From NCBI RefSeq assembly GCF_018128065.1, contig NZ_CP072359.1, forward strand, positions 124,001 through 188,000: a DNA stretch of 64,000 nucleotides. The letters are read 5' to 3'. The notes under the pieces were generated by a model. It did not search any database and was not told the DNA's origin. It saw only the letters and a list, made by a program, of their open reading frames with translations. The DNA is from Prevotella melaninogenica (lineage in GTDB: Bacteria > Bacteroidota > Bacteroidia > Bacteroidales > Bacteroidaceae). Both the position numbers and the translations under genes were made by a program. Below, piece by piece: positions 1 to 64,000 of this stretch. The first letter of the stretch is position 1. Each line of letters starts with the position of its first letter.

Positions 1-413
1 TTATCCAAACCCTCGAATTCAATGTTATTAGCCTTTGCAACTTCGAGGATAGTCTTAAGGCTACGAAGTGACGTACGACTAATACCCAATGTGTCTGCAA
101 GGTAGTTCTTAGCTTCTCCCAAGTCATTCACAGCAATTTTCTGAATATTGCCGTCCTCTCTCTCTCCTATGGAGGTATACTCTTCACCATCAGTACCTGT
201 TTCTGATGTATTCTCAGGTTCCTCAGTATGGTCAAGTGAAAATAAATCTCCGAAACGATAGTGTCGTTCGATAGCATTCTGTAATTCTTCACTATCAGTT
301 GAAAAGACGCTGCCACCATTTGATAATGCAATAAAGGATAGATGCATGCTTTCTCCACCATCAAGAGTAACGTTAATTGCGATATGCGAATCTGATATAT
401 AATGCTTTGTCAT
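1..413 (-). CDS. Partial phage protein of unknown function, C-terminus off the window
   Basis: An open frame runs from the ATG at 413-411 to the left edge (137 codons) without a stop. The tta at 1-3 is not in frame. The N-terminal half holds mixed beta-type sequence, then an acidic Glu/Thr/Ser-rich linker (about residues 65-85). The C-terminal 40 residues (KNYLADTLGISRTSLRSLK) look like a small helical, HeH/LEM or HTH-like module. It lies directly downstream of the probable capsid gene on the same strand, so a head-module role is likely from context only. I do not recognise the family. A head completion, decoration or regulatory protein are all possible. Confidence 0.6.
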   Translation of the reverse strand, partial: MTKHYISDSHIAINVTLDGGESMHLSFIALSNGGSVFSTDSEELQNAIERHYRFGDLFSLDHTEEPENTSETGTDGEEYTSIGEREDGNIQKIAVNDLGEAKNYLADTLGISRTSLRSLKTILEVAKANNIEFEGLD

Positions 414-423
414 GTCTTTATAA

Positions 424-460
424 ATAAAAAGGGATGGGATGTACGAGAATCCCACCCCTT
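424..460 (-). terminator. Rho-independent terminator after the capsid gene
   Basis: Read on the minus strand, a 12-bp stem with one G-U wobble (AAGGGGTGGGAT paired with ATCCCATCCCTT, 8-nt loop) is followed by a T-rich tail. It sits 25 nt past the capsid stop. The next gene starts only about 10 nt later, so that gene may depend on read-through. Confidence 0.7.
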
Positions 461-484
461 AGTGTTATTAATTATTATTTGCTG

Positions 485-1909
485 TTAGGCGTGTGCAAGT
501 TTCATACGTGCATGTGCTTTAGCATAGCGCAAGTACAGACAACTAACTTCCTGAATAACTACAGCATCGGTGTTACGAATACCGGCTTTCTTTAAGTCAA
601 GAATATTACGAGCCCAAGATACGTGTGTTTTCTTAGACAAATATTCTGGATCAAGAGCGAAGCCACAATCACTCATACCGTTAACATCAAACAACTCATG
701 ATGAACCGTGAGCACCTCGCCAAAGTCTGTATCCCATGACTTAAACTTCAAGTTCCAAACTTCAACGGTGTCCTTCAGACGGAACTTGTCACTCTTAATC
801 TTAGAGAATGCAGAAAGCATGTCTGAGCCACAGAGAAGAATCTTACGCTTATTTCCAATACCAGTACCAACAAACAAATCCTTGGTGATATCAACAAGGT
901 CTTCATCTGAAATAACAGCACAATTCTTTGCCGCATCCCACTTTCCAACCTCGATATCCTTTCCTGCCATCCACCAAATACCACCAGTGAACCAAGTATT
1001 CATACCTTCCTTTGCGATATGCTTGATAACATTCTTAACACCAAACAGGTAAGTGTTCTCCATTGCAAGGCGCATGTCGTAGATACCATCCTCTTCCAAA
1101 TCAGAGAAGTTCCAGTTCACCTCCTTTGAAGCAATCTTATCAAAGGTTGACTGTTCTACTTGAATCATGAAATTCTGACAGTACTGGGTCTCTGGCATTG
1201 GAATATTATTGAAACGTCCAGTCTGAACATCCAACTCTCCACAAGCCTTACCCATTCTAACAAGCGTAGCTCCACTCTTTATCTCTGGAACAAAGATTGG
1301 CTGCTTAGAGGTGTTATCCATAGAGCCATTAACAGCATATACTGTAGGGACGTTTGTTGAAGCATCCTTACCACATACACACAGCACAAGGTCAGGAATA
1401 TTACTACCAGTATATGCCTTGCCAGTATTAGGGTCTGTTACACCCTTAACGCCAACTACACGAATAGTATCGTCAAGTGTAAACATATTGGTGTCGCTCA
1501 CAGGAAGTGACGTGCTGGCACCACTGGTCATAGCCTCAACCTTCTTTGTAGTAGTACACTTAATCTCACGTGTTCCAACAGAATAATACTTCACCTCAAA
1601 TGAGTCACAAGAACTTGATTTAGCATAGCGACTAATCTGGTCCACTGGCGTAGCCATAGGACGAATCTTAACGATACGCTGGTCTACGTCGCTCATGTAG
1701 AAGTTTTCGTCACCATCTGTACGTCCCTGCGTTTCTGTCGCAATACCATCAGTGCCACCAGTGCCCTCTGCGCCTGCATTTGTTTTTCCTGCATCTGGAA
1801 GTGCGGAGGCGTTAGCCATCAGCACGCCGTTTGACGCTCCCATCACAATAGCCAACAATGTTAGCATAATGCGATAGAGAAAACTCGAACTTTTCTTAAT
1901 TTTCTTCAT
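485..1909 (-). CDS. Probable phage major capsid protein with a signal-like N-terminus
   Basis: This 474-residue protein is assigned as the major capsid subunit because it follows a scaffold-like gene and belongs to a module with terminase and portal. Its length and its mixed alpha/beta body without enzyme motifs fit an HK97-fold capsid of the kind seen in Bacteroidetes podoviruses. I did not see a diagnostic motif, so the family is inferred. The unusual part is the N-terminus: a basic start (MKKIKK), a hydrophobic stretch at about residues 10-33 ending MANAS, then a Gly/Thr/Ala-rich linker (about 38-65). That layout resembles a signal peptide or membrane anchor, which a cytoplasmically assembled capsid would not need unless it is a removable delta domain. 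A purine-rich AAAGGAAG sits just before the ATG. The gap to the upstream scaffold gene is 40 nt, so they are probably co-transcribed. Confidence 0.7.
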   Translation of the reverse strand: MKKIKKSSSFLYRIMLTLLAIVMGASNGVLMANASALPDAGKTNAGAEGTGGTDGIATETQGRTDGDENFYMSDVDQRIVKIRPMATPVDQISRYAKSSSCDSFEVKYYSVGTREIKCTTTKKVEAMTSGASTSLPVSDTNMFTLDDTIRVVGVKGVTDPNTGKAYTGSNIPDLVLCVCGKDASTNVPTVYAVNGSMDNTSKQPIFVPEIKSGATLVRMGKACGELDVQTGRFNNIPMPETQYCQNFMIQVEQSTFDKIASKEVNWNFSDLEEDGIYDMRLAMENTYLFGVKNVIKHIAKEGMNTWFTGGIWWMAGKDIEVGKWDAAKNCAVISDEDLVDITKDLFVGTGIGNKRKILLCGSDMLSAFSKIKSDKFRLKDTVEVWNLKFKSWDTDFGEVLTVHHELFDVNGMSDCGFALDPEYLSKKTHVSWARNILDLKKAGIRNTDAVVIQEVSCLYLRYAKAHARMKLAHA

Positions 1910-1949
1910 TCTTCCTTTTGTTTTGAATTATTAATAGTAAAATTTGTAC

Positions 1950-2735
1950 TTATTTGTAGGCTGTACGTTTTTCGCCACCTCGCTCCCAAATAGACTGAGC
2001 TCCGTCGTAGCGACTAATAGCACCAAGGTCTGGCATTTGTCGTTTAGAGCCGCTACCTCCGTTCTTACCACTAAGGTTAGCAGTGCCATCATTGCGGGTC
2101 TTTTTACGAAGCTTTTCATCAATCTTTGCATTACGTCCTCGAACTTCGCCTTCATGTGCAGCTTCCTCAACGTTAGCATCGTGATTGATAGCTTTAGAAG
2201 CCATTTCAATACTCTCACGTGAGAACTTACCAAGAATTCCATCTTTCATGATGTTTACAAGGAACTCCATTACTTCGTCGACCTGCTCGTCACTCCATCC
2301 CTTTTCATCTTGAATCGCCTTAATCGTGGAAAGCGTCTCAGAAATATTTTTTTGATACTGCTCTTCAAAGTCTTTCTCTTTGGCAACACGTTCTGCATAC
2401 TCTTGACTTGCTTTAGCAAGTTCTTCCTGCTTATCAGGGTCTTTCAACTCTTCTACAAAGTCGTCTCCGAACATACGTACCAATTCTATGGCAGGGTTGC
2501 CACCTTTACACCAGTTGGTGAGGAAAGAAGCACTGCGAGGATCACTTGTAAAAAGATCTGAGAAAGCCTTTTCACGCTCCTTATAGCCATTAATTTCCTT
2601 TTCGTATCCATCGTAGTCATCCCCGATTTGACCATATAAAGCCTCTTCGTCATCAAAGTTATGATCAGGATACTTCTTGCTCATCCTTTCTCTAAACTTA
2701 TCACGATTACTCTTAACTGTTGGATTTTCAGCCAT
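1950..2735 (-). CDS. Scaffold-like capsid assembly protein
   Basis: This 261-residue, highly charged and predicted helical protein contains acidic helices and a coiled-coil-prone middle (about residues 110-165: EELAKASQEYAERVAKEKDF region). The C-terminus is basic and Gly-rich, ending with aromatic and Arg residues. Scaffolding proteins that sit immediately upstream of a capsid gene typically look like this, with a basic C-terminal capsid-binding tail. It is the first gene of the leftward transcript, starting about 40 nt after a good -7 box. I saw no protease motif. Role is inferred from composition and position. Confidence 0.6.
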   Translation of the reverse strand: MAENPTVKSNRDKFRERMSKKYPDHNFDDEEALYGQIGDDYDGYEKEINGYKEREKAFSDLFTSDPRSASFLTNWCKGGNPAIELVRMFGDDFVEELKDPDKQEELAKASQEYAERVAKEKDFEEQYQKNISETLSTIKAIQDEKGWSDEQVDEVMEFLVNIMKDGILGKFSRESIEMASKAINHDANVEEAAHEGEVRGRNAKIDEKLRKKTRNDGTANLSGKNGGSGSKRQMPDLGAISRYDGAQSIWERGGEKRTAYK

Positions 2736-2773
2736 AATCTTATATCTCTAAATTTATGATGGTTGTTTTAATG

Positions 2774-2836
2774 CAAAAATAGGATACAATTATTATATAA
2801 ATCGTTTAAGTTTTTACGTTCTTTTTTATAACTTTG
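2774..2836. promoter_or_regulatory. Divergent promoters of two phage head operons
   Basis: Two Bacteroidetes-type -7 boxes face away from each other. On the minus strand TATTTTTG (2774-2781) precedes the scaffold/capsid operon. On the plus strand TAACTTTG (2829-2836) precedes the small-terminase/rhomboid/terminase operon, 19 nt before its ATG. Clear -33 TTTG boxes are not obvious. Confidence 0.65.
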
Positions 2837-2855
2837 GAACATAGATAAAACCGTT

Positions 2856-3293
2856 ATGAAACATCGAGGTTCCACTATGGAGTATGCTGAAGAGCGCATG
2901 AACGATATAATGCGACTATATAATGAGCATATATCGTCATGCGAATATATCAGTATTCCACACATTTGCGAACAGATATCCAATATGCCTTCTCGGAGAT
3001 TTTGGGTATCAGAAATTTGGGCAAGCAAAATAGTAATGGCTATAATAAAAGGTAAACACCCTTATTATAAGATGCGCCCTTTAAAACGTGAGATGTTTCA
3101 TGAAATACACAAACGTGTTGTTGAACTTAAAACAAAGAACCCTCATTGGTCGATAAACAAGTGTTGTGAGATAGTTGTAGCACAGCCTGCTCCTAAATTC
3201 TATTTAAGTGCTGGCAGTATTAGAATTATGATATGCAAAGAGAGAAAGAAAAGATACGAAGAAAGAAAGAAAAGGTTACGTCATTGCTTTTAG
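2856..3293 (+). CDS. Candidate small terminase subunit or DNA-binding packaging protein
   Basis: A 145-residue basic protein opens the operon that contains the large terminase. It has Arg/Lys-rich helices, a YAEERMNDIMRLYNEH helix near the start and a C-terminal helical region (MICKERKKRYEERKKRLRHCF end) that is very basic. Position just before the large terminase and the DNA-binding look suggest a small terminase role. I do not see a canonical terS motif, so this is an inference. The 3' end overlaps the next gene by 61 nt, implying translational coupling. The start follows the -7 box TAACTTTG at a normal distance. Confidence 0.5.
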   Translation: MKHRGSTMEYAEERMNDIMRLYNEHISSCEYISIPHICEQISNMPSRRFWVSEIWASKIVMAIIKGKHPYYKMRPLKREMFHEIHKRVVELKTKNPHWSINKCCEIVVAQPAPKFYLSAGSIRIMICKERKKRYEERKKRLRHCF

Positions 3294-3769
3294 CAGTAAT
3301 AGTAATAGCTCTATCCTTATTAAAGCTTTCTGACTTGCACAAAGTCGGCATCTACGCAGGAGGTTCGTGGGTAGGAAGAGGTCTCTACCCTTTCTTTCAT
3401 TCGGGTATCATACATGCTACCCTTAACGCTTGGTGTCTTATCAGTTTAGTTTTTATCTACAATATCAGATTGCAAAGGCTAATACTTGCTTATATTGTTG
3501 CCGTAACATTCCCAATAGAAACACTTTCTCAAGTCTTACCTATTTCTGCGTTACCAACTGTTGGACTATCTGGGATTGTGTTTTTTCTCTTCGGTTCTAT
3601 TTCGTTAGAAGTACGTAGGAAATTGTACTATCAAGCATGGATGGTGTTCTATCTTATTATCGGCTTTGTATTCCCATACACAAATGGATGGCTCCATCTG
3701 TATTGTTATTTATGTGGTATATTATCATCTCTTCTTAACTATCCGATTGTAATATGCAGAAAGAAGTAA
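3233..3769 (+). CDS. Rhomboid-type intramembrane serine protease encoded in the phage head operon
   Basis: The 178-residue product has a very basic N-terminus (MQREKEKIRRKKEK) and about six hydrophobic segments. Rhomboid hallmarks are in the expected order: the GR-LYPFFHSGIIHATLN region of TM2 (His56, His61, Asn65, where HxxxN forms the oxyanion hole in GlpG), the serine motif GLSG (Ser113) with small residues after it, and a late His (His155, in NGWLHLYCY) in the last core helix. Known rhomboids cut transmembrane segments within the bilayer using a Ser-His dyad. All key residues appear intact. The gene overlaps its upstream neighbour by 61 nt and the large terminase by 16 nt, so it is made together with packaging proteins. 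Substrate is unknown. The signal-like N-terminus of the probable capsid protein is one candidate. Family call is strong, function in the phage is inference. Confidence 0.8.
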   Translation: MQREKEKIRRKKEKVTSLLLAVIVIALSLLKLSDLHKVGIYAGGSWVGRGLYPFFHSGIIHATLNAWCLISLVFIYNIRLQRLILAYIVAVTFPIETLSQVLPISALPTVGLSGIVFFLFGSISLEVRRKLYYQAWMVFYLIIGFVFPYTNGWLHLYCYLCGILSSLLNYPIVICRKK

Positions 3770-5847
3770 TCAACATATTAAAAGAGAATGATAAACGTAA
3801 TGCTGACGTTTACCAAAAGTTTGACCCTATCAGCGGTATAGGGTCTATTGGAGAACGTGTTGAAGTACATATAGATGGTTTCCCATTAGAAACACAGTAT
3901 ATTCCTGTTGAAATGCTTAGCATTCCATTGGTAAAACTGCTAATAAGCTGTGGAAGTATAATAAAATTCCTAACAGAAGAATTAGAAGTAGAATATTCTG
4001 AGGAAGATCGTCTTAAAGTTATAGAGCAATTTGTACGATTAAGGTGCCGCTATGACTTTGCTTTTTGGGCAGCATTGTATGTTTACATCAAAAACAAAGG
4101 TGGTGGAGACGATGTGTTATTTCGACTCACACGACCTCAAAGGAAGTTTGTAGAGCGACTTGAAAAGTTGCGCAAAGCCAACAAGCCTATACGAATAGTT
4201 CTACTAAAGGCACGACAATGGGGAGGTTCTACAACTTCTCAGCTATATATGGCATGGCTTCAGCTCATTCACAAGGTAGGTCTTAACTCGCTAATCATCG
4301 CTCACCAAGGTGCTGGTTCTGATGAAATCAAGGATATGTTTGACCGTATGATTAAAGCTTATCCTATAACTATGCTTTATAAACTGGGTGAAACCTACAA
4401 TGAAAATGAATCTAAGTTAGTAGGTGTAGGACACTCTGGTTCTATTCATCGTGTACCACAACGTAACTGTAAAATAAAAATTGGAACAGCGGAACGTCCT
4501 GACTCTTGCCGTGGTGGAGATTACAACCTTGTACATCTTTCCGAGGTAGGACTATGGAAGACGACGGATGGTAAGAAGCCTGAGGATATTGTGCGCTCAG
4601 CTTGCTCTGGAATCTTACTGAAGCCGTATACAATGATTGTATATGAGAGTACGGCGAATGGTACTGGAAACTTCTTTCAGCGAGAATATGATGCGGCAAA
4701 ACATGGTACTTCACAGTTTGAAGCAATGTTCGTTTCTTGGTTTGACATCGAACAGTACTCGCTATCTTTTGAGAATGAAGAAGAAAAGGCAGACTTTGCC
4801 GTATGGTTATGGAAGAACCGCAATAATAGTAATATCCTGTCAACTCGTGCCGAGAGCGGTAAGTATCTATGGTGGCTATGGGAACAGGGCGCAACATTAG
4901 AAGCAATCAATTGGTATGTGCAAGAGCGTGCTAAGTATAACGAACATGCTCCAATGGCATCAGAATATCCATCTGATGATGTTGAGGCTTTTGTACATTC
5001 GGGTGAACGTGTCTTCGATAAGTATAAAGTTGATGAGTTCAGAGCGTCATGCAAACCGCCTAAGTATATTGGAGATGTTTATGCAGATGGTGACTCTGGT
5101 AAAGATGCACTTAAAAATCTTCGCTTTGCAGAAGACACGCAAGGTTTACTATGGATTTGGGATTTGCCAGAGATTGATGACAAAGAGGTTGTTACAAATA
5201 GATATCTTACAATAGTTGATATTGGTGGGCGTTCGAAAAAAGCCGACTGGTCTGTTATATTAGTAATCGACCGTCTGTTTATGATAGACGGAGATAGACC
5301 TGAAGTTGTTGCACAATGGTACGGACATATTGATATGGATATACTTGCTTGGAAAGCTGCACAAATAGCAGCATTCTATGATAACTCATTACTTGTTATC
5401 GAGAGTAATACACTTGAGACACATGACAAGGAAAGACAAGTGGACGGAGATTTATCACACTTTATTCTTAATCAGATTAAAGATGTCTATCCAAATCTAT
5501 ATGCACGTAAACAGACAGAAGACGAGATTAGGGAAGGTCTACCTCGTAAGTATGGTTTTCACACCAACATTGCAACTAAGCCAATGATTATATCAACTTT
5601 GATTAAGGTTGTACGTGAACATTTATACATAGAACGTGACGAGCGCTGTTTAGATGAATATGTGGTTTATGAAAAAAAACAGAATGGAGCCTTTGGAGCT
5701 ATTATAGGAAAGCATGATGATTTGTTAATGACACGTGCTATTGGGCTTCACATTTGCTTCTTTGAAATGCCCATACCAACTATTGTGCTACGTGTCAAGA
5801 TGCGTATCCCCAAAAAGAAGAAAGCAGTATCAGCTGCAACAATATAA
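3754..5847 (+). CDS. terL: Terminase large subunit
   Basis: This 697-residue packaging motor has an N-terminal ATPase and a C-terminal RNase H-like nuclease. The Walker A-like segment is LLKARQWGGSTTSQ (about residue 150), with the usual deviant Gln/Trp form of terminases. The Walker B-like strand NLVHLSEVGLW is at about 257-267 and the YESTANG coupling motif follows at about 297-303. In the nuclease, IVDIGG (about 488), VIESN (about 550) and GKHDDLLMTRA (about 652) supply the acidic metal ligands. It cuts and translocates DNA into the prohead with the portal. The ATG overlaps the rhomboid stop by 16 nt. Length is typical for Bacteroidetes podovirus-like terminases. No defect seen. Confidence 0.93.
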   Translation: MQKEVINILKENDKRNADVYQKFDPISGIGSIGERVEVHIDGFPLETQYIPVEMLSIPLVKLLISCGSIIKFLTEELEVEYSEEDRLKVIEQFVRLRCRYDFAFWAALYVYIKNKGGGDDVLFRLTRPQRKFVERLEKLRKANKPIRIVLLKARQWGGSTTSQLYMAWLQLIHKVGLNSLIIAHQGAGSDEIKDMFDRMIKAYPITMLYKLGETYNENESKLVGVGHSGSIHRVPQRNCKIKIGTAERPDSCRGGDYNLVHLSEVGLWKTTDGKKPEDIVRSACSGILLKPYTMIVYESTANGTGNFFQREYDAAKHGTSQFEAMFVSWFDIEQYSLSFENEEEKADFAVWLWKNRNNSNILSTRAESGKYLWWLWEQGATLEAINWYVQERAKYNEHAPMASEYPSDDVEAFVHSGERVFDKYKVDEFRASCKPPKYIGDVYADGDSGKDALKNLRFAEDTQGLLWIWDLPEIDDKEVVTNRYLTIVDIGGRSKKADWSVILVIDRLFMIDGDRPEVVAQWYGHIDMDILAWKAAQIAAFYDNSLLVIESNTLETHDKERQVDGDLSHFILNQIKDVYPNLYARKQTEDEIREGLPRKYGFHTNIATKPMIISTLIKVVREHLYIERDERCLDEYVVYEKKQNGAFGAIIGKHDDLLMTRAIGLHICFFEMPIPTIVLRVKMRIPKKKKAVSAATI

Positions 5848-5869
5848 GTTTAATTTAATATATAATAAG

Positions 5870-6211
5870 ATGATGAATGTTTTTAAAAAGTTGAAAGCTT
5901 ACCTACGCTATCGTGAAGCGGTAAGAAAGGCAAATGAGGCACATGAGAGAACTGGTGAACGTTATTATGTCATGCCTGCTTCAGGTACAAAGAGAGCACT
6001 CCTTGTCATGGATAGATTTAACTTCCGTCGGCTAAAACACAAAGGCTATATCACCAATAAGGCTTTTGTTGCTGACCTTGAAAGAGAGTGCTTTTATGCA
6101 ACCCCATATAGAAATGGGACAGCTGAGATGCCAGCCTCTGTTATTGAATTGAAGAAACAGCAGTATTACTCTTGGTGCAATGGGAAGATACAACATAAAA
6201 CAAAGTCTTGA
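5870..6211 (+). CDS. Small basic phage protein, unknown function
   Basis: A 113-residue basic protein starts at the first of two consecutive ATG codons, 22 nt after the terminase stop. The longer frame opens inside terL, so this later start is preferred. It has a basic helical N-terminus (MMNVFKKLKAYLRYREAVRKA), a short beta-like middle and a C-terminal part with Tyr, Trp and Lys. It is the last gene of the rightward operon before a bidirectional terminator. I do not recognise the family. Confidence 0.65.
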   Translation: MMNVFKKLKAYLRYREAVRKANEAHERTGERYYVMPASGTKRALLVMDRFNFRRLKHKGYITNKAFVADLERECFYATPYRNGTAEMPASVIELKKQQYYSWCNGKIQHKTKS

Positions 6212-6285
6212 AGGCATTGCAACTCTTACCAATGACCCTTTAGCGGTAGAGAATATTCAAACGAACGTGAACAAGAAAAAGTAAA

Positions 6286-6318
6286 ACAAAAGGCGTAGGG
6301 AAATCCTACGCCTTTTGT
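6286..6318. terminator. Bidirectional terminator between convergent phage operons
   Basis: A perfect 14-bp inverted repeat (ACAAAAGGCGTAGG, 5-nt loop, CCTACGCCTTTTGT) has A-rich and T-rich flanks, so it can serve both the terL operon and the portal gene that ends at 6318. Confidence 0.85.
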
Positions 6319-8297
6319 TATGCAGCTTGTAACGCTTGATATAGCTGGTCTACAGCTTGCATATTAGCTCCTTGTTGCGCTTTTTGTATAATCTGCGGTG
6401 AAACACCTTGAGGTAACTGTCCTTGCTGCATCTGTTCTTTTTGAGATTGTAGGCTTTGCAGTAGATCATCTGCAAATGGGAAGTCTCCATGTTCAAGCAG
6501 TTGTTCTACACTGATAGCTTGAGCTTGCCATAGTTGCATAAGGACATCATTAGCAAGTTGACGATATGCTGGTGTTGTTGTACTTTCGGTGATAGACAAG
6601 TCAAATTCAACATCTCTAATTTTCTTTGGGTCGTATTCAATTTGTGCTCCACTTTTTCCTGCAATATTAAACACACGTTTCCCATCATAGAATTGCTGTA
6701 TATTCTTTACATCCTTGTAAGCTCCATCTATAACAAAATAGGAAAAACACTCTAACATATCAAGCAATGACATTGTAGAGTTCTGAACTTGCTGATTATA
6801 CATTGATGCACTTTGTCCAGAGAAACCAGGCTTACCCTGTATAGCTCCATTCACACCTGATATGTCCTCAAAGAACTTAAGCTGTAAATTGAGTAATTCA
6901 GTAATGCCAATATTAGTAGAGTTATTCGCTACTTGATGTGGCATTTGTCCTGTCTTAGATGGTTTAAACACAATGACTCCGTTAAACTCCGCCCAACTTT
7001 CAGCAATATCTTCCATGCTAACACCATCAGGTAAACAATCTTCTGGCATCAACAAAACGCCCTTAGCACTCGCTCTCATTATCCAATCATATAGCGTAAT
7101 GAGTCGGTTAGTATACCTCTGCTGGTCTATTACGTCACTAACAAACGAATGAATCTCACCATCTATGAATGGATAAGCTTTGAAGATATAAGGGTGACTT
7201 CCGTGTTCAAAAGGAGTCTCTCCTTCTTTAAGGATATGTCCAAATGGGGAAAGATAATAGAAGTACCAATAATCATCCATGAACCAAGTAGCTTTGATAA
7301 GTGGGACTTCTTCTGCTGGCATTCCTGAAGCCTCTGCCATTTGCATACGCTGCTCATTTACCGAAACGACATCCTTGTAATAATCTTCTTCATCTATTTT
7401 GTAAATATCGCCATTAAGATAGTCGTGGCAACGATAGCGCGGCTTCTGTTCCTTGCGCCAAACTTCTATAACACGACATCTTCCAGGCTCACTTGTGAAG
7501 AGGAAATCAAAATTGTCAAGTCTACTATAGCCAAACTTCTCTGCGTAGCTTGCTATATATTCTTTATCATCTGCCCATTTATAAATCTCCTTTAGTTTAC
7601 GATAATCTTCTGGAGTTTCAGCAAACTGTTCACAGAGTTGTCCAAAGCTAATATCGTGCACCTCTCCCAAGCAACCAACATCCCAACCACGAAAATCACG
7701 CATATTGTTATCGATAAAGAAGTTATTGGGTTGAACATAATCCGTCCAGCAATCTTCCTTACCGTTACGCCATCCATAACTTTTGCGATGTACAATAAAA
7801 CCTGATATCAAAAACTCTTCCATTGTACGTGCATATACCTCGCTCATTCTGTTAAGCTGCATATTACATTGCAGAATGGTAGACATTGTTTCTCCAAGTT
7901 TTTGTTCATCTCTATCTCGTGCTACACATGTAGGCTCTTTCGATTGTGAACGATATACACCAAGTACATTACGAACAAGCCTTCTGATAAGATTGTTCTT
8001 TAGCGGAACGTTACCTTGCTGCTTGATATACTCTTCCTCTGTCATCGTTTTGCCATCGACGCAAATCTTATCGTCCCATTGGTCTCCGTAGGTGTATCTC
8101 TTGTTCCTCTGTCTATCTTTTCGGAACTGATCCATTTCGTTCCAATAGTGTTGAGCTTCTATCAGCACGTCAAAAGCCCTACGCCTCTCAAAATTGTTTG
8201 CACGAAAAGCAACCGTATCCATTTCCCCATTTTTTGTATTTGGAGTAATACGGCTCATCGGTATCAGCTTCTCCTTTTTATTTGTAACAGTATGCAT
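6318..8297 (-). CDS. Portal protein
   Basis: The product (about 659 residues from the ATG at 8297) has the features of a podovirus portal. There is an N-terminal region with an aromatic loading segment (FERRRAFDVLIEAQHYWNEM), NNLIRRLVRNVLGVYRSQ (typical of portal proteins), a mixed core, and a Gln-rich helical C-terminus (QSLQSQKEQMQQGQLPQG) that may form a barrel. The portal is the DNA channel and docks the terminase. A longer frame opens at 8336 but that lies upstream of the -7 box. Starts at 8297 or 8258 are both possible, the latter with an AAGGAG 13-18 nt upstream. It follows the giant gene by 62 nt and has its own promoter. Confidence 0.88.
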   Translation of the reverse strand: MHTVTNKKEKLIPMSRITPNTKNGEMDTVAFRANNFERRRAFDVLIEAQHYWNEMDQFRKDRQRNKRYTYGDQWDDKICVDGKTMTEEEYIKQQGNVPLKNNLIRRLVRNVLGVYRSQSKEPTCVARDRDEQKLGETMSTILQCNMQLNRMSEVYARTMEEFLISGFIVHRKSYGWRNGKEDCWTDYVQPNNFFIDNNMRDFRGWDVGCLGEVHDISFGQLCEQFAETPEDYRKLKEIYKWADDKEYIASYAEKFGYSRLDNFDFLFTSEPGRCRVIEVWRKEQKPRYRCHDYLNGDIYKIDEEDYYKDVVSVNEQRMQMAEASGMPAEEVPLIKATWFMDDYWYFYYLSPFGHILKEGETPFEHGSHPYIFKAYPFIDGEIHSFVSDVIDQQRYTNRLITLYDWIMRASAKGVLLMPEDCLPDGVSMEDIAESWAEFNGVIVFKPSKTGQMPHQVANNSTNIGITELLNLQLKFFEDISGVNGAIQGKPGFSGQSASMYNQQVQNSTMSLLDMLECFSYFVIDGAYKDVKNIQQFYDGKRVFNIAGKSGAQIEYDPKKIRDVEFDLSITESTTTPAYRQLANDVLMQLWQAQAISVEQLLEHGDFPFADDLLQSLQSQKEQMQQGQLPQGVSPQIIQKAQQGANMQAVDQLYQALQAA

Positions 8298-8323
8298 ATT
8301 GAAATCCAATTTAATAGTGTAGG

Positions 8324-8331
8324 CAAAGATA
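8324..8331 (-). promoter_or_regulatory. Promoter -7 box for the portal gene
   Basis: TATCTTTG on the minus strand lies 26 nt before the ATG at 8297, in the gap after the giant gene. It rules out the longer upstream start. Confidence 0.6.
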
Positions 8332-8359
8332 AGCAATGCTTACACTATCATAAGTTTAA

Positions 8360-11300
8360 CTATTTACGTGTCTTGTTCATTTCTTCAATCATCTCTTTTT
8401 TTAGTTCTGTAAGCTCTTTCTCAATTGAGAGATGTTCTGCTCCATCATTAGCTTCTTTCAACTCTTTATAGAGGGCATCAATATCCTTGCTATAGTCTTC
8501 GAAAATCTCATAACGAGCAAACTCTGGAGAATTATATAGAAAATCAATCTTATCAGCATAATCAAAGAGGCCTTTGTCGGTATCATTCTCATAATGCTTC
8601 ATTCTTGCCTTTAAGACATCATGCTCTTCTTTAACACGCATATACTCATTGTTGATTGCACGTGCCTCTGTGCGCTCATCTCCATTCTTTAAGATTCGAT
8701 TGAGAAGTAAGAAATCGCGTGGGTCATACTCCCTATCCCCGGCTATAGTCTCTGCGCTCTTAGAAAGTTTATCTATAGTGCCAGAAACACCACCAAAATA
8801 TCCATTAAGGAGATATTCTATCTGCGCTGGATTGATATCAATAGACCCCTTAGTGTAAGCGTCTCCTCCTGTAGCCCCATTAAGCGTCTTAGCTATTCCA
8901 ACAAGATATTTGTTAGCGCTCTTGTATGCTTTTGTCCACTCTGGCATGTACTTATTATAAGGAGTGTCTTTATAGATAGGCATACCTGTCCAACCCTTAT
9001 TGCTATAGACTTCTGCAAATGGTTTAACAGCACTTGGCACAAATGCCTTAACACCGCCTCCACCTTCTAAGAAGTCAATAGGAAGAACCTGAGTTGCTTG
9101 TCCTGCTATCGCCTTACCTAACTCTGAGCCTGTGAAATGTTCCTTTCCACTCATAGCACTTACCATAAGTTCACCCATGCCATAGATTGCACGATACTCT
9201 ACAGGCAATGGTATAGATACCCATTGGTCTCCTATCTTAAACAAGATATTGCTACGCCTTACATATTCAGGCAAGTTCCAATAACTATTTGCATCTGCAT
9301 CATCATCTCCGTCTCCCATTCCTATGCCTGCAATTACAGCACCAAGTAAGAACATTATAGCTGAAGCTGTAAAAGCCTTAGTTGGATGTTTCTTAAACTG
9401 TCTGCCAAAGTTTGTTGTACCTTGTATTGCAGCATTCCAGAATACAAATCCGCTGCGTCCTATACCCGAAACAAAAGCACTGGCAGTACCGATTTTAGTC
9501 TGCCCAACTGCGTTCATAAATTTCGCACCACTACCTTTCTTATTGAAGTTTACAGATATTTCTTTTGCATCGTAAATAGAACGTTCTACGATTCTACCCA
9601 TCTCACGTGACGTAAGGTAAGCTGCAAAGCGTGCGCAGTTCTCAACAGCACGATTATACTCATCAAGTTTTTCTCCAAGTAAATTAAAAGCCTTTGTAAT
9701 ACTTAACTTACCATTAGCACGCTTCAACTCTCTACGAATATCATTCTTATGCTGCTCGATATCTCTCACATTAGCATAGCCTGTTTCGCCACCATTCATC
9801 ATAAACTGATAGAACATATGTTCCAGTTTATTATTCATATCAAGCGTTCCCTTTCTATGCTTTGCAAGGAGCAGTTTTAATTGTGCAGGGTTGCAACGTG
9901 CAATGTTTCTATGGAAACGTAATGCATAGTTTGGACTTTCTTTCACCCATACCATTGAATTTGCATACAGCATATCCCGAATAAAGTTAGACACAACGAA
10001 GTCAGGATTCCTTGTAGTATAGAACGCACTTAGTTGTCTATTAACCATCTCTCCAGCTTTGAGGATTGCACCAACAGCACCAGATGTATCATTGTCTGGG
10101 TTAGTCTGCCCATTGAGAGCTTGAGCAGCTCGTGGATTACCATTAAGAGTTAAAACATAATCTCTTCCTCCACGCTTAACAAGTACTTGATGCTGACGCA
10201 AGTCACGGCTATCGACAACTCTATAAGGAATATTTGCAGTTTCCTTTCCATGCTTATACTTGTCAGGAGCCTGCTCAGCAAGCTTTTTCATTTTATCTTC
10301 AAACTCTTTCAACTTCTGTTCAATATCCTCTGCGGAGTCGTTTTCCTCAAAGTTGTCAGGGAATACAGGTTTCCATTCGTCTGCCACATCATCATATTTT
10401 AACCACATGTCACTAATGCTAACGAGGTCGCTTGGATGATTGAGTACAAAGTTAAAGAAGCGCTGTTTAACAAGTTTGTTTCTATTTCCCTGCGTTATAG
10501 CACTTTCGGCCATACTTTGCATATTCGCAAAAGGGTCATCTGCTTTAGAAGAGCGTCCCTTAGCAACTTTGATTGGTGCATTGAAAGCGCTATTCTGATG
10601 CAAAAGGTATGCATATGCTTCCTCGCTCGTGGTTTCATCAAAGCCACGGAGTGGAATATAGTATTTGTACATATCGCTTATTTTCTCATAAGTATCCTTG
10701 TTCATCATCCCACACTCGTAACTTTTAGACAAGATAGCTGCATTTACTGTATTTACCTTATCCCACAAATTGGTAGTGTCATGGGTGTTCTCGTACTCTG
10801 ATACCATTACTTCCGCATCTACTTCTGCCTCTGTTATATTATCTTTACCTGTTAATGCAGTAAGTCCTGCATAGTCGCGATATTCTGCAAGACCTGCACG
10901 TGCGTTCTTTTGAGCATCGCTTAACTTTTCGTTATTAAGGATATCTTCTATCGCACGCTTACGCATGACAGCATTACGTTCCAGACCATGCTTTGCCATC
11001 ATGTAATCTACAAGTTCTGTACGTTCTTGTGCATTCTTGCAAATCTTAGAAACTTCTGCAAGCATTGGCTTAAACAAAAGATGCGCAAAAGCATCCGCCT
11101 CTGCTTTATTCACTGATGATAATCTGTTTTCGCCTAAGTAGGCATTTTCATAGCCATCAATGTCTTCAATGTTAACATTCTTTCCCTCTGCCTTAGTAAT
11201 AGCATTCATAGCCTCTTTGAGAGCAAGCATGCTATCTTGTAAGGCTTCTTGCGTCTGGAACATAGCTCTATTAACACGCTGCTCGTACTTCTCTCTTGCA

Positions 11301-14300
11301 TTAACTCGCTTTTTCTCTTCAGAATCATCTTCTCTATATAGAATCCCTCGTTCAGCTACATTAGAAGAATCAGTGTCCTGTAGCTCATAGTTCCCAACCT
11401 TTAATTCATTTTGCTTTGCTATGTCTTCAGCCTCACCTAATATGCTGCGATATCTATCTGGTTCTTTCATATTTTCATAGCTGCGCCATAGCAAATAACG
11501 AAGTTCGTTGTCACTTAACTCTGTAGCCGACCAGCCCTCAAAACCTATACTATGCAACATCTTTAGGAATAAACTTTTTATCTTATTCCATATTGTATAA
11601 TGAACCCTCTCGAAGTCTGTTCGTTCTGCCAGTCCTGCAAGATACTCTTCTGTTGCTGTACGGAAATCCCAGTTGTTATTTGCCGCTTGACTTGTTATAA
11701 TGCGTCTTATTTCTGGCTCTACATTCTGATATACGTTATCAAGGAATGTCTCAAAGTGTTCACCAAACAATTTCCTTAGTCCATAATGCGCTACAGCCTC
11801 ATGTAGCAGAGTCTTCTCTACATCTTCTACACTTGCATGATTAGGGATAACGATGGTAATTTTTCCACTACTCTTAGAATAGAATCCTTTTGCCTTAGCT
11901 TTCTTGCCCTGCAAACCGTTACTATCTGTAACAGCTTCAATATTATTAAGGTGTAACCTGTCAGCAAGTTCGCTTATACGACTTATCATGCGCTGACGCT
12001 CCCTTTCCGCAAAAGCCTTGCGGTCTTCCTCGGTACGGCTGTTCTTACCAAGCATCTTTGCAACTGGGTCATTAATAAAGCTTAGCTCGTTGTCAGAGAA
12101 TGAACCTTGCCCAGAACGCATAAGAGTTTCCTCGTCTTCAGAAATTTCTGAAAGTGAAGAGACCGCTTCAACGTGTTTATCCATCTCGGCATATTTCTTC
12201 TCCTTTTCTTCCATTTCTTTCTTCATCGCTTCTGTGTACTCTACATACTTTGCTTTAGCTTCTTCAAGTTCATTCTCGAATTCGAAAGGTTTACCTTCTC
12301 TTGAAAGGATATGTTCTAAGTCTGAGCGGTAGTGTGCAATATTTTGTTTTGCTCGCTCTACTCTCTCCTTGAAATCATTACCAGTTATAATATTATCGGC
12401 AATATCCTCTATTGCATTACGCATCAACGCCCCCTTTACAGGAACATCTTTGAGTCCAAGTTCCTTTTGAGAATAGGTCATTGTACGAACAGACTTAGCA
12501 AAGAGATTAACACCCTTAGAAGACATTTCTTTTGAAACCTCGGTATGAATTGTGAAAACAAGTCCATCAATGTCAACGTTAATGGTGCTGCCATAAGTAG
12601 CATTGGTTCCATTCTTAACTTTTTCGCTTTCTTCTTTAACCTTCTTGTTATGGTCTTTGAAGAAGTCCTCCATTCCTGCCACGCTATCATACTTATGTTT
12701 ACCAACAATGATAGCTTTAAGTTTGCCATCAGGGTAGGTATTATTCACAAGTGAAAGGTTCTTCTCGTTCTCTTCCTTTTGAAGCTGAGCATTTTTGATA
12801 AGTCCATTAAGACGTGGCTTAGCATTGTGAATATAGGTTTGGTCTGCTTCCCACTGACGTTTGCGACTTTCATACTTACGGACATTCTTCTCTGCCTGAT
12901 TCTTTAACATAGCGTACTCGCTTCCTGAAAGCTGTGCTACAGTATCTCCGAAAGCGTCTTCCTCTTCTTCAAGTATACGATTCTCCATACTGTTTGCCAT
13001 GAGCTGTTTACCTTTCATTATACTTTCAGCAATAGCACCCTTAGTCTTTAGTCTTTGGTAAGCGGTAACATCAAGACTATCCTCTACACCAAAACGAAGC
13101 ACACGAACAGGTTTGTTCATATCCTTATGAATATTTCCTTGTCGTAATATACGCCCGTTACGCTGCGTATAATCCATTGGTCTATTAGGCGCATCAATAT
13201 GTATAAGTGTATGTAGACGTTCTTGTATATTCACACCTGTTCCGAGTGTAAACGTACTTCCTAAGATTACTCGGACCTCTCCACGATTGACCTTATCGAA
13301 GATTTCTAATTTCTTCTTAACGGTCATTCCCGACTTCATTACAACAATCTGTTTCTCTGGAACGCCCGCCTCTATAAGTTTCCTTCTAATATCTTCGTAA
13401 AGATTAAAGCCACTCGTCTTATTCTGATAATTATCTGCAAACAAAGCTACAGTACCATTGTAAGAAGCTGTTTCTTTGAGGGAGCGTAAAGTCTGACGCA
13501 CAGCCTCATTGGTCTTACTATTAGGGTCGTCTTCTGCCGCTTCATCAACTAATCGTGCATCCACAGCTGCTGCCTTAGCTATCCCATACATGGTAAGCGG
13601 AATATGAGAATTCTCTTTTTTCTCCTTACCACTCATCTTGTCGTATGCCTCAAGTTCTGCCTTGACATATTTCATAATACCACGAAGTGCTGGTGTTTGA
13701 GGTAGATAAAGGTCTTGAGCCTTGTCCCCTTCCATCTTAGGAATTTTATCACTGACTTCACCAGCATCTTTTGTTCGAACCGTGTCAGACACACTTGACC
13801 AAATACGCACTAACTCTGGTAAATCAATATAGCCTGCAAAACGATTATTCTCCCTAAACTTTCCACTGGTAGTAAACTCAAGCATCTGCTGAATATTACC
13901 AAAGTTTCGCACAAAGTCGTCAAAGTAGTAGATACCATACTCTTTCATAGTTTCAGAAGGCATGAGATAACGCATAAACGTCCAAATCTCTGCTGCTGTA
14001 TTACTAATAGGAGTACCAGTTGCAAAGATGACGTTACGTCCATGACTCTTTGATAACACGGCTTGCGTTTTTAAGAAAACACCCTGTGACTTTTTAGAAT
14101 ATGAAGGGTCAACACCATTGACACCACGCTGCATAGCTGTAGCAAAACCAAGATGTTTATACTCGTGCGCTTCATCGATAAGCAGAGCGTCAATTCCCAT
14201 GTCATCGAAATTCTCTGTTTCATCCGTTCTACGCTCAAGCATCTCACGAGCCTTAACCTCCGTATTCTGTTTTGTAACTGCACGTTTCTTCTCTTCCTTT

Positions 14301-17300
14301 GCCGTTCGCTTCTCTGAAAGTGTATTGGTCAAATTTGCTAATTCTTCTTTCAGCTGCTCAACTTCTTTCTCCGCTTGACGAGTGATTAAATTACGACCTG
14401 ACTTGTCTGCATCTTTCATCTTTGCCAAGACAGTCAACTTCTCTTCTATTTTATCCTGGATAAACGTCATCTGACGCTCTTCGCTATCAGGGATAAATTC
14501 AAAGGTTGATTGAGGAACAACAATCATATCCCAATCGTTGTAACGTATCTTCGCATAGAAGTTCTTTCTTCCTTCTGCATTGCGGTCACTATCCTCAAGC
14601 GTAAGAATCTTTGCATTTGGATATAGTTCTTTCGCACTTGCAACAAACTGACCTACTGTTGCATTTTGTACAACAATCATAGGTTTACGTGCTGTGCCAA
14701 GTCTGCGCATTTCCATTGCTGTGGAAATAAGCGTAAAAGTCTTACCAGTACCTACTTCATGTGCAAGCATTAACGGCTGCATTGTTCCACGTACAACCGC
14801 TTTTGCTTGATGTGGACGTAATGTAATGTTATGAGTAGCACCTCCGAAATGCTCTGGGATATATTCACTTGGTATATCTATAGGTACGTAATTATTGAAA
14901 AGGTCATTATAAACCTGCTCCATCTTATCAGACATCTCAGGATTACTCTGCATCTTATTGCGTGCCCAGTCCTTAAACTCCTGTCTTATTTCGTCTATAC
15001 GGCTTGAGCACGCTTGTGTCGCTTCCTTGTCTGTAATAGTTTCTGTCGTACCATTATAAAGTTTACGTGTCGTTGAGACTGTAATAGTCTTATTTTGGAT
15101 AGCCGCTTCTATAAGTTCATGTCCCATAACATGTTTACCCAACAAGTCGCTGTGTACGCCAAATGAACGATTTTTTTCATTGTCTGTCCAATGCGGCTCT
15201 TTCATAAACCATGTTCCGCCTGCTGCTGTAAACTTGACATCAACATCCGTTTTATCTTTAACATATTCCTCATAAAGTTCTGGTGCAATCCATGATGAGC
15301 CTAAGTTAAACTCTATAAGATGTGCAGGTATGCTATTAGGTACAACTTCTTTAAGAGCTTTGATATTACTGTTATACTCTCCATTCTCATTATTCTCCTC
15401 AGCTTGCTTCAACTTCTCTCTTACGTTGCCACTAAGATATTGGTATGACACCTCAACCTGTTTACTTACAGGATTCTCGAAACCTAATCCGTTTGCAATA
15501 ATCTCATGCTTGATTTCTTCCTCTGTCTTCCCAAGCTGATGACTGATATATGGAATATCTATTTTCCCAAACTTATAAACGCTTACCACGATACCATCTT
15601 TTACATTCTTAGGCTGTGGTTCCACGCTCTTCTCTACAACACGCTTATTAAAAATGTCTGTCTTATGGAATGATTCTACACGCTTACCGTTTTTATCTGC
15701 CTTTTCCTCGTATTTTTCTAAAGAGAATACGTTAGGATAATCGACATCATTGCGTAAAAATGCTATAGAAGTATTCTTGTTGAGATGTCCATATGTGTCT
15801 ACGAAAGAGTCGTATGCCTTATTCAGCTTATCAAGCAATGGTTTTAAGCCTTCATCGGTTTCGTTTTCTGTCTGATACTTCAAGACATCAGCGAGCGCCT
15901 GCTTAATTTCAGTATAAGCGTTAAAGCATTCTTCTTTTGTATGCCCCTTAACTTTATTCGTGTTAAGATTAAGTGGTACTGCTTGGCCCAGTTGAGCCAC
16001 GCAGAGTTGGCCATCCTTATTTACAAGCATACTTCCCTCTTTGATATCACTGCCAAGCTCTTCATACACATTCACTGGCTGCCCCTCTTGCTTTGTTGAC
16101 ACAGCCTCATCTTTCATCTTTGTAAAAGATTGAACGAAGTTTGATAACAACTTATCTTGCGACTTGTCATTAGTAGGATAAAGTCCCTTTGAGGTAGCAC
16201 GATATTTGTCGCCATGCTCAAAAGCGAACTCCATCTTACCTGCCATCATTTCTGGGTGTTCAATGAAGTATTTATTGTAATCCATCGAAAGATGTTTAAC
16301 AACTGGAATATCTACACCCTTAACACGTTTTGTTTCTCCAGTATCAAATTCCACCGAACGTTCACCTGTAACAGTGCTTACATCTATTGCATTTGGCGAA
16401 ACTTGACCATTAACACGCTTACGAATAACAATGATATCTGATGTAACACCAGTGCCACCGAATGTTTTATTATTCAATCGGAAAGCACCAACAACATCTG
16501 CATTACCTTCACTTACAAGCCAGTCACGCAATTTCTGTGACCTGTCAAGTGTACCATTTGAAGATATAAAGATACCGATACCACCCTCACGCAGTTTACG
16601 TACATTCTTAGCAATACAGAAATCATGAATATTGTGGAACTTCTTAGAAAGGTCGCCATCTCCTGTCGTGTCGTTTACACGAAGACCTGTAACAAAAGGA
16701 ACATTGGTAATTGCAAGATCTACACTTCCATTCGGTACTCGCGTCTCTTCAAAGCCTTGTATGTTGACATTAGCTTCAGGATATAGTAAGGAAAGAATAT
16801 TGCCAGACGTTCCGTCTATCTCTACAGCTTGAATATGACTATTGTCGCTTATATCCATTGGCATAAGTCCAAGAATATTACCGATACCTGCAGAGCCTTC
16901 AAGAATATTGCCACCCTTAAAGCCCAGCTGCTTTGCAATGTCCCACAATGTGTCTATAACGTACGCTGGTGTGTAATAAGCACTATTAGCACTCATCACG
17001 GCTTGTTCGTAGGCCTCTGCGCCTAACAAACTCTGTAGGCGAGCAGGAATAGAATCTTTGCTCCAGCTGTATGAAGATTGGTTAAAGGCTTTGCCTAAAC
17101 CTCCCCATCCACTAAACTTTCTGAGAACAGACATTTGTTCGGGAGTTGCTTTTTCGCCACTCTCGACAAGTTCATTTGCCAACTCAATAGCTTTGATATT
17201 GGCTTCAATACGAGCGTCAACGGTTGTAGGCGCATAGTCTGCTCCACGCTCAGCATGATTATTAGAAACGTTTAATCTCGATAAGCGTCCAGAGGGTCGT

Positions 17301-20300
17301 TCAGTGCTGCTGCGCACTTCTGCTGTTCTGCTCTGTACTCGGCTATCTCCTTGTCGCTCAGACCTGCGTTCTTCAGTATTTTTGTCCAGTTCTCTTTCGT
17401 TAACTGACCTGCTGCCAGAAGATTCTCGTTGCGAAACTTCATCATTGCCTTTTCGATTTTCTGTTCGAGTTCTTGGGTTATCTTCATTCTCTTTTAATTT
17501 AGATTCATTTTCATTGAAGAAGCCACCAAACAAATCACCTGTGGTAGGCTGCTCCAAAGATACATCTTTTTTCTTTGAGTTGTTCTTTTTTATTGGCTTT
17601 TCTTTCTCTGCACTTACTTTTTCCTCTTTTGCAGTAATTGCTTTATTTGAGCTGACAATATCCTCATCCGAGTTTTTGTCTTGATTTTCAGAGTCTTCAT
17701 TATTTATAATATCCTTGCGCATGATTTCTTCTGAATTTTGCGCATAATTTTTCTCTGATTGTGTGTTAAAAATCGCATCAGCAAAAGCATGTGCTTCTTC
17801 TGCTGTATTAAATACAAAGCCATTAACACCACGGAAAGAAGAGTAATAACCGTTATGTTCTTTTGCCACCTGCTTACGCTGGGTGTAAACTTCCTTGTCT
17901 GTGCGTTCCTTACCACGTACAACCCAGATATCAACATCTTTCTTGTTGTTGTGCTGCTTGGTAATAGAATACGCGTCGTTGTCTACATCTTCTAACTCAT
18001 TAGTATTACTCTGTTCTTGCTTTGCATTAAATTCAACTATTGCCTCGTTGTTAATCTGCTCAGCTGTTTCAATAGCGGAAGGTGTTAACTGCTCGCCCTC
18101 ATTGCCTATTGTAGCAATGTCAAAACGACTCACTTCTTCATAGGGGGTCATTTCGTTTGATAACTCTACCATCTCTGGTAAATCTCTTGCACCATTATAG
18201 AATGCTTTGAGGTATGGACGAATAGCATCTCCGAGGTCAGAAATCATTTCCTTTGCATAGGCTCCAAAGGCACGTGCGCCATTCTCTATATGATACACTG
18301 CCATTTCTGCACCGATAGCTAACATCTCAGGGTCTACACCTAAATTAAGCTGACCCAACTTAGAGCGCATACGCTTCTTTAATTCTTCGTAGCGTTCATT
18401 AGATACAAGACGCTTGCTGCCTTTATCATCAATAGGATGTTGTACATTTACATCTCCTTCTGTTTTAACAGAAGAATATTCTGCAAACGGTTTTGTCTTG
18501 CGTTTACTGCTATCAATCCACTTCTTGAATTCTTCCTTGCTAACTTCTGTAATGTTGCCCAATCCTTGCCATCCCTCTTCATAATTAGAAAGATATGCTT
18601 TCCTTGCGCTTTCCATGTCAGAGAATCCGTACATTACCTTATGCTCATCGAAAGAACCATCTTTATTTACTTGGTCTATAACAAAGACATTGCCCTCTGT
18701 TGGGTTATCTGACAAAAATATGTCGATATGATCACCATCAACGCTTTCCGTGCCTCGAATGTATCCGTAGGTGTTATGCATCTCGGTTTTCCATTCCTTG
18801 CCATTTGCATCCTTACCACGACGAACACTGCCCTTAGGCTGTTCAATAGTGACATTGAAGCCATCTACCTTAATATGACCTTTCTTGTAGTTACCAGCTT
18901 CTTTCTGTGCTTCAGTCGGATTGGTGTCAACCTTTGCCTCCTCTTTTTTGCGTGTACGTTTAGCTTTATCTTCTGCCGCTACACGTTCAGCCATTGCAAA
19001 CAAATCTTCACTGACAGCATCTTTTTTAGCAGATTTTTCCGATTTTTTTTGCTTTGTATCAGATTGTTTGCTATCTTTGCCAGCAGAAGAAGTGTTTTGA
19101 GGAGTTATTACCGAGCCCTTTGTCTCGCCCTCGGCTTTATCAGGGTGAACATAGTCCAAACCTTGCTTCTCAGCCGAAGAAGTAGTCGCATCTTTCGGAG
19201 TGCGCCAAATAACACTACCCTCCATCAAAAGCCGTAATATTCTGTTACGGCTTTTTTCTTGATTGGAAACAACGACTTCTTTCCCATCAACACTAACAGT
19301 TATCGATGTGAAATAGTAATAACGTGTTCCGTCAGACTTCCTGAAAGACTTTATAAAGATGAAAGAAGATGGTCGTTCTGTATGTGTTCCCTCCTTTGCT
19401 TTACTATTTTCTTCTACAATGGCATCTGGATATTCCAACGTTGGTTTTAACATTCCCAATTTGCCATTACGACCTGCTCGCATAAGTTTTGCAAATTGGT
19501 TCTCGCCCATTTTAACGTCACCAATAGGGGTGGAAACTATGCCATCTTCTCCAAATTCTTTATCCCAATTTTCTATTGTTAACGGAATTTCTTGTGCTAC
19601 ATCTGCACCCAATTCCATTTGAGCTATAAAATCAGCAGCCTCCTTTTTCGTTAAATGTGAGTTTTCTGCTGCAACCTCTTCTTGGCTGCCTCCACTGCTT
19701 TGTCCACTTCCGCTTCTTCCAGTATCTCCTTCAGTTCCTCCTTTATTGGTTTCTGCCCCATCGATATTCTCACTTCGTCCTCTTGGCGTAGCATCTCCAT
19801 TGCTTCCTGCTCTCCCTTCTTGGCTTGCTGAACTATCGCCAGCCAAAACATTGCTTCTTTGTTGTCCATTATGTTCTATATTTAATGTTTCTTTGATTGC
19901 CTGCACAAGCGAACGTGGTGTATTATCAGGCTGCTCGAACAGAGTTTCTTCCTGTGTGCCTTGTATAAGGTCATACAATCTATTGAAAGTACCCTGTATG
20001 AGTGACTGATTGTCACCTTTGTACATAGTCGCAAGCAATAATGCAAAGTTATTATATTTTTCAGCAGGAAGATAACTTTCTCCTGTAACATCGTCGAAAG
20101 CAAGTTGTCTTCTCCATGCCTCAACAGCTATACGTGCATCTTTATGATTCTTAGCATTCATAAACATGCTATCATGTGACAGAGCATAATATGCCATGAT
20201 AGAGTCCTGAATATCCTCTATCATACGTTCGCTTTGTGGACTATCATAATCACGATAAGCCGTTGCAAGAATTGCTTTCTGTGCTTTTGCTGGTAGTGCA

Positions 20301-23300
20301 TTAAACATCTCCTCAAGCTGTGTATTACCACCCTCGAAGATACTCTGATACATAATACCCTTGATATCATTCTTCGCTTCTGCAGTAATATTGCCTTTGC
20401 TATCAAATGCACTCTTATACTGTGTTGGACTAATTACTCCATTAGTATTTAGCCATTTCAAAGCGTCAATACCATTGCTATCAACAAGCTCTGCAAAAGA
20501 GATATTCTCGTCATTAGCTCGCAAAAGAATGTTTGCAAAGTTCTTCATCTTGTCACCAAGTTTCTTAGCAACATTCTTAGGCTTGATACGTTCTGTACCT
20601 CCACTTTCTGTATCACTTGCGACGAACTGACCTAATGAAATAGCTTCATCATCGTTCACATCGAGCATATTAACAAGTATGGGCTTATCCATTGCTGCAA
20701 TGTCTTCTGCTCTTAGACCAAATGTTTCTGCATTATCAATGAGATACTTTTTGTACTTATCGCCTTGTTCCTGCTGATTGTTCCACATTTCACGAAGTGC
20801 AGCACTTCTATTATTACCTTGAATAACCTCTCCACGACTGTTCACTGTTGGTGCACCTGTATAAGCTGTAACAGACGATGTAATTTCTTCTGGGCGAATG
20901 TTTGCTGCAATCTTACGTGCTGCACCTACGCTTGCATCGTCTTTACGCTCTTTTGGTTGTGCCTCGTCGATAAAGTGCTGTGGATTTCGTTGCCCATTCT
21001 TATGACTTGGTTGTAACTGATTAGCTTCAATGATTGCAACGTGTCCTGTTGGAATGTTATCATCATCAAATTTAACCTGCACTTCTTTACCTATCGTTGC
21101 GTCAATAGGCTCTTGTCTGTCTACCTTATCCCCATTGACACGCCTGTAACCTCTTGCTCGTGCATCTGGAGCCTTATCTTCTATAAAATCGGGTACGCCA
21201 TTAAGAGTTTCACGCTTGATGCGTTCCGCTTCTTCTTGCTCTGCACGTGCTTTTTCTTCCTCCTCTTTACGTACACGTGTCATTTCGTCAGCTTTGCGCT
21301 GTTCCTCTGCTTGTATAGCGGCTTCACGCATACGATTAACAGCTGCAATCTTCCTCCAATGTGCAAGTGTTTCCTTAGCCTGTTCAATAACTGCAGCACG
21401 TTCTTTCTCCGCTGCAATCTTCTCTGCAATACTACCACCACTCTTTGTTTTGGTCTTTTCAGCCTTTTTTACACCAGCTTCCAAATCAGACACCATATCA
21501 TCGGCAACAGTCTGTGCCATACTCGTGTCACCTTCCGTCTGCTCTACAATAGCATCCCATGCTGTCTCGGGGTCTGTCTGCTCATAAAGAGGCTGTCCAG
21601 ATTCGTCTTTAGGAATGCGTTCCAAAGCTGTTGTTTGCTGTTGTGGGGCTTTCGCTTCTACCACTTCTACCGCTTCCTCTGTTTCTTCTTGCTGCTGAGG
21701 TTGCTGAATTGTTGCATCTTCCGAATCCTCTGCAGGCGCTTTTGTCAGCAAATCAAGTTCTTCAGCACTAAACAGATTTACTTTCTTTCCATTAATAGGC
21801 TGCTCTGTATAGACTTCAAACTTACCATCTTCATTCTCAGGGGCAGTTATACTTCCACGAACAATATTTCCATTCTCATCCGTGAACGTAACCTCATCGT
21901 TTATATTGTAAGTGTTATTAGAGCTGTTAGTTGGCGCATGCTCTACAACCTGCGTTGCTGCAACTGCTGCTCGACGTGCCTCATCAACCTGCTGCTGAAC
22001 TTGTGCTTTTGGTAAGAGGGTTGGCTGCTGAGCTCCATCAATATCAACAAGCACCATTTCAGGATTAACCTGTCCTGTCTTCTCATCTATTGCATCACCA
22101 ATTATAGACAAAGAGTGTTGCGTGCCGTCTTCTTTGTCAATAATTGGATAGGTGTCGCCTTGCTTGAACTCTAATTTACCATCAATCTTGTCAGCCTGCT
22201 GCTGTGCAAATGTCTGCCGAATATTGTCCGCTGCAGCTTCTTTTTCTTCTTTTGGATTAATAGGTGCATCCACCTTGAAGATTGCAGAAGGGTCTGCCGT
22301 TTCAAGTTCTCCGGTATCGGCATCACGTAATACAACAAAATCATCAGAGTGTTCATGATCAACACCGCTACCATCGGGGAGCATTACAACGTTACCATTG
22401 ACAATATACACTTGTCTATCATCCACTTTCATAGTTGCTGGATGAATAGCACCAGTATCAAGGTTTGTACGCTGGTCTACCTCAAGGTTACTTTCATGTA
22501 CTTTTGTGTCAATATCATCTTTCACACGCTGAATCATACCATTATAGGCTGCACGTGCATTGGCATAGTCGGTAAATGCCTGTAGCTGTTCGTCGTTAAA
22601 CTCATCACTATGCTTCATATAAGCTAAAGTTGACGCACCGCCATCTTTACCTATCATACTTTCAAGGGTGTCTTCATCCCAACCAGTAGTTTTTGTCGCT
22701 TGTTTCTTCGCCTCGTCATAAAGAATAGCTGTATTGTTGAGTTCCTTTTCGTCTTGCAAGTTGTAGCCCATACTGTAGGCTTCATCCATAGCATTAAACT
22801 GCCCCTCCAACTTATTCTTTGTGTCTTGTGCATTTACACCATGCACTACAGCCGTGCGATATTGATATTGTAAGGCTGCAACCTTTTGAGTATTTGACAA
22901 AGATTTATCATTGCCAATTTTTTCCATTACGCTACCTATCTGCTTTTCATCAGCATTATCAATAGCATCCTTATATTCATCCCAACGCTCACCAAAAACA
23001 GAACGTGCTTGTGCATCAGCTTTACGCTGCTCATGTGGTGCCTTGTAGCGTTCTCTTGCATAACCTGCTGTGTTAACTCCGCTCATTATACCACTCATCA
23101 GAGCTACACTATAGAACGTATCAAGATTAATCTTTGGATTGAACACTCCAGTGTGTGGGTCTGTGTCAAGTGTCATATCTCCATTGGTAACAGCATTGTA
23201 GAAATTATTAGCAACTTCCTCGAAGTATTCTCCAGCCATTCCGTTCCACTTGGTTTTCTCTTGGAAATTTTTCCAGGTCTTCGCCCAATTAGATGAACTC

Positions 23301-25147
23301 ATGTGTTCAAAAGCATCAACGACCTTTCCTAAGCCAACCTTACGCATGCCACGACCAATAGCCGCATTTACTTTACCCACTCCAGGTAGATATTCGCCCC
23401 ACATTTCAGAGATATTCTCAGCGTACTGACCATTGATAGCCTTAGCGAGTGCCTTTACATCACTATATTCCTTGTTTTGGAAGATGTAACCACCCTTACC
23501 ATCCGATTGTACATCACCTGTTTTTCGATTGAGATAATCGCCTACAATCTTTGTTGGGCTATACATACCTGTAACCACGCCAGCTTCCACAGCATCCATT
23601 CCCACACGTGTTGCACCCTTAGCAAGACCTGTAACAGCTTTTGCTATTGCTCCTTTACCAAACTTCTGCAGTGCTCTTTTTGCAACAGTCTTAGCAACAC
23701 TTGCAGCAGCTTCTTTGCCTACCCCAGAGGCAGGATTTGTAGCCATTTGCGCCATAAATCCAATAGTACCAACAAGGTTCTGACCTGCCCCAAATGCACC
23801 GCCAAGCTTATCAGAGGCTTCTAATTGTACGTTATTAGCAATAGCTGCAGCATCAAGAAGCATCTTATCTTTATCAGTTGCTTTCCCTTCTTCGTAATTC
23901 TTTGCTGCACGATAGAGATTAGCAGCGTTAAATGTATCAGTTATGCCAAAATCATACGTTGACGGGTCTGTCAAGCCTGCCATGATACCACCATATAGAC
24001 GACTTAGAGTTCCTGCATCCCCATACCTGTCTGCATTATTCTTCGCAACCGCAGCTTTCGATAGTATTCCAAGTGTCGACAACCCTGCTTTTGCTTCTTC
24101 TGGAACATACTGAAGGGCATTCCCTCGATTACTAAATCCCTCAAGCGCATCACTGACTGCTCCCAAGAAAGGATGTTCCTTTCTGAAAGCCTCTTTCTTT
24201 TTATACTCTTCGTTAAAGGCATCATCTACACTCTCAACAGCATCTTTGTAGAGATTATCAACCTTATCTTTCTCACGTTGCGCCTCGATACCTGTCTGTA
24301 TACTATCTCCGTATGCTTTTGCACGCGCTTCATCTGACGTAACTCCCACAAGTGGCTCTCCTGCATCATTTGTAACGATGTTTCCATGTTCGTCACGTGC
24401 TACTGTTGGAGCAAACATTGAATGAACTACATCTCCATTTTCATCGTATGTTAATCCAGCGTCAACAGGGTTACGTAATTCTTTCCCTGTTGCCTGCATG
24501 TAATCAATCTCGTCTTTCTTCTGCTGCATAGCCTGCTGCATACCCAACTCCTTTGCCGCTTTCTTATCACCATGTACAGCATCATCAAAGGCTTTAACGA
24601 TTGTCGGTTTACCAAAACGATTTTGCTCACGCTCTACACGCTTAGCTTTAGCTTCGTTACCTAACTGAACAGCACGCTGTACATGTGGATTTGATGGAGT
24701 AGCACTACGCTTTGCCTGCTCTCCAAGAACTTCGGTGCGATGTCCTTCTGAAAGATTATAACCTACAGGCTTAGGCTTTAAGAAATCAGCTCCTTTGGAA
24801 AATGAGTCTGACAAAAGCGGCTTACTAACTTGCGGTGTGCTCTGTTGAGGGTGTACCCTTGGGCTTGTAGCAGGTTTTGCTGTTGGAGTAGGTGTAGCTT
24901 TTGGTGCCGTCTGCTTCTGAATAGGCGTATGCTCAAGCGAGAAAGCATGAAGTCCTTGCTTTCTCGCATTATCGAAATGCTGTAAAGGAATGTCATAATC
25001 TCCCTTCTGCGCATCACGCATACGGATTGTAGCACCCTTATATGCATCTGCATACGACTGAATACCGTACTTATCGACATTTTCCTTAGAAACCTGATGT
25101 TCTTTGCCATCGGCTGTTGTGATAGTGTATGTTATCTTATTTGGCAT
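8360..25147 (-). CDS. Giant DarB/polyvalent-type phage protein, 5595 residues
   Basis: One uninterrupted 16.8-kb frame encodes a protein of roughly 0.6 MDa. Regions seen, in order: an N-terminal unrecognised region with Ala/Gly-rich segments (about 450-720); Gln/Glu-rich coiled coils (about 1150-1330); a ParB-like domain with IQGNNRSAAL (about 1370-1450); low-complexity Ser/Gly (about 1755-1840); a nuclease-like PBECR-type domain (about 1870-1980); an inorganic-pyrophosphatase-like domain with DGDHIDIFL and DEHKVMYGF (about 2090-2215); an N6-adenine methylase with LEGSAGIGN and NVPF (about 2640-2900); an SF2 helicase with HEVGTGKT (about 3460), IDEAH (about 3653), ATGTPISN and QRNGRILRQG (about 3995); a zincin with HEAVAH (about 4448); and a C-terminal polyvalent region with a hydrophobic helix near 5250. 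Polyvalent proteins of this type are proposed to enter the host with phage DNA and block host defences. The gene lies 6 nt after the ejection-like gene, in one operon. Domain names rest on motif recognition and were not searched. Confidence 0.85.
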   Translation of the reverse strand: MPNKITYTITTADGKEHQVSKENVDKYGIQSYADAYKGATIRMRDAQKGDYDIPLQHFDNARKQGLHAFSLEHTPIQKQTAPKATPTPTAKPATSPRVHPQQSTPQVSKPLLSDSFSKGADFLKPKPVGYNLSEGHRTEVLGEQAKRSATPSNPHVQRAVQLGNEAKAKRVEREQNRFGKPTIVKAFDDAVHGDKKAAKELGMQQAMQQKKDEIDYMQATGKELRNPVDAGLTYDENGDVVHSMFAPTVARDEHGNIVTNDAGEPLVGVTSDEARAKAYGDSIQTGIEAQREKDKVDNLYKDAVESVDDAFNEEYKKKEAFRKEHPFLGAVSDALEGFSNRGNALQYVPEEAKAGLSTLGILSKAAVAKNNADRYGDAGTLSRLYGGIMAGLTDPSTYDFGITDTFNAANLYRAAKNYEEGKATDKDKMLLDAAAIANNVQLEASDKLGGAFGAGQNLVGTIGFMAQMATNPASGVGKEAAASVAKTVAKRALQKFGKGAIAKAVTGLAKGATRVGMDAVEAGVVTGMYSPTKIVGDYLNRKTGDVQSDGKGGYIFQNKEYSDVKALAKAINGQYAENISEMWGEYLPGVGKVNAAIGRGMRKVGLGKVVDAFEHMSSSNWAKTWKNFQEKTKWNGMAGEYFEEVANNFYNAVTNGDMTLDTDPHTGVFNPKINLDTFYSVALMSGIMSGVNTAGYARERYKAPHEQRKADAQARSVFGERWDEYKDAIDNADEKQIGSVMEKIGNDKSLSNTQKVAALQYQYRTAVVHGVNAQDTKNKLEGQFNAMDEAYSMGYNLQDEKELNNTAILYDEAKKQATKTTGWDEDTLESMIGKDGGASTLAYMKHSDEFNDEQLQAFTDYANARAAYNGMIQRVKDDIDTKVHESNLEVDQRTNLDTGAIHPATMKVDDRQVYIVNGNVVMLPDGSGVDHEHSDDFVVLRDADTGELETADPSAIFKVDAPINPKEEKEAAADNIRQTFAQQQADKIDGKLEFKQGDTYPIIDKEDGTQHSLSIIGDAIDEKTGQVNPEMVLVDIDGAQQPTLLPKAQVQQQVDEARRAAVAATQVVEHAPTNSSNNTYNINDEVTFTDENGNIVRGSITAPENEDGKFEVYTEQPINGKKVNLFSAEELDLLTKAPAEDSEDATIQQPQQQEETEEAVEVVEAKAPQQQTTALERIPKDESGQPLYEQTDPETAWDAIVEQTEGDTSMAQTVADDMVSDLEAGVKKAEKTKTKSGGSIAEKIAAEKERAAVIEQAKETLAHWRKIAAVNRMREAAIQAEEQRKADEMTRVRKEEEEKARAEQEEAERIKRETLNGVPDFIEDKAPDARARGYRRVNGDKVDRQEPIDATIGKEVQVKFDDDNIPTGHVAIIEANQLQPSHKNGQRNPQHFIDEAQPKERKDDASVGAARKIAANIRPEEITSSVTAYTGAPTVNSRGEVIQGNNRSAALREMWNNQQEQGDKYKKYLIDNAETFGLRAEDIAAMDKPILVNMLDVNDDEAISLGQFVASDTESGGTERIKPKNVAKKLGDKMKNFANILLRANDENISFAELVDSNGIDALKWLNTNGVISPTQYKSAFDSKGNITAEAKNDIKGIMYQSIFEGGNTQLEEMFNALPAKAQKAILATAYRDYDSPQSERMIEDIQDSIMAYYALSHDSMFMNAKNHKDARIAVEAWRRQLAFDDVTGESYLPAEKYNNFALLLATMYKGDNQSLIQGTFNRLYDLIQGTQEETLFEQPDNTPRSLVQAIKETLNIEHNGQQRSNVLAGDSSASQEGRAGSNGDATPRGRSENIDGAETNKGGTEGDTGRSGSGQSSGGSQEEVAAENSHLTKKEAADFIAQMELGADVAQEIPLTIENWDKEFGEDGIVSTPIGDVKMGENQFAKLMRAGRNGKLGMLKPTLEYPDAIVEENSKAKEGTHTERPSSFIFIKSFRKSDGTRYYYFTSITVSVDGKEVVVSNQEKSRNRILRLLMEGSVIWRTPKDATTSSAEKQGLDYVHPDKAEGETKGSVITPQNTSSAGKDSKQSDTKQKKSEKSAKKDAVSEDLFAMAERVAAEDKAKRTRKKEEAKVDTNPTEAQKEAGNYKKGHIKVDGFNVTIEQPKGSVRRGKDANGKEWKTEMHNTYGYIRGTESVDGDHIDIFLSDNPTEGNVFVIDQVNKDGSFDEHKVMYGFSDMESARKAYLSNYEEGWQGLGNITEVSKEEFKKWIDSSKRKTKPFAEYSSVKTEGDVNVQHPIDDKGSKRLVSNERYEELKKRMRSKLGQLNLGVDPEMLAIGAEMAVYHIENGARAFGAYAKEMISDLGDAIRPYLKAFYNGARDLPEMVELSNEMTPYEEVSRFDIATIGNEGEQLTPSAIETAEQINNEAIVEFNAKQEQSNTNELEDVDNDAYSITKQHNNKKDVDIWVVRGKERTDKEVYTQRKQVAKEHNGYYSSFRGVNGFVFNTAEEAHAFADAIFNTQSEKNYAQNSEEIMRKDIINNEDSENQDKNSDEDIVSSNKAITAKEEKVSAEKEKPIKKNNSKKKDVSLEQPTTGDLFGGFFNENESKLKENEDNPRTRTENRKGNDEVSQRESSGSRSVNERELDKNTEERRSERQGDSRVQSRTAEVRSSTERPSGRLSRLNVSNNHAERGADYAPTTVDARIEANIKAIELANELVESGEKATPEQMSVLRKFSGWGGLGKAFNQSSYSWSKDSIPARLQSLLGAEAYEQAVMSANSAYYTPAYVIDTLWDIAKQLGFKGGNILEGSAGIGNILGLMPMDISDNSHIQAVEIDGTSGNILSLLYPEANVNIQGFEETRVPNGSVDLAITNVPFVTGLRVNDTTGDGDLSKKFHNIHDFCIAKNVRKLREGGIGIFISSNGTLDRSQKLRDWLVSEGNADVVGAFRLNNKTFGGTGVTSDIIVIRKRVNGQVSPNAIDVSTVTGERSVEFDTGETKRVKGVDIPVVKHLSMDYNKYFIEHPEMMAGKMEFAFEHGDKYRATSKGLYPTNDKSQDKLLSNFVQSFTKMKDEAVSTKQEGQPVNVYEELGSDIKEGSMLVNKDGQLCVAQLGQAVPLNLNTNKVKGHTKEECFNAYTEIKQALADVLKYQTENETDEGLKPLLDKLNKAYDSFVDTYGHLNKNTSIAFLRNDVDYPNVFSLEKYEEKADKNGKRVESFHKTDIFNKRVVEKSVEPQPKNVKDGIVVSVYKFGKIDIPYISHQLGKTEEEIKHEIIANGLGFENPVSKQVEVSYQYLSGNVREKLKQAEENNENGEYNSNIKALKEVVPNSIPAHLIEFNLGSSWIAPELYEEYVKDKTDVDVKFTAAGGTWFMKEPHWTDNEKNRSFGVHSDLLGKHVMGHELIEAAIQNKTITVSTTRKLYNGTTETITDKEATQACSSRIDEIRQEFKDWARNKMQSNPEMSDKMEQVYNDLFNNYVPIDIPSEYIPEHFGGATHNITLRPHQAKAVVRGTMQPLMLAHEVGTGKTFTLISTAMEMRRLGTARKPMIVVQNATVGQFVASAKELYPNAKILTLEDSDRNAEGRKNFYAKIRYNDWDMIVVPQSTFEFIPDSEERQMTFIQDKIEEKLTVLAKMKDADKSGRNLITRQAEKEVEQLKEELANLTNTLSEKRTAKEEKKRAVTKQNTEVKAREMLERRTDETENFDDMGIDALLIDEAHEYKHLGFATAMQRGVNGVDPSYSKKSQGVFLKTQAVLSKSHGRNVIFATGTPISNTAAEIWTFMRYLMPSETMKEYGIYYFDDFVRNFGNIQQMLEFTTSGKFRENNRFAGYIDLPELVRIWSSVSDTVRTKDAGEVSDKIPKMEGDKAQDLYLPQTPALRGIMKYVKAELEAYDKMSGKEKKENSHIPLTMYGIAKAAAVDARLVDEAAEDDPNSKTNEAVRQTLRSLKETASYNGTVALFADNYQNKTSGFNLYEDIRRKLIEAGVPEKQIVVMKSGMTVKKKLEIFDKVNRGEVRVILGSTFTLGTGVNIQERLHTLIHIDAPNRPMDYTQRNGRILRQGNIHKDMNKPVRVLRFGVEDSLDVTAYQRLKTKGAIAESIMKGKQLMANSMENRILEEEEDAFGDTVAQLSGSEYAMLKNQAEKNVRKYESRKRQWEADQTYIHNAKPRLNGLIKNAQLQKEENEKNLSLVNNTYPDGKLKAIIVGKHKYDSVAGMEDFFKDHNKKVKEESEKVKNGTNATYGSTINVDIDGLVFTIHTEVSKEMSSKGVNLFAKSVRTMTYSQKELGLKDVPVKGALMRNAIEDIADNIITGNDFKERVERAKQNIAHYRSDLEHILSREGKPFEFENELEEAKAKYVEYTEAMKKEMEEKEKKYAEMDKHVEAVSSLSEISEDEETLMRSGQGSFSDNELSFINDPVAKMLGKNSRTEEDRKAFAERERQRMISRISELADRLHLNNIEAVTDSNGLQGKKAKAKGFYSKSSGKITIVIPNHASVEDVEKTLLHEAVAHYGLRKLFGEHFETFLDNVYQNVEPEIRRIITSQAANNNWDFRTATEEYLAGLAERTDFERVHYTIWNKIKSLFLKMLHSIGFEGWSATELSDNELRYLLWRSYENMKEPDRYRSILGEAEDIAKQNELKVGNYELQDTDSSNVAERGILYREDDSEEKKRVNAREKYEQRVNRAMFQTQEALQDSMLALKEAMNAITKAEGKNVNIEDIDGYENAYLGENRLSSVNKAEADAFAHLLFKPMLAEVSKICKNAQERTELVDYMMAKHGLERNAVMRKRAIEDILNNEKLSDAQKNARAGLAEYRDYAGLTALTGKDNITEAEVDAEVMVSEYENTHDTTNLWDKVNTVNAAILSKSYECGMMNKDTYEKISDMYKYYIPLRGFDETTSEEAYAYLLHQNSAFNAPIKVAKGRSSKADDPFANMQSMAESAITQGNRNKLVKQRFFNFVLNHPSDLVSISDMWLKYDDVADEWKPVFPDNFEENDSAEDIEQKLKEFEDKMKKLAEQAPDKYKHGKETANIPYRVVDSRDLRQHQVLVKRGGRDYVLTLNGNPRAAQALNGQTNPDNDTSGAVGAILKAGEMVNRQLSAFYTTRNPDFVVSNFIRDMLYANSMVWVKESPNYALRFHRNIARCNPAQLKLLLAKHRKGTLDMNNKLEHMFYQFMMNGGETGYANVRDIEQHKNDIRRELKRANGKLSITKAFNLLGEKLDEYNRAVENCARFAAYLTSREMGRIVERSIYDAKEISVNFNKKGSGAKFMNAVGQTKIGTASAFVSGIGRSGFVFWNAAIQGTTNFGRQFKKHPTKAFTASAIMFLLGAVIAGIGMGDGDDDADANSYWNLPEYVRRSNILFKIGDQWVSIPLPVEYRAIYGMGELMVSAMSGKEHFTGSELGKAIAGQATQVLPIDFLEGGGGVKAFVPSAVKPFAEVYSNKGWTGMPIYKDTPYNKYMPEWTKAYKSANKYLVGIAKTLNGATGGDAYTKGSIDINPAQIEYLLNGYFGGVSGTIDKLSKSAETIAGDREYDPRDFLLLNRILKNGDERTEARAINNEYMRVKEEHDVLKARMKHYENDTDKGLFDYADKIDFLYNSPEFARYEIFEDYSKDIDALYKELKEANDGAEHLSIEKELTELKKEMIEEMNKTRK

Positions 25148-25153
25148 AATGTA

Positions 25154-26524
25154 TTAATTTAACGGTGGTTTATTTGTTGTGGTTTGTTTTGCCGTAGGCT
25201 TTGTTTTATTACGACGATAATTGTTTGCATTGAAACCTCCTGACGAAGTTGATTTAGACGGTGATGCGTTTGTCATTCCTAACACGCTACGAACTTCGCT
25301 ATCCATAGAAGGGAAGTCTCCTATATTAGAAACAACAATCGCAGCAATTCCATCTTTACTTTGCGTCTTCTCCAGCTGTTCCGCTATGGCGTTGTAATGT
25401 TGAGCTGTCTTACGGTCACCTGCTTTACGATAACGCTCTGCTGCTACCTTTGCTTTTTTCACCATTGATGGAGCAAGAGAGGTAAGAGCACCTTTTCTGT
25501 CTGCTGAATAGGCATAAATATTACCATCTTTGAGTCTAATTGTCTCTTTTTCGCCTCTATCTTTTCCTGTAACGGAGCTTTTAACCGTTCCATCAGGATT
25601 GTGCGTTGCTCTAAAATGACTTTCAGCTTGGCTAATTCTTGCAGCACCTTGTGCTTCACTTACTCTGTTATGACGACCATCTTCGGCTATCTGTGCACCT
25701 TTTAGTCCCTCGTTTGCCTTGTGTGCACGTTTTGTTTCTGCTAAGACTTTACCTTTATGCTCCATATCTTGAGCAAACAGACTATCTCGTTGGTCAAATG
25801 CTTTTTGCCATTGGTTATCCTTGACGTTGTCACGATCTTTCTTATACTGAACTGCATCGGCATCCTTTTTCTGATTATAGGCATCTATGCCTAATTGACG
25901 CATCCAAGCTCTCTCCTTGTCCTCCCTTTCATCGTCTGCTTGCTGTGCCGCCATAAGATTTCTTATATATGCATTTTGCTGCGCATCTCTGTTTGCACGA
26001 AGTTTCTCCCACTTGTTTTCCGTCTTAGCAGATTGTGAGTTCTCATGCCTATACATGTTGGGTGCATACTTTGTAGTGAAATAAAGATTAGATAATGCTG
26101 ATATGCCGTCGCTAATAGCAGCAAAGATTTTCTCACGTTTCTCCTTCTTTCGTTCCTTTGCCAACTCTTCTTCTGTCGGAGGTTGATACGGACTAAGCTT
26201 CGCAAACATATCAACATAAGACATACGTTTTGGCGTTGCAGCCTTTACAGGAGTTTCATTATCCTCTCCTTTTGCTGCAACGCTCTGTTCAATACTTGGA
26301 GCAAGAGGAACTGAAACAGAGGGGGCGGTGTTGTTACCGCTAATATTTCCAGCCTGAGTTGTCGGAACAGCCCTATTTTCCCTAAAGTGGGCATTCTCTG
26401 CTCTCTGCTGCGCTACTCCTGCAGCACCCAATGCTGTTTCCGTTTTCAGTCCTTTAGATGGACTTGCAGGCGGTGGTTGCATTGCGGCAGGCTTGCTTCC
26501 TAAAATATCATTTATAGCACTCAT
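25154..26524 (-). CDS. Probable internal virion/ejection protein, coiled coil
   Basis: The 456-residue product has a Pro/Ala/Ser-rich N-terminus, then a long charged helical stretch (about 115-290) rich in Lys, Glu, Gln and Arg with heptad-like spacing. A short beta-like segment with TGKDRGEKETIRLKDG follows, then a helix and a disordered Lys/Thr/Asn-rich tail. There is no enzyme motif. It lies between a small Gly-rich membrane-active protein and the giant polyvalent gene, 6 nt before the latter. That matches the place of core or ejection proteins in podoviruses. Assignment is from context and composition. Confidence 0.55.
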   Translation of the reverse strand: MSAINDILGSKPAAMQPPPASPSKGLKTETALGAAGVAQQRAENAHFRENRAVPTTQAGNISGNNTAPSVSVPLAPSIEQSVAAKGEDNETPVKAATPKRMSYVDMFAKLSPYQPPTEEELAKERKKEKREKIFAAISDGISALSNLYFTTKYAPNMYRHENSQSAKTENKWEKLRANRDAQQNAYIRNLMAAQQADDEREDKERAWMRQLGIDAYNQKKDADAVQYKKDRDNVKDNQWQKAFDQRDSLFAQDMEHKGKVLAETKRAHKANEGLKGAQIAEDGRHNRVSEAQGAARISQAESHFRATHNPDGTVKSSVTGKDRGEKETIRLKDGNIYAYSADRKGALTSLAPSMVKKAKVAAERYRKAGDRKTAQHYNAIAEQLEKTQSKDGIAAIVVSNIGDFPSMDSEVRSVLGMTNASPSKSTSSGGFNANNYRRNKTKPTAKQTTTNKPPLN

Positions 26525-26539
26525 ATTCTTCTCTCTGAA

Positions 26540-27019
26540 TTAGAATGGCATACTACCAGCAGCACCAGCAACACCTTGAACAGCTTGACCAATAGCCTCT
26601 GCTTTCTGTTGTTCAAGACTGTTGAGCTGATTGGTAAGGTCTGCATCACGCTGTTGGTACTGCTGCTCTATCGAATCCTTGCGTTGCTCTGCATTAACCG
26701 CAATCTGCGAGGTTGCATCCGAAAGAGCCTTGTTGTTTGCCTCCTTAGCTGCCGCCACGCTTTCCTCCGTGCCACCCATTACGGCAGCAGCACCTGCAGC
26801 AGCCTTGTTACGATTTTTGATACTTTCCTCTGTCATGGTCAATATACGCTGTGCGTCAGCTCTCTGCGTTGCATCCTCGTTGTAACGCCTATCGTACCAA
26901 TCCTGATTAGATTTCTTCTGAGCCTCTATATTGGCTTTCATCTTGTTTATAGCTTTTGAAGCCGAAATACCACCGAAGATACTTCCTGCAGCTCCTACTG
27001 CAGCTCCTATCATTCCCAT
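26540..27019 (-). CDS. Small ejection-type protein with glycine-rich hydrophobic N-terminus
   Basis: This 159-residue protein begins with a Gly/Ala hydrophobic segment (MGMIGAAVGAAGSIFGGIS) and continues as Gln/Glu/Lys/Ala-rich helices. It ends with a second Gly/Ala segment (AVQGVAGAAGSMPF). Small proteins of this shape, such as T7 gp14-like and P22-like ejection proteins, insert in the host envelope during DNA entry. It is the first gene of the leftward operon leading to the giant protein (15 nt to the next gene). No consensus -7 box is evident upstream. Role inferred. Confidence 0.55.
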   Translation of the reverse strand: MGMIGAAVGAAGSIFGGISASKAINKMKANIEAQKKSNQDWYDRRYNEDATQRADAQRILTMTEESIKNRNKAAAGAAAVMGGTEESVAAAKEANNKALSDATSQIAVNAEQRKDSIEQQYQQRDADLTNQLNSLEQQKAEAIGQAVQGVAGAAGSMPF

Positions 27020-27066
27020 AATGACTTATTATTAAAAGTTATCTATTTTCTGCGAAAATAATACAT

Positions 27067-27074
27067 TACTTTTG
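27067..27074 (+). promoter_or_regulatory. Promoter -7 box for the small basic gene
   Basis: TACTTTTG lies 34 nt before the ATG at 27109. An earlier in-frame ATG at 27076 touches the box, so a start there would leave almost no leader. The downstream start is therefore preferred. Confidence 0.65.
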
Positions 27075-27108
27075 CATGGTTCGTTTAACTTTTAATACAC
27101 CAAATAAT

Positions 27109-27420
27109 ATGACTACTGAAAAGAAGAAAGGAGGACGCCCTAAAGGAATAGCGAAGACAGGTGGTCGCGTTGCTGGAACTCCAAACAAAGTGTCGGGAAA
27201 AGTAAGAAGTATTTTAGCAAATGTTACTGGCAATTACTATGACTCTGACTTATTTGAGAAAGACTTAGCAAGTCTTGAGCCTAAAGAACGTATACAAGCA
27301 ATGGAGAGATTTACAGCTTATATTGCTCCAAAATTACAGGCAACAACCCTTGACGTTGCAACAGAGACCAAAAAGACCATCGAGGACAGACTTATCGCTT
27401 TGTCTGGTGGAGGCAAATAG
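27109..27420 (+). CDS. Small basic DNA-binding protein with AT-hook-like N-terminus
   Basis: The 103-residue product starts MTTEKKKGGRPKGIAKTGGR. GGRPKG is AT-hook-like and AGTPNK continues a basic Gly/Lys tail. The rest is helical, with ERIQAMERFTAYIAPKLQAT. Similar short GRPKG proteins occur in many Bacteroidetes mobile elements and phages, sometimes near terminase genes. An alternative reading is therefore a small terminase or packaging factor. It has its own promoter and terminator and faces away from the ejection operon. Function not established from sequence. Confidence 0.65.
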   Translation: MTTEKKKGGRPKGIAKTGGRVAGTPNKVSGKVRSILANVTGNYYDSDLFEKDLASLEPKERIQAMERFTAYIAPKLQATTLDVATETKKTIEDRLIALSGGGK

Positions 27421-27491
27421 AATCTACAAATAACTACTATAGAAACGCTTTTATTAGATTGTTGAATTAATTGAATTGATTTGTTTTAGTT

Positions 27492-27526
27492 AAAAGGGAT
27501 TGTTCGTGAGAATAGTCCCTTTATTA
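27492..27526 (+). terminator. Terminator of the small basic gene
   Basis: AAAGGGA and TCCCTTT arms, extended by TTC/GAA across a short internal loop, form a hairpin with a 4-nt loop followed by TTATT. It lies about 70 nt past the stop at 27420. Confidence 0.65.
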
Positions 27527-27562
27527 TTTGTAACTAATTTAATTACAAGTATTTACAAAATA

Positions 27563-27626
27563 CTCCCTATATGTCGCACTTTGGTGTTTTTTATATCATT
27601 TACAATGCTCCCTATATGTCGCACTT
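27563..27626. repeat. Two 19-bp direct repeats in the non-coding gap
   Basis: CTCCCTATATGTCGCACTT occurs exactly at 27563-27581 and 27608-27626, a 45-nt period. Both copies are followed within about 20 nt by TATATCATT. They lie between the small basic gene and the integrase, in a 551-nt stretch (27421-27971) without a convincing gene. The stretch also holds a terminator, the 31-bp repeat array and an alternating purine-pyrimidine run. Confidence 0.85.
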
Positions 27627-27696
27627 ATATCATTTTCTTGGCTTCGGGAATTGATATTTTATACCCAAAAGTATTATTGCAAACGAACGTTAATTT

Positions 27697-27832
27697 ATTT
27701 CTTCGGAAGAAATCCCACTTGAAACGCATTTCTTCGGAAGAAATCCCACTTGAAACGCATTTCTTCGGAAGAAATCCCACTTGAAACGCATTTCTTCGGA
27801 AGAAATCCCACTTGAAACGCATTTCTTCGGAA
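27697..27832. repeat. 31-bp tandem repeat array, about 4.4 copies
   Basis: Four identical 31-bp units (27697-27727, 27728-27758, 27759-27789, 27790-27820) and a 12-nt partial copy run head to tail with no spacers. Each unit contains TTTCTTCGGAAGAAA, a short hairpin with 6-bp arms and a CGG loop, then ATCCCACTTGAAACGC. The short frames here arise only because 31 is not a multiple of 3 and are not genes. The array lies between integrase and ejection modules, where iteron-like or regulatory repeats would fit. No function can be read from the sequence. Confidence 0.95.
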
Positions 27833-27874
27833 AAAAGTGCATAAAGTAAAGTAAAATAAATAATATACATCTAC

Positions 27875-27894
27875 CGCGCGCGTGTACGTACGCG
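27875..27894. other. 20-nt alternating purine-pyrimidine run
   Basis: A run of strictly alternating pyrimidine and purine (CGCGCGCGTGTACGTACGCG) sits 40 nt right of the tandem repeats in otherwise AT-rich DNA. Such runs can adopt Z-form DNA. The centre GTACGTAC is palindromic. Confidence 0.7.
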
Positions 27895-27932
27895 AGGAGC
27901 ATTTGCCTTTTGTTAATGAAAGTAAAAAAGAA

Positions 27933-27962
27933 AACCTACAAAAGAAAGTTCTTCTGTAGGTT
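27933..27962 (-). terminator. Terminator of the prophage integrase gene
   Basis: Arms AACCTACA and TGTAGGTT enclose a partly paired AAGAA/TTCTT interior. Reading on the minus strand they are followed by TTCTTTTTTA. The hairpin lies just past the integrase stop at 27972. Confidence 0.75.
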
Positions 27963-27971
27963 AGAAGTGAA

Positions 27972-29453
27972 TTAAAAACCTTTGCCTTTCATTCGCTCGT
28001 AGACAGCCGATTGTTTCTTGTCTTGGTTTTCTATTTTGAAAATAACCATTGAGCGATTGGGAATGCTATCAGGGAGTTGCGCTGCGAGTTTTGCTATAAC
28101 CTCATCAACGTTGTTAAAACCGACATCAGTTATCTCGGCTAACTTACGTCCTTGAAAAAATGCTTCTCCATGTACTTGGTAACGGTATGATAGTTTAAAA
28201 CGTTCTTCTTTCGGTTTTTGTTCACGTCGTGACGGTTTATCAGAAAAGAAAATAAAATCAATAACCTTATCGTTGAGTTCCCATGCTGGAGAGTAATCTG
28301 TTTTAATATAACCACGTGTTACCTTGTGAGCACTGCTATGATTCATTGCAAATGCAACTTCTTCAATACTTGCATTGCAATCATTCTGTGCTACAGTTCC
28401 CCAGGTGTGACGGAAAGTGTAAACAGAATAATCGTTATCTTTATCGATTCCCATAGCCTCGCAAAGGTGTCGAATACCAATGTTTACATTTGCGCTGAAG
28501 CTGTCAGATGTCGTATGGCGTTTTGCAAAACAAAAAAGATGCTCATCATCCTCGTCTGTGCTTTTGTATTTCTCAAATAGGGGTTGCAGGATAGCAGGAA
28601 CACGCATTTCCATATAAGCACCATCAGTGCGAAACATCTTTGTCTTTGCTCTCTGATAGTGAAGAATGCTATCGTAATAATCAGACTTCTTCATGTGGAA
28701 TAAATCTACAGTGTTAATTCCTGCCAGGCAGATAACAATCATAGCAACGTCACGTCCTAACTCTTCAAGTGGATGCGCCATCTTGCTCTCGGGAAGAGGA
28801 AAAAAGAAAAACTCTCTACATGCTTCAGGAGTAATAGCAAGTTTCTCTGGTCTATCTGCCTTTGGTATTTCAACATTCATCCAAGGATTGGATTTAATTC
28901 TGATGAGATTGTTATCGTAGTCGTTGTATTCTACAAGAGCAGCCTTAAAAACTTGACGAATGCAAATAGGGTACATCTCTTTTGCTCGTTTTGTTGTTTC
29001 AAGAGATTTTATCCATTGGTTAATGAACAACGAAGTAAGTTCAGAGAACATGACTTTGGTTGTACCAGCAAAACGTTCAAGATGTTGTAAGGCAAGTTCG
29101 TAGTTGCGTGCATTGCGTTGCTGCCCTCTGTCAACCATTCTATCAATGTGCTTACGTGCGTATTCGCTGAAACATAAGTCAGAGTCCATTGTGCGTAAAA
29201 AGTCAACCACTTGCTTAACTGTCCATCTTGATGTGTTCACCCTGTTAAGCCTATCATTATACTCGATGATCAGACTTGAGCAATATTGCAAAACGTATGG
29301 GTCGGTGATTTCGTTCGTCTTACTAAGTCCCTTACTTGTTACATACTTGCCAGTTGTTATATATCCGACCTTTACGCCTACACCTACTCTGATATATACC
29401 TGCCAGAAGCCATCTTTGCGTGGTCTTCTGACTACCGCCTTAAATATTGCCAT
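27972..29453 (-). CDS. int: Prophage tyrosine recombinase (integrase)
   Basis: The 493-residue protein has an N-terminal arm-binding region, a SAM-like core-binding domain (about 90-190) and a C-terminal catalytic domain. Catalytic-domain landmarks are LAGINTVDL where most relatives carry the first Arg (here Asn), a Lys-bearing beta segment (YQRAKTKMF), TFRHTWGT with the second Arg, MNHSS in the GH box, and the nucleophilic Tyr in VTRGYIK. An extra C-terminal region of about 90 residues follows the Tyr. It catalyses site-specific insertion and excision. The gene is the last of the prophage before ppdK, so it marks that end of the element. Missing Arg I is also known in IntDOT-type enzymes, so the protein may still be active. 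Confidence 0.9.
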   Translation of the reverse strand: MAIFKAVVRRPRKDGFWQVYIRVGVGVKVGYITTGKYVTSKGLSKTNEITDPYVLQYCSSLIIEYNDRLNRVNTSRWTVKQVVDFLRTMDSDLCFSEYARKHIDRMVDRGQQRNARNYELALQHLERFAGTTKVMFSELTSLFINQWIKSLETTKRAKEMYPICIRQVFKAALVEYNDYDNNLIRIKSNPWMNVEIPKADRPEKLAITPEACREFFFFPLPESKMAHPLEELGRDVAMIVICLAGINTVDLFHMKKSDYYDSILHYQRAKTKMFRTDGAYMEMRVPAILQPLFEKYKSTDEDDEHLFCFAKRHTTSDSFSANVNIGIRHLCEAMGIDKDNDYSVYTFRHTWGTVAQNDCNASIEEVAFAMNHSSAHKVTRGYIKTDYSPAWELNDKVIDFIFFSDKPSRREQKPKEERFKLSYRYQVHGEAFFQGRKLAEITDVGFNNVDEVIAKLAAQLPDSIPNRSMVIFKIENQDKKQSAVYERMKGKGF

Positions 29454-29467
29454 AATCGTTTGTTATA

Positions 29468-29524
29468 TTTGGTAAGTTAATGGTATGTACTCCTTTACAC
29501 ACGTATTGTAAGTTTTGGTAAGTT
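29468..29524. repeat. Direct repeats beside the integrase, possible arm sites
   Basis: TTTGGTAAGTT occurs at 29468-29478 and 29514-29524, both upstream of the integrase start. A partial GTAAGTTTT copy lies between them. Short repeats next to an integrase at an element end are often integrase arm-binding sites. No matching sequence can be checked at the other end, which lies outside the window. Confidence 0.5.
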
Positions 29525-29581
29525 TTACTATTCAAAAGGGTGCATAAAGTGTGAAAAATGAACATTTCTCCCTTATGCAAA

Positions 29582-29622
29582 TTAGGCGGAGTACCTACGT
29601 GAACACGTGGCACACCGCCTAA
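29582..29622 (-). terminator. Hairpin after ppdK, likely terminator and possible attachment region
   Basis: TTAGGCGG (29582-29589) and CCGCCTAA (29615-29622) enclose a second perfect stem ACGTG/CACGT (29597-29608). This makes a two-part cruciform 23 nt past the ppdK stop. The T run that a strong terminator would have is weak. It sits between the prophage integrase and ppdK, so it could equally be part of the attachment site. Confidence 0.55.
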
Positions 29623-29644
29623 CATATTGAATTTTAGCAAAATA

Positions 29645-32368
29645 CTACTTTTCTTCCACTGCTGCTTGTGCCGCAGCAAGTCTTGCGATAGGCACACGGA
29701 ATGGAGAACAGCTAACGTAGTTAAGACCTACACGATGGCAGAACTTAACAGAACTTGGCTCACCACCATGCTCACCACAGATACCACACTTGAGGTTCTT
29801 GCGAGTCTCACGGCCCTTCTCAACAGCCATCTTAATGAGTTGACCAACGCCTTTCTGATCGAGAACCTGGAATGGGTCTACATCAAGAATCTTCTTCTCC
29901 AAATAGCTTGGCAAGAAGCTTGCGATGTCGTCACGGCTATAACCGAAAGTCATCTGTGTCAAGTCATTTGTACCGAAGCTAAAGTACTCTGCTTTCTGTG
30001 CAATAACATCAGCTGTCAAAGCAGCACGAGGAATCTCAATCATCGTACCTACCTTGAACTCAACCTCAACACCCTCCTTCTTGAAGAGTTTATTTGCAGT
30101 TTTGCGAATGATGTTCTCTTGAATGTCAAGCTCATTAACAATACCTACCAATGGTACCATAATCTCTGGCTTAGGATTGAAGCCTTCCTTCTTCAACTGA
30201 ACAGCAGCACCGAGAATAGCCTTAGTCTGCATTGCGGTAATCTCTGGGAATGTGTTACCCAAACGGCAACCACGAAGACCCAACATTGGGTTACTCTCAG
30301 AGAGTGCATTTACACGGTTCTGGATGAACTGAACGCTTACGCCCATCTCCTCAGCCATTACTTCCTGTCCCTTAAGATCGTGTGGTACGAACTCATGCAA
30401 AGGAGGATCAAGCAGACGAATGTTAACAGGCATACCGTCCATACACTTCAAGATGCCATAGAAATCCTGCTTCTGATAAGGCAAGAGCTTATCAAGTGCC
30501 TTCTCACGCTCTTCTGTGCTATTAGCGAGAATCATCTCACGCATAGCCTTAATCTTCTCGTTCTCGAAGAACATGTGCTCAGTACGGCAAAGACCGATAC
30601 CAACAGCACCGAAGTTACTTGCAACCTCTGCATCGTGTGGAGTATCTGCATTGGTACGAACTACCAACTTGCTATACTTCTTACAAAGATCCATCAACTC
30701 AGCAAAGTCACCTGTTACCTCAGCCGGACGAGTCTTCACCTCACCAAGATAAACCTCACCCGTTGAACCATTCAAAGAGATATAGTCACCCTCACGGATA
30801 ATAGTTCCATCAATCTCTAAGGTACGTGCCTTATAATCAATCATGATTGCACCAGCACCACTGACACAACACTTACCCATACCACGTGCAACAACGGCAG
30901 CGTGTGAAGTCATACCACCACGAGCTGTCAAGATACCCTCAGCTGCAGACATACCAGCGAGGTCCTCTGGAGATGTTTCGATACGAACCATGACAACCTG
31001 ACGACCATCCTCGTGCCACTTTGTTGCATCATCGGCGAAGAACACAACCTGACCACTTGCAGCACCTGGAGAAGCTGGCAAACCACGAGTTAACACACGA
31101 GCCTGTGCCAATGCCTCCTTATCAAACACTGGATGGAGGAGTTCGTCAAGCTTGTTTGGCTCACAACGCATAAGTGCAGTCTTCTCGTCAATCTCACCCT
31201 CGTGGAGCAAGTCCATTGCAATCTTAACCATTGCTGTACCAGTACGCTTACCGTTACGAGTCTGGAGGAACCAAAGCTTACCTTCCTGTACAGTAAACTC
31301 CATATCCTGCATATCATGGTAGTGCTTCTCCAGCTTGTCCTGAAGTGCATAGAGTTGCTTGTACAACTCTGGCATAGCCTCTTCCATTGAAGGATACTTA
31401 GTAGCACGAGTCTCCTCATCAATATTCTGCTGAGTAGCCCAACGGAGTGAACCCTCCTTTGTAATCTGCTGTGGTGTACGGATACCTGCAACAACGTCTT
31501 CACCCTGTGCATTGATAAGGTACTCACCATTGAATAGGTCCTCACCAGTACCAGCATCACGAGAGAAGCAAACACCTGTAGCAGATGAATCGCCCATATT
31601 ACCAAATACCATTGCCTGAACGGTAACAGCTGTACCCCACTCCTGTGGAATGCCCTCCATCTTACGGTAGAGGATAGCACGCTCATTCATCCATGAATCG
31701 AATACTGCGCATACAGCACCCCAAAGCTGTTCCATTGGATCATCTGGGAAGTCTTTGCCAGTCTGTTCCTTGATTGCTTTCTTGAAGAGAACTACAAGTT
31801 CTTTAAGGTCTTCAACGGTCATCTCATTGTCAAGCTTGACACCACGGTTTGCCTTAACCTGTTGAATAATTGCCTCGAAAGGATCAATATCTTCCTTGTT
31901 TACAGGCTTCATACCCAATACGACATCACCGTACATCTGTACGAAACGACGATAGCTGTCATAAGCAAAACGCTCGTTACCCGTCTTCTTTACCAAGCCC
32001 TCAACCACGGTATCATTCAGACCGAGGTTAAGAATGGTATCCATCATACCTGGCATAGAAGCACGTGCACCAGAGCGTACACTCACCAACAGAGGATTGG
32101 AAGGGTCACCGAACGTTGAATTCATCAATTTCTCAACATGCTTTACACTGTTCTCAACTTCTGCTTTCAGCAAGCCAACAACAGTCTCTTTACCTTTCTC
32201 AAAATACTCATTACATACATCAGTGGTAATCGTAAATCCTGGAGGAACAGGAACACCAATAAGATTCATCTCTGCCAGATTAGCACCCTTGCCACCAAGG
32301 AGATTTCTCATATCAGCCTTACCTTCAGCCTTACCATTACCAAAGGTATAAACTCTCTTTTCGCTCAT
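29645..32368 (-). CDS. ppdK: Pyruvate, phosphate dikinase
   Basis: This 907-residue enzyme interconverts pyruvate, ATP and phosphate with PEP, AMP and pyrophosphate, linking glycolysis and gluconeogenesis in anaerobes. The N-terminal ATP-grasp domain starts with LLGGKGANLAEM (about 23-34). The swivelling phosphohistidine domain carries GGMTSHAAVVARGMGKCC, where the His near residue 489 is phosphorylated. The C-terminal TIM barrel contains the PEP-binding signature around GTNDLTQMTFGYSRDD and the catalytic Cys in KCGICGEHGG. Length is normal and no lesion is seen. It is transcribed alone. The prophage integrase lies directly after its 3' end with ppdK itself intact. Confidence 0.97.
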   Translation of the reverse strand: MSEKRVYTFGNGKAEGKADMRNLLGGKGANLAEMNLIGVPVPPGFTITTDVCNEYFEKGKETVVGLLKAEVENSVKHVEKLMNSTFGDPSNPLLVSVRSGARASMPGMMDTILNLGLNDTVVEGLVKKTGNERFAYDSYRRFVQMYGDVVLGMKPVNKEDIDPFEAIIQQVKANRGVKLDNEMTVEDLKELVVLFKKAIKEQTGKDFPDDPMEQLWGAVCAVFDSWMNERAILYRKMEGIPQEWGTAVTVQAMVFGNMGDSSATGVCFSRDAGTGEDLFNGEYLINAQGEDVVAGIRTPQQITKEGSLRWATQQNIDEETRATKYPSMEEAMPELYKQLYALQDKLEKHYHDMQDMEFTVQEGKLWFLQTRNGKRTGTAMVKIAMDLLHEGEIDEKTALMRCEPNKLDELLHPVFDKEALAQARVLTRGLPASPGAASGQVVFFADDATKWHEDGRQVVMVRIETSPEDLAGMSAAEGILTARGGMTSHAAVVARGMGKCCVSGAGAIMIDYKARTLEIDGTIIREGDYISLNGSTGEVYLGEVKTRPAEVTGDFAELMDLCKKYSKLVVRTNADTPHDAEVASNFGAVGIGLCRTEHMFFENEKIKAMREMILANSTEEREKALDKLLPYQKQDFYGILKCMDGMPVNIRLLDPPLHEFVPHDLKGQEVMAEEMGVSVQFIQNRVNALSESNPMLGLRGCRLGNTFPEITAMQTKAILGAAVQLKKEGFNPKPEIMVPLVGIVNELDIQENIIRKTANKLFKKEGVEVEFKVGTMIEIPRAALTADVIAQKAEYFSFGTNDLTQMTFGYSRDDIASFLPSYLEKKILDVDPFQVLDQKGVGQLIKMAVEKGRETRKNLKCGICGEHGGEPSSVKFCHRVGLNYVSCSPFRVPIARLAAAQAAVEEK

Positions 32369-32408
32369 AAGTTATAAATGATAATAAATTTTTAGATATT
32401 TCTTAGTG

Positions 32409-32416
32409 CAAATATA
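32409..32416 (-). promoter_or_regulatory. Promoter -7 box for ppdK
   Basis: TATATTTG on the minus strand, about 40 nt before the ppdK ATG at 32368. No clear -33 box. Confidence 0.6.
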
Positions 32417-32542
32417 CCAATAAATAGGTAAAGTAACAAACTTTTCTATAAAAATTGCTATCCTCACCTTACATTTTTAATCTGTTGGCGAACACAGACC
32501 CGATAAAAGCTATCAAGCAGACTACAAACAGAAAAAAAATAG

Positions 32543-32550
32543 TAACTTTG
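32543..32550 (+). promoter_or_regulatory. Promoter -7 box for rlmD
   Basis: TAACTTTG, 21 nt before the ATG at 32572. It shows that the longer frame opening at 32455 is not the real start. Confidence 0.65.
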
Positions 32551-32571
32551 CACCGAAATACAAAACAGATT

Positions 32572-33996
32572 ATGAGTAGAAAAAGAAAGCCATTACCCAT
32601 TCTGGAGAATGTCACAATAGAAGCTGTGGCTGCCGAAGGTAAATGTGTTGCACATGTTGACGATAAAGTTGTCTTTGTTCCTTTTGTTGTACCAGGGGAT
32701 GTAGTAGATCTTCAGGTGCGTAAGAAGAAACGTAGTTATTGCGAAGCAACCGTCATCCGCTTCATCAGCAAAAGCGCTGTACGTGAGGAGCCTATGTGTG
32801 AACACTTTGGCATCTGTGGTGGATGTAAGTGGCAAAATCTTCCTTACGGCGAACAGCTAAAAGCAAAGCAGCAACAGGTGTATGACCAACTGAGCCGTAT
32901 TGGCAAAGTAGAACTCCCTGAGTTCCGCCCAATTATGGGTTCAGTACATACAAAAGAATATCGTAATAAGCTCGAATTCGGCTGTGCTAATAAGCGTTGG
33001 TATACGGAAGAAGAATTAAAGGCGTTACCAGAAGGAGTTGGTTTAGCAGAAGGGGCTATTGGCTTCCACATAACAGGTGCATTTGATAAGGTATATCCTA
33101 TTGAGAAATGCTGGCTGATGAACGATCTCTGTAACGAGATTCGCAAAGATATTCGCGGCTATGCACTTAGCACTGGCATGAAATTCTACGACATCCGTGC
33201 TCAGCATGGTTTGCTGCGACACATCATGGTGCGCAACTCTAATACAGGCGAATGGATGGTACTGATACAGTTCCACTATGACGAGGAGGGAGACGATGAG
33301 CGCGCGAAAGCATTGATGCAACATATTGCAGACCGTTTCCCACAGATTACCTCACTCTTCTACGTTGATAATCAGAAAGGTAACGATACTTTCAACGACC
33401 TTGAGCTTACTCTCTTCAAAGGCAACGACCATATCTTTGAAACAATGGAAGACCTGAAGTTTAAAGTGGGTCCAAAGAGTTTCTACCAGACAAACACCGA
33501 GCAGGCATACCACCTTTATACAGTTGCTCGAGAGTTTGCAAACCTCACTGGCAACGAACTTGTATATGACCTCTATACGGGTACGGGTACTATTGCGAAC
33601 TTCGTCGCAAAGAAGGCACAGAAAGTTATTGGTATTGAGTACGTTCCAGAGGCAATAGAAGATGCAAAAGTAAACTCTGAAGTCAATAAAATTGACAACA
33701 CACTCTTCTATGCAGGTGACATGAAAGACATTCTTACTGAGGACTTTATCAGCGAGCATGGACGTCCGGACGTTATCATCACTGACCCTCCACGTGCTGG
33801 TATGCATCCAGACGTTGTAAACGTTATCCTCGGTGCAAGTCCAAAGCGAATTGTCTATGTTAGTTGTAATCCTGCAACACAGGCACGCGACCTTGCACTA
33901 CTTGATGTCGACTATAAGGTAGCTGCTGTTCAACCAGTAGATATGTTCCCACATACACCACACGTCGAGAACGTTGTCTTATTGGAGAAACGATAG
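32572..33996 (+). CDS. rlmD: 23S rRNA (uracil-5-)-methyltransferase, RlmD/RumA family
   Basis: The 474-residue protein begins with a TRAM RNA-binding domain (about 8-65). An iron-sulfur motif follows with Cys76, Cys82 and Cys85 (CEHFGICGGC). The Rossmann methylase domain shows VYDLYTGTGTIANFVA for SAM binding, the motif DPPRAGMHPDV and the catalytic Cys in VYVSCNPATQARDL. Members transfer methyl from SAM to C5 of a uridine in 23S rRNA or tRNA. The exact target in Bacteroidetes cannot be told from the sequence, so rlmD is the family label. It is transcribed alone from a -7 box just upstream and ends in a strong hairpin. Confidence 0.9.
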   Translation: MSRKRKPLPILENVTIEAVAAEGKCVAHVDDKVVFVPFVVPGDVVDLQVRKKKRSYCEATVIRFISKSAVREEPMCEHFGICGGCKWQNLPYGEQLKAKQQQVYDQLSRIGKVELPEFRPIMGSVHTKEYRNKLEFGCANKRWYTEEELKALPEGVGLAEGAIGFHITGAFDKVYPIEKCWLMNDLCNEIRKDIRGYALSTGMKFYDIRAQHGLLRHIMVRNSNTGEWMVLIQFHYDEEGDDERAKALMQHIADRFPQITSLFYVDNQKGNDTFNDLELTLFKGNDHIFETMEDLKFKVGPKSFYQTNTEQAYHLYTVAREFANLTGNELVYDLYTGTGTIANFVAKKAQKVIGIEYVPEAIEDAKVNSEVNKIDNTLFYAGDMKDILTEDFISEHGRPDVIITDPPRAGMHPDVVNVILGASPKRIVYVSCNPATQARDLALLDVDYKVAAVQPVDMFPHTPHVENVVLLEKR

Positions 33997-34023
33997 AAAA
34001 ACTAATAAACTCTATATTTTAAG

Positions 34024-34082
34024 ATTGCCTGCTATATCAGTTAACAGAAATAACCCTTTCAACAACTGACATAGCAGGCAAT
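34024..34082 (+). terminator. Large hairpin after rlmD
   Basis: Arms ATTGCCTGCTATATCAGTT (34024-34042) and AACTGACATAGCAGGCAAT (34064-34082) match at 18 of 19 positions around a 21-nt loop, followed by TTTC. Probable terminator 28 nt past the rlmD stop. Confidence 0.7.
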
Positions 34083-34158
34083 TTCACCTTAATATATATA
34101 GCCACAACTCATCACCCACCATTACCAAGAAAAACAAATGACAAAAGCAGCATAATAT

Positions 34159-34189
34159 TTTGTTATTATTTTATAAAATACTATCTTTG
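34159..34189 (+). promoter_or_regulatory. Promoter of the porin gene
   Basis: A -33 TTTG (34159-34162) and a -7 TATCTTTG (34182-34189) are 19 nt apart, matching the Bacteroidetes consensus. A 60-nt leader precedes the ATG at 34250. Confidence 0.75.
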
Positions 34190-34249
34190 CATCGTTAACA
34201 GCCGAGTTATAAACCTAAAAATATTATCATTACCTAAATTCATAGAGTT

Positions 34250-35380
34250 ATGAGAAAAACAATTATCCTATCAGCTATGATGCTATGCTCACTTCTCGGC
34301 AAAGCACAGGAAGCACCCAAGTGGATTAATAACGTAAAATTATCTGGCTTCGGCATCGTTCAGTACCAATACAATGGTATGAACAATAACAAGTCAAACA
34401 CTTTCAACCTTCGTCTGGGGCGTATCTCACTTGATGGTCGAATTTTGGACGACTGGTATTGGAAAGCACAGTTGCAAGTCAACGGCAACACATCAACATT
34501 GGGATCATCACCACGTGTCGTTGACCTATTTCTCGAATGGCAGAAATACGATTTCTTCCGTGTTAAAGCAGGACAATTCAAAAACCCATTCACTTTTGAC
34601 AATCCCATACATCCTATCGACCAGGGATTTATGAGTGTTGCACAAAGTGTTCAGAAATTGGCAAGCTTCTCTGACCGAGCAGGTGCACACCCATCTAATG
34701 GACGTGACATCGGTGTACAGATACAAGGTGATTTCCTGAAGAATAATGCAGACAGAAACCTTATACACTACCAAGTAGGTGTATTTGATGGACAGGGCAT
34801 CAACGTTAAAGATGTTGACCAACAGAAGAATATCATCGGTGGCGTATGGATTATGCCTGTAGAAGGCATGCGCTTAGGATGGTTTGGATGGACTGGTTCT
34901 TATGCACGTAAGGGTTCATGGACAGATAATGCTGGTGCAACACAAACAGGTGTACGCAGTCTACAGCAACGTCGCTACGCTTTTTCAGCAGAATACAAAG
35001 TAAACGACTGGACACTTCGTTCAGAGTACGTTCATTCAACAGGTTATGCCTTTGCAAAAGCATTGAGCAATACGGATGCTTCAGCAGCAACAGACTGCAA
35101 TCTAAGCGCAGATGGCAATAAGGCACAAGGTGTTTATGCATTGGTGATTGCGCCTATCATTCCTAAGAAACTACATGCAAAGGCTCGTTATGACATGTAT
35201 CAGCCTTCAGATGGTGCAGAGAAACAGCGTACACAGTACGACATAGGAATCGATTATGAATTCACAAAAAACCTTGAGTTAAGTGGCATTTACTCTTATG
35301 TGCACGACCGTTCTTTGAATAGTCCAACAAGTAAACCAAACTACTCAATGTTTGACTTAGAATTAAGTTTCCGCTTCTAA
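34250..35380 (+). CDS. Outer-membrane porin, OprP/OprO-like
   Basis: The 376-residue protein starts with a signal peptide (MRKTIILSAMMLCSLLGKAQ, cut likely after AQ). The rest has alternating beta strands with aromatic girdles and ends in LELSFRF, the C-terminal Phe signal used for outer-membrane beta-barrel assembly. Segments such as GRISLDGRILDDWYWKAQLQ and VKAGQFKNPF are typical of the phosphate-selective porin family, which form about 16-strand barrels. The substrate in this organism is not evident. It is a single-gene unit with a consensus promoter and a strong terminator. Confidence 0.85.
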   Translation: MRKTIILSAMMLCSLLGKAQEAPKWINNVKLSGFGIVQYQYNGMNNNKSNTFNLRLGRISLDGRILDDWYWKAQLQVNGNTSTLGSSPRVVDLFLEWQKYDFFRVKAGQFKNPFTFDNPIHPIDQGFMSVAQSVQKLASFSDRAGAHPSNGRDIGVQIQGDFLKNNADRNLIHYQVGVFDGQGINVKDVDQQKNIIGGVWIMPVEGMRLGWFGWTGSYARKGSWTDNAGATQTGVRSLQQRRYAFSAEYKVNDWTLRSEYVHSTGYAFAKALSNTDASAATDCNLSADGNKAQGVYALVIAPIIPKKLHAKARYDMYQPSDGAEKQRTQYDIGIDYEFTKNLELSGIYSYVHDRSLNSPTSKPNYSMFDLELSFRF

Positions 35381-35397
35381 AATAAATTAATTTTAAG

Positions 35398-35436
35398 AAA
35401 ATCACGGATACATTAGGCTGTTTCCGTGATTTTTTG
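35398..35436 (+). terminator. Terminator of the porin gene
   Basis: AAATCACGGA and TCCGTGATTT form an 11-bp stem around a 14-nt loop, followed by a run of T. The next promoter begins right at its end. Confidence 0.85.
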
Positions 35437-35444
35437 TACTTTTG
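35437..35444 (+). promoter_or_regulatory. Promoter -7 box for the small membrane protein
   Basis: TACTTTTG immediately follows the porin terminator, leaving a leader of roughly 75 nt before the ATG at 35524. Confidence 0.6.
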
Positions 35445-35523
35445 CTACAAATAATGTAAATATATTAATAAACAAAGATCTTATACTACTCACGGAAAGA
35501 TCTCATCGTACAAACTCTAAAAC

Positions 35524-35685
35524 ATGACAAGACATCAGCATACCAACTATCAGGCTGGAGGAATTAAACCTCCATCTTCATCAGCAGCACGTCGCCGTAA
35601 AGCGTTAAACAAGGTAATGAAGATTGTTATGACATTCTTTACCTTAGCAATTTTAGGATTGGTGTACTGGTTGTATAACAACTAA
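35524..35685 (+). CDS. Small single-span membrane protein, 53 residues
   Basis: A 53-codon frame begins MTRHQHTNYQAGGIKPPSSS, has a basic segment (ARRRKALNKVMK) and ends with one transmembrane helix (IVMTFFTLAILGLVYWLYNN). It has its own -7 box and an SD-poor start. The layout of a hydrophilic N-terminus and positive charges before the helix fits a type II-like membrane microprotein. I do not recognise the family and there is no operon partner. It is short, but the promoter and clear topology make it more likely real than chance. Confidence 0.65.
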   Translation: MTRHQHTNYQAGGIKPPSSSAARRRKALNKVMKIVMTFFTLAILGLVYWLYNN

Positions 35686-35824
35686 ATCCATTAACATCAA
35701 ACACGAGCAAAAGTTCAAAATCTTATCCTTATTCAGCTACAAATAGCCGAATAAGAATGAAAAACTAAGTATAATACAGGCTATAATACTACCATTTACC
35801 TATGTGTTGCAGCCCCGCACATGT

Positions 35825-35865
35825 GGTGTTAACCATGAACACCATTGGTGTTCATGGTTAACACC
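35825..35865. repeat. 41-bp perfect palindrome, REP-like
   Basis: GGTGTTAACCATGAACACCA and TGGTGTTCATGGTTAACACC are exact reverse complements separated by one base. A further ACACCAATAGTGTTGAGCG half follows. It lies in a 244-nt gap (35686-35929) without other features. The core ACCATTGGTG recurs in the cluster at 42170-42216. Confidence 0.95.
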
Positions 35866-35929
35866 AATAGTGTTGAGCGTTAAACACCTTATAATATATT
35901 GCAGGTAAACGTTCTTCTTATTACATACA

Positions 35930-36994
35930 TTATCTATCCTTATGAACTACATGAAGATGATAATGCGACCCATCATAATCTATTCGCATCATTCTGTTAT
36001 GAAGTTCTTCACAAGCAGACAAAGCCAAGGCAACATGTCCCATTGTACGTCTTAGATTTATCTCCACAACGGGATGAAGCATAAAGCCATTCTTAGATGT
36101 AACAATCATCATGTCAACACCTAACGGACCACTATAAAAACCTTTTAAGCGAGTAGTAAGTAACTGTTCCAAAGTTGTTATCACCTTATTCAACAGCTCA
36201 TTTGAGATGTAAGTAGACAAAGTAGATTGCTTCTCTACCTCATCAGCAAGACTATTACCGATATACGCTCCATTAAGCGTATGAAACACTGACAGCCCTG
36301 CATAATGGATACCTTCAGCATCAGAATAAAACTCCACACCAAAATCTTTCACCTTATTATAATAAGGTTCTATCATAATACCACCTTGGGTCTTTATTAT
36401 ATTCTTAGTCCAATTAGCTAAAGCAGCATCTAAAACGGTATCAATATAGCGTACACCTCTCCCACTACTACTCCAGGGTGCCTTAATAACAACCCTTCCG
36501 TTTTGTTGAAGAATATTTTCTAAATCCACAAGATTATCAACATAGAAAGCTTCACCCAGTAGAGTCGTATTAGAAAGCGACGCCTGCAACTCCTTTAACA
36601 CGACAGAAGCAAACTGACGATTGCTCAATTTACGTATATCAGCAAGTTGCTCATTATTAAGCAATATAGAATCTCTAACGTCCATCTGTCCCAACTGAAA
36701 TTTAACAGAAGCATCCCATCCCCACGGTAAAACATTGTCTATCTGTGCTGATAGATGTCTAACATCCTCCTTATTAACAAAATGCACATGCTTACTATAA
36801 CGTTGAAAACGAAGGGCATGCTGCTGGGCAGAGTTCACATTCTCAACAAGTATACAATCACCTTCCTCTGCCCAAAGAGCAGGCAGATAATCTAAGTCAT
36901 GGCGAAGCTGCCTACCTGCATGTGGAGCTGTAAAGTACTTATTATCATAAGCTAATGCAATATCGTGTTCGGGGTTAAATACATGTAATGTCAT
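35930..36994 (-). CDS. ATP-grasp-fold protein, unknown substrate
   Basis: The 354-residue protein begins MTLHVFNPEHDIALAYD. Its ATP-grasp-like part has VVIKAPWSSSGRGVRYI (about 170-190), the nucleotide-loop Lys and Ser/Gly-rich stretch, then EPYYNKVKDFGVEF and a metal-binding tail EINLRRTMGHVAL (about 315-327). Such enzymes join a carboxylate to an amine using ATP. This one is common in Bacteroidetes genomes without an assigned reaction. It is a single-gene leftward unit with a consensus promoter. I cannot name a substrate. Confidence 0.7.
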   Translation of the reverse strand: MTLHVFNPEHDIALAYDNKYFTAPHAGRQLRHDLDYLPALWAEEGDCILVENVNSAQQHALRFQRYSKHVHFVNKEDVRHLSAQIDNVLPWGWDASVKFQLGQMDVRDSILLNNEQLADIRKLSNRQFASVVLKELQASLSNTTLLGEAFYVDNLVDLENILQQNGRVVIKAPWSSSGRGVRYIDTVLDAALANWTKNIIKTQGGIMIEPYYNKVKDFGVEFYSDAEGIHYAGLSVFHTLNGAYIGNSLADEVEKQSTLSTYISNELLNKVITTLEQLLTTRLKGFYSGPLGVDMMIVTSKNGFMLHPVVEINLRRTMGHVALALSACEELHNRMMRIDYDGSHYHLHVVHKDR

Positions 36995-37017
36995 TGAATT
37001 CCTTTATTAATGCTGTG

Positions 37018-37048
37018 CAAAGGTACATCAAACCAAATATAACACAAA
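37018..37048 (-). promoter_or_regulatory. Promoter of the ATP-grasp gene
   Basis: On the minus strand, TTTG (37045-37048) and TACCTTTG (37018-37025) are 19 nt apart. The -7 box lies about 24 nt before the ATG at 36994. Confidence 0.75.
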
Positions 37049-37083
37049 ATAAAAACAAAAAAATCATTTTTTGCTATCTATAG

Positions 37084-37115
37084 TTTGCAAATTAAAGAAA
37101 TTAATAGTAACTTTG
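37084..37115 (+). promoter_or_regulatory. Promoter of the AAA ATPase gene
   Basis: TTTG (37084-37087) and TAACTTTG (37108-37115) are separated by 20 nt. The frame that opens at 37071 lies upstream of the box, so the ATG at 37149 is the start. Confidence 0.75.
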
Positions 37116-37148
37116 CATGTGGATAATATTATATATAACGGGAACAAG

Positions 37149-38333
37149 ATGGACGCATTCTTTCGCACGCATACTTACTTGGTGGAGCATGTAAATGCTC
37201 CTGTGCGTCGTCGCCTCATGGATGAGATTAATTGGGACGACCGACTCATTGGCATCAAGGGTACGCGAGGCGTAGGTAAAACAACCTTCCTCCTACAATA
37301 TGCCAAAGAGCGTTACGGATCTACAGATCGCCAATGTCTTTATGTAAATATGAACAACTTTTACTTCCAAGGCAGAGGCATAGCAGACTTCGCAGGCGAG
37401 TTTTATCGCCACGGAGGAAAAGTCTTATTGATTGACCAAGTTTTCAAACAGCCAGACTGGAGTCGTGAGCTCCGTCAATGTTATGACAATTACCCAGAGT
37501 TAAAGATTGTTTTCACAGGTTCAAGCGTCATGAGACTGAAAGAAGAAAACCCTGAGCTTAACGGTATTGTCAAAAGTTACAACCTCAGAGGCTTCTCTTT
37601 TCGTGAATACTTGAACTTACAAACAAATCAGGAGTTTGAGCCTTACACACTAAAGGACATCACAAACAACCATGAGGAGATTACAAGGAAAATTCTCTCA
37701 AAGGTAAATCCGATGAAATTCTTTGCAGATTATATTCATCACGGCTTTTACCCTTTCTTCTTAGAACATCGCAACTACTCTGAGAATCTACTGAAGACGA
37801 TGAACATGATGACTGAGGTAGATATCCTTCTCATCAAACAGATAGACTTGAAATATCTGACTAAGATTAAGAAGTTATTTTACCTCCTTGCCTTGGAAGG
37901 TCCAAAGGCTCCGAACATCAGCAACCTTGCCAAAGACATCAATACCAGCCGTGCTACGGTAATGAATTATATCAAGAATCTTGCTGATGCACGACTTATC
38001 AACCTTGTATATCCAGTAGGACAAGAGTTTCCTAAAAAGCCTGCAACGGTTATGTTACAGAACTCTAACTTGATATATGCCATCTACCCTATCCAGCTTG
38101 ACGAACAGCAACTCATGGAGACATTCTTTGTAAATGCGTTACAGGAGGTATGCTCGGTAAATGAAGGGAATAAACAAGGCACATATATTATCAATCAAAA
38201 AGAAAAGTTTAAGGTATGTGATACTGGAAAGACTAAAAAGCGATTTAGCACAGACACAACCTATACTATATACAATACTGAGGTGGGAAAAGACAATCAA
38301 GTACCACTTTGGCTAATAGGTTTCCTATATTAG
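37149..38333 (+). CDS. AAA ATPase with DUF4143-type C-terminus
   Basis: The product (394 residues from the start at 37149) has a P-loop GTRGVGKTTFLLQYA (about 38-46), a Walker B VLLIDQVF (about 91-98) with the Asp followed by Gln instead of Glu, and a sensor segment IVFTGSSVMRL. A winged-helix-like part (DINTSRATVMNYIKNLADARL) follows. Together they match the DUF4143/archaeal-type ATPase family, thought to act as stand-alone ATPases linked to nucleases or membranes. The role is unknown. It lies 46 nt before nifJ on the same strand, so the two might share a transcript. Confidence 0.8.
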   Translation: MDAFFRTHTYLVEHVNAPVRRRLMDEINWDDRLIGIKGTRGVGKTTFLLQYAKERYGSTDRQCLYVNMNNFYFQGRGIADFAGEFYRHGGKVLLIDQVFKQPDWSRELRQCYDNYPELKIVFTGSSVMRLKEENPELNGIVKSYNLRGFSFREYLNLQTNQEFEPYTLKDITNNHEEITRKILSKVNPMKFFADYIHHGFYPFFLEHRNYSENLLKTMNMMTEVDILLIKQIDLKYLTKIKKLFYLLALEGPKAPNISNLAKDINTSRATVMNYIKNLADARLINLVYPVGQEFPKKPATVMLQNSNLIYAIYPIQLDEQQLMETFFVNALQEVCSVNEGNKQGTYIINQKEKFKVCDTGKTKKRFSTDTTYTIYNTEVGKDNQVPLWLIGFLY

Positions 38334-38379
38334 GCAAGACCAAAAACATTATAACAATATTCATTTAATAAATTTCAAA

Positions 38380-41300
38380 ATGGCTAAAGAAAAGAAGTTT
38401 ATCACTTGTGATGGTAACGAAGCCGCTGCTCATGTGAGCTACATGTTCTCAGAGGTAGCAGCTATCTATCCTATCACTCCATCATCTCCAATGGCTGAGC
38501 ACGTTGACGAGTGGTCAGCACGCGGACGTAAGAACCTTTGGGGTCAGACAGTAAGCGTTCAGGAGATGCAGTCAGAGGGTGGCGCGGCAGGTGCCGTACA
38601 CGGTTCACTGCAGTCTGGTGCTCTCACGACAACCTTCACCGCATCACAGGGTCTTCTCTTGATGATTCCTAACATGTACAAGATTGCTGGTGAACTTTTG
38701 CCATGTGTATTCAACGTTTCAGCACGTACACTCGCAAGTCACGCTCTTTGTATCTTCGGTGACCACCAGGACGTAATGGCTTGCCGTCAGACAGGCTTCG
38801 CTATGTTCTGTTCTGGTTCTGTACAGGAGGTTATGGACCTCTCTGCAGTTCCTCACCTTGCTACATTGAAGACATCAGTACCATTCGTTAATTTCTTCGA
38901 TGGTTTCCGCACATCACACGAGTATCATAAGATTGAGTGCATCGATGCAGAGGACATTCGTCCATTAGTTGACGAGGAGGATATCAAGCGCTTCCGCGAC
39001 CGTGCAATGTCTCCAGAGCGTCCAGTTGTTCGTGGTACAGCTGAGAATCCTGAGACATTCTTCACACATCGTGAGGCATCTAACAGTGCATACGAGAATG
39101 TAGCAGAGGTTGTTGAGCACTATCTCGGCGAAGTATCAAAGATTACTGGTCGTGAATATCATCTCTTCGATTACTATGGTGCTAAGGATGCAGAGAACAT
39201 CATCATCTTGATGGGTTCAGCTACTGAGGCAGCTCGTGAGGCTATCGACTACTTGATGTCTCAGGGTAAGAAGGTTGGTATGGTTGCTGTACACCTCTAT
39301 CGTCCATTCTCTGTTAAGCACTTGCTCGCTGCAGTTCCAAAGTCTGTTAAGCGTATTGCAGTTCTTGACCGTACAAAGGAGCCAGGTGCAGAGGGTGAGC
39401 CATTGTACCTCGATGTTAAGAGCGCATTCTATGATGTTGAGAACAAGCCATTGATCGTTGGTGGTCGTTATGGTCTTGGTTCTTCTGACACAACACCAGC
39501 TAAGATTATCGCTGTTTATGACAACCTTGAGTTGCCAGAGCCAAAGAACCACTTCACTGTAGGTATCGTTGATGACGTTACCTTCACTTCTCTCCCAGAG
39601 GTTGAGGAGATTCCATTGGGTGGTGAAAGCACATATGAGGCTAAGTTCTATGGTCTTGGTGCTGATGGTACCGTTGGTGCTAACAAGAACTCTGTAAAGA
39701 TTATCGGTGACAACACCAATAAATACTGTCAGGCTTACTTCTCTTACGACTCTAAAAAGTCTGGTGGTTTCACTTGCTCTCACCTCCGTTTCGGTGACAA
39801 CCCAATCCGTTCTACTTATCAGGTAAATACACCTAACTTCGTAGCTTGTCACGTTCAGGCTTACTTGAACATGTACGATGTTACACGTGGTTTGCGTAAG
39901 AATGGTACATTCTTGTTGAATACTATCTTTGATGGTGAGGAACTTGTACACTTCATCCCTAATAAGGTTAAGCGTTACTTCGCAAAGAACAATATCAGCG
40001 TTTACTATATCAACGCTACTAAGATTGCACAGGAGATTGGCCTTGGTAACCGTACCAATACTATCCTCCAGTCTGCGTTCTTCCGTATTACTGAGGTAAT
40101 TCCTCTCGACCTTGCTGTTGATCAGATGAAGAAGTTCATCGTTAAGAGTTACAGTAAGAAGGGTCAGGACGTTGTAGACAAGAACTTCGCTGCTGTTGAC
40201 CGTGGTAACGAGTACAAGCAGTTAACTGTTGACCCAGCATGGGCTAACCTCGCTGATGATGAAGCTAAGGCTGACGATGCACCAGCATTCGTTAAGGAGC
40301 TTGTTCGTCCAATGAACGCACAGGCAGGTGACCTCTTGAAGGTTTCTGACTTCGTTAATCATGGTACTGTTGATGGTACATGGTCAGTAGGTACAGCAGC
40401 TTTCGACAAGCGCGGTGTTGCTACCTTCGTTCCAAAGTGGGATGCAGAGAACTGTATCCAGTGTAACAAGTGTTCATACGTTTGTCCTCACGCTTGTATC
40501 CGTCCATTCGTATTGGATGAGGAAGAGAAGGCTAACTTCAATGAGGAGACTCTCGACATCATCGCTCCAAAGCAGCTCAAGGGAATGCAGTTCCGTATTG
40601 AGGTATCAGTTCTCGACTGTACAGGTTGTAGCAACTGTGCTGATGTTTGTCCAGGTAAGAAGGGTAACAAGGCTCTCTCTATGACACAGTTCGTTGCTGG
40701 CGAGGAAGAGGCTAACCACCGTGCTGCTAACTGGGATTATCTCGTTAAGAACGTTAAGACTAAGCAGCACCTTGTTGATATCAAGTCAAACGCTAAGAAC
40801 TCTCAGTTTGCTCAGCCTTTGTTCGAGTTCTCAGGTGCTTGTGCTGGTTGTGGTGAGACTCCATACGTTAAGCTTGTTTCACAGCTCTTCGGTGATCGTG
40901 AGATGATTGCTAACGCTACAGGTTGTTCTTCAATCTACTCAGCTTCAGTACCTTCTACTCCATACACAACTAACGAGGAAGGTCATGGTCCAGCATTCAA
41001 CAACTCACTGTTTGAGGACTTCTGTGAGTTCGGTATGGGTATGGCTATGGGTAACAAGAAGATGCGCGAGCGTATCGCTGTACTTCTTAACGATTCTATG
41101 GCTAACGACCATACACCTGCAGAATTCAAGGAGGCTGCTCAGGAATGGCTTGACAACATGAATGATGCTGATGCATCTAAGGTTGCTGCTGCTAAGCTGA
41201 AGCCATTGATTGCTGCTGGTGCTGAAAAGGGATGCCCTGTATGTGCAGAGCTGAAGACACTTGACCACTATCTCGTTAAGCGTAGCCAGTGGATTATTGG

Positions 41301-41955
41301 TGGTGACGGTGCTTCTTACGATATCGGTTACGGTGGTCTCGACCACGTTATCGCTTCTGGTGAGGACGTTAACATCTTGGTTCTTGATACTGAGGTTTAC
41401 TCTAACACTGGTGGTCAGAGTTCTAAGTCTACTCCACTCGGTGCTATTGCTCAGTTCGCTGCTAAGGGTAAGCGTATCCGCAAGAAGGACCTCGGTCTGA
41501 TGGCAACAACATACGGTTATGTTTACGTAGCTCAGATTGCTATGGGTGCTGACAATGCACAGACATTGAAGGCTATCCGTGAGGCTGAGGCTTATCCTGG
41601 ACCATCACTCATCATCGCTTACTCTCCATGTATCAACCATGGTTTGAAGGTGAAGGGCGGTATGGGTCGTAGCCAGGCTCAGGAAGCAAATGCTGTTGCT
41701 TGTGGTTACTGGCAGCTCTGGCGTTACAACCCACTGTTGGCTGAAGAGGGTAAGAACCCATTCTCACTCGATTCTAAGGAACCAGAATGGGATAAGTTCC
41801 AAGACTTCCTTCACAGTGAGGTTCGTTTCCTCTCTGTCCTCAAGGCTTATCCAAATGAGGGCGAGGAGCTCTTCAAGGCTTGTGAGGATATGGCTAAGCT
41901 CCGTTACAAGAGCTATGTTCGCAAGACTCAGGAAGACTGGAGCGAGGAGGCATAA
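38380..41955 (+). CDS. nifJ: Pyruvate:ferredoxin (flavodoxin) oxidoreductase
   Basis: This 1191-residue single-chain enzyme oxidises pyruvate with CoA to acetyl-CoA, CO2 and reduced ferredoxin, the main pyruvate-splitting step of strict anaerobes. The domain I start matches the family (EVAAIYPITPSSPMAEHVDEW). Two [4Fe-4S] ferredoxin sites are seen, CIQCNKCSYVCPHAC (about 690) and CTGCSNCADVCPG (about 747), each with CxxCxxCxxxCP. The thiamine-binding region has GGDGASYDIGYGGLDHV and TEVYSNTGGQSS. Codon use is biased toward a few codons, consistent with high expression. No obvious -7 box in the 46-nt gap. It is followed by a strong terminator. Length is normal. Confidence 0.97.
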   Translation: MAKEKKFITCDGNEAAAHVSYMFSEVAAIYPITPSSPMAEHVDEWSARGRKNLWGQTVSVQEMQSEGGAAGAVHGSLQSGALTTTFTASQGLLLMIPNMYKIAGELLPCVFNVSARTLASHALCIFGDHQDVMACRQTGFAMFCSGSVQEVMDLSAVPHLATLKTSVPFVNFFDGFRTSHEYHKIECIDAEDIRPLVDEEDIKRFRDRAMSPERPVVRGTAENPETFFTHREASNSAYENVAEVVEHYLGEVSKITGREYHLFDYYGAKDAENIIILMGSATEAAREAIDYLMSQGKKVGMVAVHLYRPFSVKHLLAAVPKSVKRIAVLDRTKEPGAEGEPLYLDVKSAFYDVENKPLIVGGRYGLGSSDTTPAKIIAVYDNLELPEPKNHFTVGIVDDVTFTSLPEVEEIPLGGESTYEAKFYGLGADGTVGANKNSVKIIGDNTNKYCQAYFSYDSKKSGGFTCSHLRFGDNPIRSTYQVNTPNFVACHVQAYLNMYDVTRGLRKNGTFLLNTIFDGEELVHFIPNKVKRYFAKNNISVYYINATKIAQEIGLGNRTNTILQSAFFRITEVIPLDLAVDQMKKFIVKSYSKKGQDVVDKNFAAVDRGNEYKQLTVDPAWANLADDEAKADDAPAFVKELVRPMNAQAGDLLKVSDFVNHGTVDGTWSVGTAAFDKRGVATFVPKWDAENCIQCNKCSYVCPHACIRPFVLDEEEKANFNEETLDIIAPKQLKGMQFRIEVSVLDCTGCSNCADVCPGKKGNKALSMTQFVAGEEEANHRAANWDYLVKNVKTKQHLVDIKSNAKNSQFAQPLFEFSGACAGCGETPYVKLVSQLFGDREMIANATGCSSIYSASVPSTPYTTNEEGHGPAFNNSLFEDFCEFGMGMAMGNKKMRERIAVLLNDSMANDHTPAEFKEAAQEWLDNMNDADASKVAAAKLKPLIAAGAEKGCPVCAELKTLDHYLVKRSQWIIGGDGASYDIGYGGLDHVIASGEDVNILVLDTEVYSNTGGQSSKSTPLGAIAQFAAKGKRIRKKDLGLMATTYGYVYVAQIAMGADNAQTLKAIREAEAYPGPSLIIAYSPCINHGLKVKGGMGRSQAQEANAVACGYWQLWRYNPLLAEEGKNPFSLDSKEPEWDKFQDFLHSEVRFLSVLKAYPNEGEELFKACEDMAKLRYKSYVRKTQEDWSEEA

Positions 41956-42008
41956 TCGCCTAATCCACAGATTAAACGGATATAGTTAAAACACTATATA
42001 ACATATAT

Positions 42009-42045
42009 AAAGAGGCTTCTTCATTATGGAGGAGCCTCTTTTTTT
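42009..42045 (+). terminator. Terminator of nifJ
   Basis: AAGAGGCTTCTTC and GGAGGAGCCTCTT pair with G-U wobbles around a short loop and are followed by seven T. It lies 54 nt past the nifJ stop. Confidence 0.8.
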
Positions 42046-42169
42046 ACCTATTCGTACTGCTTGCTATACCTTTCTCATATATGTATTAGCATCTTATGTC
42101 CTCATAATTATAATGGTAGTGTCTCACTTTCATTCTCATTAGCCGATGTATCACTATCCAACACCAATC

Positions 42170-42216
42170 GTGCTAAGGCTTAGCACCAATGGTGCTCACC
42201 ATTAACACCATTGGTG
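42170..42216. repeat. Cluster of REP-like palindromes
   Basis: Three palindromes overlap or adjoin: GTGCTAAGGCTTAGCAC (42170-42186), AGCACCAATGGTGCT (42182-42196) and CACCATTGGTG (42206-42216). They share the ACCA(A/T)TGGTG core with the palindrome at 35825. The remaining gap 41956-42446 holds the nifJ terminator and otherwise no gene. Confidence 0.9.
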
Positions 42217-42446
42217 CGGAGTAATAAACACGTTGGAATATACTACCAAAACAAAACCAACTTATTATTAAGAACAAGCTATGATACTAAAAACAAAATC
42301 AAATGATATGCTTAGGACCTTGGTTTTCAGAAGCAAATACAATATTGAGGCTTATATAACAAAAGGTGTATTTGCTTTGTATTTTACAAAATAAATTGTA
42401 TTTTGTCATGAGAACTGAATCTTCTAACGTAAACAACAATCATAAT

Positions 42447-42863
42447 ATGAAAAGTAAAATCTTATCATTAGCCATTATCATAGCTATTACAATAATTGCA
42501 TTATATTGTGTTCTGAATGGACCTGAGACGATTATCCTACATTGGAACATTAGTGGGGAGGCAGAAAGCTATGGTTCTAAGTATCTTATACTGGCACTCC
42601 CAGTTATTTCATTAATAATATTCTTGCTGATTGTCAATCAAGAAAAGCATCCATACGACACAAGTCTTGTGAGCGGAAAAACTCGAAAGAACAGGAATCC
42701 GAAAGCACTTCGTGATATAATGCCAATCCTATTGTTGGTTATATTGTATCTTACAGCATGTTCTGTCCAAATAATTTCCATGTCATCAATAGTACCCTTC
42801 TCTCTTATTATTATTGCTATAATTTTCTTTATGTATAAATCACACAAGTCGACAAAGCTATAA
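42447..42863 (+). CDS. DUF1648-domain membrane protein
   Basis: The 138-residue product, from the ATG at 42447 (an earlier in-frame ATG lies at 42408), has four hydrophobic helices. The family motif for DUF1648 is seen at HWNISGEAESYGSK, in the first loop. A second helix pair lies after a Lys/Arg-rich segment KTRKNRNPKA. DUF1648 proteins are small integral membrane proteins, often near transporters or SdpI-type immunity proteins. I cannot assign a specific role. It is a single unit between nifJ and the next gene. Confidence 0.75.
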   Translation: MKSKILSLAIIIAITIIALYCVLNGPETIILHWNISGEAESYGSKYLILALPVISLIIFLLIVNQEKHPYDTSLVSGKTRKNRNPKALRDIMPILLLVILYLTACSVQIISMSSIVPFSLIIIAIIFFMYKSHKSTKL

Positions 42864-42902
42864 AAACGACCTTATTTATTTTGCATTTCGCTTGATTTAA
42901 TG

Positions 42903-42910
42903 TATCTTTG
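42903..42910 (+). promoter_or_regulatory. Promoter -7 box very close to a start codon
   Basis: TATCTTTG ends 5 nt before the ATG at 42916. By the usual spacing, transcription would start at or within a few bases of the codon. Confidence 0.6.
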
Positions 42911-42915
42911 TAGCT

Positions 42916-43536
42916 ATGAATGCACAAGAAGCACAGAACATTAAATGGAGTGAGAATATCATCATTGTGGATGGTGATTACATAGACCATGTCGCTTTTG
43001 ATCTCATTGTCAACTTTGAGCGAATGTTGAACCGTCGTATTCCTGCTGCTGATTTCAGCCAGTGGGTTGTAAACATTGCCCTTGACGGACGTTTAAAGCC
43101 AGGAAATCACGAAACACAAGTGGTTCTTTTACATGATAAGAAGAATCCTAAACTTGAGAATTTTGCCCCAGCCGATTATCTGAAAGAACTGAATGGGCAA
43201 GCATTCAAAGATTCACAGCTTGGCGAATTTATTATCAATGCCATTGCAACAGGTGTTGAAGCAGCCGAGAAAGACGATGTTCTCCTCGATCTTCTCAAGA
43301 CGGTTCTTAATCATGGAGAGGTTAAACGCATTATGATTGTACCAAATGCTGAGGACAGCCATTTAATGAGTACACTTCGTTCTACCCTTCGCGATGCAGA
43401 TGATGAATTAAAGCATATTACCTTGTTTGCAATGCAACCACTCGAAGGAGGTAATTTCAAACAGCAAATTTTGGGTTACTCGCTTCTTAATGCAATGGGT
43501 ATATCCTCATCAGAGATTGAACAAAAGATTAAGTAA
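42916..43536 (+). CDS. Conserved Bacteroidetes protein of unknown function
   Basis: The 206-residue product is soluble, mixed alpha/beta, with ENIIIVDGDYIDHVAFDLI near the start and KRIMIVPNAEDSHLMSTLRS in the second half. It has no signal peptide, membrane helix or enzyme motif I recognise. It resembles a DUF seen widely in Prevotella and Bacteroides. A -7 box lies so close to the ATG that the mRNA may be leaderless, and there is no other in-frame start nearby. It stands 104 nt before the dehydrogenase gene and might be co-transcribed with it. Confidence 0.7.
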   Translation: MNAQEAQNIKWSENIIIVDGDYIDHVAFDLIVNFERMLNRRIPAADFSQWVVNIALDGRLKPGNHETQVVLLHDKKNPKLENFAPADYLKELNGQAFKDSQLGEFIINAIATGVEAAEKDDVLLDLLKTVLNHGEVKRIMIVPNAEDSHLMSTLRSTLRDADDELKHITLFAMQPLEGGNFKQQILGYSLLNAMGISSSEIEQKIK

Positions 43537-43640
43537 AAAATAAAGTAATAATAATAAAATAAGGATTCCCAACATTGCATTCTTTACTCTCTTCTTCGGA
43601 GAGAGAAATAGGAATAAATGATAGGGAATTGAATTGAACT

Positions 43641-44879
43641 ATGGGAAAAGTTTTAATGATTGGCGCAGGTGGCGTAGCTACTGTAGCCGCTTTTAAGATT
43701 GTCCAGAATCAGGACGTGTTTACAGAGTTCATGATTGCCAGCCGTCGTAAGGAGAAATGTGACGAACTGGTTAAGGCAATTCATGATAAGGGCTACAAGG
43801 CTGACATCAAGACTGCGCAGGTTGATGCAGACGATGTTGAGCAGTTGAAGGAACTCTTCAATTCATTCAAGCCTGAGCTGGTTATCAATCTTGCACTACC
43901 CTATCAGGACCTCACTATCATGGATGCCTGCTTAGCTTGCGGTTGCAACTATCTTGACACCGCTAACTATGAGCCAAAAGATGAGGCACACTTCGAGTAT
44001 AGCTGGCAGTGGGCTTACAAGGATAAGTTCGAGCAGGCTGGCTTGACAGCTATCCTTGGTTGTGGTTTCGACCCTGGAGTGTCACAGGCTTATACAGCAT
44101 ACGCAGCAAAGCATCACTTTGATGAGATTCATTATCTTGATATTGTTGACTGTAATGCAGGTAACCACCACAAGGCGTTTGCAACTAACTTCAACCCAGA
44201 AATCAATATCCGTGAGATTACCCAGAAAGGTCTTTACTACGAGAATGGCGAATGGATTGAGACTGACCCATTGGTAGTACATCAGGATATAACCTATCCA
44301 AATATTGGTCCTCGTGATTCTTATTTGATGCACCACGAAGAATTGGAGTCATTGGTTAAGAACTATCCTACGATTAAGCGTGCACGCTTCTGGATGACTT
44401 TTGGGCAGCAGTACCTCACTTACCTTGATTGTATTCAGAATCTTGGTATGAGTCGTATCGATGAGATTGAGTATGAAGCACCATTGGCTGATGGGTCTGG
44501 CAAGACAGTTAAGGTTAATATCGTTCCTTTACAGTTCTTGAAGGCAGTATTGCCTAACCCACAGGACCTCGGTGAGAACTATGATGGTGAGACTTCTATC
44601 GGCTGCCGTATTCGTGGTATCAAGGATGGTAAGGAGCAGACTTATTACATCTATAACAACTGCAAGCATCAGGATGCTTACAACGAGACAGGTATGCAGG
44701 GCGTTAGCTATACTACTGGTGTACCAGCAATGGCTGGTGCAATGATGTTCTTCAAGGGTCTTTGGCGTAAGCCCGGAGTCTGGAATGTGGAAGACTTCGA
44801 CCCAGATCCATTCTTGGAGGTACTCAATAAGCAGGGCTTACCTTGGCATGAAGAGTTTGGTGGTGATTTAGAACTATAA
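43641..44879 (+). CDS. Saccharopine dehydrogenase-family enzyme, probable carboxynorspermidine dehydrogenase
   Basis: This 412-residue NAD(P)-dependent enzyme has a Rossmann fold start MGKVLMIGAGGVATVAAF (dinucleotide loop at about 8-13). DLTIMDACLACGCNYLDTANYE follows and a middle domain with CGFDPGVSQAYTAYAAKHHFDE. These match the saccharopine dehydrogenase-like family. In Bacteroidetes this form is usually assigned as carboxynorspermidine/carboxyspermidine dehydrogenase of polyamine synthesis, although the decarboxylase partner gene is not adjacent here. The product may feed spermidine synthesis. The gene is 4 nt ahead of the TfoX-like gene, so the two are co-transcribed. Confidence 0.85.
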   Translation: MGKVLMIGAGGVATVAAFKIVQNQDVFTEFMIASRRKEKCDELVKAIHDKGYKADIKTAQVDADDVEQLKELFNSFKPELVINLALPYQDLTIMDACLACGCNYLDTANYEPKDEAHFEYSWQWAYKDKFEQAGLTAILGCGFDPGVSQAYTAYAAKHHFDEIHYLDIVDCNAGNHHKAFATNFNPEINIREITQKGLYYENGEWIETDPLVVHQDITYPNIGPRDSYLMHHEELESLVKNYPTIKRARFWMTFGQQYLTYLDCIQNLGMSRIDEIEYEAPLADGSGKTVKVNIVPLQFLKAVLPNPQDLGENYDGETSIGCRIRGIKDGKEQTYYIYNNCKHQDAYNETGMQGVSYTTGVPAMAGAMMFFKGLWRKPGVWNVEDFDPDPFLEVLNKQGLPWHEEFGGDLEL

Positions 44880-44883
44880 GAAG

Positions 44884-45204
44884 ATGGCTTGCTCTTTGGA
44901 CTTTATTGAATTTGTCAGTAGTCAGATAGCTGCTGCAGGGACTGTAAGATACAGGAAGATGTTCGGTGAATACATGATTTATGTTGACGAAAAGCCTGTT
45001 ATCATAGTTTGTGACAATATACCTTATGTCAAAGAACACGAGGCAATTAAGTCAATGATGCTATCTGCCGAACGTGGATTCCCTTATGAAGGAGCTAAGG
45101 AACACTACGTTTTAGATGTTTCAAGGTCTGATTTTGCTGTCAAGGTTGTTAAGGTCTTGGCAGAAGTGTTACCTTATCCAAAGAGTAGAAAGAAGAATAA
45201 ATAA
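44884..45204 (+). CDS. TfoX N-terminal domain protein
   Basis: The 106-residue product shows the TfoX_N signature: GTVRYRKMFGEYMIYVDEKP near residues 20-38, then ICDNIPYVK and a beta-helix pattern ending in LAEVLPYPKSRKKNK. TfoX in gamma-proteobacteria regulates competence. Stand-alone N-domain proteins such as this one have no proven function in Bacteroidetes. It follows the dehydrogenase by 4 nt and precedes recA by 33 nt, so it is probably part of a short operon. Confidence 0.8.
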   Translation: MACSLDFIEFVSSQIAAAGTVRYRKMFGEYMIYVDEKPVIIVCDNIPYVKEHEAIKSMMLSAERGFPYEGAKEHYVLDVSRSDFAVKVVKVLAEVLPYPKSRKKNK

Positions 45205-45237
45205 TATTTTATCAATCAGAAAAAAAGATAATAGTAT

Positions 45238-46263
45238 ATGGCAAAAGAAGATACAGGTACGACATCGGCAGCTGAAGGTAAGTTGAAAGCATTGCAAGCT
45301 GCAATGTCTAAGATAGAAAAAGACTTTGGTAAAGGGTCCATCATGCGTATGGGCGACGAACAAATAGAACAGGTGGAGGTTATCCCAACAGGTAGTGTTG
45401 CGCTCGACACAGCACTCGGTGTGGGCGGTTATCCACGTGGTAGAATCATTGAGATTTATGGTCCGGAAAGCTCTGGTAAGACAACATTAGCTATCCATGC
45501 CATTGCTGAGGCACAGAAGCAGGGTGGTATTGCAGCCTTCATTGATGCTGAGCACGCATTCGACCGTTTCTATGCAGAGAAGTTAGGCGTAGATGTTGAT
45601 AATCTTTGGATTTCACAGCCAGACAATGGTGAGCAGGCTTTAGAGATTGCAGACCAGCTAATTCGCTCTTCTGCTATTGACATTCTTGTTATCGATTCTG
45701 TTGCTGCCTTGACTCCGAAGAAGGAAATTGAGGGTGACATGGGTGACTCTGCAGTTGGTTTACAGGCAAGATTGATGAGTCAGGCATTGCGTAAACTTAC
45801 TTCAACTATCGCAAAAACTAATACTTGCTGCATCTTCATCAACCAGTTGCGTGAGAAGATTGGCATGATGTTTGGTAATCCAGAGACAACAACAGGTGGT
45901 AACGCACTGAAGTTCTATAGCTCTGTACGCCTTGACATCCGTCGTGTTACATCTATCAAGGATGGCGATCAAGTTATCGGTAATCAGGTTCGTGTGAAGA
46001 TTGTAAAGAACAAGGTTGCTCCTCCTTTCCGCAAGGCAGAGTTCGAGATTACCTTCGGTGAGGGTATTTCAAAGATTGGTGAGATTGTTGACTTGGGCGT
46101 TCAGTATGGTATCATTCAGAAGAGTGGTAGCTGGTTTAGCTATAACGGAACTAAACTCGCACAGGGTCGTGATGCTACCAAGACAATGATTAAGGATAAT
46201 CCAGAACTTGCAGAAGAACTGGAAGGCTTGATTAAGAACGCTATCGTCGAGCAGACAAAGTAA
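45238..46263 (+). CDS. recA: Recombinase RecA
   Basis: The 341-residue protein matches the usual RecA length. Landmarks: a P-loop [14 protein letters not shown] (about 74-84), a Walker B region [16 protein letters not shown] (about 156-170), the L2 loop segment [17 protein letters not shown] and the conserved VKNKVAPPF near the C-terminus. It forms ATP-dependent filaments on single-stranded DNA for strand exchange and activates SOS responses where LexA is present. A long-loop terminator follows. No damage seen. Confidence 0.97.
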
Positions 46264-46274
46264 TAAGTACGAAC

Positions 46275-46332
46275 CTATGGTGTCTTGAATGTTACTCCTT
46301 CGATGAAGTTTATTCTTGACACCATAGATTTT
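46275..46332 (+). terminator. Terminator of recA
   Basis: CTATGGTGTC (46275-46284) and GACACCATAG (46318-46327) are perfect reverse complements around a 33-nt loop and are followed by ATTTTTT. Confidence 0.75.
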
Positions 46333-46408
46333 TTAATCAACATGGGTTTTCTGTTTAATTACTCTTTATAAGGAACACATCTAATCATAAAAATATTCAA
46401 TTCCACTT

Positions 46409-49400
46409 ATGTTGTCATTCTCTTCTCTTGATTACAACGAGCGTAAAATTCTTATGCTAATGGCTTATTTTTACAAATATGGTCAGAATAAGATAAAACT
46501 ATCAAAGTTGTTGAAAAAGATAATGTCGTCTCCTTTTTCCGATTCAGCATTTGAAAAGTTAAAAATAAGGTCTGCTGATAGAAGAAAATCATCAATACTA
46601 TGGGGCTACAGATCTTTTATACATAAATCAGGATTTGTTGATACCTGCTCTCGTTGAACTTTTCAAGAAAGAGAACAGATATTTATTAAAGGATATTCGC
46701 GAACTTTATAGGAGGACTTATGCTAACGACAAACCGGCTCCTTTGGTAGGTTTAATAATCTATTGTATTGCACCTAAAGCAGTGGAGGCGACGACAACCT
46801 CCTATGAGGCAATCATGCACAGCTTATATGCTTGTTGTTATCATTTGATTGACAAGATAGAGCACAAGGCTTTCTTTCAATCAATGCCCGATGATATGTT
46901 TGCTCATGTCCTGAATGCAATCTTTCAGAGGTCAATGTATCAGAACAGACTATTGGATTGGGAATATTTAAAAGACCTTGTTATCAACCATAAAACACCA
47001 ATTAGAGTTGAAAGAAGAAAAGAACCAATAGAATCCATCTTTGCTTTCTATTATTATTTAGCAACAGGTAAAATCTTCCTTGATTCCAAGACATCGAAAG
47101 ACGATATCTTTACTCTCCAGATAGCTGCGATTTATGCATTGTATAAAGGAGATTATCCTTTAGCCAACAAGCTGTATACCAAAGTGATGACAGCCTACAA
47201 CAAGATAACCATTGTTAAAGGCATTTTCAAAAATCCTGTTGGCAATTATTATTTCGCACTTACAAATATCTTTACTAATACAGAGGCATCTCTAAAGAAA
47301 TTAGAAATAATGATGAGGCGCAATGGAGAAAGGACCTATACGCAAAATTACTTTCTGATTGAACCATTAAAAGTTATTTCTATAATAAAATTGATGCGAA
47401 AATACCAGAAAAGAACTATCTTGATGCATGCAAAGATACAGATATGCGGATGGTGGCTTGGCTTACTTGGAAGATGTATGAGCGTTTCGGAATACTTCCA
47501 GATGGAGCAACTAAACCTACCGACACTCCAAACTGGGCTTTCTTACAACAGGAGACTGGTATCATGGGCGACAACTCATCAGCTGATGAATTAAGAAAAA
47601 ACTTCGGTGAAACATCTCTATTAAGCCGTTTGGAGATTAAATCACTTTGGCAGCTTCGTCTTGAAACACTTATTGCAGAGAATCAACAAGATGAGAATAA
47701 AACTGCAGAAACAATTCATGACACAATGCTTATCTACCTTCTCCGTTATGGGATTTTTGTCCCTGTGCTCAAACGAAGACTGAAGAATGGTAGTTGGTCT
47801 GTGGGTAAGGAGCTGTCTGTACGTGAACTCATACAACTGGATGTTCCATGCTTGGATAGTATTGATCAGCGGATTAAAGCTGGAATCTCTTCATGGGAAT
47901 ATAGTATTTACATTGAAAAGTATATATATCTTTTTGTTGATTGCGACCACGTTTATACAGGCTCTGCTTATGACTTCCAGCCTATAAAGATTCATAAGGA
48001 CAACCCTCATCTTATCATTGATAAAAATGCAAATGGTTCTTTCAAAGTATCTACAAATGTAAAAGAATTGCAGAATGGTGAAAGATCATCTTTCTTTCTA
48101 AAGAAGAATTCTGAAACAGACTATTCTGTCTTCATTCCATCTGACTTTGAATATAAGATCTATAAAGAAATATTAGCACAGGAAACTTATCCTGCTGAAG
48201 CGGAGTCCTTGCTCATTCAACTGATTAAGACTGTTGGCGGAAAAACAGAAATACACTCTAACATGGTAGCTGAGCTTGACGATTTAGAGCGTATTGATGT
48301 ACAACCATGTATTACGCTTCGCGTTATATCTTCTGCTGACAACAGTTTTAAGCTTGCTGCCATGGTGCATATCTCTGATAGTCTTTGCTATGTGCCTGGG
48401 AAAGGGAATGTCACCACTATTGCCGAACAAGAGGGTAAGAAAGTACAATTGGTTCGTAATCTAAAGAATGAACGTGACAACCTTAAAATGATAAGCGAAG
48501 GGTTGGCTGAAGTTGAATTCTTAGAAGAAGGCGAAACATGGAAACCACAAAGTATTTCGGAAACGATAACACTTCCTATCAACACGTTCTTACCTTTCAT
48601 TCAATGGTGTAAGGAACACAAAGAGGTCTGTGCAATGGAATGGGCTGAAGGCAGTAAGATAAAGTTTTATCCTGGCATCAGCAGCAGTTCTGCTCAAATT
48701 TCATTCAAGTCAAAGAATGGTTGGTTTGAGGTGGAAGGTGATGTTGAACTCAGCGAAGGACACATTATTTCACTCCAGAAGTTGCTCGAAGTAATGCATC
48801 AAAGTGCTCAGCAGAAGTATATACGCATTAGTGATAATGAATTCATAACACTAAGCAACCAACTTTCACGTATTCTTAAACGACTTGACACAGTAACGAC
48901 AGAAAGCCGTTCACATCTGCAGATGGCACCAGCCGCCGTGGCTTTGTTAGGCGATTTGTGGAACGATGAGGCGTTGAACATTCAGAATAATGATAGTATT
49001 AAAGCTTTACGCCAACGCATTGAAGAGAGTAGCAAAAAAGTCCCTTCCGTACCTAAGACCTTACAAGCACAGCTACGCGACTATCAGGAAGAGGGATTTG
49101 AATGGATGTCAAGGTTGACAGCATGGGGAGCAGGCGTATGCCTTGCTGATGATATGGGATTGGGTAAGACCATTCAAACTATCACCTTGCTGCTTGAACA
49201 GAGCGAAAACGGACCATCATTGATTGTCGCGCCATCCTCTGTCGTACCTAACTGGCGGAATGAGCTTCAACGTTTCGCACCATCATTAAACCTCACCATT
49301 CTCAATCAGAGTGAGGACCGTTCAAAGGAGATCAAGGATGCAAAAGCTGGAGATGTCATTATCACAACCTATGGTATATTGAATATACAACAAGAAGACC

Positions 49401-50437
49401 TTGCAGGAAGAGAGTGGAATGTGGTTTGTCTTGACGAGGCACATACCATCAAGAATGCCAACACTAAGATGTCAAAGTCAGCTATGCAGTTGAACGCACA
49501 ACGTAAGATTATCCTTACGGGTACACCTATTCAGAACCATTTGGCCGAGTTATGGAATCTATTCCAGTTTATTAATCCTGGCCTTTTGGGAAGTGCAGAA
49601 CAGTTTAAGAAGAAGTTTATCCTGCCCATTGAAGGAGATAACGACAAAGCACGTCAAAGTCAGTTACGCCGTCTAATCTCTCCTTTCCTTTTACGCAGAA
49701 CGAAAGCAGAAGTTATTGACGAGTTACCAGCAAAGAACGAAATAAAGCTCCCTGTCGAACTATCATCGGAAGAGATGGCTATGTATGAGGTTAAAAGACG
49801 TGAGGCAGAGGCTATGATTCTTGAAAACAAGACTGACAAAGTGAGTACGTTGGCTGAGATTACTCGTTTGCGTCAGATGGCATGCAGCTGTTCGTTGGTG
49901 GACAAGAAATGGAAGCTACCAAGCAGCAAGGTCTTAGCTTTCATTGATCTGGCTGAAAGTCTTAATGATAGTGGTAATCGTGCACTTGTCTTCAGTCAGT
50001 TTACCAGTTTCTTTGAGGAGGTAAAGAAGGCTATGAATAAGGCAAAGCTCCCTTATCTTTATCTTGACGGAAGCACACCGATGGCTACGCGTGAAAAGTT
50101 AGTAAAGGAGTTCCAAACAGGAAAATGTCCTTTCTTCCTTATCAGTCTAAAGGCTGGAGGATTGGGATTAAACCTTACGGGAGCTAACTATGTTATTCAT
50201 CTTGACCCTTGGTGGAATCCTGCTATCGAACAGCAGGCTACTGACCGTGCCTATCGTATCGGTCAAAAACAAGAGGTGACAGTATATCATCTTATTAGTC
50301 AGCATACGATAGAAGAGAAAATCCTACGTTTACATAAGACAAAGCGTAACCTTTCCGACTCACTTCTTGAGGGTTCTGATATGTCTCACGCAATGACACA
50401 GGAAGAACTACTCGAATTGCTGCAAGATAACAGATAA
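46409..50437 (+). pseudogene. SNF2-family helicase gene interrupted by two compensating frameshifts
   Basis: Three overlapping frames (46409-46657, about 46569-47594, and about 47363-50437) join into one protein of about 1340 residues. Coding jumps forward by one base near the A4 tract at 46585-46588 (SADRR then HQYYGATDLLY) and back at the A4 tract at 47369-47372 (LIEPLK then SYFYNKID). Removing one A at the first and adding one at the second restores one frame. The last part is a complete SWI2/SNF2 motor: LADDMGLGKTIQTI (Walker A), VVCLDEAHTIKN (DEAH), ILTGTPIQNHLAELWN and QATDRAYRIGQKQEV. The N-terminal part is helical and unrecognised. If the shifts are real, only fragments are made. Homopolymer sequencing error is a serious alternative. 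Confidence 0.85.
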
Positions 50438-50488
50438 GAAGGAAAATGAGAGAAAACATATTAAGATACTACTATATGTTTAATAGAG

Positions 50489-50651
50489 GTTTGCTGTCAT
50501 TTTAACATTTACTCATAACAAGCTGGAAATAAGGGTCTTACTTTTTAGTTTTGCATGACAGAAATGACAGCAAACTCAGTTTTATCTTCAGTTGCTTCAA
50601 GAAATAAGTATCAACGAATAGGGATGCACAAGTATATGCATCCCTATTTTT
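50489..50651 (+). ncRNA. Short candidate transcript with promoter and terminator but no convincing gene
   Basis: A -7-like TAGTTTTG (50546-50553) is followed by a 12-bp hairpin AATAGGGATGCA/TGCATCCCTATT (50617-50648) and a T run, which would give an RNA of about 90-100 nt. A 14-bp inverted pair GTTTGCTGTCATTT (50489-50502) and AAATGACAGCAAAC (50562-50575) flanks the promoter. No -33 box is visible. The only frame here (77 codons) runs antisense into the GntR gene and has unlikely composition. The hairpin may also serve as terminator of the GntR operon from the other side. Confidence 0.35.
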
Positions 50652-50711
50652 GTATTCAGATTGCGAGAATGAAAATCTTCACTCTCACTTATTACGCTTT
50701 TAGCAAAGTCA

Positions 50712-51071
50712 CTATTGTTGCGCTTTCTCCCACTCTTTCTCTATCTCTTCGATTGTTATTCCTAACAGAATCATCTCACGAAAGATAGCAGGAAGAGACT
50801 GGGTAAGGAAAGTCTTGCGCCGAGCAGTCATGATTTGCTCGCGTGCACCAGCTGAGACGAAGTAGCCAAGTCCACGCCGATTGTAGATTATCTCCTCACG
50901 AGAGAGTAGCTCGTAGGCTTTCACTGCTGTGTTGGTATTCACCTGCAGCATAACGGCATACTCCCGGACTGACGGTATTCGGTCGTCAGCTTTATATGTT
51001 CCGGCTATAATCTCATCGCAAAGACGGTCAGCCATTTGCTCATAGATAGCCTTGTTATTTTCAAAATTCAT
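50712..51071 (-). CDS. GntR-family repressor, YtrA type
   Basis: This 119-residue protein has an N-terminal winged helix (residues about 8-75: YEQMADRLCDEIIAGTYKADDRIPSVREYA) with GntR hallmarks. It then has a short helical C-terminus and lacks a large ligand-binding domain, which is the YtrA subfamily form. It is the last gene of an operon with an ABC transporter ATPase. YtrA repressors usually control their own operon through a GTGTAC-type palindrome, and one is found at its promoter (53683-53704). Confidence 0.9.
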   Translation of the reverse strand: MNFENNKAIYEQMADRLCDEIIAGTYKADDRIPSVREYAVMLQVNTNTAVKAYELLSREEIIYNRRGLGYFVSAGAREQIMTARRKTFLTQSLPAIFREMILLGITIEEIEKEWEKAQQ

Positions 51072-51098
51072 AAGCCTTAATATTTAATCAGCGCTTTA

Positions 51099-51899
51099 TC
51101 AAAAATTCCTCCAACGGTTGTTGATAACCTGCAGGTGTGTGTAGAGTTTGTAAGAACTCCAGTACATCAAGACTGTTAATCCGATACAGATGAGGTTGCT
51201 TATAACAGTGGTGAGTGCATTATCAGCTAAGACAAGCTCGTAGTCAGTATGTTCGTAAAGGAGATAGGCAAAAGTCGTGAGGCTTATTGCAATGCCGATA
51301 ATGATGACAAATAAGCTGATTAGCGTCTTCAACCATGCAGCCTTGCGGAAGAACATACCACCTAAGAGTGCGAATGAATTGGTAAGAAGAACTATTTCTG
51401 CCCTAACCCATAATGGAGAACCTATTCTTAAACTTTGGCAGTATTCATACCACGTTGCGACCAAGGAAGCTCTTCCACCATAGAAAATAAGCATTGTTGT
51501 CAGCTGTTGCAATCCATCGGCAGCGATAAAGGCGATGGCAATAAGCAATGGATAAACCACGGAAACGAGTATAACACGTGCGAGGAACTTCTCAAGATTT
51601 GTGGCAGGCAACATCATTTCATTTATACGTTGCTGCCGTTTGCCGAGGTCGCTGATAATAAATGTAGCTATTATAAAGAATGACATTGCAAATACTACAC
51701 TGATAAAAGGTGAATTTCCCCATAACCTAATTCTTATATCAGCATCTGACATAGGCTGTCTGTTAAAGAACGGAAAAAACATTATTGCAATGACAAAGAA
51801 ACCTATAAGGAAACCAGCGAAGAGTTTGATGATAGAGCGGCGACGAACCAGGATGAGCCGGCTCATTACTTTACAGAAGCGGTTTATATCAAATTTTTT
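51099..51899 (-). CDS. ABC-type membrane protein partner
   Basis: The 266-residue protein (start at 51899 set by AAGGAGGATATAAAT) has about six hydrophobic segments and a basic N-terminus (MKKFDINRFCKVMSRLILVRRRS). Arg/Lys clusters lie at cytoplasmic loops. It is probably the permease of the neighbouring ATP-binding protein and resembles the ABC-2 or DUF transporter permeases seen in YtrA operons. A longer frame opens at 51944 and would overlap the upstream gene by 23 nt. The strong SD makes the shorter start better. No substrate evident. Confidence 0.8.
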   Translation of the reverse strand, partial: KKFDINRFCKVMSRLILVRRRSIIKLFAGFLIGFFVIAIMFFPFFNRQPMSDADIRIRLWGNSPFISVVFAMSFFIIATFIISDLGKRQQRINEMMLPATNLEKFLARVILVSVVYPLLIAIAFIAADGLQQLTTMLIFYGGRASLVATWYEYCQSLRIGSPLWVRAEIVLLTNSFALLGGMFFRKAAWLKTLISLFVIIIGIAISLTTFAYLLYEHTDYELVLADNALTTVISNLICIGLTVLMYWSSYKLYTHLQVINNRWRNF

Positions 51900-51921
51900 C
51901 ATATTTATATCCTCCTTATGT

Positions 51922-52773
51922 TTATTTAATTCTTGTTGTTTCATCTTTGATAACGGCTTTACCCTCTGTTATCGTTTGTATAGGCTGACGTGTTGTTCCC
52001 GTGACCTTGCCATCAGCATTACCCATTATATAGAAGGATGCTGTATCTGTGCGGTTGAAGTTTACTGCTAAGTCTGCATTCCCCGGAACAGCAAAGCGGG
52101 CTTTCTTAGCTGTCAGATTTCTTATTTTCAGGTCAGCATTACCTGCTATGGAGAAAGAGGTATTATCTATATGCCCTGAGTTCAGTCTTATTTTACCATT
52201 CCCAGAGATATCAAAATTGGCTTGCTTAGCGGTTAGGCTCTTAATATTTATACCAATATCATCAGCTATGACAAAGTTCAATTGATTAATTCTCATCTTA
52301 TTTATAGTAACATTACAACCAAAATCAGAATTAATTATCAGATTATCAAGTGTAATAGAGTCTGAAAAAATAATAGGGTTAGAACCTTCCAAGTTCATGT
52401 GTGTTAAGGTGGGAGCAGTAATATAAACTTCAATATTGCTATTCACTTTCTCCATGCTAAAGGGAAAGAATAGCTGACCAAATGCAGAATCTGGGTTCTT
52501 CATTTGTACAGTCAATTTGCCATCAATGACATCAAAATCCAAATATGAAAGCAATCTTTCCTGTCCTTTAACCTTTATACTGCATTCCTTGCCTTGTATG
52601 ATATGAACTGGAACTAATGCTGCAACCTCTAATTCCTGGAACTTTTCAACAGAAATATTCTTGGTTACGACCTTACCAAAATCCCCTTTCTTGCGAATAC
52701 AAGAACTGAAAAGGAATAGGCAAGCAGCGAAAACAAGGCTGAGATTAATGATTTTTGCAAATGTTGTCTTCAT
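51922..52773 (-). CDS. DUF2807 (GIN-domain) lipoprotein
   Basis: The 283-residue product starts with a lipoprotein signal (MKTTFAKIINLSLVFAACLF followed by LFSSC, where the Cys is the lipid anchor). The body is beta-rich with repeated short strands (INSDFGCNVTINKM, NFDISGNGKIRLNSG, FSIAGNADLKI, FAVPGNADLAV), which fits the auto-transporter adhesin-like DUF2807 beta-helix. It is likely anchored in the outer or inner membrane and faces the periplasm or surface. A GGAGG site precedes the ATG. It lies between ATPase and permease genes, so it may work with that transporter. Confidence 0.85.
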   Translation of the reverse strand: MKTTFAKIINLSLVFAACLFLFSSCIRKKGDFGKVVTKNISVEKFQELEVAALVPVHIIQGKECSIKVKGQERLLSYLDFDVIDGKLTVQMKNPDSAFGQLFFPFSMEKVNSNIEVYITAPTLTHMNLEGSNPIIFSDSITLDNLIINSDFGCNVTINKMRINQLNFVIADDIGINIKSLTAKQANFDISGNGKIRLNSGHIDNTSFSIAGNADLKIRNLTAKKARFAVPGNADLAVNFNRTDTASFYIMGNADGKVTGTTRQPIQTITEGKAVIKDETTRIK

Positions 52774-52792
52774 AATGATATTCCTCCTTCTT

Positions 52793-53614
52793 TTATTTTA
52801 GTTTACCTGTTGTTGCTGCATTGAACAACAATTCAAGATTGATAGTAGTCTCATTGTCACCCTTCTGACGTCGTGCAATCACATTGTTGCCTTGAATGGA
52901 TGGCTCTGCATAGAGTACGCTGTCATCCATCTCGTTAGGTTGACGGATGCCGAAGGTGTAATCATTTGTTATATCCTCAGTTGATGCGTTCACAATTATT
53001 TGTGAATTGTCAAGGATGATGATATGGTCAAGCAACTGCTCAACGTCATGCACCTGATGGGTAGAGATAATCAGCGATGAATCTTCTGCCATATTGCCTG
53101 CCACAACCTTACGGAAGAGTGCCTTTGATGGAATATCAAGACCATTAGTTGGCTCATCCATCAGAAGAAGACGACAACCAGTAGCAAGTGCAAAACTCAT
53201 ATACACCTTCTTTTTCTGTCCCATAGAGAGTTGCTTAAAGTCAACATCAACGGACATCTCAAAGTCTGTCAAGCACTTCTCAAGAACCTCCTCGCTGAAT
53301 TGAGGGTAGAAGTCTTCATGAATCTTTGCATACTTACTGAGTGACATACTGGGCAAATCGTACTCCTCTGGAACAATATATAGCTCCTGCAACATTTCTG
53401 GATAACGACATGAAGCAGTGTAACCATCAACGATAACCCTACCCTTCTTAGGTTTCAGAAGTCCAGCTATAAGATAAAGCAGCGTACTCTTTCCCATTCC
53501 ATTCTTACCTAAGAGACCGTAAATTCGGTTCTCATTGAGTTGTAGATTCAGCCCTTTAAACACGTTGTGTTTGCTTTTCGGATAGCTGAAAGTCAGTTCA
53601 TTTACTTGAATCAT
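52793..53614 (-). CDS. ABC transporter ATP-binding protein
   Basis: The 273-residue ATPase has Walker A GLLGKNGMGKSTLLYLIAG (about 33-51), a signature LSMGQKKKVYMSFALA, Walker B RLLLMDEPTNGLD (about 150-162) and an H-loop (IISTHQVHD). It is the first gene of the YtrA-type operon: ATPase, DUF2807 lipoprotein, membrane protein, GntR repressor. It probably powers the partner membrane protein. Such operons are usually induced by cell-envelope stress or antibiotics, by analogy with the Bacillus ytr operon. Substrate unknown. Confidence 0.92.
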   Translation of the reverse strand: MIQVNELTFSYPKSKHNVFKGLNLQLNENRIYGLLGKNGMGKSTLLYLIAGLLKPKKGRVIVDGYTASCRYPEMLQELYIVPEEYDLPSMSLSKYAKIHEDFYPQFSEEVLEKCLTDFEMSVDVDFKQLSMGQKKKVYMSFALATGCRLLLMDEPTNGLDIPSKALFRKVVAGNMAEDSSLIISTHQVHDVEQLLDHIIILDNSQIIVNASTEDITNDYTFGIRQPNEMDDSVLYAEPSIQGNNVIARRQKGDNETTINLELLFNAATTGKLK

Positions 53615-53682
53615 AAGGCTTTTCCTTTTTAATAGATTGAATTTTATAAAGTCTTTTACTATCTCTTAATTTATCAATTTGC

Positions 53683-53738
53683 GTGTACCACTTTAATAGT
53701 ACACTGCAAATGTAAGACTAAAAAACTATACTTGCAAA
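53683..53738 (-). promoter_or_regulatory. Promoter with YtrA-like operator upstream of the ABC operon
   Basis: On the minus strand the order is -33 TTTG (53735-53738), 20 nt, -7 TACATTTG (53707-53714), then the palindrome GTGTAC (53699-53704) and GTACAC (53683-53688) with a 10-nt spacer. The palindrome overlaps the expected transcription start, so a repressor bound there would block the promoter. It resembles known GTGTAC-type YtrA operators. The rest of the gap 53615-54110 holds this site and an attachment-like core. Confidence 0.7.
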
Positions 53739-53977
53739 TATTTTTGCAAAAAATCTATCCCCAAGGTTCAAGAAAAGGCGAAATAGCGTGAATTATTTGT
53801 GAGTCAGTCGGTTCTGACTTTCGAGCCTTTCAGTGCAAAACCTCGAAAAGACGGGTTTGTACCAACTTCGGACAGAGCAGCGTTACCAAAATATTACCAC
53901 CTTCTTTGCAAGTGAGGATTGGGAAAAGCGGTAACGAACAGTGCAAAATCCGACCTGAATTTCGGGGATTACCTCCC

Positions 53978-53987
53978 GCAAAGGTAC
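53978..53987. other. CTnDOT-like attachment core
   Basis: GCAAAGGTAC reads GTACCTTTGC on the other strand, an exact match to the GTANNTTTGC core recognised by IntDOT-type integrases. It sits 124 nt before a IntDOT-like integrase gene. It may be one end of the inserted element. The same 10-mer also fits a -7 promoter box, and an identical copy occurs at 37017-37026, so chance or a promoter cannot be excluded. Confidence 0.5.
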
Positions 53988-54110
53988 TTCGATGAAAGGA
54001 AACAGGCAAATAAATTGCGGACTGTTTCTTTACCATTGAACGACAATATTTTGCATAGCAACAAATAACCTGACAATGAATAGTTTTGTAAACCGTAAAA
54101 AGTCAGAGTT

Positions 54111-55346
54111 ATGCGTAGTACGTTTAAGGTTCTGTTCTACCTCAAAAAGAACGCCCCCAAGAAGAACGGTTTCGTTCCCGTGATGTATCGTATCACCATT
54201 GACGGTACGATAGCCCAGTTCAGTTGCAAATGCGACATCCATCCCGACTTGTGGGATATCAAGAGCAACCGCGCTTCGGGAAAAAGTGCCGTTGCGTTGG
54301 AAACCAACCGTTTCTTGGACAAGGTACGTGTCGGCATCAATGCCAAATACAAGGAGATAGCCGAGCGGGATAACTATGTCAATGCCGAGAAAGTGAAGAA
54401 TGCTTTCTTGGGTTTGGAGATGCGGCATGAAATCTTGCTGAAAGTCTTTGCCCAGCACAATGAGGACTTCGCCAAACAAGTAGATGCGGGCTTGCGAAGC
54501 CAATCCACCTACAACAAGTATTGCACGGTCTATAAACATTTGGAGGAGTTCATCAAGACCTGCTACCGTGTCAGCGACATTGCTTTGAAAGAACTCACTC
54601 CGGCTTTCATTACCGATTTCGACATCTTCCTGCGCACCGAAAAGCAATGCTGTAACAACACGGTATGGAGTTACATGATGCCCCTGCGCCGTATGATTAC
54701 CATTGCCCAGAATCACGGATGGATAGTTCGTGACCCGTTCGTAGATTACAGCATATCCGCCGAGAGTACCGACAGGGACTATCTGACCAAGGATGAAATC
54801 CGCAGGCTGTTGGATTTGAAATTCAGGCGTAAATCAATGGAGCTGGTTCGGGACTTGTACGTCTTCTGCTGTTTTACAGGCTTGTCCTTTACCGATATGA
54901 AGAACCTAACCAAAGATAACCTTCAGACTTCCTTTGACGGTAAACTCTGGATTATGACCAAGCGACAAAAGACAGGTGTGGAGTCCAATATTATGCTTTT
55001 GGATATTCCGAAGCAGATTATCGAGAAGTACGATGGCATGGCGAGGGAGGATTACCTCCTGCCCGTTCCGCAGTATATTACCGCCTGCAAGAACATCAAG
55101 AAAATCATCGAACTCTGCGGTATCGAAAAAGAGATTACGTGGCATACCAGCCGCCATACTATGGCGACGGAAATCTGCCTGACCAACGGCGTTCCCATCG
55201 AAACCCTCTCCAAGATGCTCGGACACACGAATATTCGCACCACGCAGATTTACGCCAAAATCACCCATGAAAAGGAAAGTCAGGACATGGCGGCACTCTC
55301 CGACAAACTGAGTAAGATAGAGCAGTTCAATGGTATTACTATATAA
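54111..55346 (+). CDS. int: Tyrosine recombinase, IntDOT-like family
   Basis: The 411-residue integrase has an N-terminal SAM-like arm domain and a core-binding domain (about 110-210), then the catalytic domain. Catalytic-domain landmarks are FTGLSFTDMKNLT (where most enzymes carry Arg I, here Ser as in IntDOT), TKRQKTG (Lys), WHTSRHTMAT (His and second Arg) and MLGHTNIRTTQIYAKI with the nucleophilic Tyr. GC content and codon use look higher than the flanking core genes, a sign of transfer. It is the first gene of the accessory region. The last eight codons and stop region are part of a 26-bp tandem duplication (55322-55373). Confidence 0.92.
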   Translation: MRSTFKVLFYLKKNAPKKNGFVPVMYRITIDGTIAQFSCKCDIHPDLWDIKSNRASGKSAVALETNRFLDKVRVGINAKYKEIAERDNYVNAEKVKNAFLGLEMRHEILLKVFAQHNEDFAKQVDAGLRSQSTYNKYCTVYKHLEEFIKTCYRVSDIALKELTPAFITDFDIFLRTEKQCCNNTVWSYMMPLRRMITIAQNHGWIVRDPFVDYSISAESTDRDYLTKDEIRRLLDLKFRRKSMELVRDLYVFCCFTGLSFTDMKNLTKDNLQTSFDGKLWIMTKRQKTGVESNIMLLDIPKQIIEKYDGMAREDYLLPVPQYITACKNIKKIIELCGIEKEITWHTSRHTMATEICLTNGVPIETLSKMLGHTNIRTTQIYAKITHEKESQDMAALSDKLSKIEQFNGITI

Positions 55347-55373
55347 TGCAGTTCAATGGTATTACTATATAAT
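55322..55373. repeat. 26-bp perfect tandem duplication at the integrase stop
   Basis: Two identical 26-bp units lie at 55322-55347 and 55348-55373. The first encodes the last codons of the integrase. The second is untranslated and is followed by AAGGAGG, the SD of the next gene. Confidence 0.95.
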
Positions 55374-55387
55374 AAGGAGGACGAACG

Positions 55388-55750
55388 ATGAAAAGAGAAA
55401 TCATAACCATTGGAGAAAACGGAAAAATACATATCCCGACAACTCCCGTTTGGATGTCGGCTTGCGAAATAGCCGATTTATTCGGCGTATTCTCCGGCAA
55501 GGTAAGCAGCCACATCAAATCTATCTTCAAAGTTGGTTTGCTCAGAGAAGACGAAGTGAAGCGAACCTTATCTTTCAAGGGCGGTGCGGTGGATTTATAC
55601 AACCTTGAAATGATTACGATGCTGTCATTTCGCTTTGCTTCTCCACAAGCCAAGAGTTTCCGTCAATGGATAATCGGAAGACTGACCGAAAAGAAGAGAA
55701 CAAGTCCTCCATTACTTATATGTTATGACAAAGGTGGATGGTACAACTGA
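55388..55750 (+). CDS. Small HTH-like protein, possibly RhuM-related
   Basis: The 120-residue protein begins MKREIITIGENGKIHIPTTP, with DNA-binding-like segments (SACEIADLFGVFSGKVSSHIK and VGLLREDEVKR). The end LSFRFASPQAKSFRQWIIGRL is reminiscent of RhuM-type and phage KilA-N-like proteins. It has an SD (AAGGAGG) 7 nt before the ATG, unusual for this genome and a sign of foreign origin. It is co-oriented with the integrase, which ends 41 nt before. Function is unproven. Confidence 0.6.
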   Translation: MKREIITIGENGKIHIPTTPVWMSACEIADLFGVFSGKVSSHIKSIFKVGLLREDEVKRTLSFKGGAVDLYNLEMITMLSFRFASPQAKSFRQWIIGRLTEKKRTSPPLLICYDKGGWYN

Positions 55751-55799
55751 ATATGAGAACAGGCAGTAAGAGAGGAGTTTCTTACCGCCTGTTGCTCTG

Positions 55800-56102
55800 T
55801 CAAGGCTTCTCAAACCGAGGGCGATAATTCTCCTGCAACAGTTTTTCCACATCTTCTTCCCGGTAGAGTACCTTTCCGCCTAACTTAACAAAGGAGATTC
55901 TTCCCATGTTGCGATAATCCTGCAACGTGCGCCGGTTGATATGCAACAGACGGGACAGTTCATCGTCCGTTAGATAGCGATGCCCGTTAAGCAGAGGTCT
56001 GTTCTTTTTCCGCAGGACATCTATCCCCTTTATCATACGGTCGCTCGCGTTGAGAAAGTGCGCAATCTCTTCATTGTTCTTGGTCTTTACGTCGTTGTCC
56101 AT
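55800..56102 (-). CDS. Excisionase-like helix-turn-helix protein (1)
   Basis: The 100-residue product has a HTH_17/MerR-type DNA-binding segment LTDDELSRLLHINRRTLQDY, then RNMGRISFVKLGGKVLYREEDVEKLL. That recognition-wing arrangement is typical of Xis-like and transposon accessory factors. An N-terminal charged helix precedes. Homologous small HTH genes occur in the excision modules of CTnDOT-type elements (xis2c/xis2d-like). It is on the minus strand, head to tail with the next HTH gene, and converges with the RhuM-like gene. Confidence 0.8.
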   Translation of the reverse strand: MDNDVKTKNNEEIAHFLNASDRMIKGIDVLRKKNRPLLNGHRYLTDDELSRLLHINRRTLQDYRNMGRISFVKLGGKVLYREEDVEKLLQENYRPRFEKP

Positions 56103-56139
56103 ATTTTACATCGGATTTAGTGGTGATACTATTCATTGG

Positions 56140-56418
56140 TCATAAAGCAGAGGATTGTTCGAGCAGTTTCCCGACATCCTCCGGCTTGTAGAACATCTTA
56201 TACCCTATTTGCGTATAGGGCAACATCCGGTTGCTGCGGTAAGTTTGCAGGGTACGCAAACTGATGTTCAGGATTTGGCAGACATCCTGATTGTCCAGCC
56301 ACCTGCCCATACGCTTTTCGTCACACTCCCGACACAGGGCATCGACCTTGGCGGTCAGAATGCAGAAACGCTCCATCATGGCTTCATACGTTTTCTTCTC
56401 GATTGCTATTACTTCCAT
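56140..56418 (-). CDS. Excisionase-like helix-turn-helix protein (2)
   Basis: The 92-residue protein contains LDNQDVCQILNISLRTLQTY then RSNRMLPYTQIGYKMFYKPEDV, the same HTH-wing layout as its neighbour but with a different N-terminal helix rich in Glu, Cys and Lys. It stands 37 nt before the start of the other minus-strand HTH gene, probably one transcript. The divergent gap 56419-56641 carries the promoters for the HTH pair on each side. Confidence 0.8.
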   Translation of the reverse strand: MEVIAIEKKTYEAMMERFCILTAKVDALCRECDEKRMGRWLDNQDVCQILNISLRTLQTYRSNRMLPYTQIGYKMFYKPEDVGKLLEQSSAL

Positions 56419-56641
56419 ATATCAATTTTTTATTTGGATATTACGATATGCAAATGTAATGACAGTGCATGTGAGAAAGAGATACTTTCATCTAACTGCG
56501 TGCTTGTGGCTTTGATATGACAGCCTGTGTCTTCGGGTTTGAATATTCGACAATAAAAATCTCTATTCAGTACATATTTAGCATACAATCCAAACGATTT
56601 CAATGCCCGAACTTTGCACCATAATCAAATTAAAAAGAACG

Positions 56642-56980
56642 ATGGATGTCATTACAATTGAGAGTAAAGCCTACCACGATTTGGTAGGTAAGATAGAGAA
56701 GATACTCCGATATATGGAGAAAGAGGAACAGGCGAAGGAAGAATATGAAAACCGCCTGATAACCAACAAGGACTTAGCCGAAATACTCGGCATCAGCCAA
56801 CGCACCTTTCAGCGGCTGCGGAGTTCGGAACGTATCGGCTACAAGATTATCCTTGGACGATGCTATTATGACTTGAAAGACATAGAGGAAGCGATACACA
56901 AGAAAAGCCTGTACTGCAACCCTCAAAACATCAAAGAGCTGAGACAGAATTTCCTGCTTAAAACCAAGAGAACGAACTAG
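56642..56980 (+). CDS. Excisionase-like helix-turn-helix protein (3)
   Basis: The 112-residue product (start MDVITIESKAY at 56642, not the upstream ATG at 56603) has a charged coiled-coil-like N-terminal part and the HTH segment ITNKDLAEILGISQRTFQRL. The wing RSSERIGYKIILGRCYYDLKDIEEAI follows. A weak GAACTTTG box lies upstream. It is one of four related small HTH genes, two on each strand. The first ten residues repeat the pattern of (2), VITIESKAYHDL against VIAIEKKTYEAM, so (2) and (3) are paralogues. Confidence 0.8.
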   Translation: MDVITIESKAYHDLVGKIEKILRYMEKEEQAKEEYENRLITNKDLAEILGISQRTFQRLRSSERIGYKIILGRCYYDLKDIEEAIHKKSLYCNPQNIKELRQNFLLKTKRTN

Positions 56981-56983
56981 CGT

Positions 56984-57301
56984 ATGGAACTATTGGACAA
57001 AGAAACTTTTCTTGAATGGATGGACCGGATCATGAGCCGTTTCGACCATCTGAAGCAGACCATTCCCGATATTCCCCAATGTCCGATGCTCAACGGCGAG
57101 CCGCTCTTGGACAATCAGGAGGTCTGTATGATGCTGCAAGTCAGCAAGCGAACCTTGCAGCGTTACCGAGATTCGGGGACGCTGCCTTTCCACATCATCT
57201 ACCATAAGACATGGTATTTGGAGTCGGAGATAACCGCCTTTATGAAACATCATTTCACAGAGAACATGAAAAGGAAACGCAAGAGAAAGGCAAGGGGATA
57301 A
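56984..57301 (+). CDS. Excisionase-like helix-turn-helix protein (4)
   Basis: The 105-residue protein has LDNQEVCMMLQVSKRTLQRYRD then SGTLPFHIIYHKTWYLESEI, the same HTH-wing fold. It begins 4 nt after the previous HTH gene and so is co-transcribed with it. The basic C-terminal tail (MKRKRKRKARG) would help DNA binding. Together with (1) to (3) it could form a regulator-excisionase cassette of the integrase element. Confidence 0.8.
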   Translation: MELLDKETFLEWMDRIMSRFDHLKQTIPDIPQCPMLNGEPLLDNQEVCMMLQVSKRTLQRYRDSGTLPFHIIYHKTWYLESEITAFMKHHFTENMKRKRKRKARG

Positions 57302-57797
57302 AATACGTTGCTTATAATCTTGTAAATTAATCACACGATTATAGAATATCACATTTGTAATATTAGTATAGAAATTGTTGAACAAACGGTAACAGGAATA
57401 ATGAAAGACATTAATTCATTTTTTTTCATAGTTGAATTACGACAATATTTTTCTCAACGTATAGTCTATTTTTCATTATTTAATCAAATACTTTGCCGAA
57501 TTCATCTGCAAAAAAAATATATTTCCGTAACTTTGTCCACTGTGAATATTGCACCAATTTATTTGTAATCTTTCAGTATTAAATACATTAAGAGTTACAA
57601 TAGCACTCTATTCTTCTAACTTAGGCAATTTAATTTCATCGGATTCACGTTAAGTTAAAGTCACATGTGGTATGAAAATGGCAAACTTGAGAATAGTCAA
57701 TCCTATACTAACGTATGAGGTAATATGACCGTTGTGACTAATTAGTTGATGTTGAGATATAAAATCATTAGGAAATTATTATTTTAAAAGCTGCATT
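57302..57797 (+). promoter_or_regulatory. Non-coding gap with a promoter before the Avs-like gene
   Basis: No convincing gene is seen in these 496 nt, which are very AT-rich. A -7 box TAACTTTG (57528-57535) would drive the downstream genes with a long leader of about 260 nt. A 39-nt repeat starting TTTGTAA and ending TTACAA (57562-57600) resembles one at 62015-62051. Confidence 0.45.
57562..57600 (+). repeat. Left copy of an imperfect flanking repeat
   Basis: ATTTGTAATCTTT at 57561-57573 is repeated exactly at 62014-62026. Both copies start with TTTGTAA and end with TTACAA after 37-39 nt, and they enclose the Avs-like gene. Confidence 0.5.
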
Positions 57798-58184
57798 ATG
57801 AAAAATATAGATTTCAATAATATTCGACTTGTCAATGGATCATTAAACGATGGGTTCGAGGAATTTGTGTGCCAATTGGCACGCAAAGAGGACATTACAT
57901 ACATAAAAAAATTTGTGCGGAATGGTAAGCCGGATGGAGGTGTAGAGTGTTATTGGATTCTAGAAGATGGTAGCCTAATAGCCTGGCAGGCTAAATATTT
58001 TTGTAATGCTTTTGATAATTCTCAGTATCAGCAGATAGATAATTCTGTGAAGGAGGCTTTAAGTGCGTATCCCAATCTGAAGAAATACATTATTGCTGTC
58101 CCTATAGATCCTTCTGATGCTCATATTTCTGGTAGGAAGAGTATGAAAGAGTATGAAAGAGCGTATCAATGGTTATATAGATAG
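57798..58184 (+). pseudogene. N-terminal nuclease part of a split Avs-like STAND protein
   Basis: This 128-residue frame encodes a PD-(D/E)xK (Mrr/Cap4-like) nuclease domain: FEEFVCQLAR helix, then Asp46 in KPDGGVE, and the core QAK (Gln64-Lys66) in LIAWQAKYF. The frame ends soon after SGRKSMKE because the 10-bp unit GTATGAAAGA is duplicated (58141-58160). Deleting one copy fuses it in frame to the next gene, giving about 1371 residues. In the Avs family such nucleases are the effector, released when the STAND core senses a phage protein. Confidence 0.8.
58141..58160 (+). repeat. 10-bp tandem duplication that breaks the defence gene
   Basis: GTATGAAAGA occurs twice in a row at 58141-58150 and 58151-58160. 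Since 10 is not a multiple of 3, the second copy shifts the frame. With one copy the protein reads SGRKSMKERINGYIDRWQK without interruption. Confidence 0.95.
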
Positions 58185-61100
58185 ATGGCAGAAGATAAAT
58201 GCCAATGTTACTTTTGAGTTTTGGTGGTCATCAGATCTTATAGCAAGACTTCAAATCCCTTCCAATCAAGGACTACTTCGTTTTTGGTTTGGTAATAATG
58301 AATTCACAGATGACAATTTTTTATTATTTAACAAGGCGTCCATCCTAGACCTTGGCAATCGCTATACACCCAAGTTAAATATAGAGGTAAGTTCAGCCCA
58401 ATATTTTGCAGTCCTCTCACGAGGTAAATCCTTTAAAGAATTCCTTAACACTGAACTGAAAAAAGCCGAATCAGCTTGTCAAAAGATAGAAAAGAATGAA
58501 AAATGTCAAGAAGCCACAGAGAGGGTTATAGACGTCAGGGAAAGTGTCGAGCGAATTAAAGAAGTTGATATTTTAGGAATTGAAAAAATTCCTATAGATG
58601 ATTTTTTGTTATCGTTGATGTCCTTAGCGAATACCGTACAGGACATTTATTATAATCTTATAGAAAAGGATATTAGCCAAAATATTAATAGGGAAATCCA
58701 AAAAATCTATGAATTAAGTGTAGATCTTTTGAATGTCTACAACGGTCTTCATCAAGAAGTCATGAAATTGGTTAATGATCCAGTACTGATTCTAGAAGGT
58801 GATGCAGGTGTTGGTAAATCTCATTTGCTAGCTGATATTGTAGAGAAGCGTAAGAATGATAAATTGGATAGTTTGTTATTGTTAGGACAAAAGTTCACAA
58901 CAGACGAAGAACCTTTTACTCAGATAATGAGAATGCTTAATTTTGACGGATCTTCTGAAGAATTGTTAGAAACGCTTGAAGCTAAGGCAGAGATATCTGG
59001 GCATAGGTTAGTTGTATTCATAGATGCTATTAATGAGGGACATGGACTGAATATATGGCCAAACTGTATACGAAGTTTTATTGAGTCTTTCCGTGCGCAT
59101 CCATGGTTAGGATTAGTCTTAAGTATACGTACATCATATGTACCAGCAATTATTCCTCGGGATGAATTCGGATATGATTATTGTGTAAGGGCAATTCATA
59201 GAGGTTTTGGTGCGAATACCCGAAAGGCTGTCTTGACATATTTTAAGGAGTACAATATTTTGTATCCGTCGGTTCCTCTACTAAACCCTGAGTTTCGGAA
59301 TCCTTTGTTCTTGCATTTGTTTTGTGAAGGCATGCAGAAGAATGGTTACCATAAAATACCTGATGGTATAAGGGGTATCTCTTCAGTAATTAAATTATTT
59401 TTTGATGGTGTTGAGAAGTCTATCAGGTCTCATATCCGAAATTCATCATCTATAAGTGTGGTCGAGAAAGCTGTTCACAGGTATATTGAATACTTGACAG
59501 AGAATGGTTGTCATGAATTATCAGTAGATGAAGCAAGCGAAATATTATCGGAAATAAGTCCGCGAACTTTCAAAGAGGGGGAACTTGTCGATTTATTGAT
59601 TTCAGAAGGTGTTTTTAGTAAGAACATCTTCTATGACGAAGATGGTGGAGACGTTGAAGGTATCTATCTTTCATACGAGCGTTTTGAGAATATATTGCAG
59701 GCAGAATATATTATTAATAATTTGAAGATTGATTCGGTGAGCCTTATAAGTTATTTGAAAGATATCAAAAGATTAGATAAGGTTAATGGGTTGTTTGAAG
59801 CTCTAGCCATCTTACTGCCAGAACGTAGAGGACAAGAATTGTTCGATGTTCTACCACAATTTAAGGAAAAAGGATATGTAGTTAATGCTGTGCTTTCAAG
59901 TTTGTTATGGCGGGACGAAAAGACAATAGATTCTCGTCTTGATAGCTACTTCAAACAGTTTTATGGTAATAGTCGATTTATGTACCGATTTGTTCTAACA
60001 ATTATAGAGATAAGCTTTAATCATAGGAATTACTTTAATGCCAACTATCTTCATCATATTCTTGCGCCAATGAAGTTAGCTGATAGAGATGCAGTGTGGA
60101 TTCCCATACTGTATCAAATTTATAGTGGTCAAGATAATATTATGGAGGAGATCATAAACTGGGCATGGGATGAAAGTGATAAGATTCATATTTCCGATAA
60201 ATCTGTTGAATTAGGTGTCACCTTACTTGCTTGGTTGTTAGCTAGTACAAATAGAAAGCTACGCGACACAGCTACCAAGGCTCTAATTCAGCTATTGCAT
60301 AGCCGAATGAATATATTGATATCTCTATTTGAGAAATTCAAGACGGTTGATGATCCTTACATTCAAGAAAGGCTTTACTGCATCGCTTTCGGCTGTGCAG
60401 TTCGCACCACGTCAAAAGAAAGTCTTAAAGAAATAAGTCTATATGTATATAGCTCGATATTTGACGTAAAGGGCGAAATCTATCCACACATATTACTACG
60501 TGATTATGCCCGAGAGATTATAGAATATGCAATATCAATTGGAGTAGAATTAGATATTGCCCTTGACAAAATAAGACCTCCTTACAACAGTAAGTTTGAG
60601 TTCGATGTTGTTACAGAAGAAGATATTATGTCTATATTGGATAAATGTGGTAATTATAAAGGTTCGCCCGGTATGTGCGGTATGGTAATGTCTATGCTTC
60701 CTGAGCATAGCAGTCTCTCTTATGGAGATTTCGGTAGATACACCTTCCAAAGTGCATTGAGCAATTGGAAGATAGATGCAGAAAGCTTAAACTATGTAGC
60801 CATTAAACTCATTATCAATAAATATGGATATAGTGAAGACAAACATGGTGTTTTTGATAAGGTAATTGGTTCAGGAAGAGGACGAACAACGACACCCAAT
60901 GAGCGAATAGGCAAGAAGTATCAGTGGCTTGCGTTTCATGAATTGTTAGCACGTGTCTCGGATAATTTCCTCAAAATAGAAGGCGCATGGAGCAATAATG
61001 TGGTGAAATATGAAGGACCATGGGATCCATTTGTACGTGATATAGACCCAACAACATTAATCCATATTAACGAATTATCCCCAGAAGATGAGTTGAAAGA

Positions 61101-61923
61101 TAACTTCTGGTGGAGTGTTGAAAAATATGCCAACTGGGATATGGATATGGTAGACTGGCTTAATGCAGATAATGATCTACCATCGGTTGAGCCCATCATC
61201 GAAACTAAAGATTCAGATGGATGTGAATGGCTTGCTTTGGAATGCTACCCTTCATGGGAAGAACCACATTATGATAATGGTATCTATAAGAGGCTATGGT
61301 ATCAGGTAAGGAGCTGCATCGTTGACGAAACAGACTTCAATCGTATTTACGAATGGGCTAGCAAACAGGATTTTGGTGGAAGATGGATGCCAGAAAACAG
61401 CGAAAGGTATGAAATGTTTTATCGTGAATACTATTGGTCTCCAGCTTATCATATCTATGACTCTGAAGGTATAACTAAAAAGGAACTCTACGATAGAAAC
61501 TCTGAAGAGTTTATGGGGAATATAGAGATCACAGCTATTTATTATCTATGGGAAGCAGAAGAAGATTATTCCAAGGAAACAGCTTTCTCATGCCTTTTAC
61601 CTTCAAAACAATTATTCGATGGGGTGGATATGAAGTTTACAGATAAACAAGGCATATTCTCTGATGACAACGGTAAAGTGGTTTGTTTTGACACTAGTGA
61701 AGTTGAGAAATCAAAGAAGTATTTACTTATTCGTAAGGATGCGCTACTTTCCTATCTGAAAGATAATCATAAGCGTATCTTGTGGTATGTGCTAGGTGAA
61801 AGAAACATAATTGGGCTTCATAATTACCCAGAAAATTTTCCTTCGTGGCTGGTTATTAGTGGAAATTATACATTGTCAGGAGACGGTGAGGTCACAGGGA
61901 GCCTCAGGACTAGCCATAAGTAG
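58153..61923 (+). CDS. STAND NTPase part of a split Avs-like defence protein
   Basis: This 1256-residue frame continues the nuclease fragment after the 10-bp duplication. Its P-loop is EGDAGVGKSHLL (about residue 215) and Walker B is LVVFIDAINEG (about 287-296), both of the STAND/NACHT type. A helical repeat-like region follows, then a Trp/Tyr/Asp-rich C-terminus (CEWLALECYPSWEE and REYYWSPAYHIYD), presumably a sensor. Such proteins oligomerise on recognising a phage protein and then cut DNA. An ATG at 58153 lies inside the repeat and overlaps the upstream frame by 32 nt, so the STAND half could still be made by coupling. It would lack the nuclease. Confidence 0.75.
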   Translation: MKERINGYIDRWQKINANVTFEFWWSSDLIARLQIPSNQGLLRFWFGNNEFTDDNFLLFNKASILDLGNRYTPKLNIEVSSAQYFAVLSRGKSFKEFLNTELKKAESACQKIEKNEKCQEATERVIDVRESVERIKEVDILGIEKIPIDDFLLSLMSLANTVQDIYYNLIEKDISQNINREIQKIYELSVDLLNVYNGLHQEVMKLVNDPVLILEGDAGVGKSHLLADIVEKRKNDKLDSLLLLGQKFTTDEEPFTQIMRMLNFDGSSEELLETLEAKAEISGHRLVVFIDAINEGHGLNIWPNCIRSFIESFRAHPWLGLVLSIRTSYVPAIIPRDEFGYDYCVRAIHRGFGANTRKAVLTYFKEYNILYPSVPLLNPEFRNPLFLHLFCEGMQKNGYHKIPDGIRGISSVIKLFFDGVEKSIRSHIRNSSSISVVEKAVHRYIEYLTENGCHELSVDEASEILSEISPRTFKEGELVDLLISEGVFSKNIFYDEDGGDVEGIYLSYERFENILQAEYIINNLKIDSVSLISYLKDIKRLDKVNGLFEALAILLPERRGQELFDVLPQFKEKGYVVNAVLSSLLWRDEKTIDSRLDSYFKQFYGNSRFMYRFVLTIIEISFNHRNYFNANYLHHILAPMKLADRDAVWIPILYQIYSGQDNIMEEIINWAWDESDKIHISDKSVELGVTLLAWLLASTNRKLRDTATKALIQLLHSRMNILISLFEKFKTVDDPYIQERLYCIAFGCAVRTTSKESLKEISLYVYSSIFDVKGEIYPHILLRDYAREIIEYAISIGVELDIALDKIRPPYNSKFEFDVVTEEDIMSILDKCGNYKGSPGMCGMVMSMLPEHSSLSYGDFGRYTFQSALSNWKIDAESLNYVAIKLIINKYGYSEDKHGVFDKVIGSGRGRTTTPNERIGKKYQWLAFHELLARVSDNFLKIEGAWSNNVVKYEGPWDPFVRDIDPTTLIHINELSPEDELKDNFWWSVEKYANWDMDMVDWLNADNDLPSVEPIIETKDSDGCEWLALECYPSWEEPHYDNGIYKRLWYQVRSCIVDETDFNRIYEWASKQDFGGRWMPENSERYEMFYREYYWSPAYHIYDSEGITKKELYDRNSEEFMGNIEITAIYYLWEAEEDYSKETAFSCLLPSKQLFDGVDMKFTDKQGIFSDDNGKVVCFDTSEVEKSKKYLLIRKDALLSYLKDNHKRILWYVLGERNIIGLHNYPENFPSWLVISGNYTLSGDGEVTGSLRTSHK

Positions 61924-62266
61924 GTAATAATAAATGGTACACACATTCTTACAGTTTGATTACAATAAGAATATCCTACGTAACACGAACTTTAGCGAAT
62001 ATAGCGGAGATTAATTTGTAATCTTTTGATATTATTCATTTAGCATTACAAATAATCCCGCTACTAATCAAATTCTTATCAATATATTTTTCGACAAACT
62101 TACGTAAATAGCAATGTGACTATAGCTTTATGAGACAAATGTTCTATTAACCTGAACTCGGGATAAGTTTCTTTCTATTACTCTGATTTATTTATCCTAT
62201 AACCCATTTAGCCTCTATCGTCTTAGATTGAGGCTAATTCTTTTTCTCAAAATGCAAACTGTTTCT
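61924..62266. other. Non-coding gap between the defence gene and an IS fragment
   Basis: No gene or clear terminator is seen in these 343 nt. The right copy of the flanking repeat lies at 62015-62051, with TTTGTAAT and ATTACAAA as inverted ends. The sequence around 62153-62170 could be an IS end but I could not pair it. Confidence 0.5.
62015..62051 (+). repeat. Right copy of an imperfect flanking repeat
   Basis: This copy starts TTTGTAAT and ends ATTACAA, forming a possible hairpin. It matches the left copy at 57562-57600 exactly over 13 nt and imperfectly over the rest. Confidence 0.5.
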
Positions 62267-62733
62267 TTAGAACAAAGAAAGTTGACCGCTGTGTTGTTCT
62301 ATGCAGAAATCTAAATTGATTTCAGGTTTCTTTTCAAAGAAGCTATATGCAGCTATTGCTGATAATACATTCATAGCAAAATTAAGGACACTTCTATGTC
62401 TAGAGTGGACCAATTGAGCTACATTCTTCAGTTCGTCATTGATGGTTTCAATTACAGATCTTTTTCTTAAAAGCAGTCTATCATATAATGGGATTAACTT
62501 GTTTTTCATATTACTTCTTATACCTGTTACCAAGTTAATCCCATCATTGAATAATTTTTCAAATAGTCCCTTAGAGATGTATCCTTTATCGGCAAATAAC
62601 TTTCCGAACACATTGTCAGTCAGTCTATTAAAGACATCTTCATCTCTATCGTCTACATTGGCTTTGGTAAGCATAAAGTTGAGAATTTCCCCCCGTTCAT
62701 TACATATAAGGTGCAGTTTAACCCAAGTTTAAC
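62267..62733 (-). pseudogene. Truncated IS982-type transposase
   Basis: Reading leftward, the fragment begins within WVKLHLICNERGEILNFML, continues through VDDRDEDVF (a conserved D), GKLFADKGYISKGLFEKLF and RSVIETINDELKNVAQLVHSR (with the Glu of the DDE set). It ends with a normal stop. The N-terminal half, with the first Asp, is missing. The frame closes (TAA) at about 62733, next to the start of another insertion element. IS982 transposases are about 290 residues, so roughly half is lost. It is a non-functional remnant. Confidence 0.85.
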
Positions 62734-62884
62734 TGGCAAAAATATTTTTCATAAATATTCGGGATGTTTTGTGTAGTATCAATTTTATAAATGATTGATA
62801 ATCAAGCATAGGGTATTGTAACGAGGAGTAAAATCCGAATTGTAGGACACCGTCATATCAAAATTATTTTGTTACTTTGCACTC

Positions 62885-64000
62885 ATGCACGCAAATGTAC
62901 AGACACGATTCAACCCTGCAACAGGCGACATGGCTCCTTATTATCGCATTAAGGAGTCATATCGTGACGTGCAGGGTCATGTACATTCGCTAATTCTGTT
63001 GAACATCGGGTTTGAACCTTCACTTACTGCCGTACAGGTTCGAAAAATTGCATACGCACTTACCGAACGCTTCAAAAACAGAAGTACACCCTCGCTTTTC
63101 AAGGAACATCTTGACGGACTTACTCCTATTGAACAGGCAAAGGCTGACGAATGGTGGAGCCGTATGGAGCAAGAAGGTGGAATCGATAGGTTTAACAAGG
63201 AAGAGCAGAAGTCGCTGAGAAAATATGAGAACTACGTTGACCTTGAGACGGCAAAATATACTGACGCAAGGAATGTCGGTGCTGAGTGGCTCTGCAAGCA
63301 GACGATAGACAAACTGCAATTAGAGGGTTTCCTGCGCAGAAACGGCTGGACGGAGAATACGATCCGCACGGCTTTGTCAGCATTGATTGTTCGCACAGTA
63401 TATGCAGTTTCTGAACGTTCGTCTTATTATTATTTGCGCGATAACTCAGCTGCTGGTGAACTTTATAGTGGAGTTCCTGGCTGGACACCAGGAATCAATT
63501 CTCTGTATAAAGTCACTGACAAATTATATGAACTAAAGGAACAGTTAGAGCGTCATCTGTGCAACGTTACTGACGATCTCTTTAATATAGACAACAAGTT
63601 GATGCTCTTCGACTTAACCAACTTCTATTTCGAGGGCAGTAAGCGTAACAGCGACAAGGCTAAGTTCGGTCGGTCAAAAGAAAAACGCTCTGACTGTAAG
63701 CTACTTGTACTTGCACTATGTATCAATAAAGAAGGTTTTATACGTTATTCTTCTATCTTGGAGGGTAATACAGCAGACCCCAAGTCTCTGCCCGATATGA
63801 TTGACACGCTGGCAAAGAAGAATCCATCACGGACAAAGGATACGCTCGTTGTCATGGATGCAGGTGTTGCCACGGAAGAGAACTTGGAGCTGATTAAAAG
63901 AAAAGGTTACAATTATCTCTGCGTATCTCGTACGAAAATGAAGGACTATACGCTCAGTGATGATAACAGGAGTGTTACGGTAATGGATGCCCGTCGGCAG
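62885..64000 (+). CDS. DDE transposase, IS1634/IS4-like, 3' part off the window
   Basis: An open frame runs from the ATG at 62885 to the right edge (372 codons). It begins MHANVQTRFNPATGDMAPYY. The catalytic region shows LMLFDLTNFYFEG (first Asp) and TLVVMDAGVATEENLELI (second Asp). The acidic residue of the third position would lie beyond the window. These match DDE transposases of the IS1634/IS4-like type (PF01609). A TACTTTG box stands just before the ATG. It follows directly after the truncated IS982 gene, so its insertion may have cut that gene. Confidence 0.85.
   Translation, partial: MHANVQTRFNPATGDMAPYYRIKESYRDVQGHVHSLILLNIGFEPSLTAVQVRKIAYALTERFKNRSTPSLFKEHLDGLTPIEQAKADEWWSRMEQEGGIDRFNKEEQKSLRKYENYVDLETAKYTDARNVGAEWLCKQTIDKLQLEGFLRRNGWTENTIRTALSALIVRTVYAVSERSSYYYLRDNSAAGELYSGVPGWTPGINSLYKVTDKLYELKEQLERHLCNVTDDLFNIDNKLMLFDLTNFYFEGSKRNSDKAKFGRSKEKRSDCKLLVLALCINKEGFIRYSSILEGNTADPKSLPDMIDTLAKKNPSRTKDTLVVMDAGVATEENLELIKRKGYNYLCVSRTKMKDYTLSDDNRSVTVMDARRQ

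What the first reader, a model, noticed from the sequence alone, without database searches (positions are those of the whole stretch)
57798..61923. Avs-like defence gene split by a 10-bp slippage duplication
The nuclease and STAND halves are in different frames solely because GTATGAAAGA is duplicated. Removing one copy gives a seamless 1371-residue protein. Short tandem duplications can revert by slipped-strand mispairing, so this could be an on/off switch of a costly suicide-type defence, or a recent loss. The STAND half keeps its own ATG in the repeat, and might act as a regulator alone.
Basis: partly seen in the sequence, partly recalled or inferred. Interest (0 to 1): 0.8.

Follow-up and report, generated by a model that had tools for sequence, protein, structure and literature searches.

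The report
Avs2 defence gene broken by duplication
In this Prevotella-type chromosome an anti-phage gene of the known Avs2 family has been cut in two by a 10-base duplication, while nearly every relative examined has it in one piece, so it is most likely a recent, ordinary loss of a defence gene rather than a dedicated switch.

Summary
Window 57798-58184 (128 aa) and 58153-61923 (1256 aa) are two parts of one Avs2 gene, in different frames because a 10-bp unit is present twice (58137-58156). A same-genus genome (G146) carries the gene at 98.4% DNA identity with one copy of the unit and a 1371-codon frame; that is the only coding indel between them. Of 64 distinct loci whose N-terminal domain could be aligned, 63 read through the junction in one frame; the other (L094) is broken elsewhere. 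The break, at residue ~113-118, lies inside the nuclease domain, not at the module boundary (~160-178). So it is not a two-gene system. The gene sits in a ~29-kb integrative element absent from the matching G146 locus. Only five amino-acid changes are specific to the window copy, so the break looks recent. Reversion by slippage is possible, but nothing shows a selected switch: the duplication was seen only here, and its 5-bp seed is one of 65 such pairs in the gene. Best reading: recent loss of a mobile Avs2 gene, potentially revertible at low frequency.

The parts
57424..57797 (+). Upstream region that travels with the gene; homology with G146 begins at 57424. A TAACTTTG (57528-57535) resembles the Bacteroidota -7 element (consensus recalled).
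   Evidence: boundary; motif; 70 matches in the window against 61.6 expected, so weak
57798..58184 (+). ORF 1, 128 aa: first ~118 residues of the Avs2 nuclease domain, then ~10 out-of-frame residues and a stop
   Evidence: PADLOC Avs2 E=5e-39, matching the N-terminal end of the profile
58137..58161 (+). Tandem duplication: 10-bp unit twice (58137-58146, 58147-58156) plus 5 bases in register
   Evidence: one copy in G146
58153..61923 (+). ORF 2, 1256 aa: residues 116-1371 of Avs2 (last ~45-60 residues of the nuclease domain, STAND NTPase, C-terminal sensor part); its ATG lies in the second repeat copy
   Evidence: NCBIfam Avs2 NF041813 1172.9 bits against cut-off 1000; PADLOC Avs2
53754..64000 (.). 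Left part of a ~29-kb integrative element that holds the gene; it continues beyond the window to about coordinate 82764. GCAAAAAA occurs at both ends (53746-53753 and 82757-82764).
   Evidence: in G146 the chromosome runs straight from 53753 to 82751; no shared repeat of 10 bp or more between the ends
54111..55346 (+). Tyrosine recombinase (integrase) of the element
   Evidence: Pfam Phage_integrase, Phage_int_SAM_5, Arm-DNA-bind_5
55388..57301 (.). A protein with a weak RhuM match (below cut-off) and four HTH_17 proteins, the element's left module; an element of G016 shares this module
62267..64000 (.). Nested insertion sequences downstream of the gene

Best explanation
The locus is an Avs2 anti-phage gene carried as cargo in an integrative element. 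It was inactivated recently when replication slipped between two copies of AAGAG ten bases apart and duplicated the unit, shifting the frame inside the nuclease domain. Shown here: the family, the duplication, the single-frame form in the close full-length relatives examined, the element and its empty site. Inferred: the slippage itself; that the intact protein senses a phage packaging protein and cuts DNA as other Avs1-4 do; that the two fragments do not make a working defence; that the state can revert by slippage at a low rate but is not a maintained switch. A possible driver, untested, is the prophage in the same window, whose large terminase is the kind of protein Avs systems sense.
For: One copy and an open frame in G146 at 98.4% DNA identity. 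63 of 64 distinct loci with an alignable N-terminal domain are in one frame across the junction (66 of 92 rows, 3 rows being contigs fetched twice; the 64th is L094). In the genus and family searches with the intact protein, all 6 other full-length matches at 60% identity or more are single frames: G146, G109, G267, G167, G731, G359 (12 of 398 and 16 of 399 genomes matched at all, own genome included). No further indel or stop in either half. Only 5 window-specific amino-acid changes, one at a nearly invariant site (G740R; G in 12 of 13). AAGAG flanks the unit in the one-copy allele. The gene is absent from the matching locus of G146 and lies elsewhere in that chromosome. Other broken copies exist (L094; apparently P0136), so decay of this gene is not unusual. 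Prophage terminase; found in 1 of 5 Avs2-bearing genomes tested, the own one.
Against: A tandem duplication is one of the few frameshifts that can revert, and the rest of the gene looks maintained, as a switch would predict. The genome set holds one genome per species, so no sister strain was compared. One search used the best-scoring 79 of 494 loci, so broken copies may be under-counted. No expression or phage data exist. The terminase idea rests on one genome, and two of the four genomes without it are incomplete (52% and 78%).
Confidence: 0.74

Rival explanations
1. A phase-variable switch: slippage moves the gene between an intact state and this split state, sparing most cells the cost of a suicidal nuclease.
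For: The duplication is exact and the rest of the gene is open. De novo tandem repeats in a coding sequence revert at measurable rates: 9.3e-7 and 3.6e-5 for two alleles in PMC4169377 (passages). Phase variation of other phage-defence genes is reported, e.g. BREX pglX (PMC9122589, passages) and restriction-modification genes (PMC12707154, passages).
Against: Only two copies, unlike usual contingency tracts (recalled). Two copies were seen in this genome alone; the 5-bp seed is exact in 1 of 7 distinct loci whose junction was read (G146) and in neither of the two added (G731, G359). The seed is one of 65 direct repeats of at least 5 bp at offsets 6-20 in the intact gene, 38 of them at frame-changing offsets, so the spot is not special. 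The 32 standalone N-terminal proteins found (all 32 read) end at scattered places and none carries the window's shifted tail; these are representatives of 90% clusters, so members were not seen.
Confidence: 0.12
2. A genuine two-gene system: truncated nuclease plus a separate STAND protein started at the ATG in the repeat, perhaps a regulator.
For: ORF 2 has its own ATG at 58153 and overlaps ORF 1 by 32 bases.
Against: 0 of 64 distinct loci with an alignable N-terminal domain are split there. The split leaves conserved residues of the nuclease part (W127, W139 invariant in A1) on the other protein. Of the 22 loci with no alignable N-terminal part and no contig end, 19 begin to align at residue 160-178, which is where a module boundary would be.
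Confidence: 0.04
3. A sequencing or assembly error: the real gene has one copy.
For: The raw reads are not available; the relatives have one copy.
Against: The assembly has 2 contigs and is 99.97% complete; a 10-bp tandem duplication is not a typical homopolymer error (recalled); the window differs from G146 at other sites too, so it is not a mix-up.
Confidence: 0.08

Closest known systems
Avs2 (AVAST type 2), NCBIfam NF041813, PADLOC Avs2, solved structure 9o4e
   Same: PADLOC Avs2 profiles match both halves taken apart, the NCBIfam one ORF 2; relatives at 98% to about 60% identity have the same layout in one frame; the profile of A3 matches 9o4e over residues 166-948
   Different: Split into two frames by a duplication; the N-terminal nuclease part finds no match in 9o4e by sequence and shows only a weak resemblance to Avs4
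Reversible de novo tandem repeats in a beta-lactamase gene (PMC4169377; outline, abstract and passages seen)
   Same: A short duplication inside a coding sequence, in some alleles seeded by direct repeats, able to revert by slippage
   Different: There reversion was observed under selection and changed the enzyme's substrate range; here no switching is observed
Phase-variable BREX pglX and restriction-modification genes (PMC9122589, PMC12707154; passages seen)
   Same: Defence genes whose expression or activity varies by phase variation
   Different: The passages name homopolymer slippage and site-specific recombinases for restriction-modification; here only two copies of a 10-bp unit

Membership tests
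Avs2 | Curated Avs2 profile above its cut-off | tested here: met
   ORF 2 scores 1172.9 bits, cut-off 1000; ORF 1 matches the Avs2 N-terminus in PADLOC
Avs2 | Effector, STAND NTPase and sensor in one polypeptide | tested here: not met
   Split in the window; one frame in 63 of 64 distinct relatives with an alignable effector. So the locus is a broken allele of an Avs2 gene, not an intact Avs2.
Avs2 | STAND NTPase with P-loop | tested here: met
   GDAGVGKSH is present in ORF 2; nSTAND6, NACHT and others hit below cut-off; G331, G336, K337, S338 invariant in A1. The P-loop reading is recalled.
Avs2 | Nuclease effector with catalytic residues | tested here: inconclusive
   D46, E50, Q64, K66 are invariant or nearly so and present in ORF 1; the PD-(D/E)xK reading is recalled; the fold job had not finished
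Avs2 | Activation by a phage protein such as the large terminase | not testable with these tools
   Needs phage challenge; the triggers of Avs1-4 are from PMC12931631 (passages)
Phase-variable contingency locus | Repeat tract kept among alleles or relatives | tested here: not met
   Two copies only in the window; one copy in G146; the frame is continuous across the junction in 63 of 64 loci; junction DNA read (by a pattern that finds one-copy forms only)
Phase-variable contingency locus | Both states within one population or species | not testable with these tools
   One genome per species held; no reads

The most novel reading that the evidence does not exclude
Avs2 in these bacteria is bet-hedged: a de novo 10-bp duplication silences a suicidal nuclease in most cells, and slippage regenerates armed cells often enough that a phage epidemic, or loss of a resident prophage whose terminase would trigger it, re-selects them.
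Probability: 0.1. Interest if true: 0.6.

Novelty: new member of a known kind. Interest (0 to 1): 0.27.

Why it matters
If only a loss, it is one more example of how defence genes on mobile elements decay, caught at the first step with the intact form preserved in a neighbour genome. If reversible, it would be a simple route by which a costly STAND nuclease is switched without regulators; the two natural alleles (window and G146) make that testable.

Tried and rejected
Second copy in the own genome: none. Close relatives in phage and plasmid records: none in phages; 3 plasmid records, one matching only the downstream flank and two a short stretch of Vibrio Avs2. Viral contigs: 5 loci of 35-36% identity, whose match to the intact protein starts only at residue 166. 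Recurrent break at the same site: the 32 standalone N-terminal representatives end at scattered sites. P0121 (113 aa) stops just before the repeat; this fits an assembly break at the adjacent K/M difference between alleles (P0001 has M, G146 has K at residue 114) and is not evidence for a mixture of copy numbers, but it cannot be settled. P0125 ends at the matching 'SMKE'; a contig end cannot be excluded. Eight of the 120 proteins listed (P0072, P0074-P0076, P0080-P0083) are shorter and cover 61-83% of ORF 2; whether they are broken or cut by contig ends was not examined. L094 (Photobacterium galatheae) is another broken Avs2, in three frames, with no tandem duplication seen at its breaks. The distant copy in G147 (L006, about 29% identity) is also in two frames near residue 1111-1117. 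Promoter, tRNA and RNA-family scans gave nothing that bears on the question.

Literature: no title or abstract start in the listings reports a phase-variable Avs or STAND defence gene (open-licence PMC papers only; one search found no paper; one search listed 15 of 193 and 12 of 51; the listed papers were mostly not opened). Searches were on tandem duplications, Avs2 triggers and loss by autoimmunity; only PMC4169377 of these was opened. PMC4987407 was seen in passages and is not used. Programmed frameshifting was considered only by eye and rejected because relatives are in one frame without it.
Full report
Observation. In 20 simulated first-order Markov sequences the mean number of exact tandem duplications with a unit of 10-40 bp was 0.1; the window has 4, of which this is one.

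Host. G167, given as the same genus, has a contig of the same length (108,583) as a record titled Prevotella sp. tf2-5 whose Avs2 locus was also found, so the genus is Prevotella or close to it.

Identity. ORF 1 and ORF 2, searched apart, both match Avs2: PADLOC E=5e-39 for ORF 1 and E=0 for ORF 2, NCBIfam NF041813 at 1172.9 bits against a cut-off of 1000 for ORF 2 (ORF 1 there gets only a weak Avs4 hit). Pfam gives no family for ORF 1 and only sub-threshold STAND/NACHT/AAA hits for ORF 2. The one solved structure matched by the family profile is 9o4e, an Avs2.

Intact relatives. The protein search with ORF 2 gave 1086 proteins (8000 candidates scored, 120 listed); the best, P0001, is 1371 aa and 98% identical over all of ORF 2. 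In the genus search with ORF 2, 10 of 299 genomes had any match; with P0001, 12 of 398 in the genus and 16 of 399 in the family, the own genome included each time. The full-length matches at 60% identity or more other than the own are G146, G109, G267, G167, G731 and G359: 6 of 6 in one open frame. The own genome matches in two pieces with a 10-residue overlap. G146 aligns with the window over 57424-61923 at 98.4%; its gaps are five single bases upstream and the 10-bp unit, which G146 has once (the printed alignment was cut after about half, but the 6 gap openings and 15 gap positions in its header are all in the printed part).

Wider family. From the named genome scan 494 loci encoded a relative, of which the best 80 were kept as 79 loci. 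With the 5 viral loci and eight loci from the genus search, 92 loci were examined. Left out beforehand were the own genome's loci (L001, L013, L018), L002-L005 (same genes as L014-L017) and L010-L012 (fragments or second pieces). In 66 rows (63 distinct loci; three contigs were fetched twice) one match of the intact protein spans residues 100-140 and the frame is open for at least 1363 codons. In 26 rows it does not: 22 have no alignable N-terminal part at E 1e-5 (19 of them begin to align at residue 160-178, three at 266-286; one of these three, in G198, shows a weak N-terminal match in the same frame), three run off a contig end, and one, L094 from Photobacterium galatheae, has the N-terminal domain but is frameshifted between residues 128 and 139 and between 210 and 218, without a tandem duplication at its breaks. 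So 63 of 64 loci with an alignable N-terminal domain are in one frame across the junction and none is split at the window's place. Loci came from the best-scoring end of the list, so broken copies may be under-counted. The effector boundary of the family appears to lie near residue 160-178, and the break in the window, at ~113-118, lies inside the nuclease part.

Other broken copies. Besides L094, the public protein P0136 (167 aa, 92% identical over 66% of ORF 1, on a 56-kb contig) starts late and ends in residues out of frame after residue ~200 of the intact protein: apparently another near-identical gene with a different lesion, or an assembly with base errors. This tells against 'all close relatives are intact' and for ordinary decay.

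Age of the break. Against G146 the two halves show 14 synonymous and 26 non-synonymous codon differences. With P0001 as third sequence, 5 amino-acid changes are specific to the window, 20 to G146 (16 of them from residue 1301 on, perhaps a recombined tail), 25 to P0001, and 1 site differs in all three; residues 114-115 were left out. One window-specific change, G740R, is at a site that is G in 12 of 13 sequences. There is no second lesion. The break thus looks recent, and selection on the rest cannot be judged from so few changes.

Mechanism of origin. In the one-copy allele of G146 the unit is flanked by AAGAG on both sides, ten bases apart, a usual seed for slippage. This is not a special spot: the intact gene has 65 direct repeats of at least 5 bp at offsets 6-20, 38 at frame-changing offsets. 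Among the 7 distinct loci whose junction DNA was read, only G146 has the exact seed; the two added (G731, G359) lack it. A tract that relatives neither keep nor extend is not what a selected contingency locus looks like.

Reversibility. Published reversion frequencies for two de novo tandem repeats in a coding sequence are 9.3e-7 and 3.6e-5 (PMC4169377, passages; I did not see their unit lengths). So the split allele can probably revert, but at a rate that would make it a rare event. Phase variation of other defence genes is known (PMC9122589 and PMC12707154, passages).

Context. The gene lies in an integrative element. G146 continues from window coordinate 53753 directly to 82751, so the element is about 29 kb; GCAAAAAA occurs at both ends. 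Left module: integrase, a protein with a weak RhuM match, four HTH_17 proteins, shared at 89% with an element of G016 whose next genes look, by eye only, like those of a larger conjugative element. After the Avs2 gene come nested insertion sequences, then a hybrid two-component regulator, a Fic protein, a TraG-like coupling protein and, at the right end, a weak TIR-like hit. In G146 the Avs2 gene is at another place in the chromosome, so it has moved on its own or in other carriers.

A possible driver. The same window holds a prophage with large terminase (3754-5847, phrog_2) and portal (6318-8336, phrog_156). Avs1-4 are described as sensing the packaging machinery and killing the cell (PMC12931631, introduction passages). 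The terminase gene was found in 1 of 5 Avs2-bearing genomes tested, the one with the broken copy (two of the other four are 52% and 78% complete). This fits autoimmunity driving the loss, but with n=5 it is only a hypothesis.

Verdict. A broken allele of a known defence family, recent, on a mobile element; potentially revertible, not shown to be a switch.

Noticed in passing
window 485-29453: Prophage with terminase, portal, an integrase (27972-29453) and one 5595-codon open frame (8360-25147, - strand).
   Followed up: partly
window 27697-27832: Exact 31-bp tandem repeat, about 4.4 copies, between prophage genes and the prophage integrase.
   Followed up: no
window 55322-55373: Exact 26-bp tandem duplication overlapping the stop codon of the element's integrase.
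   Followed up: no
window 62267-64000 and L013 10267-13292: Two pieces of a DDE_Tnp_1_3 transposase gene lie on either side of another transposase gene, as if split by its insertion.
   Followed up: no
L113 16054-17184 (right end of the element, beyond the window): 377-aa protein with a weak match to the CAP12/Pycsar TIR effector domain, below the curated cut-off; no PADLOC match.
   Followed up: partly
L094 8001-12222: Photobacterium galatheae Avs2 in three reading frames: an independent broken copy.
   Followed up: partly
P0136 (public protein, 56-kb contig): Near-identical Avs2 piece that starts late and ends out of frame after residue ~200: another broken copy or an error-laden assembly.
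   Followed up: no
L014, tail of the Avs2 gene: 16 of 20 G146-specific amino-acid changes lie after residue 1300, suggesting recombination in the last 70 residues.
   Followed up: no
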